Of a DNA stretch of 52,290 nt, positions 1 to 52,290 are shown in pieces. The notes under the pieces were generated by a model. The model was not told the origin of the DNA, made no database searches, and saw only the letters and a program-made list of their open reading frames with translations. The position numbers were made by a program, and so were the translations under genes. How positions within the stretch are numbered: the stretch's first letter is position 1; each line of letters opens with the position of its first letter. The stretch spans positions 1 through 52,290 of the forward strand of contig NZ_JAMXOD010000018.1 of NCBI RefSeq assembly GCF_024721305.1, in the 5' to 3' direction. Origin of the DNA: Aequitasia blattaphilus. GTDB lineage: Bacteria > Bacillota > Clostridia > Lachnospirales > Lachnospiraceae.

Positions 1-92
1 TATTTAAGGTCTTTCAGGGTTGTTGTCTATTGTTTAATTATCAAGGTTCTGTTGTATTTCTTTGTTGTCTGCTCTTTCGAGTCAGCTCAACT

Positions 93-122
93 ATAGTATC
101 ACTTTAATCACTATACTGTCAA
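93..122 (-). promoter_or_regulatory. Probable rRNA-operon promoter at the window edge
   Basis: On the minus strand there is a TTGACA -35 box (122-117), an 18-base spacer and a TACTAT -10 box (98-93). The transcribed sequence at 50-1 (starting AGAACCTTGATAATTAAAC) resembles the leaders that precede 16S rRNA or lie in rRNA spacers of Firmicutes, so an rRNA operon probably lies just off the left edge. No rRNA is visible in the window, so this is an inference from promoter strength and leader style. The rest of 125-210 is AT-rich and shows nothing further. Confidence 0.45.
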
Positions 123-218
123 GGGTTAATTTGAATCTTTTTTTTCTTTTTTTTCAACCACCACTAATTGTGTTTTTATACTATAGTAAAAACTATATAT
201 TGATTAAGTGATTACAAA

Positions 219-253
219 CAAAAAACTGCCTAGCCGTTTTACTAAACAGTTTT
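219..253 (-). terminator. Rho-independent terminator of tRNA-Ser
   Basis: Read on the minus strand, the arms at 249-242 and 233-226 pair over 8 bp with two G-U pairs. They are extended by A/T pairs (253-250 with 225-222) and end in a T-run. It lies directly after the tRNA-Ser 3' end. Confidence 0.7.
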
Positions 254-260
254 TCATGAG

Positions 261-348
261 CGGAGAAAGAGGGATTTGAACCCTCGCGCCGGTCACCCGA
301 CCTACACCCTTAGCAGGGGCGCCTCTTCAGCCTCTTGAGTATTTCTCC
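261..348 (-). tRNA. tRNA-Ser (anticodon GCU)
   Basis: The minus strand folds into a class II tRNA of 88 nt. The acceptor arms are GGAGAAA (348-342) and TTTCTCC (268-262) with discriminator G at 261. The anticodon loop is CTGCTAA, giving anticodon GCU for AGC/AGU codons. A long variable arm precedes the T-arm GAGGG TTCAAAT CCCTC. CCA is not encoded. It is followed by its own terminator. Confidence 0.95.
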
Positions 349-395
349 AGCAAAGGTTATTATACTAGAGCTAAATTTTAATGTCAATCAATTTT

Positions 396-1109
396 TTACT
401 TTGTTTTTTGATCAATGAATTCTTGTATTCTGTCCTCCACAATCTTTGCAATCTCATTTGTCTTCATATCCTTGTATTCTTCATAGCTCAAAGACTCTAA
501 AAAGTGAACTTGAACAGTAACTGATTTTGTAGAATTTTCATCGAAAGGTTTAAACGAATCAATCAATGCTACCGGAACAATAGGACATTTTGCTTTTGTA
601 GCAGCCTTAAAACTTCCACCTTTAAAATCATGTACTTTATTACCATCCTTTGACCTGGTTCCCTCAGCAAAAATAAGATAGTTTCTGCCTTCTCTTACTT
701 CCCTTGCTACATTATTGATTACTTCCAGTCCTTGTCTTGGGTCATCTCTCTTTAACATGTAAGCTTTCATACATGCGAAGGTTTGTTTTAAAAGAGGATA
801 ATTTGCAACCTCTTCTTTTGCGACAACAGAAAAAGGTATTGGACAAGCTTCTATAATAGCAAGTACATCATATAATCCCTGGTGATTTGGAAAAAACATA
901 AATCCACTATCCTTTGGAATATTTTCTATCCCACCACTTACGATTTTTACATTACCACCGGTATTTGCTCTTCTAACAATATATTTTAAAAGAGTATACC
1001 TTTGTTTTTCAGTATACTTATCCACATGTTTCGCATAATAATTGAATTTTATCCAAATATATGGAAGTCTAAATATATTTCTCAACAACATCATAATAAT
1101 TCTACGCAC
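396..1109 (-). CDS. plsC: 1-acyl-sn-glycerol-3-phosphate acyltransferase (PlsC family)
   Basis: This 237-residue membrane-associated acyltransferase is predicted to add the second acyl chain to lysophosphatidate during phospholipid synthesis. The catalytic HX4D motif is NHQGLYD, with His76 and Asp81, and the substrate-binding EGTR motif is at 149-152. Length and motif spacing fit bacterial PlsC. The start is a GTG at 1109-1107, seven or eight bases after an AAGGAG ribosome-binding site. It stands alone between tRNA-Ser and the divergent GntR operon. The exact acyl donor and lysolipid cannot be read from the sequence. Confidence 0.9.
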   Translation of the reverse strand: MRRIIMMLLRNIFRLPYIWIKFNYYAKHVDKYTEKQRYTLLKYIVRRANTGGNVKIVSGGIENIPKDSGFMFFPNHQGLYDVLAIIEACPIPFSVVAKEEVANYPLLKQTFACMKAYMLKRDDPRQGLEVINNVAREVREGRNYLIFAEGTRSKDGNKVHDFKGGSFKAATKAKCPIVPVALIDSFKPFDENSTKSVTVQVHFLESLSYEEYKDMKTNEIAKIVEDRIQEFIDQKTK

Positions 1110-1188
1110 TTTTTTTCTCCTTAACTTACAAATTCACACTAATTATACATGTTTCTTCCGTTAATGTACAAGGAATATAAAAAAGAAC

Positions 1189-1230
1189 TTGACTTTTGTG
1201 TATTGGTTAGTTAGTATAGTAATTAACCAA
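1189..1230 (+). promoter_or_regulatory. Promoter and probable self-operator of the GntR-ABC operon
   Basis: A TTGACT box (1189-1194), a 17-base spacer and TAGTAT (1212-1217) form a sigma-A type promoter. An inverted repeat, TTGGTTA (1203-1209) against TAACCAA (1224-1230), covers the -10 region and transcription start. This is where a YtrA-like repressor would be expected to bind its own promoter. The operator role is inferred. Confidence 0.65.
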
Positions 1231-1243
1231 GGAGGTGATGTAT

Positions 1244-1609
1244 GTGGAACTAACTCAGGATAAACCTATTTTTTTACAAATAGCAGAAACAATCGAGGAC
1301 GGTATCTTAACCGAAATATTTAAAGAGGAAGAACAAATTCCATCTATAACTGAATTCTCAACTCAATATAAAATAAATCCGGCTACGGCCAACAAAGGAA
1401 TTAATCTTCTAGTGGATGATGGAATAATCTATAAGAAAAGGGGTGTTGGAATGTTTGTATCAAAAGGAGCTACAGATTTATTAAGAAAAAAAAGACAAAA
1501 TGATTTTTATCATACTTTTATAGAAAGACTTATAAAAGAAGCAAAAAAACTAAATTTGTCATCTACAGATATCATTGCAATGATAGAGAGGGGTTACGAT
1601 TATGAGTAG
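1244..1609 (+). CDS. GntR-family repressor, YtrA-like
   Basis: A short transcription regulator with an N-terminal winged helix-turn-helix (roughly residues 5-70, including the segment INPATANKGINLLVDDG) and only a short helical C-terminal tail. It lacks the large ligand domain of most GntR proteins, which is the YtrA subfamily architecture. YtrA-type regulators usually control adjacent ABC transporters, as here. I place the start at GTG 1244, because the GGAGG at 1231-1235 is 8 bases upstream. The GTG at 1235 and ATG at 1238 overlap or touch that site. The stop overlaps the next gene by 8 bases, so the two are translationally coupled. Confidence 0.85.
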   Translation: MELTQDKPIFLQIAETIEDGILTEIFKEEEQIPSITEFSTQYKINPATANKGINLLVDDGIIYKKRGVGMFVSKGATDLLRKKRQNDFYHTFIERLIKEAKKLNLSSTDIIAMIERGYDYE

Positions 1610-2450
1610 TATTGTAATAGAAAACATTAGTAAAAACTTTGGTTCAGTAAAAGCCTTAAATCACATAAACTTAGAATTAACTGAACATAAAATATATGGT
1701 CTTCTTGGTCGAAATGGAGCTGGAAAAACCACTTTACTTAATTTAATAAACAATCGTCTATTTCCAAGTGAAGGGCAAATTCTTTTTGATGGTATAAACA
1801 TTGAAAACAATTCATCTATACAAAATCAATTTTACTTTATTGGTGAAAAATCCCTTTATCCTGATTCAATGAAGGTAAAAGCTCTCTACAAATACACAAA
1901 AATGTTCCATCCTGATTTTGATGAAACGTATGCATATAAACTTTCAGAAATGTTTGGTGTACCATTGAAGAAAAAATTGAGCAGCTTATCCACAGGATAT
2001 AAATCAATTGTAAAAAATATAGTTGCCCTATCAGTAAATGTTCCATTTGTTTTTTTTGATGAACCTATTCTGGGATTAGACGCAAACCATCGAGAGTTAT
2101 TTTATAAGGTCTTGATTGAAAAATATATTGATCAGCCAGCGACATATGTACTTTCAACTCATTTGATTGAAGAAGTTTCAAACATTATTGAGGAAGTAAT
2201 CATTATAAAAAATGGCGAGGTAATTAAAAATGAATCAAAAGAAGCTTTACTTGATAATGGCTATTCTATTTCCGGCCCTACTGGACTTGTTGAGTCTTAT
2301 TGTAGCGGTAAAGAACTTATTGGTTTCGATACTTTAGGCGGGCTGAGAAGTGCCTATATAGTTGGAAAACCAGATGAAAACATACCACAAGGATTGGAAT
2401 TATCCGGTATGGATTTACAAAAACTTTTTATTCAATTGACAAACATATAG
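1602..2450 (+). CDS. ABC transporter ATP-binding protein
   Basis: A 282-residue ATPase subunit. Walker A is GRNGAGKT at 36-43, the signature is a divergent LSTGYK, Walker B is VFFDEP followed by the D-loop GLD, and the switch His lies in STHLIEE. The divergent signature and an extra C-terminal domain of about 70 residues resemble the YtrB/BcrA type that partners with GntR-YtrA regulators. The membrane partner follows at 2463. Substrate unknown; this family is often tied to cell-envelope stress or peptide antibiotics, but nothing in the sequence decides that. Confidence 0.88.
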   Translation: MSSIVIENISKNFGSVKALNHINLELTEHKIYGLLGRNGAGKTTLLNLINNRLFPSEGQILFDGINIENNSSIQNQFYFIGEKSLYPDSMKVKALYKYTKMFHPDFDETYAYKLSEMFGVPLKKKLSSLSTGYKSIVKNIVALSVNVPFVFFDEPILGLDANHRELFYKVLIEKYIDQPATYVLSTHLIEEVSNIIEEVIIIKNGEVIKNESKEALLDNGYSISGPTGLVESYCSGKELIGFDTLGGLRSAYIVGKPDENIPQGLELSGMDLQKLFIQLTNI

Positions 2451-2462
2451 GAGGGGATATAA

Positions 2463-3191
2463 ATGTCACAACTAATAAAATATCAGCTTTTACAGTTGAA
2501 AAATTCATTCATCATATTCGCATTAATTTTATTTGGCCTTCTTATATTTGGCGGAATAACTCTTTACATTTTTGCAGATTCTAATGGAGCATCTTCTGTT
2601 AATGGTACAGAATTTTCTATGGTAATATTTATCTTTGTTATTTTTGTATGCTGCTTTGGAGAGAATTTTAGATTCTTTATTCAAAATGGTAAATCACGGA
2701 AAGAAATATTTACCAGTGTAATTTTCACTGAAATTATTACATCTTTCGGTATGACTATTTTTATATTGATTTTTAATTTTATAAGCAATGTTGTTTTTAA
2801 TCGAAGTATAATAGCTTACAGTTCCTTAATAGAACAAATGTATGGAGAAAATCTATTTGGATTTATGAAATACATAGTTCAGTTTATCTTTATCTTTGCC
2901 ACACTATTGGTTAGTGGAAGTTTTGGATTTTTGATTGCTACATGGTTTAACCGTGCTGGAAAAATTGGAAGAATTCTTATTGCCGCAGGAGTTCCTACCT
3001 TTCTATTTGTATTATTTCCTACACTCCTTGGAATTTTTCCTTCTTTAAGATTATTGATTGGCAATTTCCTTCTTTATTCTCTAGGACTGAAATCCAATAA
3101 TCCTTTGATTGCTTCCTTGACATTTGTCATTACATTCATTATATTCTCAATTATCAGCTTCTTTATTGTACAAAGAACAGAAGCAAAATAA
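2463..3191 (+). CDS. ABC transporter permease subunit
   Basis: A 242-residue, very hydrophobic protein with about six predicted membrane segments. The first follows a short cytosolic start (residues 14-38) and the last is near the C-terminus (FVITFIIFSIISFFIV). It starts 12 bases after the ATPase stop, with GGAGGGG as ribosome-binding site, so it is the membrane partner of that ATPase. The sequence resembles ABC-2 type permeases only in layout. Transport direction is probably export, by analogy with YtrA-linked systems. Confidence 0.75.
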   Translation: MSQLIKYQLLQLKNSFIIFALILFGLLIFGGITLYIFADSNGASSVNGTEFSMVIFIFVIFVCCFGENFRFFIQNGKSRKEIFTSVIFTEIITSFGMTIFILIFNFISNVVFNRSIIAYSSLIEQMYGENLFGFMKYIVQFIFIFATLLVSGSFGFLIATWFNRAGKIGRILIAAGVPTFLFVLFPTLLGIFPSLRLLIGNFLLYSLGLKSNNPLIASLTFVITFIIFSIISFFIVQRTEAK

Positions 3192-3207
3192 TTGGGAGGT
3201 CATAAAA

Positions 3208-3648
3208 ATGACAAAAGACATTGACATGAAAAAATTGCAAAAAGATGCAGAGGAAATCTTTCATAGCGGATTTGCCTGTTCAGAATCTGTTCTATATGCT
3301 ATACGTAAAAACTTCGAAGTAGATATTCCTGATGATGCTATAGCAATGAGCTCTGGATTTCCTTGGGGATTGGGTGTAAATGGTGGATGCATTTGTGGAG
3401 CATTAGCTGGTGGCTGTATGTGTCTTGGCTACTTCTTCGGCAGAAGAAGCCCTGGTGAAGATAATCAAAAAATGCTGGAACTATCCGGGGAACTGCATAA
3501 TCATTTTAAATCAAGAAATAAAAGCACCTGCTGCCGAGTTTTAACAAAAGGAAAAGAAAAAAATTCCCCAGAACGTAAAGCACAGTGTACCGATTTTGTT
3601 CAGGATACTACCGTCAAGGTTGCAGAAATATTAATCAGAGAGTTATAA
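3208..3648 (+). CDS. C_GCAxxG_C_C family protein (redox-active cysteine-rich)
   Basis: This 146-residue protein carries the family pattern: Cys in GFACSESV, then GGCICGALAGGC, then paired Cys in STCCRV and one in AQCTDF. Members are thought to bind a metal or cluster, or to act in redox chemistry, but no reaction is established. The start is ATG 3208 after GGGAGGT (3194-3200). An earlier in-frame start at 3124 would overlap the permease and has no ribosome-binding site. It is the last gene of the GntR-ABC operon and ends in a terminator. Confidence 0.8.
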   Translation: MTKDIDMKKLQKDAEEIFHSGFACSESVLYAIRKNFEVDIPDDAIAMSSGFPWGLGVNGGCICGALAGGCMCLGYFFGRRSPGEDNQKMLELSGELHNHFKSRNKSTCCRVLTKGKEKNSPERKAQCTDFVQDTTVKVAEILIREL

Positions 3649-3689
3649 AAATCAGAGGATATAAGAGTTGTCTTATATCCTCTGATTTT
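3648..3689. terminator. Bidirectional terminator shared by convergent genes
   Basis: A perfect 19-bp inverted repeat (3648-3666 with 3671-3689) has a GTTG loop and A/T tracts on both sides, so it can end transcription from either direction. It begins inside the stop codon of the cysteine-rich protein gene and ends inside that of the CDGSH gene. Confidence 0.9.
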
Positions 3690-4359
3690 ATAGATGACCA
3701 TCATTAAACTCAATCATTGCATGGGTTGCATCACAAAATGGCTTATTTTTTGATTTCCCACACCGACAAAGTGCAACTCTGTTTCGAACTTCATATAAAG
3801 TCCCATCTGCTCCTTCAATTTGAATGGGTCCTTTTACGAAAATAGCAGAACTGGAATTTTTTTGAGGATCCTGCATAATAATGATTTCAGGTTCACTGGT
3901 TTCTTCTAAAATATTTCCCTCTTTATCAATCATAACAAGACGCCCTGCGGGACATTCTTTCGCAGCTTTGATTGCCATTTCTTTGTGATTTTCTATTCCA
4001 TCACTTTCTGTCACACTCCATATATCTCCCTCTTCTGTATGACAAAATCTTGCAAAACAACATCTTCCATCATCTAAAAGGGTAATTTCATCCCCTTCTA
4101 CTGCATCTTCAATTCTTTTAATATATTTTTCTTTTAACGCTGTTTCATCCCCGCGAAAGAAAGACTTTTCATGATTTCCGTCACAAAATGGCGCATTCTT
4201 AGATTTTCCACATCTACATAATGCATACTCTTCGCTTTGTGGTAATTTTCTTCCCTCTCTAAACTCATAGTGTTTTCCTACTGGAGTAATAATCATTTCT
4301 TTAATTGGAATATTCCCAGTAACAATATAAGGTCCATTTTCTGTAATTTTAATTTTCAT
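3688..4359 (-). CDS. Double CDGSH iron-sulfur protein
   Basis: A 223-residue cytosolic iron-sulfur protein with two CDGSH zinc-finger-like [2Fe-2S] sites: C48-x-C50-x8-C59-x3-H63 and C198-x-C200-x8-C209-x3-H213. Between them lies a third cysteine-rich stretch (C100, C101, C106 and C136 in ECPAGR) that resembles a divergent ferredoxin-like Fer4_19 segment. Role is likely electron transfer or cluster handling; the partner is unknown. Start is ATG 4359 after GAGGAGG; the longer frame to 4395 would include the ribosome-binding site. It faces the preceding operon and shares its terminator. Confidence 0.85.
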   Translation of the reverse strand: MKIKITENGPYIVTGNIPIKEMIITPVGKHYEFREGRKLPQSEEYALCRCGKSKNAPFCDGNHEKSFFRGDETALKEKYIKRIEDAVEGDEITLLDDGRCCFARFCHTEEGDIWSVTESDGIENHKEMAIKAAKECPAGRLVMIDKEGNILEETSEPEIIIMQDPQKNSSSAIFVKGPIQIEGADGTLYEVRNRVALCRCGKSKNKPFCDATHAMIEFNDGHL

Positions 4360-4402
4360 GTCAAAGCCTCCTCTTTTTGATAATAGTATCATCAAAAAAT
4401 AA

Positions 4403-4448
4403 AAAATACCCTAAATATTATCTTATTTAATAATATTTAGAGTATTTT
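4403..4448. terminator. Terminator downstream of gyrA
   Basis: The arms 4403-4421 and 4430-4448 pair with one mismatch and A/T tracts flank the stem. On the minus strand it follows the gyrA stop (4453-4455) directly, closing the dnaA-to-gyrA side of the origin region. Confidence 0.75.
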
Positions 4449-4452
4449 AATT

Positions 4453-6927
4453 CTATTCCTCTTCAGCTAGTTCTTCATCTTCTTCATCCTTAATTCGAAC
4501 CTTTGCAATACTTGCAACTTTATCAGTTCCAGATAAATTAATCAGTTTTACTCCTGAAGTAATTCTACCGATGACAGAAATGTCTGCGCTTTGCATACGA
4601 ATAATAATTCCCTCTGTATTAATGATTAATACTTCACTATCTTCTTCAACAGCCTTAACTCCTACTACTTCACCTGTTTTATCTGTTATTTTATAGCATT
4701 TAACACCTTTACCGCCTCTTCGCTGGCTGGTAAATTCAGAAAGAACTGTTCTTTTGCCCATTCCTTTTTCTGATACAAAGAGTAAATGAGTACCTTGCGT
4801 ATCCAACTGCATTCCAATGACTTCATCTCTATCTGCTAAATTCATGCCTCGAACTCCCATAGAAGTTCTTCCTGTCGAACGTACATCCTTTTCATTAAAG
4901 CGAATACACTGTCCATATTTTGTGACTAAGAAAATGTCTCTTTCATTATTGGTAAACTTCACTTCTATTAATTCGTCTTCATCACGAAGTGTAATTGCTG
5001 CCAATCCAGTTTTTCGAACATTTGAGTAATCCTTAATTGGAGTTTTCTTTACCAGACCTTTTTTCGTAGCCATGAAAAGATATTCTCCGTCTCTGTATTC
5101 AGAAATCGGAATAATCGCTGTTATTTTTTCTTCTGGTTGGAGCTGCAATAAGTTAATAATTGCTGTTCCTCTTGCAATCCTGCTGGCCTCTGGTATTTCA
5201 TAACCCTTCATTCGATAAACACGACCAGTATTGGTAAAGAACATAATATAGTCATGAGTACTTGTCATAAATAAATCTTCTACATAGTCTTCATCTATTG
5301 TCTGCATCCCCTTGATACCTTTTCCTCCTCTGTTTTGAGATTTAAAAGTATCGTTTGACATTCTCTTAATATAACCCAATTTTGTCATGGTAATTACAAC
5401 ATCTGATCTTGGGATTAAGTCTTCCATATCAATATCAAATTCATCAAATCCTATGGAAGTTCTTCTTTCATCCCCATATTTATCACGGATTATGATGATT
5501 TCTTCTTTTATTACTCCAAGCAATAATTTACGATCTGCCAATATAGCTTTTAACTCATCTATTTTTTTCATGAGCTCTTGATACTCTGCCTCCAGCTTTT
5601 CTCTTTCCAAACCTGTTAATGCACGGAGACGCATATCAACAATTGCACTTGCTTGAACTTCTGAAAGTTCAAATCTTTTGATTAACTCTTCTTTTGCTAT
5701 TTGAACATTACTGGATGATCTTATAATTTTAATTACTTCTTCAATGTTATCAAGAGCAATTAATAAACCTTGTAAAATATGTGCTCTTTCTTCTGCTTTA
5801 TTTAACTCATACTTCGTACGTCTTGTAACAACCTCTTCCTGATGAGCCAGATAATGATTAAGCATTTCTAAAATATTCATTACCCGTGGTTCATTATTGA
5901 CAAGAGCAAGCATAATGACACCAAAAGTATCCTGGAGCTGAGTATGCTTATAAAGTTGATTCAAAATAACATTTGCATTCGCATCTCTTCTCAATTCAAT
6001 AACAATACGCATTCCTTCGCGGCTTGACTGATCACTTAATTCGGTAATCCCGTCAATTTTTTTATCCCGGACAAGCTCTGCCATTTTTTCAATTAACCTG
6101 GCTTTATTTACCATATAAGGAAGCTCTGTTACGATAATCCGACTCTTCCCATTTGGCATAGTTTCAATGTTTGTAATACCACGAACTCTGACTTTTCCTC
6201 TACCAGTGCGGTATGCTTCTTCAATTCCTCTGGTTCCTAGTATTTCACCACCAGTTGGAAAATCAGGTCCTTTTACTACACTTAATATTTCTTCTATGGA
6301 CACTTCATCTATATCTTCAACGTGGTGATCTATAATTTTAATGACTGCATCAATAATTTCTTTTAAATTATGGGGGGGTATATTTGTTGCCATACCTACT
6401 GCAATACCAGAGGTTCCATTAATCAAAAGATTGGGAAATCTGGAAGGTAATACGGCAGGTTCTTTTTCTGTTTCATCAAAGTTCGGAACAAAATCAACCG
6501 TATTTTTATTAATATCTGCTGTTAATTCCATGGATATTTTACTGAGGCGTGCCTCGGTATAACGCATTGCCGCTGCACCGTCACCATCCACTGACCCAAA
6601 GTTTCCATGTCCATCTACAAGAGGGTATCTGGTAGACCATTCCTGTGCCATATTTACCAAAGCACCGTAAATCGAGCTATCTCCATGAGGATGATATTTA
6701 CCCATGGTATCTCCAACGATACGAGCACATTTTCTGTGAGGCTTATCTGGACCATTATTCAGCTCTATCATTGAATATAAAATTCTTCTTTGTACTGGTT
6801 TCAATCCATCTCTTACATCTGGTAATGCTCTTGATGCAATAACACTCATCGCATAATCGATATAGGAGGTTTCCATTGTTTTTTTCAAATCCACTTCATG
6901 GACTTTATCAAAAATATTTTCTTCCAT
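4453..6927 (-). CDS. gyrA: DNA gyrase subunit A
   Basis: An 824-residue gyrase A subunit that cleaves and rejoins DNA during negative supercoiling, together with GyrB. The catalytic tyrosine is Tyr123 in [10 protein letters not shown]. The C-terminal half holds the repeated beta-pinwheel blades, with the GyrA-box-like segment [11 protein letters not shown], and the tail is acidic. In the quinolone-binding loop ([12 protein letters not shown], 79-90) Ser84 is present but the usual acidic residue is Gly88. It follows gyrB after 16 bases on the same strand, the standard origin arrangement. Confidence 0.98.
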
Positions 6928-6943
6928 CTCTTATTTTCTCCTC

Positions 6944-9960
<3,017 letters not shown>

Positions 9961-9989
<29 letters not shown>

Positions 9990-10170
9990 TATAAGATACA
10001 GTATCCCCAGAATATAATTTTTTTCCTCTTCTGGTTTCTACTTCATTATTTACTTTTACAAGACCATTGCCTATAACATCTTTTGCCTCTACACCAGATT
10101 CTACAAGTCCAACTGCCTTTAATGCCTGGCCTAATTTAATAAACTCTTCTCTCAACTTTATGATTTCCAT
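9961..10170 (-). CDS. yaaA: S4-domain RNA-binding protein YaaA
   Basis: A 69-residue protein that is essentially one S4 RNA-binding domain (FIKLGQALKAVGLVESGVEA, then VKVNNEVETRRGKKL). The small S4 protein between dnaN and recF is conserved in Firmicutes and is annotated YaaA or RlbA, with a probable role around ribosomes. It starts 11 bases after the dnaN stop and overlaps the recF start by up to 29 bases. Confidence 0.9.
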
Positions 10171-10181
10171 AATTACCTCAC

Positions 10182-11291
10182 TTATGCAATTGAACTAAAA
10201 TTAACTGGCAGCACTAAATAAATATAATTTTCATCTTCATCTTTTATAAAACAAGGAGCCTTTGCATTCATCAAATAAAGAGTAACTTCTTCATCATCAA
10301 TTACACGGAGTGCATCAATTAAAAATCTTGGATTAAATCCAATCATTAAATCTTTCCCATCCTTATGAATCTCAATGCTTTCATCCATCGATCCAATCTG
10401 GGATTTTATTTGCAATTCCATGGATTCATCTTTGATATCAATAATAATTGGTTTTTTATCTCCTTCTTTTACAAAAAGGGTTGCCCTGTCAATAGCACTT
10501 AAGAGCTCTCTTTTATTGACTTTTATTTTTGTTTCATAATCTTTTGAAAGCATTTGATCAATTTTGAAATAATCACCTTCAATTAATCTTGAAACCACCA
10601 TAGTCTGATCAAATTCAAATACAATATGATTGTTTGTATAAGATATTGTTACCATACTTTCTAACTCGCCAGACAATATTTTACTGATTTCCTGCAGCGT
10701 TTTTCCCGGTACAATCAATTTTGTATCTTCTGTCTCTTCTCCAAGTTCAATTTTACGAATGGAAATTCGATGTCCATCTAATGATACAACTCGAAACAGC
10801 CCTTCTTTAATTTCAAAAAGCTCACCTGTCATCTGCTTATTGGAATCATTATCTGCAATAGAAAAAATAGTTTGTCTTATTAATTCCTTTAAAGAAAACT
10901 GTGAGATTTTAAATTGATTGCTTTTTTCAATTTCAGGAAGAAAAGAAAATTCATCTGCTGCTTTTTCTGATAAGTCAAATTTAGCTTTTTCACACGTAAT
11001 AGTAGTTTGATTATTTTCTTTTGATTCGATTGTAATTAAATTATCCGGTAATTTTCTTACAATATCAGAAAACAACTTTGCATCAATGGCAATCATACCA
11101 TTTGTAATAATGTCTCCTTCTATAACAGTTTGTATACCTAATTCCATATCATTAGCAGTTAGCTTTATAATATCCATGCTGGCATCAATTAAAATACATT
11201 CCAATATTGGCATTGTAGTTTTAGAAGGTACTGCTTTGGAAACAATACTAACTCCTTTTAGTAAATCTGATTTATTACATACGATTTTCAT
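10182..11291 (-). CDS. dnaN: DNA polymerase III beta subunit (sliding clamp)
   Basis: A 369-residue clamp that encircles DNA and tethers the polymerase. Three repeated clamp domains of about 120 residues are recognisable. The sequence begins MKIVCNKSDLLKGVSIVSK and ends with VLPVNFSSIA, close to the usual family ending. Length matches Firmicutes DnaN. It lies downstream of dnaA on the same strand, separated by the putative origin. The start is ATG 11291 after an AAGGAGT-like site (11303-11309). Confidence 0.98.
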   Translation of the reverse strand: MKIVCNKSDLLKGVSIVSKAVPSKTTMPILECILIDASMDIIKLTANDMELGIQTVIEGDIITNGMIAIDAKLFSDIVRKLPDNLITIESKENNQTTITCEKAKFDLSEKAADEFSFLPEIEKSNQFKISQFSLKELIRQTIFSIADNDSNKQMTGELFEIKEGLFRVVSLDGHRISIRKIELGEETEDTKLIVPGKTLQEISKILSGELESMVTISYTNNHIVFEFDQTMVVSRLIEGDYFKIDQMLSKDYETKIKVNKRELLSAIDRATLFVKEGDKKPIIIDIKDESMELQIKSQIGSMDESIEIHKDGKDLMIGFNPRFLIDALRVIDDEEVTLYLMNAKAPCFIKDEDENYIYLVLPVNFSSIA

Positions 11292-11541
11292 GTGTGTAAA
11301 ACTCCTTTCAGTGAATCTCTATATAAATATATATAAATGATTTCAGAAATAATAATAATAGGGCTTGGTGATACGTTGATAACTGCTGTAGAGCCCTGAA
11401 ATACAGTGTTTTTAACGTATAAAAATCTGTGGATGAAGGATATTTACAATGTGGATGTGAGAGGATAACTTTCGTTGTATACCAACAGGTATAAACAATT
11501 GATTTGAGTTATCCTTATGTTATCCACAGAATTTTAAACAA
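11292..11541. other. Putative oriC: DnaA-box cluster between dnaN and dnaA
   Basis: A 250-bp AT-rich gap with one perfect DnaA box, TTATCCACA (11520-11528). Near matches are TTATCCTTA (11509-11517), TGTGGATGA (11428-11436), TGTGGATGT (11450-11458) and AGAGGATAA (11460-11468). Alternating AT stretches next to dnaN (11320-11360) could be an unwinding element. Clustered boxes next to dnaA at a strand-switch point are the usual mark of a bacterial origin. The dnaN promoter must also be here. Confidence 0.7.
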
Positions 11542-12930
11542 TTAAGAAGGATTTATCTTTTTTTGAATAATGCTTATAGTATTGGTTAAAAGCTCATCTT
11601 TTTTCAAATCCTGAGAAATTTTATCCACACCGTGTTTTATTGTCGAATGATCTTTCCCTCCCAGTAATGCACCAATCTTTTTTAAAGGTGTATCTGTCAT
11701 ATTTCTTATAAGATACATTGCAACTTGTCTTGGGTAAGATATTTCAGCGTTTCTCTTTGTTGATTTTAAATCACTGATGGAAACATTATAGTGTTCAGAT
11801 ATAATATCAATAATAAGTTCAGGAGTTACTTCCCTTTTATCTTCTGGAGAAATATAATCTTTTAATGCTTCTGAAGCAAGTTCAATATCAATATCACCCT
11901 TATTATTATTCAGTTTATAAAGAGCTATTAACTTGTTTAAAGATCCTTCCAGCTCCCGAATATTTGATTTAATATTGATTGCGATATATTCAATTACATC
12001 TTTCGGAATTTTATAGCGGTCTAAATGATCTAATTCAATTTTCTTTTGGAGAATTGCCATTCTTGTTTCATAGTCAGGAGAAGAAATGTCTGCCAGTAAT
12101 CCCATTTCAAAACGGCTCTTTAGTCTGGCTTCCAAAGCTTCAAATTCTTTTGGCGGTTTATCAGAAGAAATAATGATTTGTTTACCCAATGAATGTAAAT
12201 GATTAAAAGTATGGAAAAATTCTTCTTGAGTTGCAATCTTACCTATTATAAATTGGATATCATCAATCAATAGTACATCTGCGGATCTATACTTATCTCT
12301 GAATTTCGTCATTCCTGGTTCACTTTCAGAAATACGGCCTGTACGAAGAGATTCGATTACTTCGTTTGTAAAGGTTTCACTTGTTACATATAGTACTTTA
12401 GCATTTTGATTATTTTCTAATATAAAATTAGCAATGGAATGCATAAGATGGGTTTTTCCAAGACCAACGCCTCCATAAATGAAAAGAGGATTATATACTT
12501 TACCAGGAGATTCTGCAGTTGCTAAAGAAGAAGAGTAAGCAAATTCATTATTTTTTCCGACTACAAAGGTTTCAAATGTATATTTTGGTAGCAGTCCTGC
12601 TTTTTCAGCAGCCGTTTTAACTTTTTTTGAATGAACATTGGTTTGTCTTGATTTTTCAATACTGTTTATTCTTTCGTCGTCTTCCGATATAAATATGATT
12701 TCATATTCTTCATCCAGCATTTCAGCAATACATACTTTCAAAGGTAATAGATATTTTTTTTCAATGTATTCCACACTTGCATTTGATTCAACAAGAATAT
12801 ATATGGTATCATCAAGAACATCATAAATTTTAAGAGGTTTTATCCATGTATTAAAGGATATATTTGCTAGTTCATGCTCCACTCTTAAATGCTCAATTAT
12901 TTCCGGCCATTTTTCCTTTACGACATTCAT
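11542..12930 (-). CDS. dnaA: Chromosomal replication initiator protein DnaA
   Basis: A 462-residue AAA+ initiator that binds DnaA boxes and opens the origin. Domain I covers about residues 1-85 and domain II is a short linker. Domain III has Walker A GGVGLGKT at 153-160 and Walker B VLLIDDIQF. The C-terminal DNA-binding domain carries the signature LLGGKDHSTIKHGVDKI. It is divergent from rpmH, which marks the origin boundary. Confidence 0.98.
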   Translation of the reverse strand: MNVVKEKWPEIIEHLRVEHELANISFNTWIKPLKIYDVLDDTIYILVESNASVEYIEKKYLLPLKVCIAEMLDEEYEIIFISEDDERINSIEKSRQTNVHSKKVKTAAEKAGLLPKYTFETFVVGKNNEFAYSSSLATAESPGKVYNPLFIYGGVGLGKTHLMHSIANFILENNQNAKVLYVTSETFTNEVIESLRTGRISESEPGMTKFRDKYRSADVLLIDDIQFIIGKIATQEEFFHTFNHLHSLGKQIIISSDKPPKEFEALEARLKSRFEMGLLADISSPDYETRMAILQKKIELDHLDRYKIPKDVIEYIAINIKSNIRELEGSLNKLIALYKLNNNKGDIDIELASEALKDYISPEDKREVTPELIIDIISEHYNVSISDLKSTKRNAEISYPRQVAMYLIRNMTDTPLKKIGALLGGKDHSTIKHGVDKISQDLKKDELLTNTISIIQKKINPS

Positions 12931-13034
12931 TTTTAATACTCCATTCTAATGATTTATTGGTTTATTTATTTTTAAACCTACTTTGTATATTTTACATCAA
13001 AAAGGAGAAATAGGCAATCAGTATTATGTTTTAC

Positions 13035-13063
13035 TTGACGTTTCCCACTTTTTTTAATATAAT
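13035..13063 (+). promoter_or_regulatory. Promoter of the rpmH-rnpA operon
   Basis: TTGACG (13035-13040), a spacer of exactly 17 bases and a perfect TATAAT (13058-13063) lie 67 bases upstream of rpmH. The 199-bp dnaA-rpmH gap (12931-13129) otherwise shows no DnaA boxes. The divergent dnaA promoter must lie in the same gap. Confidence 0.85.
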
Positions 13064-13129
13064 CTAGTTTGATGTCTATAGAAATATGTAGGGTGTTTTC
13101 CCTTGCAGGATATAAGGAGGTGGATTCGT

Positions 13130-13264
13130 ATGAAAATGACATTCCAACCAAAGAAAAGACAAAGATCTAAAGTACATGGTTTTCGTGCTAGAATGAGTTC
13201 CGCAGGTGGTAGAAAAGTACTTGCAAACAGAAGAGCAAAAGGAAGAAAAGTATTGTCTGCTTAG
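13130..13264 (+). CDS. rpmH: 50S ribosomal protein L34
   Basis: This 44-residue, Arg/Lys-rich protein is L34, recognised by [20 protein letters not shown] and the ending AKGRKVLSA. It begins at ATG 13130 after AAGGAGGTG. L34 sits in the 50S subunit. It is the first gene of the rightward operon, followed by rnpA as in nearly all Firmicutes. Confidence 0.97.
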
Positions 13265-13293
13265 GCCGCATATTTGTGGCCTTTTCTTCTCTT
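13264..13293 (+). terminator. Hairpin between rpmH and rnpA (attenuator-like)
   Basis: GGCCGCA (13264-13270) and TGTGGCC (13275-13281) form a 7-bp stem with a TATT loop, followed by a T/C-rich run. It starts at the last base of the rpmH stop codon. Since rnpA has no obvious promoter of its own, this probably ends only part of the transcripts and lets L34 mRNA exceed RnpA mRNA. Confidence 0.55.
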
Positions 13294-13311
13294 TAAATTA
13301 GGAGAAAATGT

Positions 13312-13647
13312 ATGGATTTTTCTGAATCATTGAGGAAAAATAATGAGTTTAGAAATGTATATAACAAAGGGAAAAGTCTTAGTAATAGACAGCTTGTTAT
13401 GTACATATTAGAAAATAATCAGGAAAAAAATAGAATTGGAATTTCTGTGTCTAAAAAGGTAGGAAATAGCGTAGTAAGGCATAGAATAAAAAGACTAATT
13501 AAAGAAGCATATCGATTACAAGAAGAACGGTTTAAAGTTGGATATGATATTGTAATTATTGCACGAGCAAATGCAGTAGGAAGAAATTTTGATGAAATGA
13601 AAAAAGCAGTATTACATTTGAGCCGTCTTCATAATTTAATAAATTGA
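13312..13647 (+). CDS. rnpA: Ribonuclease P protein component
   Basis: The 111-residue basic protein subunit of RNase P, which helps the RNA subunit remove tRNA 5' leaders. The RNR signature region is GNSVVRHRIKRLIKEAYR, preceded by RIGISVSKKV. Start is ATG 13312 after GGAGAA. It lies between rpmH and yidD in the conserved order. Confidence 0.96.
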   Translation: MDFSESLRKNNEFRNVYNKGKSLSNRQLVMYILENNQEKNRIGISVSKKVGNSVVRHRIKRLIKEAYRLQEERFKVGYDIVIIARANAVGRNFDEMKKAVLHLSRLHNLIN

Positions 13648-13662
13648 AAGTGGAGTGATTCT

Positions 13663-13875
13663 GTGAAAAGAGTTCTTATAGCTCTCGTTAAGTTTTATCG
13701 TAAGTATTTGTCGGGGTTAAAAGGAGGATCAAGTTGTAAATATTATCCTACTTGTTCTACTTATGCCTTAGAAGCGATTGAAAAATACGGCGCTCTTAAA
13801 GGTGGACGTCTTGCTATATGGAGAATTTTAAGATGTAATCCATTTTCAAAAGGTGGAGTAGATTTTGTACCCTAA
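13663..13875 (+). CDS. yidD: Membrane protein insertion efficiency factor YidD
   Basis: A 70-residue protein of the YidD family, with the conserved core [23 protein letters not shown] and [13 protein letters not shown]. Members are membrane-associated and assist insertion of proteins by YidC. It uses a GTG start at 13663 and lies 26 bases before yidC, so it is co-expressed with it. Confidence 0.95.
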
Positions 13876-13901
13876 AAAAGAATTTATTGGAGGATTTATA
13901 A

Positions 13902-14972
13902 ATGACAGGATTGCTATTATCATCAACGGCTAATTGGCCGATTGTAGGTCAAATTGCGTGGTTAATGGGTAAATTGATGAACTTTATCTATACTACGCTG
14001 GATCAAATGCTGACAACAGATGTTGGATTGGTTGGTTTATCAATGGTAATATATACGGTTATCGTATATATGGTAATGTTACCAATGACAATTAACCAGC
14101 AGAAATCGTCAAAAATGCAGGCGGCAATGACACCTGAAATAAATAAGATACGTGATAAATATAAAAATAAAAAAGATCAGACTTCGATGATGAAGCAGCA
14201 AGAAGAAATGCAGCAAGTATATGATAAATATGGTACATCTATGTTAAGTAGTTGTCTTCCATTATTAATTCAAATGCCTTTCTTATTTGCACTTTATCCT
14301 GTAATTTTAGATATAAAAAAATATGTACCTGCAATTAAGAATGCTCCTGCAGCGGTGAATCGATTTTTAACAATACCAGATATCACGGTTTCACCTGCAG
14401 ATATGATGAAAAATAGTGGATCTTTTGGCGTTGCATCTTGGATTATTATAGCAACAGCAATTGCACTTCCACTGATATCAGCTGTTACTCAGTTTGTAAG
14501 TAATAAGTTATTACAGTCAGCAAATCAAACATCTGTAGATAGTGATAATCCTATGGCAGGATCTATGAAAACGATGACTTATATAATGCCACTTATGTCA
14601 GTATTTATCGTATTTTCTTCGCCTTGTGCTATTGGTATATACTGGATTGTTAGTGCATTTGTTCGTTTGGTTCAACAGCTTCTTGTAAATAAGCATTTAA
14701 AGAAAATGTCTATTGATGAAATTATCGAAAAGAATAGAGAAAAAGCAAAGAAAAAGCAAGAAAAGCGTGGTGAAAAAGCAGAAAAAATAAATACCATGGC
14801 AAATGTAAATACAAGAAATATTAAGGAAAATGTTGAAAGAGGAAATTCAGGTATATCTGAGTCAGAACGTGAAAAAATTCTTAAAGAAGCGAAAGAAAAG
14901 ACAAAGGATGCTAAACCAGGTAGTTTGGCTGATAAAGCAAATCTGGTTAGAAAATACAATGAAAATAAGTAG
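13902..14972 (+). CDS. yidC: Membrane protein insertase YidC/OxaA
   Basis: A 356-residue insertase of the Gram-positive type, without the large extracellular domain of proteobacterial YidC. A cytosolic hairpin follows the first core membrane segment (QQKSSKMQAAMTPEINKIRD). Further membrane segments lie near residues 125-150, 180-205, 225-255 and 260-280. The C-terminal 85 residues are a highly charged tail (KKKQEKRGEKAEK and similar) likely to contact ribosomes. GGAGG precedes the ATG. Confidence 0.95.
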   Translation: MTGLLLSSTANWPIVGQIAWLMGKLMNFIYTTLDQMLTTDVGLVGLSMVIYTVIVYMVMLPMTINQQKSSKMQAAMTPEINKIRDKYKNKKDQTSMMKQQEEMQQVYDKYGTSMLSSCLPLLIQMPFLFALYPVILDIKKYVPAIKNAPAAVNRFLTIPDITVSPADMMKNSGSFGVASWIIIATAIALPLISAVTQFVSNKLLQSANQTSVDSDNPMAGSMKTMTYIMPLMSVFIVFSSPCAIGIYWIVSAFVRLVQQLLVNKHLKKMSIDEIIEKNREKAKKKQEKRGEKAEKINTMANVNTRNIKENVERGNSGISESEREKILKEAKEKTKDAKPGSLADKANLVRKYNENK

Positions 14973-14983
14973 GAGGTAGAGGG

Positions 14984-15736
14984 ATGGATTACATTACTGT
15001 ATCGGCTAAAACTCTGGATGATGCACTTACTGAAGCTTTAGTAGAGCTGGGAGTTACAAGTGATCAATTGGATTATGAGGTTATTGAAAAAGGCAGTGCA
15101 GGTTTTTTGGGAATTGGGGCTAAACAAGCTGTTATTAAAGCAAGGAAGAAAATTCCTCAACCAAAAGTAGAAGAGGAAAAAGTAGAAAAAGAATTCAAGC
15201 AGGAAATTAAAAAAGAAGAAGCAGTAAAAGAAATAAAAGAAACAAAATCCTCAGAGGTTGTAGCAGTTCAAGCAGATACTGCAGAAGTAACAACTCAGTT
15301 TATAAAAGATGTACTGAAAGCAATGAATATGGAAGAAGTAAATGTTACATCTAAAATTGAGGATGAAGGTATGTTAAGCATTGATATGGAAGGTTCTAAT
15401 ATGGGAATCTTGATTGGTAAAAGAGGACAGACTTTAGATTCACTTCAATATCTTGCAAATCGTGTTGCAAATAAAAATCAAGAAGGTTATGTGCGTGTTA
15501 AGCTTGATACAGAGGATTATAGAAAAAGAAGAAAAGATACTTTGGAAAATCTGGCAAAAAATATTGCCAGCAAAGTAAAAAGAACTAGAAGATCTGTTTC
15601 TCTTGAACCAATGAATCCTTACGAGAGAAGAATTATACATTCCGCTCTTCAAGGTGATCCTGGAGTAGACACTCATAGCGAGGGTAATGAACCATATCGT
15701 AAGGTTGTTGTAACCTACGTAAATAGCAGAAGATAA
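14984..15736 (+). CDS. jag: Jag/KhpB RNA-binding protein
   Basis: A 250-residue RNA-binding protein with an N-terminal Jag domain (about 1-52, including EKGSAGFLGIGAKQA), a Lys/Glu-rich linker (60-95), a KH domain with the GKRG loop in ILIGKRGQTLDSLQYLA, and a C-terminal R3H domain (NPYERRIIHSAL). In Gram-positives KhpB works with KhpA and influences cell elongation and division. It starts 11 bases after yidC and is followed by a terminator. Confidence 0.93.
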   Translation: MDYITVSAKTLDDALTEALVELGVTSDQLDYEVIEKGSAGFLGIGAKQAVIKARKKIPQPKVEEEKVEKEFKQEIKKEEAVKEIKETKSSEVVAVQADTAEVTTQFIKDVLKAMNMEEVNVTSKIEDEGMLSIDMEGSNMGILIGKRGQTLDSLQYLANRVANKNQEGYVRVKLDTEDYRKRRKDTLENLAKNIASKVKRTRRSVSLEPMNPYERRIIHSALQGDPGVDTHSEGNEPYRKVVVTYVNSRR

Positions 15737-15738
15737 AA

Positions 15739-15768
15739 AAGAGGGGATACATTTCCCTCTTCTTTTTT
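15739..15768 (+). terminator. Terminator after jag
   Basis: AAGAGGGGA (15739-15747) pairs with TTCCCTCTT (15753-15761), followed by C and six T. It ends the rpmH-to-jag operon 3 bases after the jag stop. Confidence 0.85.
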
Positions 15769-15790
15769 CTATTGTAAAGGAGTTTTTCTT

Positions 15791-17185
15791 ATGATTAAAG
15801 ATGAAAATAGAACCATTGCAGCAATATCTACAGCTGTAAGTCCTTCAGGAATTGGAATTGTAAGGATGTCAGGTAATCAGTCAATTGAGATTGCTGACAA
15901 GGTTTTTAAGGGTAAAAAAAGTCTGCATGAATCAAAGAGCCATAGGATACATTATGGACACATATATGAAGAAAATCAAATGGTAGATGAAGTTTTGGTT
16001 ATGTTAATGAAGGGACCACATAGCTTTACGAAAGAAGATACAGTCGAAATAAATTGTCATGGAGGAGTTTTTATAGTAAAGAAAGTTTTGGATTTACTTA
16101 TAAAGAATGGAGCTTCTCCAGCATTACCCGGTGAATTTACAAAAAGAGCTTTTTTAAATGGGAGAATGGATTTATCTCAGGCAGAAGCTGTATCAGATTT
16201 GATTTATTCACAAAACGATTATGCATTAAAAAATTCTGTAAATCAGTTAAAAGGAAAATTAAAAGATACAATTCAAGAGATACGAAATGAAATTATTTAC
16301 AATACTGCATTTATTGAAACAGCTTTGGATGATCCAGAACATATAAGTATGGAGGGATTTTCAGATAAGCTTAATATAGAAATAAAAAAATGGCTTAAAA
16401 AACTTAATAATTTAATAGATAGTAATGAAAATGGTAAAATTATTAGTGAGGGAATTAAAACTGTTATTGTCGGAAAACCAAATGCTGGAAAATCTTCTCT
16501 TCTCAATGTATTATTAGGTGAAGAACGGGCGATTGTAACAGATATTGAGGGCACTACTAGAGATATATTAGAAGAGCATATAAATTTAAATGGTATACTT
16601 CTAAACATTATCGATACGGCAGGTATTCGTGATACGGATGATAAAGTTGAGAAAATAGGAGTTTCAAAAGCTGCTTCTTATGTGGAAGAAGCTGATTTGA
16701 TTCTTTATGTTATAGATGCATCCAGAGCATTAGATGAGAATGATGAAACAATTATGAAAATGATAGATGGAAAAAAATGCATTTTCTTACTAAATAAGAC
16801 GGATTTGGATACAGTAATTTCTAAAAGTGATTTTGCAAGTAATCTTGCAAATAGTAATTTAAAGGAAAATGCGGTAATAGAGGTATCTGCAATAAATATA
16901 ACCGGTATTGATGAAGTTGAAGAAACTATTAAGAGAATGTTTTATGAAGGAAATATTTCATTTAACAATGAAATATTTATTACCAATGTGAGACAAAAGG
17001 ATGCTTTAGTTCATGCAAAAGAGTCAATATTACGTGTTGAAAGTAGTGTAGAAAATCAAATGCCGGAAGATCTTTATACCATTGATTTATTAGATGCATA
17101 TGAATATTTAGGTGAGATAACAGGTGAAACGATAGGAGAAGATTTAGTAAATGAAATATTCCAAAAATTCTGTATGGGAAAATAA
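15791..17185 (+). CDS. mnmE: tRNA modification GTPase MnmE
   Basis: A 464-residue GTPase that, with MnmG, modifies the wobble uridine of several tRNAs. The N-terminal folate-binding domain begins with [20 protein letters not shown]. The G domain carries GKPNAGKSS, the DTAGI switch and NKTD. The C-terminal FCMGK holds the conserved catalytic cysteine. The last 35 bases overlap mnmG, so translation is coupled. Confidence 0.97.
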
Positions 17186-19055
17186 TGATTATTATGATGT
17201 AGTAGTTGTAGGTGGCGGTCATGCGGGATGTGAGGCGGCCTTAGCAACATCGAGACTGGGGTTTTCCACAATCCTTTTTACGGTTAGTGTGGATAGTATT
17301 GCTTTGATGCCTTGTAATCCAAATATTGGAGGCAGTTCAAAAGGCCATTTGGTTAGAGAAATTGATGCTTTGGGAGGGGAAATGGGCAAAGTAATTGATT
17401 CCTCTTTCATTCAGTCAAAAATGTTGAATAAATCAAAAGGACCTGCTGTTCATTCATTGAGAGCTCAAGCTGATAAAGCGAGATACTCTAGAAATATGAG
17501 ACAAGTATTAGAAAAGCAAGAAAGACTAGAAATAAAACAAGGTGAAGTAGCAAAAATATTAACAGAGGAAAATAAGATTGTAGGTGTTATGACTTACTCA
17601 GGAGCAATTTTCTCTTGTAAGGCTGTTATTCTTTGTACAGGAACTTATTTGAAGGCCAGATGTATTTACGGTGACGTTGCTCAAAATATTGGACCAAATG
17701 GCCTTCAAGCGGCTAATAATCTTACAGATTCATTAAAAGAACTGGGAATTACTCTTTATCGGTTTAAAACAGGTACACCTGCGAGAATCGATGGGAGTAC
17801 TGTGGATTTTTCAAAAATGGAAGAACAAAAGGGTGATGAAAAAATTCAACCATTTTCATTCACAACAAATCCAGCAGATGTACAAATCGATCAGGTTTCT
17901 TGCTGGCTTACATACACCAATAATGAAACACATAGTATTATACGGGAAAATCTAGATCGATCTCCTTTGTATAGTGGTATGATTGAGGGAACTGGACCCA
18001 GGTATTGCCCTTCAATAGAGGATAAGGTTGTAAAATTTGCGGATAAAGAAAGACATCAAGTTTTTATAGAGCCAGAGGGATTAGAGACCAATGAAATGTA
18101 TATAGGTGGTATGTCCAGTTCGTTGCCGGAGGATGTCCAATATCGTATGTATCGAACAGTTCCTGGGTTGGAAAATGTGAGAATTACAAGAAATGCTTAT
18201 GCTATTGAATATGATTGTATTGATGCCAGACAATTAAAGTCAACCTTAGAATTCAAAAAAATAAACGGATTGTTCAGTGCTGGTCAATTTAACGGAAGCT
18301 CAGGATATGAAGAAGCAGCTGCACAAGGTTTGATAGCAGGAATTAATACAGCTAGAAAACTACAGGAAAAAGAGCAGATATCCTTAGATCGATCAACATC
18401 TTACATCGGTGTTCTAATTGATGATTTAGTGACAAAAGAAAGTCATGAACCATATAGAATGATGACATCAAGGGCAGAATACAGACTTCTTTTGAGACAA
18501 GATAATGCGGATCAAAGGTTAACGAAGCTAGGATATGAAGTAGGTTTAATAGATGAAGAGCGTTTAAATAAGCTGACCTTAAAAGAAAAGCTGATTCAAG
18601 AGGAAATTAACAGGCTGGAAAATACACATATTGGAAATAGCCAAAGGGTACAAGAATTGTTAATTGAAAATAAATCGACTCTTCTTCCTTCGGGAGCATC
18701 TTTAGCGGATTTGATTCGTAGACCGGAATTAAATTATAGTATTTTAGCCGAAATAGATGAAGAAAGGCCTATATTCCCTGAGGATTTAGCAGATGAAGTA
18801 ATTGAACAAGTAAATATATCGATTAAATATGAAGGATATATTAAACGTCAGAAAAAGCAAGTAGAGCAATTTAAGAAATTAGAGGATAAAAAAATTCCTG
18901 AGGATATTAACTATGATGAAATAGAGAGTCTCAGAATTGAAGCAAGACAGAAATTAAAAACGATTCGACCAAGTTCAATTGGACAAGCAGGACGTATTTC
19001 GGGGGTATCACCAGCCGATATTTCGGTTTTACTTGTATTTTTAAGTGGAGTGTAG
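17151..19055 (+). CDS. mnmG: tRNA uridine-5-carboxymethylaminomethyl modification enzyme MnmG (GidA)
   Basis: A 634-residue FAD protein that partners with MnmE in wobble-uridine modification. The dinucleotide motif [10 protein letters not shown] is near the N-terminus, after a short extension ([16 protein letters not shown]). Conserved blocks include [21 protein letters not shown] and the late [13 protein letters not shown]. The C-terminal helical domain is complete. There is no alternative start between 17151 and the FAD motif, so the 35-base overlap with mnmE is real. Confidence 0.97.
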
Positions 19056-19057
19056 AA

Positions 19058-19771
19058 ATGAAAAATAAAATAAAAAGTGAAGTAGGAAAATTAGGAATTG
19101 ATTTGTCTGATCATCAAATAGAGCAGTTTATTTCTTATTATGAGCTATTAGTTGAATGGAACCAGAAGATGAATTTAACGTCCATCACAGAATTTAATGA
19201 GGTGTTATTAAAACATTTCGTTGATAGTTTGAGTATTATTAAAATAATTGATTTAAAAAATATACAAAATGTAATAGATATTGGTACTGGAGCAGGATTT
19301 CCTGGTATACCTTTAAAAATTGTATTTCCTCATTTGGATGTTACTCTTTTGGATTCTTTGAATAAGAGAATTCTATTTTTAGAAGAGGTAGTTAAAAAAT
19401 TGAATTTAAAAAATATCTGTTCTATACATGGTAGAGCAGAAGATTTTGCTAAAAATAGTGACTACAGAGAAAAATATGATTTGGTTGTTTCAAGAGCTGT
19501 GGCGAATTTATCCACACTTTTAGAATACTGTATTCCATATGTGAAAGTGGAAGGCAAGTTTATATCCTATAAGGCCAGTGGATCAGATGAAGAAATTCAA
19601 GGAGCAGGGAATACTTTCAAAATATTAAAGAGTCGTGTGGATAATGTATTAGAATTTAATTTAGGTGATACAGATATAAAAAGAACTTTTTTAGAAATAA
19701 AAAAGGAAGGGGAGACGGATATAAAATATCCGAGAAGATCTCCTCTTCCATCAAAAAAACCATTAGGATAA
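19058..19771 (+). CDS. rsmG: 16S rRNA (guanine-527-N7) methyltransferase RsmG
   Basis: A 237-residue SAM-dependent methyltransferase for G527 of 16S rRNA. The SAM-binding motif is DIGTGAGFPGIPLKI and a later motif is VVSRAVANL. Length is typical. It begins 2 bases after the mnmG stop, in the classical mnmE-mnmG-rsmG cluster. Its last 9 bases overlap the tail of the convergent hydrolase gene. Loss of RsmG is known to give low-level streptomycin resistance in several bacteria. Confidence 0.96.
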   Translation: MKNKIKSEVGKLGIDLSDHQIEQFISYYELLVEWNQKMNLTSITEFNEVLLKHFVDSLSIIKIIDLKNIQNVIDIGTGAGFPGIPLKIVFPHLDVTLLDSLNKRILFLEEVVKKLNLKNICSIHGRAEDFAKNSDYREKYDLVVSRAVANLSTLLEYCIPYVKVEGKFISYKASGSDEEIQGAGNTFKILKSRVDNVLEFNLGDTDIKRTFLEIKKEGETDIKYPRRSPLPSKKPLG

Positions 19772-20692
19772 ATAAATATTTAATATATCAATGAATTTTT
19801 TAGGACTTTCAATCTGAGGCATAGAATATGTATCGGATATGGAAGTCTTTTCTATTGCAGGTAAATATTCCATATAAGTATTTTCATAAACTTCATTTAA
19901 TACATTATCTTCCCCAGTTATGATATAGATACTATTATTTAAGGTTTTTATAAAATGAATAACACTTGTATTTGTGTATCCTCCTAGTATACTTGCAAAA
20001 ACATGTTTTGTAAGAGAATTATCTACATGGGCAGATTCAAAATAAATATCCAGAAGAGAGGAATCAACATGACCTGCTTTTGACTTGATTACACTTTTTC
20101 TATTTAGAATGTGGTAAAGTAAAGTTCCAATTAGAGGAAGATTAACAAACCAAGATAGAGTTCTTTTTCTTTTACTAAAACCCTCATTATGTTTTTTTAA
20201 CTCTTCAGGTGTTACCATCACAATTTGATTGATAATATCCTTATCATTATTACAAGCAGCCAATACAAAAGAGGATGAACTACCACTTACAACGATATCT
20301 GTTTTTTTACCAATAACTTGTTTAATAAAATCGGATATCAATTGAACATATAAATAGTTTGTATATATGATATTTGGTTTATCAGAGCGCCCACATCCAA
20401 ATAAATCTAAGGCATAAACAGTATATTTTTTTGAAAGTTCATCAAAAACTTTATTCCATTCATCACAAGAACTATAATTAACTAAATCGTGTATTAAAAG
20501 TATGGGTTTACCCCTTCCTTGTTTGCGGAAAAACACCCGACCGAATTTCCAGTTAAAAAAATCTCCAGATGTTCTTCGTAAATAATTCATTTTTGTTGCA
20601 TTATATGATAGTACTCGATTTGTAATGTGAATTGCACCAATTGTCATTCCGGTGAATGATACCAAACATGCAAATTTCTTTTTCCAATTCAT
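19763..20692 (-). CDS. Alpha/beta-hydrolase fold protein
   Basis: A 309-residue predicted hydrolase, opposite in direction to its neighbours. It has a short N-terminal hydrophobic stretch (FACLVSFTGMTIGAIHIT) that could anchor it to the membrane. The fold starts at GKPILLIHDLVN, with the oxyanion-side region after strand 3. ALDLFGCGRSDKP is the next typical block and SGSSSSFVLA holds the nucleophile-elbow serine. A candidate acid is in TGEDNVLNE. No typical catalytic His is obvious at the end, so activity is uncertain. ATG 20692 is preferred over the TTG at 20704. Substrate unknown. Confidence 0.7.
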   Translation of the reverse strand: MNWKKKFACLVSFTGMTIGAIHITNRVLSYNATKMNYLRRTSGDFFNWKFGRVFFRKQGRGKPILLIHDLVNYSSCDEWNKVFDELSKKYTVYALDLFGCGRSDKPNIIYTNYLYVQLISDFIKQVIGKKTDIVVSGSSSSFVLAACNNDKDIINQIVMVTPEELKKHNEGFSKRKRTLSWFVNLPLIGTLLYHILNRKSVIKSKAGHVDSSLLDIYFESAHVDNSLTKHVFASILGGYTNTSVIHFIKTLNNSIYIITGEDNVLNEVYENTYMEYLPAIEKTSISDTYSMPQIESPKKFIDILNIYLS

Positions 20693-20723
20693 TTTAAACA
20701 CCAACTTTCATCATAATATGAAT

Positions 20724-20751
20724 ATTATACTATAATAGAGAGAAAAGTTAA
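20724..20751 (-). promoter_or_regulatory. Promoter of the alpha/beta-hydrolase gene
   Basis: On the minus strand there is TTAACT (20751-20746), a 16-base spacer and a perfect TATAAT (20729-20724), about 30 bases before the ATG at 20692. It lies next to the parS pair, so ParB spreading could affect it. Confidence 0.6.
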
Positions 20752-20764
20752 AGTACAGATAAGA

Positions 20765-20780
20765 TGTTTCACGTGAAACA
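20765..20780. promoter_or_regulatory. parS: parS site 1
   Basis: TGTTTCACGTGAAACA is a perfect palindrome that matches the conserved bacterial parS consensus bound by ParB/Spo0J. It is one of two copies upstream of parA, close to the origin as expected for a chromosome-segregation centromere. Confidence 0.97.
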
Positions 20781-20810
20781 TTTAAGAAAATGTGATTAAT
20801 TGCCAATTAA

Positions 20811-20826
20811 TGTTTCACGTGAAACA
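20811..20826. promoter_or_regulatory. parS: parS site 2, overlapping the parA promoter
   Basis: A second perfect TGTTTCACGTGAAACA, starting 46 bp after the first. The putative parA -35 box TTCACG (20814-20819) lies inside it, with TATACT (20836-20841) 16 bases downstream. ParB binding here could therefore repress parAB. Between the two sites is another small palindrome, TTAATTG-C-CAATTAA (20796-20810). Confidence 0.95.
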
Positions 20827-20873
20827 TTAATATGGTATACTATCTAGGTACTGAGAATGGAAAGGTGAGAATT

Positions 20874-21638
20874 ATGGGAAAAGTAATGGCTATTGCCAAT
20901 CAAAAAGGTGGAGTTGGGAAGACAACTACAGCAATTAATCTTGCCTCGTGTCTTGCTGAAAGAGGTAAAAAGGTACTTGCATTAGATATGGATCCACAAG
21001 GAAACATGTCTAGTGGTTTAGGAATTGATAAAAATAATATAGAATATACGATGTATGATTTAATTGTTGGAGAAAGCAATTTAGAAAACACATTAATAAA
21101 GGAAGCACTTGATTATTTAGATGTTTTGCCTTCAAATGTTAACTTGTCAGCAGCAGAAGTTGAGTTAATTGGTATGGAGGATAAGGAATTTATAGTAAAA
21201 GAAATCATAAAGGAAATAAGAGATGATTATGATTATATAATCATTGATTGTCCTCCTTCACTTAGCATGCTTACAGTTAATGCGATGACAACAGCAGATT
21301 CAGTAATTATTCCGATACAATGTGAATATTATGCTTTAGAAGGCTTAAGTCAGTTAATGCAAACAGTTGAATTAGTGACAAATCGCTTAAATCCGGACTT
21401 GAAAATAGAAGGCATTCTTTTTACAATGTATGATTCCAGAACGAATCTATCTATGCAGGTTGTTGAAAATGTAAAGGAAAATATAGAGCAGCCAATTTAT
21501 GAAACTATTATTCCAAGGAATATTCGTCTGGCTGAAGCTCCGAGCTATGGATTGCCAATTAATTTGTATGATGAAAAATCAGCAGGGGCATTAAGTTATA
21601 CAAAATTAGCAGAAGAAGTGATAGGAAGAGGTAAGTAG
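20874..21638 (+). CDS. parA: Chromosome-partitioning ATPase ParA/Soj
   Basis: A 254-residue ATPase of the MinD/ParA group that acts with ParB-parS in origin segregation and initiation control. The deviant Walker A is KGGVGKTT at 11-18, the switch I-like region is DMDPQGNMSSGLG and Walker B is IIIDCPPSLSML. I use ATG 20874, preceded by GGAAAGGTGAG. The frame is open back to 20832 but that would add 14 residues not seen in the family. Confidence 0.96.
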   Translation: MGKVMAIANQKGGVGKTTTAINLASCLAERGKKVLALDMDPQGNMSSGLGIDKNNIEYTMYDLIVGESNLENTLIKEALDYLDVLPSNVNLSAAEVELIGMEDKEFIVKEIIKEIRDDYDYIIIDCPPSLSMLTVNAMTTADSVIIPIQCEYYALEGLSQLMQTVELVTNRLNPDLKIEGILFTMYDSRTNLSMQVVENVKENIEQPIYETIIPRNIRLAEAPSYGLPINLYDEKSAGALSYTKLAEEVIGRGK

Positions 21639-21647
21639 GAGGTAATT

Positions 21648-22544
21648 ATGGCAGTTAAGAGAAAAGGCCTAGGAAAAGGACTAGATAGTTTAATACCGGA
21701 TAAAAATGTTTCTCCATCAACTAAAACAAAGGTAGAAGATGACACGAATTTAAAAGTAGTGCTACTGAACATAAATGATGTAGAACCAAATAAGGTACAA
21801 CCAAGAAAGCATTTCAATGAAGACAGTATTATTGAATTAGCAGATTCAATCAAGCAAAAAGGTGTAATATCTCCAATTTTGGTTAATAAGAAAGATGATT
21901 ATTATCAGATTATCTCAGGAGAAAGAAGATGGAGAGCATCAAAACATTTGGGATTGAAAGAAATTCCAGCCTTTATTAAGGATTATTCTGATTTAGAAAC
22001 TCTTGAGGTAGCTATAATAGAGAATGTACAGAGAGAGGATTTAAATCCTATTGAGGAAGCTAAAGCATATAAGCAGCTTTTAGAAGAACATAGTCTAAAA
22101 CAAGATGAAATAGCAGAAAAGGTATCAAAAAGCAGAACAGCAATAACGAACACCATGAGATTACTTAAATTGGATGATCGTGTACAAGATATGATTATTG
22201 ATGATATGATATCTACAGGACATGCAAGAGCACTTTTAGCAATAGACGATAAAGAACAGCAATATACTTTAGCAACAAGAATATTTGATGAGAAATTAAG
22301 TGTTCGTGATATCGAAAAAATTGTTAAGAGTATGAAGAATCCCAAGAAAGAAAAACAAAAGAAAAAGCTTGAAAATGCCTTTATTTTTACTGATTTAGAA
22401 GAAAAAATGCAGCAAGCAATTGGTACTAGAGTTAAAATTGCAGCGAAAGATAACGGTAAAGGTAAAATTGAAATCGAATATTATTCAAATGAGGAACTAG
22501 AACACTTGTTCGAAATGATAACAAGCATACAAAAAGGAGAGTAA
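21648..22544 (+). CDS. parB: Chromosome-partitioning protein ParB/Spo0J
   Basis: A 298-residue CTPase clamp that loads at parS. The N-terminal region starts MAVKRKGLGKGLDSL, a segment that stimulates ParA. The CTP-binding motif is GERRWRASKHLG, and the central helix-turn-helix includes EIAEKVSKSRTAITNTMRLL. The C-terminal dimerisation region is Lys-rich. It lies 9 bases after parA and its binding sites are just upstream of the operon. Confidence 0.96.
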   Translation: MAVKRKGLGKGLDSLIPDKNVSPSTKTKVEDDTNLKVVLLNINDVEPNKVQPRKHFNEDSIIELADSIKQKGVISPILVNKKDDYYQIISGERRWRASKHLGLKEIPAFIKDYSDLETLEVAIIENVQREDLNPIEEAKAYKQLLEEHSLKQDEIAEKVSKSRTAITNTMRLLKLDDRVQDMIIDDMISTGHARALLAIDDKEQQYTLATRIFDEKLSVRDIEKIVKSMKNPKKEKQKKKLENAFIFTDLEEKMQQAIGTRVKIAAKDNGKGKIEIEYYSNEELEHLFEMITSIQKGE

Positions 22545-22550
22545 TATAGA

Positions 22551-23090
22551 ATGGAAAGTAAGATATTAAAGGGGATTGGGATCGATCCTGGAATATTTAT
22601 TATAATCTTATTTATAGCAGTTATTATACTTGCAGCACTACTTTTTAAGATTAATATGAATTATGTAAGACTGAAAAATAGTTATGGAACTTTTATGAAG
22701 GGTAGAGATGCAAAGTCTTTAGAGGAAGCTTTTCGTGAAAGATTTTCGGAAATGGATTCCATTGTAAAAGTGGTAAAACAAAATCGTATAGATCTTCGTA
22801 TTTTAATGAAAAAGAACGCAAATAATTATCAGAAGCTTGGTATTATTAAATATGATGCTTTTAATGAAATGGGTGGAAAATTAAGTTTTGCTCTTGCTAT
22901 GTTAGATGAAAAGAACAATGGATGGATTATTAATGCAATGCATAGCAGAGAAGGTTGTTATACATATATTAAAGAAATTGTAAAGGGACGAAGTTATGTA
23001 GAGCTTGCCGAAGAAGAGGCAGAAGCATTGGATAAAGCAATCTATAATGAAAATTTTGAGTTAAATGAAAAGGAAAAAGAAGAGGAGTAA
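22551..23090 (+). CDS. DUF4446 family membrane protein
   Basis: A 179-residue protein with one N-terminal membrane helix (about residues 14-35, FIIILFIAVIILAALLF) followed by a cytosolic domain rich in charge. The segment SREGCYTYIKEIVKGRSYVELAEEE is the recognisable family core. Function is unknown. In Clostridia it often sits beside parB near the origin, as here. It is 6 bases after parB and 8 before serS. Confidence 0.85.
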   Translation: MESKILKGIGIDPGIFIIILFIAVIILAALLFKINMNYVRLKNSYGTFMKGRDAKSLEEAFRERFSEMDSIVKVVKQNRIDLRILMKKNANNYQKLGIIKYDAFNEMGGKLSFALAMLDEKNNGWIINAMHSREGCYTYIKEIVKGRSYVELAEEEAEALDKAIYNENFELNEKEKEEE

Positions 23091-23098
23091 GTGAAATT

Positions 23099-24382
23099 AT
23101 GTTAGATATAAAATTTGTAAGATCAAACCCTGATGAAGTAAGAGAAAATATTAAGAAAAAATTTCAAGACAGTAAATTACCATTGGTGGATGAAGTAATT
23201 GAATTGGATTTAAGAAATAGAGAAATCAAGCAGGAAGTAGAAGCTTTAAGGGCTGAAAAAAATAAAATATCTAAGGAAATTGGCGCTCTTATGGCACAAG
23301 GAAAGAAAGATGAAGCAGAGGAAGTAAAAAAAGAAGTTGCAAAAAACGCTGCTTCAATTGAAAGTCTAAGTGTAGAGGAAAAAGAAGTCGAAGAAAATAT
23401 TAAAAAGATTATGATGACAATTCCTCAGATGATTGACGCATCTGTACCAGTGGGTAAAGATGATTCTGAAAATGTTGAAATCGAGAGATTTGGTGATCCA
23501 GTTGTTCCAGATTTCGAAATTCCTTATCACACTGATATTATGAAATCCTTCAAGGGGATTGATTTGGAAAGTGCTGGTAAGGTTGCAGGAAATGGATTTT
23601 ATTACTTAATGGGAGATATTGCAAGACTTCATTCGGGCGTAATTTCATATGCCAGAGATTTTATGATTAATCGTGGATTTACATACTGCATCCCCCCTTA
23701 TATGATTCGTAGTGAGGTAGTAACAGGAGTTATGAGCTTTGCAGAAATGGATGCAATGATGTATAAGATAGAGGGAGAGGATCTTTATCTGATTGGTACC
23801 AGTGAACATTCAATGATTGGAAAGTTTATTAATTCTATGACAGATGAAGCAGATTTACCACAGACTTTAACCAGCTATTCTCCTTGCTTTAGAAAAGAAA
23901 AGGGAGCACACGGTATTGAAGAAAGAGGAGTATATCGTATTCACCAGTTTGAAAAGCAAGAAATGATTGTTGTATGTAAGCCGGAAGAAAGTATGAAATG
24001 GTATGATGTATTGTGGAAAAACACAGTAGATTTGTTTAGAACTTTGGATATTCCAGTTCGTACATTAGAATGCTGTTCAGGAGATTTGGCAGATTTGAAA
24101 GTAAAATCTGTAGATGTTGAGGCATGGTCACCTAGACAACAAAAGTATTTTGAGGTTGGAAGCTGTTCTAACTTAGGAGATGCTCAGGCAAGAAGACTTG
24201 GAATTCGTGTAAAAGGTGAGAAAGAGAAATATTTTGCTCATACATTAAATAATACAGTAGTGGCACCTCCAAGAATGCTCATTGCATTTTTGGAAAACAA
24301 TTTAAAAGAAGACGGAAGTGTGAGTATTCCAAAAGCATTACAACCATATATGGGTGGTATGGAAGAAATACAACCGAAATAA
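23099..24382 (+). CDS. serS: Serine--tRNA ligase
   Basis: A 427-residue class II aminoacyl-tRNA synthetase. The N-terminal long coiled-coil arm (about 30-105, Lys/Glu-rich) contacts the long variable arm of tRNA-Ser. Motif 2 is FRKEKGAHGIEERGVYRIHQFEK and motif 3 is NTVVAPPRMLIAFLE. The substrate pocket includes LIGTSEHSMIG. There is no T-box leader, as it is read with the par genes. Confidence 0.97.
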   Translation: MLDIKFVRSNPDEVRENIKKKFQDSKLPLVDEVIELDLRNREIKQEVEALRAEKNKISKEIGALMAQGKKDEAEEVKKEVAKNAASIESLSVEEKEVEENIKKIMMTIPQMIDASVPVGKDDSENVEIERFGDPVVPDFEIPYHTDIMKSFKGIDLESAGKVAGNGFYYLMGDIARLHSGVISYARDFMINRGFTYCIPPYMIRSEVVTGVMSFAEMDAMMYKIEGEDLYLIGTSEHSMIGKFINSMTDEADLPQTLTSYSPCFRKEKGAHGIEERGVYRIHQFEKQEMIVVCKPEESMKWYDVLWKNTVDLFRTLDIPVRTLECCSGDLADLKVKSVDVEAWSPRQQKYFEVGSCSNLGDAQARRLGIRVKGEKEKYFAHTLNNTVVAPPRMLIAFLENNLKEDGSVSIPKALQPYMGGMEEIQPK

Positions 24383-24393
24383 GAGATTATAAA

Positions 24394-25272
24394 ATGCATA
24401 AATATTTTAAAGCAATTGGGTTTGAGGATGTCAAATCCAAGCAAGAAGAAGATATAATAATTGAAGATGTAAAATATGATTATACTCATCATGAATTGGT
24501 GGGGATTGATGAAGTATGGGATTTCTGTGAGTTTCAAAAAGAGTATGGCCCTGGAATCGGTGTCTCTGTTTGTGGTTACATGAATGAGTCTGAGTACTTC
24601 GAAAAGGAATATGAATATCCTTTTTTTCTGGGAACAGGTATTACCTCATATTCTGAGGTTCTGGTAGAAAAAAGGATTGATCGAAACGATTATGTTGGAA
24701 TCTGTGAAGATTTAAATGTGGGGGTAAGCCTTGTTTTTAAACTCCAGAATACATTAGAGTTATTAAGAGAAAAGCAGAAGAAAAAACAGGAAGTGAAATA
24801 CCGTTCGGTAACTCTTTCCGGACTCTGTAATGCAGGAACGATTCTTTTTCCAATTATGAAAAGCGAAGCACAGAAAAAGCAGATTAATGAAGAAAAAAAG
24901 AATCGTATGATGCTTATAAATGAAGCGAAAAGTGGAGACCAAAGAGCAATTGAAAGCCTGACGTTGGATGATATTGATACGTATTCCCAGGTATCAAGAC
25001 GAATCATACATGAGGATGTTTTTAGTATCGTAGATAGTTATATTATGCCTTTTGGAATTGAAAGTGATATTTATTCAATACTAGGGGAAATAAAGCAACT
25101 GACAAAGGTGGAGAACGAATTGTCAAAAGAGGAGATTTATCTTTTAAGCCTGGAAGTAAATGATCTGAAATTTGATGTTTGTGTTCCTGTTTCTTCTATT
25201 ATTGGAGAACCAGAGGTTGGAAGACGTTTTAAGGGAAATGTTTGGCTGCAAGGGTATATACATTTCCGTTAA
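24394..25272 (+). CDS. DUF3881-like protein of unknown function
   Basis: A 292-residue soluble protein that begins MHKYFKAIGFEDVKS and has a central conserved-looking GPGIGVSVCGYMNESEYF. A Lys/Gln/Glu-rich helix lies near 128-175. I recognise it as resembling the DUF3881 family of Lachnospiraceae, from memory only. No catalytic motif stands out. It begins 11 bases after serS with no terminator between, so it is the last gene of that operon. Confidence 0.65.
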   Translation: MHKYFKAIGFEDVKSKQEEDIIIEDVKYDYTHHELVGIDEVWDFCEFQKEYGPGIGVSVCGYMNESEYFEKEYEYPFFLGTGITSYSEVLVEKRIDRNDYVGICEDLNVGVSLVFKLQNTLELLREKQKKKQEVKYRSVTLSGLCNAGTILFPIMKSEAQKKQINEEKKNRMMLINEAKSGDQRAIESLTLDDIDTYSQVSRRIIHEDVFSIVDSYIMPFGIESDIYSILGEIKQLTKVENELSKEEIYLLSLEVNDLKFDVCVPVSSIIGEPEVGRRFKGNVWLQGYIHFR

Positions 25273-25284
25273 AATCTAGTCATC

Positions 25285-25313
25285 TTTACAAAATCATAAT
25301 AATAAAGTATAAT
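25285..25313 (+). promoter_or_regulatory. Promoter of the original tRNA-Arg(CCU) locus
   Basis: TTTACA (25285-25290), a 17-base spacer and a perfect TATAAT (25308-25313) precede the truncated tRNA-Arg half. A hairpin (about 25317-25348, 11 bp with two wobble pairs) lies between promoter and tRNA. After integration this promoter would read through the half tRNA and arm into the complete tRNA-Arg at 25469, which has no clear promoter of its own. Confidence 0.7.
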
Positions 25314-25355
25314 AACTGCGGTCACCAAATTTATATAGGTGGTCGCAGAATATAG

Positions 25356-25394
25356 GTCTCTATAGTTAAACGGATATAATACGCCCCTCCTAAG
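25356..25394 (+). pseudogene. Truncated tRNA-Arg(CCU), 5' half (a)
   Basis: These 39 nt form the acceptor strand GTCTCTA, the D-arm and the anticodon stem-loop of a tRNA-Arg(CCU), ending exactly at cctcctaag. No matching 3' half follows. It is probably the original chromosomal tRNA gene, split at the anticodon loop by integration of a mobile element. Its lost 3' half is not in the window. Confidence 0.85.
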
Positions 25395-25508
25395 AAAGTG
25401 TTAAAACATAACCCTAGGGGAAAAAAGAAAGTGTTAGCAAGTAAAAATAAATATAGATTTTTTCAGATGTCGCTATAGCTCAGCTGGATAGAGCGACCGC
25501 CTCCTAAG
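25391..25508 (+). repeat. 118-bp direct repeat, copy 1
   Basis: This stretch is identical, base for base, to 36263-36380. It runs from taag in the first tRNA half, through the 74-bp arm, to the cctcctaag of the complete tRNA-Arg. The two copies bound a segment of 10.87 kb. The left boundary is the 4-base taag shared with the core, as expected for recombination within the anticodon loop. Confidence 0.95.
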
Positions 25509-25545
25509 CGGTAGGTCGGAGGTTCAAATCCTCTTAGCGACGCCA
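25469..25545 (+). tRNA. tRNA-Arg (anticodon CCU), complete copy (b)
   Basis: A 77-nt cloverleaf: acceptor GTCGCTA/TAGCGAC, D-stem GCTC/GAGC, anticodon stem ACCGC/GCGGT with loop CTCCTAA, T-arm GGAGG TTCAAAT CCTCT, discriminator G and an encoded CCA. It reads AGG codons. It replaces the split tRNA at 25356 and was probably brought in by the element. A strong terminator follows 7 bases later. Confidence 0.96.
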
Positions 25546-25552
25546 AAAACTC

Positions 25553-25590
25553 CGCCGAAAGTGTTGTAAAATCAACGTTTTCGGCGTTTT
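25553..25590 (+). terminator. Terminator of tRNA-Arg (b)
   Basis: Arms 25553-25566 and 25573-25586 form a 14-bp stem with two wobble pairs and a 6-base loop, followed by TTTT. Confidence 0.9.
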
Positions 25591-25686
25591 CTATTTTCAA
25601 AGACAAATTGCAATATATGGTGAGCATTGGGCGGTGAGGATGACCGGAAAGAAATAGAACTATTCATTGTAAGCAAGAATTAGCTT

Positions 25687-25776
25687 GCTAATGATTAGCA
25701 GGATTTTTCGGGTTTTTGCTAATGAAAATGGCTTTCCTGCTAATTTGCGAAAAAATGACGCTAAAAACCTTGCTAA
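25687..25776 (+). repeat. GCTAA motif array, copy A
   Basis: Five forward GCTAA motifs start at 25687, 25718, 25739, 25760 and 25772, spaced 31, 21, 21 and 12 bases, with one inverted TTAGC at 25695. A second array with the same spacing follows the other complete tRNA-Arg (36798-36887). Spacing near two helical turns suggests a protein-binding array such as recombinase or excisionase arm sites, or iterons. That role is inferred. Confidence 0.7.
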
Positions 25777-25845
25777 TTCAAAAGGCGATTGTTACGAGTT
25801 CAAAGAGCTATTTTGTAGGCTTAAATAGTCTTTGGATTTACACAT

Positions 25846-25874
25846 TTGAATATACTATGACCTATTTATATAAT
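25846..25874 (+). promoter_or_regulatory. Promoter of the broken 57-aa gene
   Basis: TTGAAT (25846-25851), a 17-base spacer and TATAAT (25869-25874) lie 25 bases upstream of the ATG at 25900. The intact homologue at 37009 has an equivalent promoter. Confidence 0.65.
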
Positions 25875-25899
25875 GAAGCCAAGAAAGGACGGTGCTGTT

Positions 25900-25998
25900 A
25901 TGAGAGAGAAGTTAAGTCACCTATATGTGGATAGCCACGAAAGAACAATCTTATTACATAGCCTTGTGGAGTTAAAGAATCAGCTTATCCAGCAAAGG
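25900..25998 (+). pseudogene. Truncated copy of the 57-aa element protein gene
   Basis: The first 32 codons (MREKLSHLYVDSHERTILLH and on to NQLIQQ) match the intact gene at 37009-37182. At about 25995, after CAGCAA, similarity stops and the sequence turns into the end of the PTS regulator gene on the other strand. This marks the left junction of the PTS island. Confidence 0.85.
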
Positions 25999-27933
25999 TT
26001 TCTTTTTATTAGGATTAAAGTTAGCACTTAACATGATTCTTCGTAGTAAGGAGTCTGCTTGTTTCACCACCTGTGTGTCAAAGTTGAGAGGGATGCTACA
26101 AATCACCCCATTGATAATCGTTTTTCCGTTGCACACAAATGGCTGCTTAAAGCGATAAACTTGGATGCTCCACTTGTTGTCAGGCGGAAGGAACGAACAG
26201 AACACAGGCATAATACTATCTGAAGAATTTGTATCTGCAGGATACACCGGAAGGTATTCATGGTACATCTCTAAAAGCCCTTTTTCATGGGGCGAACGAT
26301 CAGTTTTCGTTATCGCCCATTGGACAAATTCTTTGGAATTTTTGCACGGTAAATCAAGTTCTTCAACGTGTTGCACTTCACTTAACATTGTTTCTGTAGA
26401 AATATGAGGTAATATAACCTGATTTCGAATATCATAAAGCTCTTTCCAACTAAGAAAATATGAAAGTTCCATAACTGGAAGAATATCCTGCTTTGGAAGT
26501 AATTCAATCGGCTCCGAGGTGATAATACAATCATATTTACGCAGATCCATATGATTCAACTCATAAGGGGTACAATGATCAATACTGTCAATATAATTCT
26601 CGTGCTGAGACTTGATCTTATAACTGATCGAGCGGGCGTAATGAAGGTTGTGCGGACCAACACAAAGCATCCGCAATTTTTTTCGATTGCTGGGTATCAC
26701 CATCACCGTATTGTAAAACAACAGGGTGAAATTAATCAGCATATACTGATCTGCTGGATAACCAGAGATCTTTTCAAGCTCCATTAATGTTTCGCAAGCA
26801 AGCTGTCTTGAAGCGGGAATCAGTGTTGCATATTTATATGCGGACCCACCATACTCAAATTCTGTAATCTGTAATTCTTTGCGTATCAGAAATTGAAAAA
26901 TCAGCTTAGTAAGGCAATGGGAAAATTGAGAATCTCCGGAGAAAACAATGGATAATTGACTCCGGAAAAATGTTTGAAGCTGATCATGATAAGAAAGTGC
27001 CCTTTGGTATAGTTGTCCATAATCGGTAAGAAGATGGCTGGGTGTATGATAAAAATCTGCATTCGCCAGTATCATCATAGCAAAGAATAAAATCTCATCT
27101 CCCTTGACCACTTCCGGGATATGAGGGCATACCGTATTTAAAATCTGACTAGATGCATAGTAAGCAGGCGTCTTATGCAACTGTTTTCCCGAAGCCAAAG
27201 TCTCGTTTATGGATATATAATTTTTTTCCTCGATGCGCTGTTTCATAATAAAGGCTAAAATTGCAAGCCGTTCAAGTGCTTGCTCACTGCAGCGAAGATC
27301 CATCTTCGTAAAAGTCTGAACCATTAGGTGATAACAATTTTTTATCTCATCATGAGGAATACCATAACGCGTATACCCATCATCTAAAAAAACAATGGGA
27401 ACAATGGCATGGGAATAAGGCTTACAGAAATCCACCATACATTGTCGTATAGTAGATTCTTCACCTCGAATCATCATACCGTGATGTGGCTTCGTTTCAA
27501 GTTCCATGTTGTATCGTTTAATAATTTTCCGCACTTCTTTTAACTCTTGATTAATTGAACTTCTGGTAAGCCACAGTGCATTTGCAATTTCTTCCGATTT
27601 CACATAATCTCCGGATAACAGCAGAATTCGTATTACATCACCTGTTCGTTCGGAAAAATCATTTTCATGGTCAAAAGCATAACAATACCTAAGAATAAGC
27701 TGGCTTTTTATATAATGTAATTTATGCTCGTCTTCCCCAAAGCAAAAAAGTCCATTGCCTCTTCGATTTTCAAGCCTTAAATCAAATACCTTAATTTCTT
27801 TATTGATTGTTTCCATATCTGAAGTCAAAGTACGAGTGGATATGTTCACATTATAAGCAAGAGTTTCCGGAGCAATCCCCGGATTGCATACAATTTCTTT
27901 TAAAATAAGTGACTGGCGCTTGTTTAATATCAT
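25972..27933 (-). CDS. PTS-linked transcriptional regulator (BglG/Mga/LicR-like), chimeric C-terminus
   Basis: A 653-residue regulator with an N-terminal helix-turn-helix (about 1-60), a second DNA-binding domain of Mga type (about 75-150, including EEIANALWLTRSSINQEL), and a middle helical region that may hold PRD-like phosphorylation domains. A later segment (MLCVGPHNLHYARSISYKI) resembles an EIIB-like fold. Start is ATG 27933 after AAGGAG. The last residues, PLLDKLIL, are encoded by antisense sequence of the broken 57-aa gene, so the native end is lost or altered. It is divergent from the PTS operon and probably activates it in response to sugar flux. Confidence 0.75.
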   Translation of the reverse strand: MILNKRQSLILKEIVCNPGIAPETLAYNVNISTRTLTSDMETINKEIKVFDLRLENRRGNGLFCFGEDEHKLHYIKSQLILRYCYAFDHENDFSERTGDVIRILLLSGDYVKSEEIANALWLTRSSINQELKEVRKIIKRYNMELETKPHHGMMIRGEESTIRQCMVDFCKPYSHAIVPIVFLDDGYTRYGIPHDEIKNCYHLMVQTFTKMDLRCSEQALERLAILAFIMKQRIEEKNYISINETLASGKQLHKTPAYYASSQILNTVCPHIPEVVKGDEILFFAMMILANADFYHTPSHLLTDYGQLYQRALSYHDQLQTFFRSQLSIVFSGDSQFSHCLTKLIFQFLIRKELQITEFEYGGSAYKYATLIPASRQLACETLMELEKISGYPADQYMLINFTLLFYNTVMVIPSNRKKLRMLCVGPHNLHYARSISYKIKSQHENYIDSIDHCTPYELNHMDLRKYDCIITSEPIELLPKQDILPVMELSYFLSWKELYDIRNQVILPHISTETMLSEVQHVEELDLPCKNSKEFVQWAITKTDRSPHEKGLLEMYHEYLPVYPADTNSSDSIMPVFCSFLPPDNKWSIQVYRFKQPFVCNGKTIINGVICSIPLNFDTQVVKQADSLLRRIMLSANFNPNKKKPLLDKLIL

Positions 27934-28064
27934 TGTTATCTCCTTCCCTCTATAATATCTATTATACATGATTACCATATTCTTTCTATAAAAATATTGT
28001 TTCGTAGGAAATTCTTCGTTGAATCAATGAAAAAAGCAACGTGGAAAAAATTATTTTATGCATA

Positions 28065-28070
28065 TATACT
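28065..28070 (+). promoter_or_regulatory. Candidate -10 box of the PTS operon
   Basis: TATACT (28065-28070), preceded by ATA, lies 49 bases upstream of the EIIC start, with no good -35 box. That is consistent with a promoter that needs an activator such as the divergent regulator. The 185-bp gap 27934-28118 must hold both promoters. A site with the core AAGCGCTT (28082-28089) only weakly resembles a catabolite-repression element. Confidence 0.35.
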
Positions 28071-28118
28071 AAGACACAACACAAGCGCTTATGAAAAAAG
28101 AGAGTGAGGTAAAAATTT

Positions 28119-28898
28119 ATGTTACAAGCATTACTTATTGCGTTATGGGCGGGAATATGTTCCCTTGACGATGTTGGTCCCCAAATGATTCGTCGTCCTT
28201 TGCTTACCGGAACGGTAACAGGTCTTATTATGGGCGATTTGGCACAAGGATTAACTATTGGTGCAAGTCTTGAACTTATGTGGATGGGTATCGGAAATGT
28301 GGGGGCTTATTCCGCACCGGATCTGGTGACTGGAGCCATTATTGGAACAGCTCTAGGAATTTCATCAGGAGGCGGAGTGGCAACGGGAATCGCACTGGCT
28401 GTCCCGGTGGCTCTTTTAGCACAACAACTATTAGTTTTATGTCGCACATTAAATGTTGCCTTTGTACCTTGGGCACAGAAAACTGCCGATAAAGGTGATT
28501 TTGACGGAATTATGAAAATCATTCCTGTTTCGGCACTTATGTACTTTCTTGCTCGTGCGGTTCCTTGCTTTATCGCAGTGTACTTCGGAAGTGATTTAGT
28601 TTCTTCATTGGTAGATGCTATGCCCACAGCATTGATTGAAGGTCTGGGCGTTGCTTCTAAAATTGTTCCGGCAATTGGTATTGCTCTGCTTCTTATGATG
28701 ATGCTTAAGAATTGGGTAGGATGGGTATTTCTGCTTCTTGGATTCACCTTGTCAACCTACTTGGAATTATCCATTATGCCAATTGCAATTATTTCACTTG
28801 CGTTTGCGGTTCTTTATGTGATGGTTTGTGAAAAGAACGCACAACCCACGGTGGCCATTTCAGAACAATCAGATACAGAGGAGGAGTATGATCTATGA
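28119..28898 (+). CDS. PTS mannose/sorbose-family EIIC permease
   Basis: A 259-residue membrane component of a mannose-family sugar phosphotransferase system. The signature near the N-terminus is LWAGICSLDDVGPQMIRRPL, and GASLELMWMGIGNVGAYSAPD is the conserved family block. About seven membrane segments are predicted. It forms the sugar channel with EIID, whose gene overlaps by 4 bases. Sugar specificity cannot be read directly; the GH4 enzyme in the operon points to a disaccharide or glucoside. Confidence 0.93.
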   Translation: MLQALLIALWAGICSLDDVGPQMIRRPLLTGTVTGLIMGDLAQGLTIGASLELMWMGIGNVGAYSAPDLVTGAIIGTALGISSGGGVATGIALAVPVALLAQQLLVLCRTLNVAFVPWAQKTADKGDFDGIMKIIPVSALMYFLARAVPCFIAVYFGSDLVSSLVDAMPTALIEGLGVASKIVPAIGIALLLMMMLKNWVGWVFLLLGFTLSTYLELSIMPIAIISLAFAVLYVMVCEKNAQPTVAISEQSDTEEEYDL

Positions 28899-29737
28899 AT
28901 GAAGAGAGAACGATCGCCGTGGCAGATGCAAGCACGGAAATCACTAAAAAAGATTTAAACAAAATGTTTTGGAGGTTGCAGCTTATGCAACTTACTACTA
29001 ATTTTCAAAATATGGCGGGAACAGCGTTCTGTAATATGATTAGCCCCGTGCTTAAAAAACTGTACGCCAATGCCGATATAGAAGCGAAAAGCCGCGCAAT
29101 GAAGCGTCATCTTGAGTTTTTTGTTTGTCAGGTAAACTGTACTGGCCTAATTCTCGGGGTAACGGCGGCAATGGAGAAAAACACCCAGGAAGCTGATAAG
29201 GATAGCATTTCATCCATCAAAACCGGTCTTATGGGACCGCTTGCGGGAATTGGAGATAGTTTGGTTAAGTTCACCCTAGTTCCTATCTTTGGAAGTATCG
29301 GTGCCGCTCTTGCGCTAGAAGGAAATGTCATGGGCCCAATTCTGATGTTTCTTTTATACAATATTTTTAATGTGGGATCTAAGTACTTTCTTATTCACTG
29401 GGGTTACGAAATGGGAACCGGCCTGCTAGAAGGCGATAAGACGCAGGTATTAATCCGGAGAATATCTAATGCGGCAAGTGTGGTGGGCTTAATGGCAGTA
29501 GGAAGCTTGATAGCCACCTCCGTAAAACTGCAGATAGGAAGCACTATTAATGTTGGAGAACAGTCAATTGCTATACAGGAAATGCTTGATATGATTATGC
29601 CAAATCTGCTTCCTCTTCTCACAACAGTAGGAATTCTTGCCATTGTTAAAAAATTAAACGGAAAACATACAGCGCTATTGATATTAGCAACCTTTGCTGT
29701 TGCGATTGTGCTATATATGTTGGGAATCTTAGTATAA
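28895..29737 (+). CDS. PTS mannose-family EIID component
   Basis: A 280-residue membrane component unique to mannose-family PTS. The signature regions are FQNMAGTAFCNMISPVLKKLY, FFVCQVNCTGLILGVTAAME and KTGLMGPLAGIGDSL, with hydrophobic helices in the C-terminal third. It overlaps EIIC by 4 bases (ATGA) and works with it as the translocator. Confidence 0.93.
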   Translation: MNEERTIAVADASTEITKKDLNKMFWRLQLMQLTTNFQNMAGTAFCNMISPVLKKLYANADIEAKSRAMKRHLEFFVCQVNCTGLILGVTAAMEKNTQEADKDSISSIKTGLMGPLAGIGDSLVKFTLVPIFGSIGAALALEGNVMGPILMFLLYNIFNVGSKYFLIHWGYEMGTGLLEGDKTQVLIRRISNAASVVGLMAVGSLIATSVKLQIGSTINVGEQSIAIQEMLDMIMPNLLPLLTTVGILAIVKKLNGKHTALLILATFAVAIVLYMLGILV

Positions 29738-29751
29738 AGGAGAAATCGTAT

Positions 29752-30189
29752 ATGAATGCAATTATATTAGCAAGTCATGGGCTATTTGCACAGGGAGCCC
29801 TTGGAGCGGTAGAAATGATTATTGGAAAACAAGACAATGTTCGGGTTCTTTCTTTGACCGAAGACAAAAATTTGGAAAGTTGCCTGCCGGAGATGAATCA
29901 AATGTGCGAAGAATTAGATACTTCATCCGGACTTTTGATTTTGGTAGATATGTATGGCGGAACGCCCTGTAATGTGAGCAGCAATATTTTGCTTCAAAAA
30001 CAAGATGAACTTGACATTGAATTACTATCCGGCTTTAGTCTGCCGATGCTATTGGAAGTGTTTATTGACCGGGAAAAAAGTCCGGCGCAGATCAAAGAAG
30101 ATATTATAAATAATTATTCGGATATGATGAAGGATTTAAAACTAATTTTAAATGAAAGTGGTGATGAAGATGGCAATCAACTTGGTTAG
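29752..30189 (+). CDS. PTS mannose-family EIIA component
   Basis: A 145-residue cytosolic phosphocarrier. The phosphorylated histidine is His9 in IILASHGLFA, and the conserved VDMYGGTPCNVS follows near 67. It takes phosphate from HPr and passes it to EIIB. The C-terminal tail overlaps the EIIB start by 20 bases. Confidence 0.92.
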   Translation: MNAIILASHGLFAQGALGAVEMIIGKQDNVRVLSLTEDKNLESCLPEMNQMCEELDTSSGLLILVDMYGGTPCNVSSNILLQKQDELDIELLSGFSLPMLLEVFIDREKSPAQIKEDIINNYSDMMKDLKLILNESGDEDGNQLG

Positions 30190-30655
30190 AATCGATGACA
30201 GATTAATTCATGGACAGGTGGCAACTACCTGGGTAAATGTAAAAAATATTGAGCAAATTTTATTGATTAGTGACAAATTAAAAAGTGACCCGGTGCAACA
30301 AAAGATAGTGATGATGACTGCACCGGCAGGAATCAAGGTATTAGTATTTGATGTGGAGAAGTTTATTTCGGTTTACCAGACGACCGAAATCAAAAAAAGA
30401 ACGATGCTGATTTTGACCAATAGTACCGATGTATTAAGGCTCCTTGAGGGCGGGGTAAAATTTGATCATTTAAATGTTGGTGGTATGCGTCTTCAAGGAG
30501 ATCGGGTACAGTATACCAAAGCATTATCAGCAACTCAAGAGGAAAAAGAGGCCTTTTTAAAAATTGCGGATATGGGTGTTGATATTGAAGTGCAGATGGT
30601 ACCAAATGATCCTCCTGTAAAGATAGAACAAATTTTTACTGGAGGAGGTAAGTGA
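30170..30655 (+). CDS. PTS mannose/fructose/sorbose-family EIIB component
   Basis: A 161-residue cytosolic phosphotransferase subunit. The active histidine is His14 in RIDDRLIHGQV, and the later block is FDHLNVGGM. I choose ATG 30170, which gives the standard MAINLVRIDD start; the frame extends upstream to 30152. It overlaps EIIA and is followed directly by the phosphatase gene. Confidence 0.92.
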   Translation: MAINLVRIDDRLIHGQVATTWVNVKNIEQILLISDKLKSDPVQQKIVMMTAPAGIKVLVFDVEKFISVYQTTEIKKRTMLILTNSTDVLRLLEGGVKFDHLNVGGMRLQGDRVQYTKALSATQEEKEAFLKIADMGVDIEVQMVPNDPPVKIEQIFTGGGK

Positions 30656-30656
30656 T

Positions 30657-31487
30657 TTGAGTGAACAGTCAACGCAAAGAAAAAGACTGCCAATTGATGG
30701 CACACACAATATAAGGGATATTGGTGGATATATAGGAAAAGGTGGAAGAAAAGTTAAAATGGGGCTTTTGTATCGAGGCGATCAGCTTTCTAAAGTGACC
30801 GATCAAGGGATTGAGGAATTTAAGAAGCTTAATATTAATACGATTATTGACCTACGTTCCCCTCCTGAGATAAAAAAATCTCCGAATCAATACTGTGGAG
30901 AACAAAAGACTATTCACTGTGACCCTTCTGCGGAGACAGCGGAACTTGCTGCAAGCTTTCAAGTAAGCGCACAAGATGAAGATCGAATGTTGGTAGAAAA
31001 AATCAAACAGCGAGTTGAACAAAGTGACAATGGTGAGAGTATGTATGCTCAGTATCGAAAGTTTGCGTCTCACCCTAAATGCATTGATGCATTTAAAAGG
31101 CTCATGCTGGAAGTGAGCAAGGAAGATTCTGCACCCCTCTTTTTCCATTGTCGAGGCGGAAAGGACCGAACGGGATTTGCAGCGATGCTAATTCTTGGCA
31201 CTTTGGGTGTTTCCGATGAAGATATTATTAGAGATTACTTGATTACTAAGGAAAATCGGGCACAGAGAACTCAGGAAAAAATGGAAAGCTACCGTCAATA
31301 TACGGATGATCAAGCCGTCCTTACTTACTTAGAATCTTTGCTGGATACAGCACCGGATTTTATCGACGCTTCCCTTAAGGAGCTTAAATCAAACTACAAT
31401 TCAGTGGAGCAATATGTAAAAGAGGTCCTTGACTTGGATGAGAAAGCGATTAAGCGGATACAAGATATTTATTTAGAAGAAAGCTAG
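30657..31487 (+). CDS. CX5R protein-tyrosine/phospho-sugar phosphatase-like protein
   Basis: A 276-residue member of the tyrosine phosphatase family of bacterial IphP/SIW14-like type. The P-loop is H164-C165-RGGKD-R171-TG, with Cys165 as nucleophile and Arg171 as phosphate binder. The N-terminal NIRDIGGYIGKGGRKVK and RGDQLS blocks are typical of this group. Start is TTG 30657 after GGAGG. Its place inside the PTS operon suggests it acts on a phosphorylated sugar or a PTS protein, but the substrate is unknown. Confidence 0.8.
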   Translation: MSEQSTQRKRLPIDGTHNIRDIGGYIGKGGRKVKMGLLYRGDQLSKVTDQGIEEFKKLNINTIIDLRSPPEIKKSPNQYCGEQKTIHCDPSAETAELAASFQVSAQDEDRMLVEKIKQRVEQSDNGESMYAQYRKFASHPKCIDAFKRLMLEVSKEDSAPLFFHCRGGKDRTGFAAMLILGTLGVSDEDIIRDYLITKENRAQRTQEKMESYRQYTDDQAVLTYLESLLDTAPDFIDASLKELKSNYNSVEQYVKEVLDLDEKAIKRIQDIYLEES

Positions 31488-31498
31488 AGGAAGAAAAG

Positions 31499-32836
31499 AT
31501 GAAAGAATATGCTATTTGTATTGTCGGGGGAGGTAGTCGGTATACGCCAGATATGCTAGCTATGTTATGCAATCAAAAAGAACGTTTTCCCCTGAGAAAG
31601 ATTGTACTATATGACAATGAAAATGAACGCCAAGATGTGGTGGGAGCCTATGCTGAAATCCTATTTAAAGAGTATTATCCCGAACTAAAAGAACTCGTCT
31701 ATACCACCGATCCAGATACGGCATTTTCAGACATTGATTTTGCTTTAATGCAGATTCGTGCAGGACGACTTAATATGAGAGAGCAGGATGAAAAGATAGC
31801 CATTAAGCACGGCTGTCTGGGGCAAGAAACCTGCGGTGCTGGGGGTTTTGCCTATGGTATGCGGAGCATTCCGGCTGTTGTCGAGATTATTAAGCAAATT
31901 AGAGAAAAATCACCAGAGTGCTGGATTTTAAATTATTCTAATCCTGCGGCAATCGTTGCGGAAGCAACCAATCGGATCTATTCGGATGATAAGAGGATTA
32001 TCAATATCTGTGATATGCCCATCGCAATTATGGACATGTATGCAGCTGTGTTAGGAAAGAAGAGAAAAGATTTGGAGCCCAAATATTTTGGTTTAAATCA
32101 TTTTGGATGGTTTACTAATATTTACGACAGGGAGACGGGAGAAGATTATCTTCCACGGTTAAAAGAAATCCTGAAAACTCCAGTAGATGTACAGACGGAA
32201 CCATTATTCCAGGAACCTTCATGGAAAGCGACATTTAAATTTATGAGTACCATGATTCAAGATTATGATGAGTATCTGCCCAATACTTATCTTCAATATT
32301 ATCTCTATCCCAGGAAGATGTTTGAAAAGCAAAATTCAGACTATACTAGAGCAAACGAAGTAATGGATGGAAATGAAAAAGAAACCTATGAGCGGATGGA
32401 GACAATTATTGCACTTGGGAAAATAAAGGGTACTGAATTCGCAATTACTGAAGATGTAGGGTGCCATGCAGAGTATATTGTTGATTTGGCCACGGCGCTT
32501 GCCAATAATACTAAAGAAGTTTTTCTTTTAATGACAGAAAATAAGGGTATTATAGAAAATCTGGACCGACATATGATGGTAGAGGTTCCTTGTCGAGTAG
32601 GCAGCAGTGGAGTAGAGCCATTAGTGGTGGGTACAGTACCTACTTTCTATAAGGGTTTGATTGAGCAACAATATGCTTATGAGAAGCTAACCGTGGATGC
32701 CTATTTAGAAGGCAGCAAGAAAAAAGCAATGCAGGCTCTAGTGCTTAATCGAACCGTTGTAAACACAGACACGGCGATTGCACTACTGGAAGATTTAATT
32801 AAGGCAAATAAAGAATACTGGAGAGAACTAAAATAA
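31499..32836 (+). CDS. GH4 family 6-phospho-glucosidase, alpha type likely
   Basis: A 445-residue NAD- and metal-dependent glycosidase. The NAD-binding start is IVGGGSRYTPDM, the family block is GQETCGAGGFAYGMRSIP, and metal-binding residues are Cys171 and the His in GLNHFGWF (His201). The tetrapeptide CDMP at 171-174 is the signature associated with 6-phospho-alpha-glucosidases, whereas beta-type enzymes have CN(V/I)P. It would split the phosphorylated disaccharide delivered by the PTS into glucose 6-phosphate and a second sugar. Confidence 0.88.
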   Translation: MKEYAICIVGGGSRYTPDMLAMLCNQKERFPLRKIVLYDNENERQDVVGAYAEILFKEYYPELKELVYTTDPDTAFSDIDFALMQIRAGRLNMREQDEKIAIKHGCLGQETCGAGGFAYGMRSIPAVVEIIKQIREKSPECWILNYSNPAAIVAEATNRIYSDDKRIINICDMPIAIMDMYAAVLGKKRKDLEPKYFGLNHFGWFTNIYDRETGEDYLPRLKEILKTPVDVQTEPLFQEPSWKATFKFMSTMIQDYDEYLPNTYLQYYLYPRKMFEKQNSDYTRANEVMDGNEKETYERMETIIALGKIKGTEFAITEDVGCHAEYIVDLATALANNTKEVFLLMTENKGIIENLDRHMMVEVPCRVGSSGVEPLVVGTVPTFYKGLIEQQYAYEKLTVDAYLEGSKKKAMQALVLNRTVVNTDTAIALLEDLIKANKEYWRELK

Positions 32837-32849
32837 GAAGGGATAAAAA

Positions 32850-33107
32850 ATGAAGAATTTCAACTATGTGGTTAAGGATACTTTGGGATTACACGCAAGG
32901 CCGGCAGGATTATTGGTAAAAGAAGCCGGAAAGTTTGAATCCACAATTATGGTCCACACAAAAGGAAAACAAGCGAATGCAAAAAAATTACTAGCACTTA
33001 TGTCGCTAGCCGTCAAACAAGAAGATGAAGTAGCGGTTACTATTGAAGGTGCAGACGAAGACGTGGCGGCACAAGCCATGGAGGTGTTCTTTCAGACAAA
33101 TCTGTAG
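32850..33107 (+). CDS. HPr-like phosphocarrier with Lys at position 46
   Basis: An 85-residue HPr. The EI-phosphorylated histidine His15 is intact in GLHARPAG. The segment that normally contains the regulatory Ser46 reads QANAKKLLALMSL, with Lys46 in its place. It should carry phosphate from EI to EIIA but cannot be phosphorylated by HPr kinase at that site. It sits between the GH4 gene and ptsI, so it is dedicated to this operon. Confidence 0.9.
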   Translation: MKNFNYVVKDTLGLHARPAGLLVKEAGKFESTIMVHTKGKQANAKKLLALMSLAVKQEDEVAVTIEGADEDVAAQAMEVFFQTNL

Positions 33108-33118
33108 GAGGTTGATCC

Positions 33119-34732
33119 ATGGAATATTACAGTGGTAAAAGCATTAACAATAAAATTGCAATCGGAAAATTGTTTTATTATAAAAAGCAAGAAGCAAAAG
33201 TAAAGCGAGAACGAATCGAAGATGTGGAAAATGAAGTAAAGCGCTTTGACGAGGCACGCGAGTTAGCTAAGGAACAGGTTCTTGACTTATATGAAAAGGC
33301 TAAGTCTGAAGTCGGGGAGGCAGAAGCCGCTATCTTTGAGGTCCATATGATGATGCTGGATGATGAAGATTATGGGGACTCCGTATGTAATATGATTGAA
33401 TCACAGATGGTATGTGCCCCTTATGCCATCGCCTCTACCGGTGAAAATTTTGCTAATATGTTTGCTGAGATGGAGGATGAATACATGCAGGCTCGCTCTG
33501 CAGATATTAAAGATATTTCAGAGCGAATGGTAAGTATTTTACTTGGAAATAACGATACTGGTGCCGTGTTCGATGAACCTGTAATTTTAGTTGCGGATGA
33601 CTTGGCACCTAGTGAGACAATTCAGCTAGATAAGGATAAATTATTAGGTTTTGTAACCCGACACGGGTCCATGAATTCTCATACTGCAATTCTTGCCAGA
33701 ACGATGAATATCCCCGCCTTGATCCAGGTGGATATTAAGCCTGAATGGCATGGGAAGGAAGCTGTGCTTGATGGTTACAGTGCGCTACTTACCATTGAAC
33801 CTGATGAATCCGCTCTATTTAAGGCCCGTGAACAGGTCGCACAAGATAACAAAAAAGAAGAACTTTTAAAGGAACTAAAGGGAAAAGAAACAGTTACAAA
33901 AAGTGGGCAGAAGGTAAAACTTTATGCCAATATCGGTAATGTTGCTGACACGGCAGCAGCTCTAATGAATGATGCCGAAGGAATTGGATTATTCCGAAGT
34001 GAGTTTTTGTATCTGGAATCCGCTGATTTTCCCACCGAGAATGAGCAGTTTCTTGCATATAAAATTGTGGCAGAAAACATGGCTGGAAAGCCTGTGATTA
34101 TCCGAACACTAGATATTGGCGCAGATAAACAGGTCGATTATTTTAACTTGAAAAAGGAAGAAAATCCAGCACTTGGGTATCGTGCCATAAGGATCTGCCT
34201 TAATCAGACAGATATTTTCCGCACTCAACTTCGGGCAATTCTTCGAGCCAGTGCGTTCGGAAATATTGCCATCATGTTTCCTATGATTATCTCCTTATCT
34301 GAGGTACAAAGAGCAAAGGAGATTTTGGCGGAGGTAAAGTCTGAGTTAAAGGAGCAGAACATTTCTTACAAAGATGTAGAAGTTGGTGTGATGATTGAAA
34401 CACCTGCCTCAGTTATGATTAGTGACGAGCTGGCGAAAGAAGTCGATTTCTTTAGCATTGGAACCAACGATTTAACGCAGTATACTTTAGCTGCTGACAG
34501 GCAGAATCCGGCATTAGATGATATGATTGATATTCATCATCCGGCTATTCTTAAGATGATTGAAATAACCGTTAAAAATGCTCATGATAATGATATATGG
34601 GTGGGTATCTGTGGAGAGCTTGGTGCGGATTTGGAACTCACGAAATTCTTTTTGGATTTAGGTGTGGATGAGCTTTCTGTTTCATCGTCCAGCATATTAC
34701 CTGTACGAGAGAAAATACGAGAACAGGAATAA
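33119..34732 (+). CDS. ptsI: PTS enzyme I (phosphoenolpyruvate-protein phosphotransferase)
   Basis: A 537-residue enzyme that moves phosphate from phosphoenolpyruvate to HPr. The phosphorylated histidine is His188 in MNSHTAILART. The PEP-binding barrel shows GIGLFRSEFLYL, RTLDIGADKQ and the late IGTNDLTQYTLAADR. At 537 residues it is slightly shorter than the usual ~570, ending just after LPVREKIREQE. The stop lies exactly at the right junction with the helicase fragment, so a few C-terminal residues may have been lost. Confidence 0.92.
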   Translation: MEYYSGKSINNKIAIGKLFYYKKQEAKVKRERIEDVENEVKRFDEARELAKEQVLDLYEKAKSEVGEAEAAIFEVHMMMLDDEDYGDSVCNMIESQMVCAPYAIASTGENFANMFAEMEDEYMQARSADIKDISERMVSILLGNNDTGAVFDEPVILVADDLAPSETIQLDKDKLLGFVTRHGSMNSHTAILARTMNIPALIQVDIKPEWHGKEAVLDGYSALLTIEPDESALFKAREQVAQDNKKEELLKELKGKETVTKSGQKVKLYANIGNVADTAAALMNDAEGIGLFRSEFLYLESADFPTENEQFLAYKIVAENMAGKPVIIRTLDIGADKQVDYFNLKKEENPALGYRAIRICLNQTDIFRTQLRAILRASAFGNIAIMFPMIISLSEVQRAKEILAEVKSELKEQNISYKDVEVGVMIETPASVMISDELAKEVDFFSIGTNDLTQYTLAADRQNPALDDMIDIHHPAILKMIEITVKNAHDNDIWVGICGELGADLELTKFFLDLGVDELSVSSSSILPVREKIREQE

Positions 34733-34734
34733 TT

Positions 34735-35082
34735 GTCGAATTTCAAAAGCTATATCATTATCTTGAAGGGTATGTTCCTCTTTCTACGCAACATAAAATT
34801 AAAGGATTAGAATTTGATAATGTATTGATTCTTTTGCATAATGGTGGATGGAATAATTATAATTTTGACTATTTGCTTAATATGGAAATATATGAGACAT
34901 TGACTCCAGCAAAGAAAAAAAGTTACGACAATATATTACATAGGACAAAAAAGCTGTTTTATGTTTGTTGTACACGAGCTAGAGAAAATCTAGTTGTTTT
35001 TTATCCGGAACCGACGCAAGAAGTTATTTCTGGAGCCCAAGAGTTGTTTGGGAAAGAAAATTGTGTTAATTTAGATGATTGA
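34735..35082 (+). pseudogene. C-terminal fragment of a UvrD-like helicase
   Basis: About 115 codons remain of a superfamily 1 helicase, including STQHKIKGLEFDNVLIL (motif V) and LFYVCCTRAREN (motif VI). The ATP-binding N-terminal part is missing. The frame opens directly after the enzyme I stop, so the PTS island joined or replaced sequence within this gene. This type of helicase occurs as cargo of conjugative elements. Confidence 0.85.
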
Positions 35083-35100
35083 TAATGTATAGATTTACAT

Positions 35101-35135
35101 AGCCGAGTGGTTTTCAAAATGAAAACTGCCCGGCT
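35101..35135 (+). terminator. Hairpin upstream of the DUF3991-like gene
   Basis: AGCCGAGTGGTTTTCA and TGAAAACTGCCCGGCT pair into a long stem with a short loop. A near copy with better pairing and a T-run occurs at 40928-40967, where a group II intron follows it. It ends transcription of the preceding gene or acts as a leader for the next. Confidence 0.55.
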
Positions 35136-35164
35136 ACTTTTACGTCTGGAGGTGATGTGATTGA

Positions 35165-35644
35165 ATGAGAAGTAACAAACCCTATGTTCAACTTGACCCC
35201 GCAGCCATTGAGCAAGCCCGGCAAATGGATTTGCTGTCCTACTTGCAACGATATGAGCCTGGTAATCTAAAACGAGTGGCTGGCAATGTCTATTGCACTA
35301 AAGAACATGACAGCTTAAAGATTTCCAATGGCAAATGGTACTGGTGGTCAAGAGGTTTTGGCGGTATTTCTGCCCTTGATTATCTCATTAAGGTTAAGGA
35401 ATACGGATTTGTGGAAGCGGTTCAAGTTATTGCAGGTGTTGCAGTCGGGTGGACACCACCACCCCCTATCATTCCAAGGGATGAGCCAAAAGTCTTACTC
35501 CTACCGCCTAAAAATGAAACTAGCAATAATGTAATAAAGTATCTTTCGGGTCGTGGTATTGACTATGAACTCATACAGGAATGTATTGCCGATGGTACGA
35601 TATTTGAGAGTGCTGATCGTTATCACAATGAGATTATAATTTAG
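35165..35644 (+). pseudogene. Truncated DUF3991/TOPRIM-type mobile-element protein
   Basis: 159 residues with the N-terminal zinc-binding-like domain of element primases (VYCTKEHDSLKISNGKWYWW and the conserved GGISALDYL). It then continues through a proline-rich linker into the start of the second domain (VIKYLSGRGIDYELIQECI) and stops after YHNEIII, where full-length proteins continue into TOPRIM. A GGAGGTG lies just upstream. It is a typical gene of Firmicute conjugative elements. Confidence 0.75.
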
Positions 35645-36262
35645 TGAAAAGATTTGAATGGGTTTGAAAAACATAAGGCGGGGTGATTTTCTCCCTTTCG
35701 CATGAGTAATCAGAGAAATTCCAAATCGGCAACCGCAAAAGAGAAGAAATTTTACGAAAGGTTCTGACAAACGGAAAGCCTGTTCAAACGCAAAAAAGCC
35801 CGATGGGATATAATCCAATCGGGTGTGTGGGTAAATATTTCCTATTGTGTAGTGTATGTGGTTACATTGCGGAGCATAATATGCCGCAGATGAGAATAGG
35901 CTTTTTTTGATAGTGTAGTCTTCATTTCTTTATATCGAATGACAAAGTTTAACACGGCGGCAACCTCCTTGAGTAACCGCCATGTCTCTAAAAATGGGCG
36001 AATTTAATACGCCCACCGTATGTTCGATTTTTCAAAAGAAAAAACGGCGGCTTTGATTTTCATTTCAAAACCGCCGTTTGGCTATGTGATTATCATTTGG
36101 GCGCACCATTACCTCTGCCAAATGACGGCTTTTTTTATATGCCGTCATGGGCAAAAACAATATCGTTCTATAATTGTCGGAAGTATCGGATTATTCAATG
36201 CTTTTGATATAATCTTCAATATCATTTACAATGCAAATGACAAGTTCTGCTATTTCACTTGT
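35645..36262. other. Hairpin-rich element end without clear long genes
   Basis: This 618-bp stretch holds several strong inverted repeats: near 35787-35822 (cccgat against atcggg), near 35995-36017 (gggcg against cgccc), near 36040-36080 (acggcgg against ccgccgt), and near 36121-36147 (atgacggc against gccgtcat). On the minus strand there is a small ORF (35842-35955) and an open frame without a start that ends at 36191. It is the right end of element I, just before the second 118-bp repeat. Confidence 0.6.
35842..35955 (-). CDS. Possible 37-residue protein of unknown function
   Basis: A GTG at 35955 follows AAGGAGG (35970-35964) by 8 bases. It opens a 37-residue frame (MLNFVIRYKEMKTTLSKKAY and onward) ending at TAG 35842. 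The protein is basic, with no recognised domain. The excellent ribosome-binding site is the main support; length alone would not be convincing. Confidence 0.4.
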   Translation of the reverse strand: MLNFVIRYKEMKTTLSKKAYSHLRHIMLRNVTTYTTQ

Positions 36263-36380
36263 TAAGAAAGTGTTAAAACATAACCCTAGGGGAAAAAAGA
36301 AAGTGTTAGCAAGTAAAAATAAATATAGATTTTTTCAGATGTCGCTATAGCTCAGCTGGATAGAGCGACCGCCTCCTAAG
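36263..36380 (+). repeat. 118-bp direct repeat, copy 2
   Basis: Identical to 25391-25508. It begins at taag after an element end (cttgttaag) rather than in a tRNA half. It runs through the 74-bp arm and a second truncated tRNA-Arg half to cctcctaag. Confidence 0.95.
36341..36380 (+). pseudogene. Truncated tRNA-Arg(CCU), 5' half (c)
   Basis: These 40 nt are identical to the 5' part of the complete tRNA at 25469 and stop at cctcctaag. The following 77-bp arm (36381-36457) leads to the next half. The tRNA body from the variable arm on is missing. Confidence 0.9.
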
Positions 36381-36457
36381 AAGAAAGTGTTAAAACATAA
36401 CCCTGGAGGAAAAAGTGTTACGTATAGCAGTTCAACTTAATTAGTGTTTTTATAAAA

Positions 36458-36496
36458 GTTTCCTTAGTTCAACGGATAGAATAAGGGCCTCCTAAG
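36458..36496 (+). pseudogene. Truncated tRNA-Arg(CCU), 5' half (d)
   Basis: A third 5' half, 39 nt from GTTTCCT to cctcctaag. It differs in sequence from halves (a) and (c), so it came from another lineage of tRNA-Arg gene. A 64-bp arm (36497-36560) follows, leading to the complete tRNA at 36561. Confidence 0.85.
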
Positions 36497-36560
36497 GCTG
36501 TGTTATAACATAACCCTGAGGGAAAAAGGGAAATGGTTACAAGTAAAAATTTTAATAGAT

Positions 36561-36636
36561 GTCTCCGTAGCTCAGTGGATAGAGCATTCGCCTCCTAAGC
36601 GAAGGGTCGGACGTTCAAATCGTCTCGGGGACGCCA
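36561..36636 (+). tRNA. tRNA-Arg (anticodon CCU), complete copy (e)
   Basis: A 76-nt cloverleaf: acceptor GTCTCCG/CGGGGAC, D-stem GCTC/GAGC, anticodon stem TTCGC/GCGAA with loop CTCCTAA, T-arm GGACG TTCAAAT CGTCT, discriminator G and an encoded CCA. It differs from copy (b) but reads the same AGG codon. It belongs to the second element. Confidence 0.95.
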
Positions 36637-36644
36637 AAAACAAT

Positions 36645-36682
36645 GCCGCAAACCTGCATAAATACAGGCTTTGCGGCTTTTA
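36645..36682 (+). terminator. Terminator of tRNA-Arg (e)
   Basis: GCCGCAAACCTG (36645-36656) pairs with CAGG-C-TTTGCGGC (36665-36677), with one bulged base, followed by TTTTAT. Confidence 0.85.
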
Positions 36683-36797
36683 TAATTTCCCGAGAGAAAT
36701 TGAACTCGTAGTAAACGGCGATTAGCAAGAGCAGTTTCTGCTAATCAAATTGGAAGAAGAAAAATTGAACTTCTGTCGTTTCGTCACCGATTAGCTT

Positions 36798-36887
36798 GCT
36801 AATGATTAGCAAGAATTTTCGGGTTTTTGCTAATGAAAACGGCTCTCCTGCTAATTTGCGGAAAAAAGGTGCTAAAAATCCTGCTAA
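36798..36887 (+). repeat. GCTAA motif array, copy B
   Basis: GCTAA motifs start at 36798, 36829, 36850, 36871 and 36883, giving the same 31-21-21-12 spacing as copy A. The surrounding bases are similar but not identical. A further inverted pair, ATTAGCA and TGCTAAT (36720-36745), lies upstream. Confidence 0.7.
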
Positions 36888-36956
36888 TTGAAAAGGCGAT
36901 TGTTTCTTGTTCAACTACTCGTTATCGGGTCTTATATAATCCTCATTTTTTCATAT

Positions 36957-36985
36957 TTGAGTGTCCTGCCCTCTGCGTATATACT
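36957..36985 (+). promoter_or_regulatory. Promoter of the 57-aa gene
   Basis: TTGAGT (36957-36962), a 17-base spacer and TATACT (36980-36985) lie 23 bases upstream of the ATG at 37009. The GCTAA array ends about 70 bases before it and could regulate it. Confidence 0.65.
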
Positions 36986-37008
36986 GTAAATATAAGGAGG
37001 TTGCGACT

Positions 37009-37182
37009 ATGAGAGAGAAAAAGAGCCATTTGTATTTGGATAGCCACGAAAGACGACTTTTGCTACATAGCCTTGTGGAGCTGAAAAATCAGCTCATACA
37101 GCAAGGCAGATATACGGACTGTGTTGATGAACTTATCTTCAAGGTTACTACTGCTTCCGTTAAAAAGGTAAAAGTGATATAA
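37009..37182 (+). CDS. 57-residue element protein next to the left attachment site
   Basis: A small protein with MREKKSHLYLDSHERRLLLH, then HSLVELKNQLIQQGRYTD and a basic end (KKVKVI). AAGGAGG lies 8 bases upstream and a good promoter precedes it. A broken homologue occupies the same place after the other complete tRNA-Arg. Charge and helical look suggest a DNA-binding or excisionase-like role, but no domain is recognised. Confidence 0.75.
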   Translation: MREKKSHLYLDSHERRLLLHSLVELKNQLIQQGRYTDCVDELIFKVTTASVKKVKVI

Positions 37183-37223
37183 TGGTTTTGAGTAGATAAG
37201 ACGCAGTAGTGAGGAGGATATTT

Positions 37224-37709
37224 GTGGATAAAAGCCTAAATGATTATGTAGAAATTTATAAGGCCGAATTGGATAAAGGGGATATTCAAATCGCTTACGA
37301 GCAGTTATTAAAATATGTAATGGCATTGAAAGTTCATTTCCAAAAGGTACAGCCTGACAGCTACACTTTCGGGAATGTGTACCTCGGTTTTATGGACTAC
37401 ACATATTTCTATTTCTTCAATGATTTTCTGCGTAGTAAAAAATTGCGATTTGGAATTGTCTTAAACCACCCTAAAATGCAGTTTGAGCTTTGGCTATTAG
37501 GACAAAACGCAGAAGTGCAGAGCATTTATTGGGAATTGTTGAAAATAACAAAATGGAATGCAGGACGGACAGCAAAGCCAAAATACGCTGTTCTTGAAGC
37601 TGTTTTAATTGAAAATCCCGATTTTAATGACTTAGATGCTTTGTCAGATAAAATTGGAACAGCAGCACAAAGTATAATACAAGAAATTATGCCCTACCTC
37701 CAAGATTAA
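37224..37709 (+). CDS. DUF7000-like protein of unknown function
   Basis: A 161-residue soluble protein (VDKSLNDYVEIYKAELDKGD, then YTYFYFFNDFLRSKKLRFGI and FELWLLGQNAEVQ). I recall this type as DUF7000; the reaction is unknown. Start is GTG 37224, 5 to 6 bases after GAGGAGGA; the GTG at 37209 lies before that site. It is the first of the cargo genes. Confidence 0.55.
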   Translation: MDKSLNDYVEIYKAELDKGDIQIAYEQLLKYVMALKVHFQKVQPDSYTFGNVYLGFMDYTYFYFFNDFLRSKKLRFGIVLNHPKMQFELWLLGQNAEVQSIYWELLKITKWNAGRTAKPKYAVLEAVLIENPDFNDLDALSDKIGTAAQSIIQEIMPYLQD

Positions 37710-37717
37710 CTTTTGGT

Positions 37718-37748
37718 CATAAGTCTGACAACTTTGAAGTTGTGGAGG
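37718..37748 (+). repeat. 31-nt intergenic repeat, copy 1
   Basis: CATAAGT, a variable middle and TTTGAAGTTGTGGAGG. The same unit recurs at 38158-38188, and both include the ribosome-binding GGAGG of the following gene. The DUF3795 gene is thus flanked by direct repeats, like a cassette. Confidence 0.75.
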
Positions 37749-37756
37749 AGGTTGAA

Positions 37757-38152
37757 ATGAAAGCAGAGTTAATAGCCCCATGTGGAATGAATTGCCGTCT
37801 GTGTTATGGGTATATCCGTCCACGCAACCAATGTCCCGGCTGTAATGCTTCTGATGATAGCAAGCCGAAGTCATGTACAAACTGCAAAATTGTGGTTTGT
37901 GAAAAAAGGAACCAAAATGATTGGTTGACTTGTGCTGACTGCGATACTTACTGCCGACGTTTGAGAGACTTAGACAAGCGATATAGTTCTAAATACCACA
38001 TGAGCATGATTGAGAACCTTGCTACTATACGCAATCATGGCATGGATTTCTTCTTGGAACAGCAGTATAATAAATTTTGCTGTCCTGCGTGTGGTGAAAT
38101 AACCTGTGTACATAGAGTTGAATGTCCATCGTGCAAAAAACCGATATGGTAA
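37757..38152 (+). CDS. DUF3795 family cysteine-rich protein
   Basis: A 131-residue protein with many cysteines: APCGMNCRLCYGYI, NQCPGCNA, CTNCKIVVC, TCADCDTYC, and a C-terminal zinc-ribbon-like CCPACGEITC and CPSCKKP. This matches the DUF3795 pattern. Metal binding is likely; function unknown. Start is ATG 37757 after GGAGGAGG. Confidence 0.75.
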   Translation: MKAELIAPCGMNCRLCYGYIRPRNQCPGCNASDDSKPKSCTNCKIVVCEKRNQNDWLTCADCDTYCRRLRDLDKRYSSKYHMSMIENLATIRNHGMDFFLEQQYNKFCCPACGEITCVHRVECPSCKKPIW

Positions 38153-38157
38153 TTGAG

Positions 38158-38188
38158 CATAAGTTCAATAAATTTGAAGTTGTGGAGG
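38158..38188 (+). repeat. 31-nt intergenic repeat, copy 2
   Basis: The second copy of the CATAAGT...TTTGAAGTTGTGGAGG unit, 440 bp after the first. It lies 6 bases after the DUF3795 stop and carries the ribosome-binding site of the kinase-like gene. Confidence 0.75.
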
Positions 38189-38198
38189 TAAAATATAG

Positions 38199-38744
38199 AT
38201 GAATCAAGGTAGAATTATTGTAATCACAGGTGCGCCGGGGACAGGAAAAACTACAACGGCATCTGCTGTTGCAAAAGAATCAGATTTGGAAAAGTCTGTG
38301 CATATGCACACAGATGACTTTTATCATTATTTGAGTAAAGGGGCAATACCACCGCATTTGCCAGAATCAAATGAGCAAAATTTGATTGTCATTGAAGCGT
38401 TTTTAGAAGCTGCGAAGCGATATGCTCGTGGTGGATATGATGTAATTGTAGATGGTATTGTAGGACCGTGGTTTTTAGAGCCGTGGCTCAACATTGTTCA
38501 AGAGCATTATGAAGTACACTATATCGTTTTAAGGGCAAGTAAAGAAGAAACTATGAAGCGAGCTATCGAACGCTCAAAGTTAGACAGAGAAACAAATATT
38601 GAATTAGTTGAAACAATGTGGAAGCAATTTTCCAATTTAGGAATCTATGAATTAAATGTTATAGATACAACTACGCATTCAATCAAAGATACTGTTTCAG
38701 CAGTAAAAGAAAAAATAGTAAGCGGTACGGCTTTACTATTTTAG
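38199..38744 (+). CDS. P-loop kinase-like protein (AAA_33/chloramphenicol phosphotransferase-like)
   Basis: A 181-residue nucleotide-binding protein with Walker A GAPGTGKT (11-18), the acidic HMHTDDFYHYL, and a lid-like region RASKEETMKRAIERSK. This arrangement suits small-molecule kinases or phosphotransferases of the AAA_33 group. The substrate is unknown, and an antibiotic or toxin role is possible but not shown. Confidence 0.7.
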   Translation: MNQGRIIVITGAPGTGKTTTASAVAKESDLEKSVHMHTDDFYHYLSKGAIPPHLPESNEQNLIVIEAFLEAAKRYARGGYDVIVDGIVGPWFLEPWLNIVQEHYEVHYIVLRASKEETMKRAIERSKLDRETNIELVETMWKQFSNLGIYELNVIDTTTHSIKDTVSAVKEKIVSGTALLF

Positions 38745-38815
38745 ACAATTCCAGTTTGTATAACAGGAATTTATCAGAAAATGAGGAATAGTTGAAATGG
38801 AGGCGCTATAATAAC

Positions 38816-39139
38816 ATGAAGATTGAAGGGAACCAGAAAGAACTGGATGCAATGGTAGAATTTCATAAGGGAAACCGTGTCGAGGGGTTGAGACTGCAAG
38901 AAGAATTTGCAGCGGAATTTCGTAAGGAGTATAAAGACAAAGATCACTGTCCTTGCCTGAAATCCTGTCGTTATCACGGAAACTGTAAGGAATGTGTAGC
39001 AATCCACAGAGCGCATCAGGAACATGTTCCTAATTGTATGCGACCATTGATTAATAAAAAATTGAAATTGATGTCAGAATTAACAGAGCATACCTTGGCA
39101 AATGAAATAGAAGCTCCACATGAGATTTTAAGAAAATAG
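38816..39139 (+). CDS. Small cysteine-rich protein of unknown function
   Basis: About 107 residues with CPCLKSCRYHGNCKECVAIH, a cysteine/histidine cluster that may bind metal, followed by PNCMRP. This type is sometimes labelled LPS biosynthesis protein, without solid support. The start could be ATG 38816 or ATG 38792; the latter has GAGGAA about 10 bases upstream. Confidence 0.6.
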   Translation: MKIEGNQKELDAMVEFHKGNRVEGLRLQEEFAAEFRKEYKDKDHCPCLKSCRYHGNCKECVAIHRAHQEHVPNCMRPLINKKLKLMSELTEHTLANEIEAPHEILRK

Positions 39140-39217
39140 GCAAGTCAAATTCCCGTTTATTGGGAAGTCGCAGAGAACGAAAAATCGGAAGTTTACAGCG
39201 AGGTGAAAGAGGATATT

Positions 39218-39912
39218 ATGCAGTATTCAAAGGAAGAAAGTAAAGCAATCTGGAATCAAAACGCTGAATTTTGGGATTGTGCAATGGGGGATGAATCAAA
39301 TGATTTTCACAGAGAAGTTGTCCGCCCCAAAGTAACAGAGCTTCTAAATCCTGATCCAACAGACTATATTTTAGATATTGCCTGTGGAAATGGAAATTAT
39401 TCTGCATATCTTGCAGAAAAAGCTGTCTCTGTTTTGGCTTTTGATTATAGTGAGAAAATGGTGGAACTGGCAAAAAAGCGCCAAAAACGGTATGCTGATT
39501 ACATTGAGTTTTGTGTAGCAGACGCCACGAATGAAACAAGTCTGATGGCATTAAAAAGAAATAAGCCGTTTACAAAAGCAGTCTCCAATATGGCGGTCAT
39601 GGATATTACCGATATTAAGCCGATTTTTACCTCTGTTTATAAATTGCTTGAGGATAACGGAGTATTTGTATTTGCGACACAGCACCCCTGTTTTGTAACG
39701 CTCACAGAAAATATATGACGCCGCACAGCTATTACGATATTGCGATTGAAGGACAGCCGCAAAAACAATGTTATTATCATCGTTCTTTACAGGATATTTT
39801 TAATCTGTGTTTTGATACCGGATTTGTCATAGACGGATTTTACGAAGAATGCTATTTTAATAAAGAAATCCCGGATATTATCATTGTCAGAGCCATAAAA
39901 ATTGAGAGGTAG
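39218..39912 (+). pseudogene. SAM-dependent methyltransferase, split by a frameshift
   Basis: The first frame (to 39718) has the SAM motif YILDIACGNGNYSAYLAEK and FVFATQHPCFVTLTEN. The second frame (39715-39912) continues naturally with YMTPHSYYDIAIEG and FVIDGFYEE. The two join if one A is restored in the run near 39712, so a single-base deletion has split the gene. Start is ATG 39218 after AAAGAGGA. Confidence 0.8.
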
Positions 39913-39956
39913 ATAGTAGATTTGCCATTTCCTGTAATTGTAAAAAAACTTAAATG

Positions 39957-40037
39957 ATGGATATTCCGGGGATGCAGGATGAAATGCGCCGTCCCATGAT
40001 GCTGATTGTATCGGCGAACAAAAAAGTGGATAGATAG
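39957..40037 (+). pseudogene. Remnant of another methyltransferase tail
   Basis: A 26-residue frame ending GMQDEMRRPMMLIVSANKK resembles the usual C-terminus of small class I methyltransferases (RRPxMLI). It has no gene in front. It looks like a leftover of a second, deleted methyltransferase gene. Confidence 0.35.
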
Positions 40038-40074
40038 AACTAAAACACCTATAAGGTATAAATGGAGGTAATTT

Positions 40075-40569
40075 ATGTTTAAAGAAAAAATTATTATAGA
40101 GATGAAAGAAGTATTCAAAGAAATTCCTTTTGGCATAGAGCATACTCTCAAAGTTTTGAAAAATGCAGAAGATATAATGAAAGGAGAAAATATCGGAGAG
40201 GAAGAAAAAGAATTCATCAGTATTATTGCTATACTACATGATATTGGTGCGGTTGAAGCACAAAAAAAATACGGTTCTATTGATGGTGTCTATCAAGAAA
40301 AGGAAGGACCAGAAGTAGCGAAAGAAATATTAAAAAAGGTAGGTTATAACAAAAATATTGATAGAATATGCTTTATAATAGGCAATCATCATACTCCATC
40401 TAAAATTGATGGACTTGATTTTCAAATACAATGGGAAGCTGATTTGCTTGAAAATTTAACGGTTATGGATAAAGAAAAAGAACAGGAAAAGATAAAAAAG
40501 TGTATAGATGAAAACTTTAAAACAAACACAGGAAAAAGGATAGCTTATAATCGCTTTATTTTAGATTAG
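40075..40569 (+). CDS. HD-domain phosphohydrolase
   Basis: A 164-residue protein with the HD pattern: His23, the His55-Asp56 pair in AILHDIGA, His105/His106 in IGNHHTPS and Asp123 in EADLLEN. These residues bind two metals and hydrolyse phosphoesters, often of nucleotides. The substrate is unknown. A GGAGG precedes the ATG. The gene is AT-rich compared with its neighbours. Confidence 0.8.
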   Translation: MFKEKIIIEMKEVFKEIPFGIEHTLKVLKNAEDIMKGENIGEEEKEFISIIAILHDIGAVEAQKKYGSIDGVYQEKEGPEVAKEILKKVGYNKNIDRICFIIGNHHTPSKIDGLDFQIQWEADLLENLTVMDKEKEQEKIKKCIDENFKTNTGKRIAYNRFILD

Positions 40570-40624
40570 TAGTAGATTATTACAGTTATGTATTTTATAT
40601 CGCAAAGAAAAAATAGTAGTTAAG

Positions 40625-40642
40625 TTTAACCCTAGGGTTAAA
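40625..40642. repeat. 18-bp perfect palindrome
   Basis: TTTAACCCTAGGGTTAAA is fully self-complementary. It lies just where the GNAT gene fragment begins, so it may be a junction product or an operator. Confidence 0.6.
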
Positions 40643-40874
40643 TGATGAATATGTTGAGGGCATTTTTGTTTCTGGTGAAATGCAATCGCAGGGTATAGGT
40701 AAAATTCTGCTGAATTATGCAAAGGATAAAAGGAATAAGTTGTACTTGAACGTATACCAAAAGAACGCACGGGCAATATCTTTTTATAAGAGAGAAGGAT
40801 TTGAGATTCAGCATAGTGGCTTAGATGAGGCTACCGGAGAAAAAGATTATGTAATGACATGGCAACACAAATAG
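40638..40874 (+). pseudogene. GNAT acetyltransferase, N-terminally truncated
   Basis: The frame holds the C-terminal half of a GNAT fold: VEGIFVSGEMQSQGIGKILL (acetyl-CoA motif Q-x-x-G-x-G) and VYQKNARAISFYKREGFEI. The N-terminal half is missing, and sequence similarity stops at the palindrome. Confidence 0.75.
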
Positions 40875-40927
40875 AAATTCCAGTTTGTCTACGAGCAACA
40901 CCATATAAGTGAATAAGAGTTTTACAT

Positions 40928-40967
40928 AGCCGATTGGTTTTCATATTGAAAATCAGTCGGCTTTTTT
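40928..40967 (+). terminator. Strong terminator, apparent target of group II intron 1
   Basis: A 16-bp stem (40928-40943 with 40947-40962) with a TAT loop, followed by six T. Intron 1 begins 3 bases downstream at 40971. Group IIC introns are known to insert just after such terminators. A variant of this hairpin precedes the DUF3991-like gene at 35101. Confidence 0.85.
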
Positions 40968-40970
40968 GCG

Positions 40971-42934
40971 GTGCGCCTGGCGGCGCACGTTTCTAACCGG
41001 TGAAAGTCGTGTGTTCTGAAAGCTGTTATCAGCTTGCCAGTGAAAGTCTGGTCAAGGTAATCGCCAGTGAGCCTTGTAGCAAGCCTCCAGTGCTTATGGG
41101 TGACCGTTTGTGCTGAAGCGAGGTGATACCTATGTGAAATAGGTGCAAATTAACAGTCCGTAACATTAAGTGAATTCTGTAGCATCGTTACGTTAGCCCT
41201 GAAAAGGGGAAAAGAGGGAGTCGAATCACTGACTTTCTGATGAAGACCATGGAAAATGTGAAGATACTGGATAACAGCATTGAAGAACCCTCCGGTGTAG
41301 AGGAAGCGGAATGTTAAGAAAGTTGATAGCGGAACAGAAGAGACCTCATATGGTCATACTGCCACAGGTATGTAATCCAAGATATAAGTACGCATACGAA
41401 ATTCTTGGAAATGCTGTATGAGGAGTCGGAGGAGCCCATAGTATCAATGAACTATCGGTAAGATAAACGATAGGAGAGAAGGGGCTCTACTTTAATCAAG
41501 ATTAACGGGAAGGTAAGGGATAGTGCATGCCTAACAAAGGACAACAACACTCAATAGAAAAATCACGACAACTTCAACGTAATCTATATCTGGCAGCCAA
41601 AAAGGATAAACAACGCAGATTCCATGCGCTGTATGACCGTGTTTATCGCCCGGATATTTTGTGGCGGGCATGGAAAGAAGTAAGAAAGAACAAAGGAAGT
41701 GCTGGTATTGATGGCATTACCTTTGAAATGATTGAGGAGTATGGAGTGCAGAAGTACCTACAAGAAATAAATGAAGAACTGGTAGGTGGAACATATAAAC
41801 CTATGCCAGTAAAAAGAGTATATATTCCAAAGCCAGACGGAAAACAACGTCCGTTAGGAATACCTATTATTAAAGACCGAATTGTACAACAGGCATATAA
41901 GATAGTTGTTGAGCCGATTTTTGAAGCGAACTTTTTAGAGGTCTCCTATGGGTTTCGTCCCAAAAGAGATGCAAAACAAGCTACGGAAAGAGTAAAGAAG
42001 GGGCTGTATAAAAACTGGTATGTGGTAGATGCAGATATACAAGGATACTTTGATAACATCAATCATGAAATTCTCTTAAATCTCATGAAAAGAAGAATCA
42101 GCGACAGAAGAATTATAAAACTGTGTAGGTTATGGCTACAGGCAGGAGTAATTGATAATGGCAGATATGAGAAGACTACAAAGGGTTCTCCGCAGGGCGG
42201 AGTGATAAGCCCCTTACTGGCGAATATCTATCTACACGTACTGGACTCGTATTGGTGTAATGATACGAGTAATGGAGAGATAATAAGATATGCGGATGAT
42301 GCGGTGATTCTTTGCTATACAAAGAAAGACGCAGAAAAAGCATATAAACAATTACAGCTAATAATGAATAAATTGAAGCTAACACTCAATCCAGGAAAAA
42401 CGAAGATAGTAGATATGAATAAAGACAGTTTTGAATTTTTGGGATTTCAATACCAGAAATTCAGAAGCCAGAAAAGTGGCAGAATGCTACCTTATATGAT
42501 GCCATGCAAGAAGGCCTTGAAGAAAATGAAAGATGCCATCAGAATCATTACTTGTAAGAAGTCTGCCTACGAAGGACTAGATAGCAAAGTCAGAAGGTTA
42601 AATCCACTAATTAGAGGATGGCGTAACTACTTTTCCCATGGCAACTCGACGAAAAGATTCATACAACTGGATGAGTACTTATGGATGAAGTTATGGAGAC
42701 GAGTATATGATAGCCGCAAGCAGAAAAAGTATAAAGAACGTGTACTGTATGGATTCAAACGCTGGTATGCAAAAAGTGGGATTGAATACTTCTATAAGGG
42801 AAACACTGATAAATACAGTTATGTCCTTTGAATGTTCCAGAAAGAAGATTATCGGAAAGCCGTGTGAGGGAGAACCTCATGCACGGTTTGAAGTGGCAGG
42901 TGATGGAAACGGTGGATATCGCGCCATCACTTGA
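40971..42934 (+). mobile_element. Group II intron 1
   Basis: The 5' end is GTGCGCCTGGCGGCGCAC, a 5' hairpin with the GTGYG start of group II introns. Ribozyme domains I-IV run to about 41526, the RT gene follows, and domain V is recognisable near 42863 (AGCCGTGTGAGGG... and CATGCACGGTTT). Domain VI (GGTGATGG pairing with CCATCAC) ends near 42934. The 3' end is estimated, not precise. Confidence 0.8.
41527..42831 (+). CDS. ltrA: Group II intron reverse transcriptase/maturase (intron 1)
   Basis: A 434-residue RT with N-terminal RT0-like region, KNKGSAGIDGITFE, the fingers-palm motifs, the catalytic YADD in EIIRYADDAVIL, and a maturase X domain (NPLIRGWRNYFSHG). There is no HNH endonuclease at the C-terminus, as usual for introns that target terminators or replication forks. 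The frame is intact, so the intron may still be active. Confidence 0.93.
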   Translation: MPNKGQQHSIEKSRQLQRNLYLAAKKDKQRRFHALYDRVYRPDILWRAWKEVRKNKGSAGIDGITFEMIEEYGVQKYLQEINEELVGGTYKPMPVKRVYIPKPDGKQRPLGIPIIKDRIVQQAYKIVVEPIFEANFLEVSYGFRPKRDAKQATERVKKGLYKNWYVVDADIQGYFDNINHEILLNLMKRRISDRRIIKLCRLWLQAGVIDNGRYEKTTKGSPQGGVISPLLANIYLHVLDSYWCNDTSNGEIIRYADDAVILCYTKKDAEKAYKQLQLIMNKLKLTLNPGKTKIVDMNKDSFEFLGFQYQKFRSQKSGRMLPYMMPCKKALKKMKDAIRIITCKKSAYEGLDSKVRRLNPLIRGWRNYFSHGNSTKRFIQLDEYLWMKLWRRVYDSRKQKKYKERVLYGFKRWYAKSGIEYFYKGNTDKYSYVL

Positions 42935-44823
42935 CCCTACCGTAATCCGCCCGGTAGTGGGAAGGATATAGCCGAAGGCAAGGGTGTCCATCGTGAGATG
43001 GAATCTGAAGGAAGCTGGATGTTGGGAACATACTAACCAACGGGCAAATCTCTGGTCTGACGAACAGAAATCACATCAGGCTATGCATGAGGGTAAGGCT
43101 GCCGCACAAGCCAAAGCCCAATAACTACACGGAATCATGTATGGTATATGTGGCAGATAGGTGGAGAGAAAGAAACGTGTGGTACCCAGGGAGGTCTGTG
43201 TGATACGCTCTGAAAGGAGTAACCACTGTACAAGGAAACGAGGCAGTGCTGAACACGCAGAAGTCAGCAGAGGTCATATTAGCCGAGCACCCGCAGGGCA
43301 CTTAGGTGAAGGACCGAATCAGTAGGAATCTTTAGTACAACCGGGAAAGGAGGGAAGAGCAATGGGCGCAGAAAACAAGGAAAGCTACTCACAGAGAGAT
43401 AGCACGGAATGCAAAGGATATGTGAGAGCGCGTCGCTCTTTCCATCAGATATGGAAGGAAAGAGATAGTGCGCAGCCGGAGCTTTTGGAGAAGATACTGT
43501 ATAAGGATAACCTTAACAGAGCTTTTAAGAGAGTGAAGGCAAATAAGGGAGCACCGGGAATCGACGGAATTACAGTAGAGGAAATAGGCAAATATCTACA
43601 AGAGAATCAAAAAGAGATTGTGGAAAGAATCTACAGAGGAAAATATACCCCCGACCCGGTAAGAAGAGTAGAAATCCCAAAGGCGGATGGTGGAATACGA
43701 AAGCTTGGTATTCCGACCGTTAAAGACCGTATATTCCAACAGGCAATTACACAACAGCTAATGCCTATCTATGAACCGCTGTTCTCGGACAATAGCTATG
43801 GCTATCGTCCGGGAAGGAGTGCAAAAGAAGCCATTCTGAAAATAAAGGAATACGCAGAGCAAGGATACGTTTATGCAGTATCTTTGGACTTATCGAAGTA
43901 CTTTGATACCTTGAACCACGAGATGCTCCTAAATATCTTGAGAAGAAATATAAAAGATGAGCGAGTGATTCAGTGGATTAAAAGATACCTAAAGAGTGGC
44001 GTCATGGAGAAGGGCGTTGTCGTGAAAACAGAAGAAGGTTCACCGCAAGGGGGAAACTTATCTCCCCTTTTAGCGAACATCTATCTAAATGAGTTTGATC
44101 AAGAGTATCAAAATCGAGGCGTATCTTTCGTACGTTATGCAGATGACATCGTACTGTTGGCGAAGAGCAAAAGAGCCGCAACGAGACTCTTAGAATCGTG
44201 CACGAAGTATCTGGAAGGAAAATTAAAGTTAAAGTAAACCAGGAGAAAAGTCGTGTGGTAAGCGTGTTTGCAATCCGAAATTTTAAGTTCCTTGGCTTCA
44301 CATTGGGAAAGAACGGAAAGGGCATATATGTCCGGGTTCATGGGGAGTCATGGAAGAAGATGAAGTCAAAGCTGAAAGAACTTAGTTCCCGAAGGTCTGT
44401 TCAGAGCATACGGCCTGCCCTTGAGAGAATAAAGGTGTATATGCGTGGATGGCTTAATTACTACGGGATTGCTGACATGAAAAATAAGATAGATGCCCTT
44501 AATTCATGGCTCTACCATAGGATTCGTATGTGTATATGGAAACAATGGAAATTGCCTAGAACGAAGAAAAGGAATCTAATAAAACTTGGAATACCGGAGC
44601 ACTTTGCACATATGGCGGCAAATAGCCGCAAGAAACAGTGGTATGTGTCAGGAATGGGAGCGGTCAACAGAGCCTTGACAAAAGAAAGACTGATAAACAA
44701 TGGCTTCTATGATTTAGCCACAGCTTATCAGTCTGTGCACGTCAACTATTGAAAGCGCCGTATACCGAACGGTACGTACGGTGCTGTGAGAGGACGGCGG
44801 TTAGTCACCGCCTCCTACTCGAT
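42935..44823 (+). mobile_element. Group II intron 2 (IIC-like), 5' end missing
   Basis: From about 42945 the sequence matches the group IIC layout, with GCAAGGGTGTCC, GATGGAATCTGAAGGAAGC and CAGGGAGGTCTGTG in domain I/III positions. Domain V is near 44755-44790 (CGCCGTATACCGAACGG) and the end is CTCCTACTCGAT near 44822. The usual 5' GTGYG hairpin is absent; intron 1 abuts instead. It interrupts a sortase gene on its right side. Confidence 0.75.
43362..44752 (+). pseudogene. ltrA: Group II intron RT of intron 2, frameshifted
   Basis: The first frame (to 44237) includes KGAPGIDGITVEEIGKYLQ and the YADD motif, ending at EGKLKLK. The second frame (from about 44198) continues with VNQEKSRVVSVFAIRNFKFLGF, the X domain (RGWLNYYGIADMK) and a group IIC-type C-terminus. 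Restoring one G near 44236 joins them. The RT is therefore probably inactive. Confidence 0.85.
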
Positions 44824-45527
44824 GCTATCACATCTACGACCACTATGCAAAAGAAGCCGAGCAGATTGAAGCCTTTGAGGACATTGCCGAGGTTGTCGAA
44901 CAGGCACGGGAGTCTGAGGAAGATACGCCCGACATTCCATACTCTGAAGCTGAAAATATCCTTCCCAATTATGGCGAGCTGTTTCTTCAAAATGCCGATA
45001 TGGTCGGGTGGATTACGATTGCCGGCACGACAGTCAATTATCCTGTGATGCAGACCCCGAACGAGCCGAATTACTATCTCAAACGCAACTTTGAAAAGGC
45101 ATACAGTGATTTAGGTACGCCTTATATACAGGAAAATTGCGACCTTAACGCAAGCGATAACCTTATCATTTACGGACACCACATCAAGGACGGTAAAATG
45201 TTCGGAGCATTGGAGAATTACAAATCCCATAGCTTTTATGAACAGCACAAAATTATCCAGTTTGATCCCCTCACGCAGCGTGGTGAGTATGAAATCGTTG
45301 CCGTGTTCAAGACCGTAGCATATAGCGGGAGTGGCTTTCGCTACTATGATTTTGTCAATGCAGAAAGTGAAGAAACCTTTAGTGCCTATATTGACCAATG
45401 CAAGGAGCTTGCCTTTTATGATACTGGTGTGGGTGCCGAATACGGTGATAAGCTCATTACGCTTTCTACCTGTGAATACTCTGCCCAGAACGGCAGGCTT
45501 GTTATCGTGGCAAAAAAGGTCGGCTGA
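44824..45527 (+). pseudogene. Class B sortase, N-terminal part missing
   Basis: 234 codons of a mobile-element sortase remain, opening directly at the intron 2 end. The catalytic residues are all present: His in IIYGHHIKDG, Cys in TLSTCEYS and Arg in NGRLVIVA. The N-terminal membrane anchor is gone, and the left flank of the introns does not supply it. A shorter product from ATG 45000 is conceivable but would be unanchored. Sortases like this accompany conjugation genes. Confidence 0.8.
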
Positions 45528-45562
45528 TATGACTGCAATCTCTCTGGGAAAGGAGGTTTTCT

Positions 45563-47365
45563 ATGGCTGATATAAAGACCAGAGATGCAGTCAAGGGTAC
45601 GATAAAGACCATTGACAAAGCGGCGGTTGCTTCGGAACGTATGAAATCCGCCTATGCCAAAACAAAAGATAAGGCGGAAAATAGCTATTATGCTGATGAG
45701 AACTCTGCCACCGAATATGCAACCAATAGAGTTTCGGATGCTGCCGAACGTGTGACCCGTGACGGTATCCACCAATTTGACAAAAAAGGGCGGAAAGCGG
45801 TTGGTGACACCAGAGAGAACATTGGTAAGGCAAAGGATAAGCTCTCCGATTTCAAGGAAAAACGAGCGGTAAAAGGAGCCGAAAAAAAAGCAGCAAGGTC
45901 TGGGCAGGTTGGCTCACCTACTAACTCTGGAACGGCAGTTCACTCCCCTGTGGGGGCAGTCAAATCGGCATCTCAAGCGGAGAAGTCGATAAACACCTCT
46001 GCCCATAATACCAAAAAGACAATTAAACAATCTGCCCGTGGTGCGGAAAAGACGGTCAAGACCGTCACTAAGGGAACAATTAAAACGACTGCCAAAGGTA
46101 CTGTCAAGTCGACTGAAAAGGGTATTAAAACAGCTCAAGCTACCTCAAAGGCGGCAGTTAAGACCACACAGCAGGCGGCAAAAACAGCACAGGTTGCAGC
46201 AAAGACCTCTGCTAAAGCTGCTCAGAAAACCGTGCAGGCAGCTAAAACTACTGCAAGGGCTACAGCTCATGCTGTGAAAGTGGCGGCTAAAGCAACGATT
46301 TCTGCTGTTAAGGCAATTATTGCAGGAACAAAAGCACTGATTTCCGCTATCGTTGCAGGCGGTTGGGTGGCAATTGTAATTATCCTAATTGTGGTATTGC
46401 TTGGCAGTGCAATTTCTATTTTTGGCGGTGGTAGCGAAAATTCATCCTACACTCCTGTCAGTGCGGAGGTGGAAACCTACACACCGATGATACAAAAATA
46501 TGCAAAACAGCATGGCATTCCCGAATATGTTGAGCTTATCAAGGCAGTTATGATGCAGGAGTCTGGTGGGCGTGGTAATGACCCGATGCAGGCATCCGAA
46601 TGTGGATACAATACAAGATATCCCAATTCACCAAATGGGATAACAGACCCAGAGTATTCGGTCAATGTGGGTATACAGAATTTGGCTGCCTGCTTAAATG
46701 CCGCAGAGGTTAAAAGTCTAATTGATATGGATAACATTAAACTGGCTCTGCAAGGCTACAACTACGGTAACGGCTATATTTCATGGGCTAGGAGCAACTA
46801 TGGCGGCTACACCTATGCAAATGCGGCGGAGTTTTCCACCATGCAAGCAGCAAGATTAGGTTGGAGCAGCTACGGCGATACACAGTATGTGGCTCATGTG
46901 CTGCGTTATTATCCATATGGTCGTGCCTTTACAAGCGGTGGTGGCAATCAGGCAATTGTTGAAGTTGCTTTGTCGCAGCTCGGGAACGTAGGTGGTCAAC
47001 CCTATTGGTCGTGGTATGGCTTTGGCGGACGTGTAGAATGGTGTGCCTGCTTTGTATCATGGTGCGCTGAACAATGTGGTTATATCGAATCAGGGGTTAT
47101 ACCGAAATTTGCAGGTTGCGTTCAAGGTTCTAATTGGTTTAAAGAACAAGGACAATGGCAGGATAGAAACTTTGAACCGACAGCAGGTCATATCATCTTT
47201 TTCGATTGGGAAGGCGACGGAGTTACCGACCATGTGGGGATTGTAGAAAAATGTGAGGATGGTGTTGTCTATACTGTAGAGGGCAACTCTGGTGATGCAT
47301 GCAGACAAAGAAGTTATGCGGTAGGAAGTAGTAATATCTATGGATATGGCACTCCTTCCTACTAA
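45563..47365 (+). CDS. CD1108-family mobile-element protein (lysozyme-like plus CHAP domains)
   Basis: A 600-residue cell-wall hydrolase of the type found in Tn1549/CTn-like elements, likely opening peptidoglycan for the conjugation channel. Residues 1-110 are charged and 110-260 are an Ala/Lys/Thr-rich repeat region with many KTA and KAA units. One membrane helix lies near 265-290. A lysozyme-like domain follows with catalytic Glu333 in MMQESGGRG. The last 150 residues are a CHAP amidase/endopeptidase with Cys496 in CACFVSWC and His in DHVGIVEK. AGGAGG precedes the ATG. Confidence 0.9.
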   Translation: MADIKTRDAVKGTIKTIDKAAVASERMKSAYAKTKDKAENSYYADENSATEYATNRVSDAAERVTRDGIHQFDKKGRKAVGDTRENIGKAKDKLSDFKEKRAVKGAEKKAARSGQVGSPTNSGTAVHSPVGAVKSASQAEKSINTSAHNTKKTIKQSARGAEKTVKTVTKGTIKTTAKGTVKSTEKGIKTAQATSKAAVKTTQQAAKTAQVAAKTSAKAAQKTVQAAKTTARATAHAVKVAAKATISAVKAIIAGTKALISAIVAGGWVAIVIILIVVLLGSAISIFGGGSENSSYTPVSAEVETYTPMIQKYAKQHGIPEYVELIKAVMMQESGGRGNDPMQASECGYNTRYPNSPNGITDPEYSVNVGIQNLAACLNAAEVKSLIDMDNIKLALQGYNYGNGYISWARSNYGGYTYANAAEFSTMQAARLGWSSYGDTQYVAHVLRYYPYGRAFTSGGGNQAIVEVALSQLGNVGGQPYWSWYGFGGRVEWCACFVSWCAEQCGYIESGVIPKFAGCVQGSNWFKEQGQWQDRNFEPTAGHIIFFDWEGDGVTDHVGIVEKCEDGVVYTVEGNSGDACRQRSYAVGSSNIYGYGTPSY

Positions 47366-47366
47366 T

Positions 47367-47385
47367 CGGGGAGCGTTGCTCCCCG
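47367..47385 (+). terminator. Stem-loop after the CD1108-type gene
   Basis: CGGGGAGC and GCTCCCCG pair perfectly over 8 bp with a GTT loop, two bases after the stop codon. A T-run is lacking, so it may be a weak or partial terminator. Confidence 0.6.
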
Positions 47386-47426
47386 TACATAAATAAAGAG
47401 TATTCTATAAATTTTTTAAAGATATA

Positions 47427-47476
47427 TTGACATTTACCAATGCGGTGCATATAATAATATATAGATGTTTATCTAT
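47427..47476 (+). promoter_or_regulatory. Promoter and ArsR operator of the arsenic operon
   Basis: TTGACA (47427-47432), exactly 17 bases and TATAAT (47450-47455) form a near-perfect promoter. An inverted repeat, ATAGAT-GTTT-ATCTAT (47461-47476), covers the transcription start and is a likely ArsR operator. Arsenite binding would release the repressor. Confidence 0.8.
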
Positions 47477-47500
47477 TCGTTCTTAAGGGAGGTGAAAAAT

Positions 47501-47815
47501 TTGAACGTTGATGAGAAAAAAATGGCTGTAGTATTTAAGGCATATTGCGATGAGAATCGTATCCGTATACTAAAGCTTTTAAGTACAGGTGAAAAATGTG
47601 CATGTAAGCTACTTGAGGAAATAGATGTTACACAACCCACTCTGTCACATCATATGAAGATACTTTGTGACTCTGGCATTGTCGTCGGGCGAAAAGAAGG
47701 AAAGTGGATGCATTATTCCATTTCTACAAAAGGTGCAGAGTATGCTATGGAGTGTTTGCACACATTAACAAAAGTTAATTTTACTTGTGAGGATAAGTCG
47801 TGTTGTGAAGAATAA
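47501..47815 (+). CDS. arsR: ArsR-family arsenic-responsive repressor
   Basis: A 104-residue winged-helix repressor. The metalloid site is Cys33-Ala-Cys35 in GEKCACKLL, in the place of the ELCVCDL motif of ArsR. The recognition helix is in VTQPTLSHHMKIL. The C-terminal tail has further cysteines (CEDKSCCEE). Start is TTG 47501 after GGGAGGTG; the ATG at 47465 lies within the operator and is unlikely. It heads the arsenic operon. Confidence 0.9.
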   Translation: MNVDEKKMAVVFKAYCDENRIRILKLLSTGEKCACKLLEEIDVTQPTLSHHMKILCDSGIVVGRKEGKWMHYSISTKGAEYAMECLHTLTKVNFTCEDKSCCEE

Positions 47816-47901
47816 GAGGAATAATCTTCTCTACACGACATCCTTTTAAAGACACACATAGACACATTTAAATATAACAATGTAAAAACCGGAGGTTAGA
47901 T

Positions 47902-48915
47902 ATGGAAATATTTAAAGCAGCTTGGGACTTTTTTCAAAATCAAGTCCTTGGTATGAAATGGCTGAACAGTTTAATCGGTTCAGCACTTGACGCCTGTGGC
48001 TTAGATACCACAGGTAGAATTGGTGGAAGCATACAATTTTTTATTTATGACATAATTAAAATTATGGTTTTACTTGGTGTTCTAATTTTGATTATCTCAT
48101 ATATTCAAAGCTACTTTCCGCCCGAACGGACAAAAAAAATATTAGGTAGATTTCACGGTGTTGGAGCAAATATTATTGCCGCTCTACTGGGCACGGTAAC
48201 CCCGTTCTGTTCCTGTTCATCTATTCCTTTGTTCATTGGCTTTACAAGTGCAGGATTGCCACTTGGTGTAACATTCTCATTCCTTATTTCATCGCCCATG
48301 GTTGACCTCGGTTCTCTTGTCCTACTCATGAGTATTTTTGGTTGGAAAGTTGCTGTGGTTTATGTATTGTTTGGTTTAATTATTGCTGTCGCAGGCGGTA
48401 CATTAATTGAAAAGTTAAATCTTGAAAATCAAGTAGAGGAATACATTAGAAAAGGAAATTCACTAGATGTTCCGCAGGAAGAACTTCATTTTAAAGATAG
48501 AATAAACTTTGCTTGGGAGCAGGTTGTCTCCACTGCTAAAAAAGTATTCCCATATGTCCTTATCGGTGTCGGAATTGGCGCACTAATCCACAATTGGATA
48601 CCTGAAGACTTTATCGTTAAAGTGCTTGGTGACAATAATCCATTTGGTGTTATTTTAGCTACACTAGCAGGCGTTCCTATGTATGCAGATATTTTTGGTA
48701 CAATTCCGATTGCGGAAGCTCTACTTGCAAAAGGAGCATTACTTGGAGTCGTGTTATCCTTTATGATGGGGGTTACCACCCTTTCACTTCCTTCAATAAT
48801 TATGCTGCGCAAGGCAGTCAAACCGAAACTACTCGGCATCTTTATTGTAATATGTACGGTTGGAATTATTGCCGTAGGCTATTTGTTTAATGCAATTCAA
48901 CCTCTACTTGTTTAA
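47902..48915 (+). CDS. arsP: ArsP-like permease (DUF318 family)
   Basis: A 337-residue membrane permease with about eight membrane segments. The conserved motif TPFCSCSSIPLFIGF (Cys103, Cys105) and SFLISSPMVDLGSLVLL match the ArsP family, which exports trivalent organoarsenicals such as methylarsenite. Substrate is inferred from family and operon. Confidence 0.8.
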   Translation: MEIFKAAWDFFQNQVLGMKWLNSLIGSALDACGLDTTGRIGGSIQFFIYDIIKIMVLLGVLILIISYIQSYFPPERTKKILGRFHGVGANIIAALLGTVTPFCSCSSIPLFIGFTSAGLPLGVTFSFLISSPMVDLGSLVLLMSIFGWKVAVVYVLFGLIIAVAGGTLIEKLNLENQVEEYIRKGNSLDVPQEELHFKDRINFAWEQVVSTAKKVFPYVLIGVGIGALIHNWIPEDFIVKVLGDNNPFGVILATLAGVPMYADIFGTIPIAEALLAKGALLGVVLSFMMGVTTLSLPSIIMLRKAVKPKLLGIFIVICTVGIIAVGYLFNAIQPLLV

Positions 48916-49002
48916 TGAAAGGTATTGAAATGGTTAAAAAATGGTATCTAGTTATTGATATTATAAAGTGTTTTAAATACAAAACGTTTGGAGGTGATTG
49001 CT

Positions 49003-49587
49003 GTGGCTGATAATCAGACCACTAAGAAGGAAAGTAAAAAGCAGTTATGGCTACGTATAGGTGTTATTGCTGCGATTATTGTAGTTGTTGGAATCATTTT
49101 TATTGTAAAAAATATTTCTAAAAAAGAGTCTACTACGCTCGCAAATGAAAGCTCTCAAATAACAGGTCAGTCCGATATCGATGAAACATATTCATTAAAA
49201 TTGACAGTGGCTGATTTAGAAACAATCAAAACTTATGGAGTACCGACCGTAATTGACTTTGGCTCTGACTCTTGTATTCCTTGCAAGGAAATGGCACCTA
49301 CGCTTGAAAAACTTAATGCTGAATGGCAGGGAAAAGCCGTCGTTCAGTTTATGGATGTTTGGAAATATACAGACGGTGTTTCAGATTTTCCAGTACAAGT
49401 AATTCCTACACAGGTGTTTTTCGATGCAGATGGCACACCGTTTATACCAAGTGAAAATTTGCAAAAGGAAATCCAATTCGATATGTATTCTGTTAAAGAA
49501 AGCGGAGCCCATGTTTTTACTGTACATCAAGGTGGATTAACAGAAGAACAAATGCGAATAATATTTGCTGAGATGGGGGTAGAATAG
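49003..49587 (+). CDS. Membrane-anchored thioredoxin-like protein
   Basis: A 194-residue protein with one N-terminal membrane helix (about 17-36) and a thioredoxin domain facing outward, with the redox motif C91-I-P-C94 in FGSDSCIPCKEM. Start is GTG 49003, after GGAGGTG; the upstream TTG at 48988 precedes that site. With the adjacent CcdA-like protein it probably forms an extracytoplasmic thiol relay. Confidence 0.82.
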   Translation: MADNQTTKKESKKQLWLRIGVIAAIIVVVGIIFIVKNISKKESTTLANESSQITGQSDIDETYSLKLTVADLETIKTYGVPTVIDFGSDSCIPCKEMAPTLEKLNAEWQGKAVVQFMDVWKYTDGVSDFPVQVIPTQVFFDADGTPFIPSENLQKEIQFDMYSVKESGAHVFTVHQGGLTEEQMRIIFAEMGVE

Positions 49588-49588
49588 T

Positions 49589-50281
49589 ATGATTGATACT
49601 TGGCTGTCTCAGATTGCAGAAATAATCGGAAGCAACCTCTGGTTAGCGCCAATACTTGCTCTAATTGCTGGAGTGTTGACTTCTTTCACTCCCTGTTCGC
49701 TTTCTAGTATCCCTCTCATCATTGGATATGTTGGTGGTATAGGCGAAAAAACCACGAAAAAGGCTTTTGCGTATTCGGCTATTTTTTCTGTTGGTACAGC
49801 GGTTACATTTGTATCCCTTGGCGTTCTTGCCACCTCAGCAGGAAAATTAATGGGGACATCATCGCCAATATGGTATGGTATTCTTGGCATACTTATGATT
49901 TTAATGGCACTTCAAACCTTTGGAATTATTAATATTATTCCGTCAACAAATTTGCTGTCAAAAAGCAAGAAACGAGGTTTTGTTGGCGCATTTTTAGCTG
50001 GTGTTCTTGCAGGTGTTTTTTCCTCGCCATGCTCAACCCCCGTGCTAATTGCCTTACTTGCTATTGTTGCTGGTAAAGGTAATATCTTTTGGGGGATTCT
50101 ATTGATGTTACTTTATTCTATAGGTCACAGCTCTCTGGTAATGGTAGCGGGAACATCAGTTGGTTTTGTTCAAAAAACTAAAAACAATGAAAAATATAAA
50201 AACACTGCTAATATATTGAAAATCGTAATGGGTATTGTGATTTTGCTCATTGGTTTTTATATGTTCTATCTTGCATTTTAA
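49589..50281 (+). CDS. ccdA: CcdA-like transmembrane thiol electron carrier
   Basis: A 230-residue protein with six membrane helices. The two redox cysteines lie in TPCSLSSIPL (Cys36) and SSPCSTPVL (Cys148), typical of CcdA/DsbD-core proteins that pass electrons from cytosolic thioredoxin to outside partners. It starts 1 base after the thioredoxin gene stop, so the two are translationally coupled. Confidence 0.85.
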   Translation: MIDTWLSQIAEIIGSNLWLAPILALIAGVLTSFTPCSLSSIPLIIGYVGGIGEKTTKKAFAYSAIFSVGTAVTFVSLGVLATSAGKLMGTSSPIWYGILGILMILMALQTFGIINIIPSTNLLSKSKKRGFVGAFLAGVLAGVFSSPCSTPVLIALLAIVAGKGNIFWGILLMLLYSIGHSSLVMVAGTSVGFVQKTKNNEKYKNTANILKIVMGIVILLIGFYMFYLAF

Positions 50282-50308
50282 CTAAACAAAAATTAGGAGG
50301 AAAGTATT

Positions 50309-50683
50309 ATGGCGTTATTTAATTTTGGAAAGAAAAAAGAAGAAGAAAAGGTACCTGCTTGTTCATGTAATGGAGAATGCAGTACAGGCGAGGTTGATGA
50401 GATTGTAAACGACTGTTGTGGTGAAGCAAAGGATGGAATCTGCTGTATTAAGGTGCTCGGTTCAGGGTGTAAAAATTGTCACGACTTACTTGAAAATGCT
50501 AAGAAAGCCACAACAGCAATGGGACTTAGCGTAGAGGTAGAATATGTTACAGATATGCAAAAGGTTATGGAATATGGCGCTATGAGTATGCCTGCGCTTG
50601 TTGTTAATGAGAAGGTTGTCTCTATGGGTAAAGTTTTGAAACCTGCTGATGTTGAAAAGCTATTTCGGAAGTTAGGATTTTAG
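50309..50683 (+). CDS. Small thioredoxin-like protein with cysteine-rich N-terminus
   Basis: A 124-residue cytosolic protein. The N-terminal 46 residues hold seven cysteines (C18, C20, C24, C36, C37, C45, C46), unusual and suggestive of metalloid binding. A small thioredoxin fold of the MTH895 type follows, with C54-K-N-C57 in GSGCKNCHDL. In this operon it may reduce ArsC, feed CcdA or hand arsenite to the efflux pump. Confidence 0.75.
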   Translation: MALFNFGKKKEEEKVPACSCNGECSTGEVDEIVNDCCGEAKDGICCIKVLGSGCKNCHDLLENAKKATTAMGLSVEVEYVTDMQKVMEYGAMSMPALVVNEKVVSMGKVLKPADVEKLFRKLGF

Positions 50684-50696
50684 GGAGCGATAATCA

Positions 50697-51743
50697 ATGG
50701 GCAAAGAAAAAAGTAGCATTAGTATTTTTCAAAAGTACCTATCACTTTGGGTTTTTATCTGTATGGTTGTTGGCGTTGCTATTGGAAAGTATTTACCAGG
50801 TATTCCAACTTTTCTAAACAAATTTGAATATGCAAAGGTATCTATACCTATGGCGATACTTATTTGGTTAATGATATATCCCATGATGATAAAGGTTGAT
50901 TTTCAAAGTATAAGAAATGTTGGGAAAAATCCGAAAGGATTATTTGTTACTTGGATAACTAATTGGCTTATTAAACCATTTACAATGTATGGCATTGCAA
51001 GTCTATTTTTCTTTGTGATATTCAAGACATTTATCACACCAGAACTTGCAACAGAGTATCTGGCGGGAGCAGTTTTACTTGGGGCTGCTCCTTGCACAGC
51101 GATGGTGTTTGTTTGGAGTTCACTAACAAAGGGGAATCCCGCTTACACGGTAGTACAGGTAGCAACAAATGACCTTATCATTCTTTTGGCATTTGTTCCA
51201 ATTGTGAAATTTCTACTCGGTATTTCTAATGTTTCAGTGCCATGGGATACTCTTATAATATCAGTCGTACTATTTGTAGTAATACCACTTATTGGCGGAT
51301 TGGTAACTCGCTATCTTGTAGTTAAGAAAAAAGGCAAGGATTATTTGGAAAATATTTTCGTTCATAAGTTTGACAATGCTACAAGCATAGGACTTTTGCT
51401 GACATTGATTATGATTTTTTCTTTTCAAGGAAATGTTATTCTAGAAAATCCTCTGCATATTGTTCTGATTGCTATTCCATTAATCTTACAAACATTTTTG
51501 ATATTTGCAATTGCCTATGTGGCTTGTCGTATTCTAAAATTGCCATATAATATCGCAGCCCCTGCGGGGATGATAGGCGCATCAAACTTTTTTGAACTTG
51601 CTGTTGCAGTAGCGATTGCTTTGTTTGGAACGACATCGCCTGCAGCATTAGCAACCACAGTAGGGGTTCTCACAGAAGTACCTGTAATGCTGTTACTAGT
51701 GAAAATTGCAAATAGTACGAAAGGTTGGTTTGTAAATGAATAA
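50697..51743 (+). CDS. acr3: ACR3-family arsenite efflux transporter
   Basis: A 348-residue membrane protein of about ten helices. The conserved ACR3 segment GAAPCTAMVFVWSSL holds the functional Cys133, followed by NPAYTVVQVATND. It exports arsenite without needing an ATPase. The gene ends 8 bases inside arsC. Confidence 0.93.
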   Translation: MGKEKSSISIFQKYLSLWVFICMVVGVAIGKYLPGIPTFLNKFEYAKVSIPMAILIWLMIYPMMIKVDFQSIRNVGKNPKGLFVTWITNWLIKPFTMYGIASLFFFVIFKTFITPELATEYLAGAVLLGAAPCTAMVFVWSSLTKGNPAYTVVQVATNDLIILLAFVPIVKFLLGISNVSVPWDTLIISVVLFVVIPLIGGLVTRYLVVKKKGKDYLENIFVHKFDNATSIGLLLTLIMIFSFQGNVILENPLHIVLIAIPLILQTFLIFAIAYVACRILKLPYNIAAPAGMIGASNFFELAVAVAIALFGTTSPAALATTVGVLTEVPVMLLLVKIANSTKGWFVNE

Positions 51744-52131
51744 AAAGAAGGTAGCCTTTATTTGTGTTCATAATTCGTGCCGAAGTCAAATTGCCGAAGC
51801 CCTTGGTAAACAATTTGTAGGTGATATTTTTGATTTCTATTCAGCAGGGACAGAAACAAAACCACAAATTAATCAAGATGCTGTTCGATTGATAAAACAA
51901 CTTTATGGGATTGATATGGAACAAGCACAGTATAGCAAGACCATAGCAGACATACCTACTCCTAATATTGCTGTCTCTATGGGCTGTGACGTTGGCTGTC
52001 CATATATCGGTAAAACTTTTGATGATAATTGGAATTTACCAGACCCTACTGGTAAAAGTGATGCTTTTTTTAAAGAAGTGATTAAAGAAATTGAAAAGAA
52101 TGTTTTGGCATTGAAGAGAAGTATTTTATAG
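51736..52131 (+). CDS. arsC: Arsenate reductase, low-molecular-weight phosphatase type
   Basis: A 131-residue reductase turning arsenate into arsenite. The P-loop is C10-VHNSC-R16, and the second cysteine pair is C84 and C88 in SMGCDVGCP, which form the disulfide relay reduced by thioredoxin. This mechanism fits the two thioredoxin-like genes in the same operon. It overlaps acr3 by 8 bases. Confidence 0.92.
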   Translation: MNKKKVAFICVHNSCRSQIAEALGKQFVGDIFDFYSAGTETKPQINQDAVRLIKQLYGIDMEQAQYSKTIADIPTPNIAVSMGCDVGCPYIGKTFDDNWNLPDPTGKSDAFFKEVIKEIEKNVLALKRSIL

Positions 52132-52152
52132 AAAAAGAGTTGGTGAAAAAAC

Positions 52153-52194
52153 TAAAGAGCAAACGAAGACATCTATTCCTCGATTTGCTCTTTA
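52153..52194. terminator. Hairpin after arsC
   Basis: TAAAGAGCAAA (52153-52163) pairs with TTTGCTCTTTA (52184-52194). On the minus strand it is followed by a T-run (52150-52145), so it best fits a terminator for a leftward gene, while also ending the arsenic operon. Confidence 0.6.
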
Positions 52195-52209
52195 GCATCA
52201 CATATTTCT

Positions 52210-52278
52210 TTAATTGTTCCAGCGATTATAATAAGTTGGACCTACGTCAATACCTTGGACAAAAAAAGTCGAAAGTTT
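52210..52278 (-). other. Possible tail of a leftward gene cut by the window edge
   Basis: On the minus strand the frame ending GIDVGPTYYNRWNN stops at 52210, just before the terminator. In that frame a stop lies at 52281-52279. A one-base shift in a run of seven T would join it to EWHKNFRLF. Too little is visible to name it. Confidence 0.25.
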
Positions 52279-52290
52279 TTATGCCACTCT

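What the first reader, a model, noticed from the sequence alone, without database searches (positions are those of the whole stretch)
25356..36636. Serial split-and-replace integration in tRNA-Arg(CCU): three half tRNAs and two complete ones
Seen: half tRNAs at 25356-25394, 36341-36380 and 36458-36496, and complete tRNA-Arg(CCU) at 25469-25545 and 36561-36636. Each half ends exactly at cctcctaag in the anticodon loop. Each is followed by an arm of 74, 77 or 64 bp and then another tRNA start. Known: tyrosine recombinases of integrative elements often use tRNA anticodon loops. Inference: each incoming element splits the resident tRNA, supplies a complete replacement tRNA at its left end, and that replacement becomes the next target. 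The result is a nested stack in which the host always keeps one working AGG-reading tRNA. At least four integration events are needed.
Basis: partly seen in the sequence, partly recalled or inferred. Interest (0 to 1): 0.88.

Follow-up and report, generated by a model that had tools for sequence, protein, structure and literature searches.

The report
Mobile elements that replace split tRNAs
Mobile DNA elements in gut-type Clostridia break a host arginine tRNA gene in its anticodon loop, supply a complete spare copy just inside their own end, and that spare then serves as the landing site for the next element, so elements can pile up while a working tRNA remains.

Summary
They mark four left ends of integrative elements in the tRNA-Arg(CCU) gene beside serS/DUF3881 of a Lachnospiraceae genome (same genus as Ohessyouella blattaphilus). 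Relatives confirm the mechanism. In O. blattaphilus the tRNA that is intact in this window (36561-36636) is split at CTCCTAAG by a 49,333-bp conjugative element; the missing 3' half lies beyond its far end and a new complete tRNA inside its near end. Matching halves rejoin into tRNA-Arg(CCU) in seven genomes. The signature is in 30 of 398 family genomes, reversed control 0, and in at least 120 stretches of species genomes. In 22 of 40 testable loci a tyrosine integrase lies just inside, pointing at the site. Corrections: one of the four junctions is tandem, not nested; no related integrase was found here; the contig ends at 52290 and no 3' halves were found in this draft. The closest precedent is phage 'tRNA-dependent lysogeny' (mBio 2024). 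What appears new is that the spare tRNA is itself the next attachment site.

The parts
25285..25313 (+). promoter-like site TTTACA-17-TATAAT (11 of 12) upstream of the first half tRNA, probably that of the native tRNA-Arg(CCU)
   Evidence: consensus match only (3 sites found in the region, shuffles 1.2 +- 0.9)
25356..25394 (+). 5' half of the native chromosomal tRNA-Arg(CCU) (T0), cut after CTCCTAAG
   Evidence: native-type D arm (TAGTTAAACGGATATAA) and DUF3881 neighbour shared with intact native genes of relatives
25395..25468 (+). left arm of element E1 (74 bp)
   Evidence: same arm type in G061, G092 and others
25469..25545 (+). complete replacement tRNA-Arg(CCU) T1 carried by E1, CCA encoded
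   Evidence: ARAGORN; acceptor 7/7 and anticodon stem 5/5 paired
25553..25586 (+). terminator-like hairpin directly after T1
   Evidence: consensus match (shuffles 0.4 +- 0.6)
25395..36262 (+). element E1 (10.9 kb): left arm, T1, a left-end region of 0.2-0.6 kb alignable with E4, G061 and G092 elements, Mga regulator, PTS/GH4 sugar operon, remnants; no integrase found
   Evidence: no tblastn hit of four relatives' integrases in the window at E<=1
36263..36266 (+). tandem junction: right end of E1 joined to TAAG and a second copy of the E1 left arm
   Evidence: 118-bp 100% repeat 25391-25508 = 36263-36380
36267..36340 (+). second copy of left arm 1 (left end of element E1')
36341..36380 (+). 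5' half of T1 copy in E1', cut at CTCCTAAG
36381..36457 (+). left arm of element E3 (77 bp)
36458..36496 (+). 5' half of T2 (replacement tRNA of E3, native-like D arm), cut at CTCCTAAG
36497..36560 (+). left arm of element E4 (64 bp), one mismatch to the T3-type element of O. blattaphilus
36561..36636 (+). complete replacement tRNA-Arg(CCU) T3 of E4; the same tRNA is split by a 49,333-bp ICE in O. blattaphilus
36497..52290 (+). element E4, open at the contig end (DUF7000 gene, P-loop protein, group II intron proteins, sortase/lysozyme-CHAP genes, ars/thioredoxin genes)
   Evidence: right end not reached
24394..25272 (+). DUF3881 gene, recurrent chromosomal neighbour of the native tRNA-Arg(CCU) site
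   Evidence: found in other loci by tblastn

Best explanation
The region is a pile of at least four integrative elements (ICE/IME type) at one chromosomal tRNA-Arg(CCU) gene. A tyrosine integrase recombines an 8-bp core CTCCTAAG in the circular element with the same sequence in the anticodon loop of the resident tRNA. This leaves the tRNA 5' half at the left end and its 3' half at the right end. The element does not rebuild the broken tRNA. It carries a complete foreign tRNA-Arg(CCU) a short arm inside its left end (64-77 bp here), in the same orientation, so the host tRNA promoter can read through the dead half into the new gene (inferred). The replacement keeps CTCCTAAG, so it is the next target: a later element can split it (nested) or recombine at a core beside it (tandem). 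In the window E1 split the native tRNA, E1' lies in tandem with E1, E3 split the tRNA of E1', and E4 split the tRNA of E3. Shown: anatomy, paired halves and filled/empty sites in relatives, integrase association. Inferred: recombination chemistry, expression, need for the replacement.
For: Filled/empty pair: window E4 and O. blattaphilus share the left arm and T3 5' half (110 of 112 aligned columns) and the first 107 bases after CTCCTAAG without a difference; in O. blattaphilus 49,333 bp with its own complete tRNA and integrase sits exactly between them (L230 names the contig). Halves: 10 of 14 same-genome 5'/3' combinations form 7/7 acceptor and at least 4/5 anticodon pairs and ARAGORN accepts those 10 joins and not the other 4, against 7 of 106 cross-genome combinations passing the pairing test (Fisher p 1.3e-7). 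In G048 the 5' halves come h1,h2 and their best 3' halves h2, then h1. Named genomes: 6 of 8 checked have a 7/7 and 5/5 compatible 3' half (C. asparagiforme, C. citroniae, H. hathewayi, E. ramulus, Angelakisella, Caproicibacter). In 22 of 40 loci an integrase match begins 208-497 bp past the anticodon core of the last tRNA, all 22 pointing to the site; 0 of 82 on the other side. T4SS genes in two elements. The same two elements are tandem in H. hathewayi and nested in G048. Intact native-type tRNA, the empty attB, by pattern in 9 of 61 relatives. Breadth.
Against: No relative of the G001 integrase in G000 at E<=1e-30 and no tblastn hit of four such integrases in the window at E<=1, so E1-E4 look immobile or decayed now; other integrase families elsewhere in G000 were not sought. 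None of the three predicted 3' halves was found in the 60-contig draft. The E1/E1' junction keeps only TAAG of the 8-bp core, so a deletion or mismatch-tolerant recombination is possible there. Surplus or unmatched halves exist: the second 5' half of G007, a second identical 3' half in G092, a further 3' half in G048 that also passes the pairing test with h1 (7/7, 4/5), the half in CCNA10, the third half in Angelakisella. In 3 of 137 junctions ARAGORN accepts the half plus arm as a tRNA, so in a few elements the arm may still rebuild one. 18 of 40 loci show no integrase on the left side with the four queries used. In the window's second stack no terminator match follows T3 and the only + strand promoter-like match (36204-36232) lies in the right end of E1, at a rate no higher than in shuffles.
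Confidence: 0.92

Rival explanations
1. Local duplication: the halves arose by tandem duplication of one tRNA followed by decay, with no element boundaries.
For: There is one exact 118-bp repeat, and four arms share a 34-bp motif (D2 and D4).
Against: The four tRNA 5' parts are different tRNAs; all cuts are at the same base of the anticodon loop; matching 3' halves lie 11-183 kb away in relatives; in two of them conjugation genes lie between the halves.
Confidence: 0.02
2. Classic tDNA islands: the element's attP carries a tRNA fragment that rebuilds the broken tRNA, and the second complete tRNA is ordinary cargo.
For: Many arms begin CGGYAGNTNGTTCRANTCC, resembling a tRNA 3' half with T arm; ARAGORN accepts 3 of 137 half+arm joins.
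Against: Arm and 5' half give only 3-5 of 7 acceptor pairs in the five cases measured; ARAGORN rejects 134 of 137 and 35 of 35; in the four integrase loci with tRNAs that were found without a tRNA pattern, the complete tRNA lies in the same place and orientation.
Confidence: 0.04
3. Most of the pile here is decayed remnant: the E1/E1' repeat came from homologous recombination or deletion between related elements rather than from integrase action.
For: Junction keeps only TAAG; no integrase found in E1 and short partial ORFs at its right side; no 3' halves in the draft.
Against: The repeat begins exactly inside the core; the same tandem arrangement with a full CTCCTAAG core is seen in O. blattaphilus (C11:11554) and H. 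hathewayi.
Confidence: 0.3

Closest known systems
tRNA-dependent lysogeny of actinophages (Guerrero-Bustamante & Hatfull, mBio 2024, PMC10865867; abstract, passages and sections 10-11 read)
   Same: Tyrosine integrase; short common core (8-17 bp in its Table 2) in a tRNA gene; broken tRNA not rebuilt; element brings a complete tRNA of the same isotype.
   Different: Those are phages; in the cases I read the tRNA lies elsewhere in the phage genome (downstream of Int, or overlapping a gene). I saw no mention in the parts read of the phage tRNA serving as the next attB or of nested piles. Here the carriers read are ICE/IME type, the tRNA sits a short arm inside attL, and it is re-used as target.
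tDNA genomic islands as defined by Islander (Hudson et al., PMC4383910; passages read)
   Same: Tyrosine integrase, anticodon-loop subsite, tRNA fragment at one end, tandem arrays known.
   Different: There attP restores the same tRNA, so fragment and complete gene match; here they are different tRNAs and the gene is replaced.
Sinorhizobium prophage-related islands that substitute a foreign tRNA (PMC11476347; passages read)
   Same: Host tRNA gene substituted by one resembling those of unrelated bacteria.
   Different: Phage-related; no self-renewing target described in the passages seen.
Tycheposons (Hackl et al. 2023, not held; recalled, and second hand through passages of PMC10872708)
   Same: tRNA at one border, tyrosine recombinase, cargo.
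   Different: Splitting at the anticodon loop with a distinct replacement tRNA was not seen in what I read; the original was not available.

Membership tests
tRNA-dependent (replacement) integration as in tRNA-dependent lysogeny | short common core, target tRNA not reconstituted | tested here: met
   core CTCCTAAG (8 bp) on both sides in the filled/empty pair; 134 of 137 half+arm joins rejected
tRNA-dependent (replacement) integration as in tRNA-dependent lysogeny | element encodes a complete tRNA of the same isotype | tested here: met
tRNA-dependent (replacement) integration as in tRNA-dependent lysogeny | tyrosine integrase | tested here: met
   in relatives; not found in the window
tRNA-dependent lysogeny proper | carrier is a temperate phage | tested here: not met
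   T4SS genes in the G001 and G029 elements; only 1 stretch in the viral contigs. Phage genes were not sought in the other elements
tRNA-dependent lysogeny proper | element tRNA is required for survival after integration | not testable with these tools
   indirect only: by pattern, 8 of 10 genomes have exactly one complete CCU tRNA, and in all 10 the complete ones follow a broken half
Classic tDNA island (Islander type) | attP fragment restores the disrupted tRNA | tested here: not met
Integrative and conjugative element | conjugation genes and integrase between att sites | tested here: met
   G001 49-kb and G029 29.8-kb elements; for window E1 no such genes were found and E4 is open-ended
Integrative and conjugative element | excision and transfer | not testable with these tools
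   needs circle PCR and mating
Tycheposon | recombinase and tRNA layout of the original description | not tested
   original paper not held

The most novel reading that the evidence does not exclude
A large, mixed guild of ICEs and IMEs in Clostridia shares one renewable docking site. Rescue no longer depends on the host's tRNA sequence, which frees the elements to cross families, and the AGG-reading tRNA of many gut bacteria is now the property of mobile elements. Inner elements in a nested pile could travel inside outer ones.
Probability: 0.65. Interest if true: 0.85.

Novelty: new variant of a known kind. Interest (0 to 1): 0.74.

Why it matters
It shows how a tRNA site can host an open-ended series of mobile elements. 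It extends the 2024 phage idea of tRNA-dependent integration to ICEs and IMEs that are widespread in gut-type Clostridia. It gives a ready marker (half tRNA, arm, complete tRNA) for mapping exact element ends, including nested ones that methods based on a matching fragment could misread. It also means that a tRNA that reads AGG codons is, in these genomes, supplied by mobile DNA, so loss of an element should restore the old tRNA exactly or leave the cell without one: a direct test of element addiction.

Tried and rejected
Tandem duplication of one tRNA was rejected because the halves are different tRNAs. Restoration by an attP fragment was rejected for most elements. A search for the T0 3' half by its expected acceptor strand found nothing in the own genome; a looser 3'-half pattern gave the two complete tRNAs plus four chance-like matches (control 2). 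An own promoter in the arms was looked for over one arm from each of 57 clusters: only a conserved AATTTNATANAT just before the tRNA, no -35; read-through from the host promoter is therefore the preferred, unproven reading. The idea that element tRNAs derive from tRNA-Arg(UCU) gave no clear answer (only one distinct UCU sequence). The phylum sample used a stricter pattern than the family sample, so the two frequencies are not directly comparable. The arm-length range of 44-74 bp is set by the search pattern; shorter and longer arms exist (42 bp in G048, about 130 bp in G027, from the positions; 77 bp in the window). Literature: nine searches gave no paper describing this in Clostridia; the library is open-licence PMC only.
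Full report
OBSERVATION. The window is a whole contig (G000 C10, 52,290 bp) of a 3.2-Mb, 60-contig draft. The first half begins about 80 bp after a DUF3881 gene that follows serS; a DUF3881 gene also turns up beside other occupied sites and beside 5 of 9 intact native-type tRNA-Arg(CCU) genes of relatives, whose loci have 1.5-kb flanks. The four tRNA 5' parts are different molecules. In addition, 118 bp (25391-25508) recur without change at 36263-36380, which makes a fourth left end and a tandem junction.

FILLED AND EMPTY SITES. A search of the genus (3 genomes, G000 included) found, in G001, the T3-type left end of this window again, but with T3 cut at CTCCTAAG, a new arm, a new complete tRNA-Arg(CCT), and the T3 3' half far downstream. 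The contig has the length, stack and integrase of NZ_JAMXOC010000019.1 of Ohessyouella blattaphilus PAL227 (L230). Alignment: 110 of 112 columns on the left, and on the right no difference in the first 107 bases after the core (448 of 515 columns over about 500 bp); the 8-bp core is present on both sides of the 49,333-bp insert. The insert carries a tyrosine integrase just inside the new tRNA and VirD4- and VirB4-like proteins, DndB and ParAB: an ICE.

MATCHING HALVES. Ten handles were searched for 5' and 3' halves; I fetched stretches of seven besides G000 and paired the halves found there. Of 14 same-genome combinations, 10 give 7/7 acceptor pairs and at least 4/5 anticodon-stem pairs, and ARAGORN accepts those ten joins and none of the other four; among cross-genome combinations 7 of 106 pass the pairing test (p = 1.3e-7; related elements are not fully independent). 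Spans between paired halves are 11.0 kb (G061), 17.7 (G092), 29.8 (G029), 50.6 (G007), 93.8 (G037) and about 103 (G048, inner). In G048 the 3' half of the inner tRNA comes first and the best match of the outer one last, as nesting predicts; a further 3' half between them also passes with the outer one (7/7, 4/5), so its partner is uncertain. Eight named genomes were checked: six have a 7/7, 5/5 compatible 3' half (in E. ramulus and Caproicibacter on another contig); CCNA10 has none, and in Dorea sp. 5-2 the first tRNA part is not a recognisable half.

TWO WAYS OF PILING UP. Hungatella hathewayi WAL-18680 (G444) and G048 share two elements. In G444 element a lies beside element b and the tRNA of b is intact; in G048 element a sits inside the tRNA of b. 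The right flank is identical over the 400 bases compared, and element a has the same size (102.9 and 102.8 kb). Both tandem and nested products of the same pair therefore exist, which is how I read the window: E1 and E1' tandem, then E3 in the tRNA of E1' and E4 in the tRNA of E3. The E1/E1' junction keeps only TAAG of the core, so decay there is possible.

INTEGRASE AND CARGO. A search of 116 relatives with the G001 integrase found homologues in 9 genomes (E<=1e-30) and none in G000; four such integrases give no tblastn hit in the window at E<=1. Of ten integrase loci read with 1.5-kb flanks, four carry a complete CCT tRNA plus one to three halves, and others carry a 3' half. In the 121 loci fetched by pattern (one viral), 40 have at least 2.5 kb past the anticodon core of the last tRNA; in 22 of these an integrase match begins 208-497 bp past it, all 22 pointing at the site, whereas 0 of 82 loci with at least 3 kb on the other side have one there (four query proteins). 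In G061 and G092 the integrase is at the right end instead. G029 carries a second ICE; G061 a small element with ABC-transporter cargo. The window's E1 carries a mannose/sorbose-type PTS with its own HPr and EI; E4 carries group II intron proteins, sortase and cell-wall hydrolase genes, and an arsenic/thioredoxin cluster.

THE REPLACEMENT tRNAs. They form a type distinct from the native gene: among distinct complete CCU tRNAs in the fetched loci, 51 of 66 element-type sequences encode CCA and 0 of 10 native-type ones do. In ten genomes searched, eight have exactly one complete CCU tRNA by pattern, and the complete ones follow a broken half. The window has a promoter match (11 of 12) before the first half, a terminator match right after T1 and none between; the second stack has only a weaker promoter match before it, inside the right end of E1, and no terminator match after T3. 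The 121 distinct arms fall into 57 greedy clusters with a common AATTTNATANAT before the tRNA and no common -35. I infer that an upstream promoter reads through the dead half.

BREADTH. 30 of 398 genomes of the family match the half-arm-tRNA pattern, G000 included (reversed control 0); all 35 junctions in the 30 loci kept from it have a broken first tRNA, 25 with an intact second. It gives one stretch in IMG/VR and 1 of 199 in a phylum-wide sample, which is G000 itself. Of 137 junctions in those 121 loci, ARAGORN rejects the first tRNA in 134 and accepts the second in 86; in 48 the second is broken too or cut by the contig end, and in 3 the first is accepted.

WHAT IS KNOWN. The nearest precedent is tRNA-dependent lysogeny in actinophages (PMC10865867; abstract, passages, sections 10 and 11), whose authors think wider use plausible and cite a Lactobacillus prophage. 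Islander (PMC4383910, passages) and a review of archaeal recombinases (PMC8371274, passages) state the standard rule that the target tRNA is restored. Nine literature searches found no description of replacement tRNAs in ICEs/IMEs of Clostridia or of their re-use as attachment site.

LIMITS. No related integrase and no 3' halves were found in the window genome; recombination, expression and need for the replacement are inferred from sequence alone.

Noticed in passing
window 28119-34732: PTS operon of the mannose/sorbose type on element E1 with its own HPr (32850-33107) and EI (33119-34732) genes, a tyrosine phosphatase and a family 4 glycosidase, next to an Mga-type regulator: a self-contained sugar uptake set on a mobile element.
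   Followed up: partly
window 41527-44752: Two group II intron proteins in tandem in E4; the second is split into two ORFs (43362-44237 and 44198-44752).
   Followed up: no
window 47465-52131: ArsR-type regulator, ArsP-like permease, thioredoxins, DsbD-like, SBF-family transporter and low-molecular-weight phosphatase (ArsC-like) genes: an arsenic-type cluster in E4.
   Followed up: no
L311 (H. hathewayi) and L285/L286 (G048): The same two elements are tandem in one genome and nested in the other.
   Followed up: yes
arms of 121 stacks: Conserved AATTTNATANAT immediately before the replacement tRNA across 57 arm clusters; role unknown (leader processing, -10 box or protein site).
   Followed up: partly
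G027:C17:26720-26838 (L083, L092) and similar arms: Many arms begin with a short tRNA-3'-half-like stretch (CGGCAGNTNGTTCGANTCC), perhaps a relic of an ancestral element that did rebuild the tRNA.
   Followed up: partly
L272: A split native-type tRNA-Arg(CCU) and an apparently intact native-type one lie within about 360 bp of each other.
   Followed up: no
window 37713-37748 and 38153-38188: 36-bp repeat (81%) at or just before the starts of two small genes in E4.
   Followed up: no
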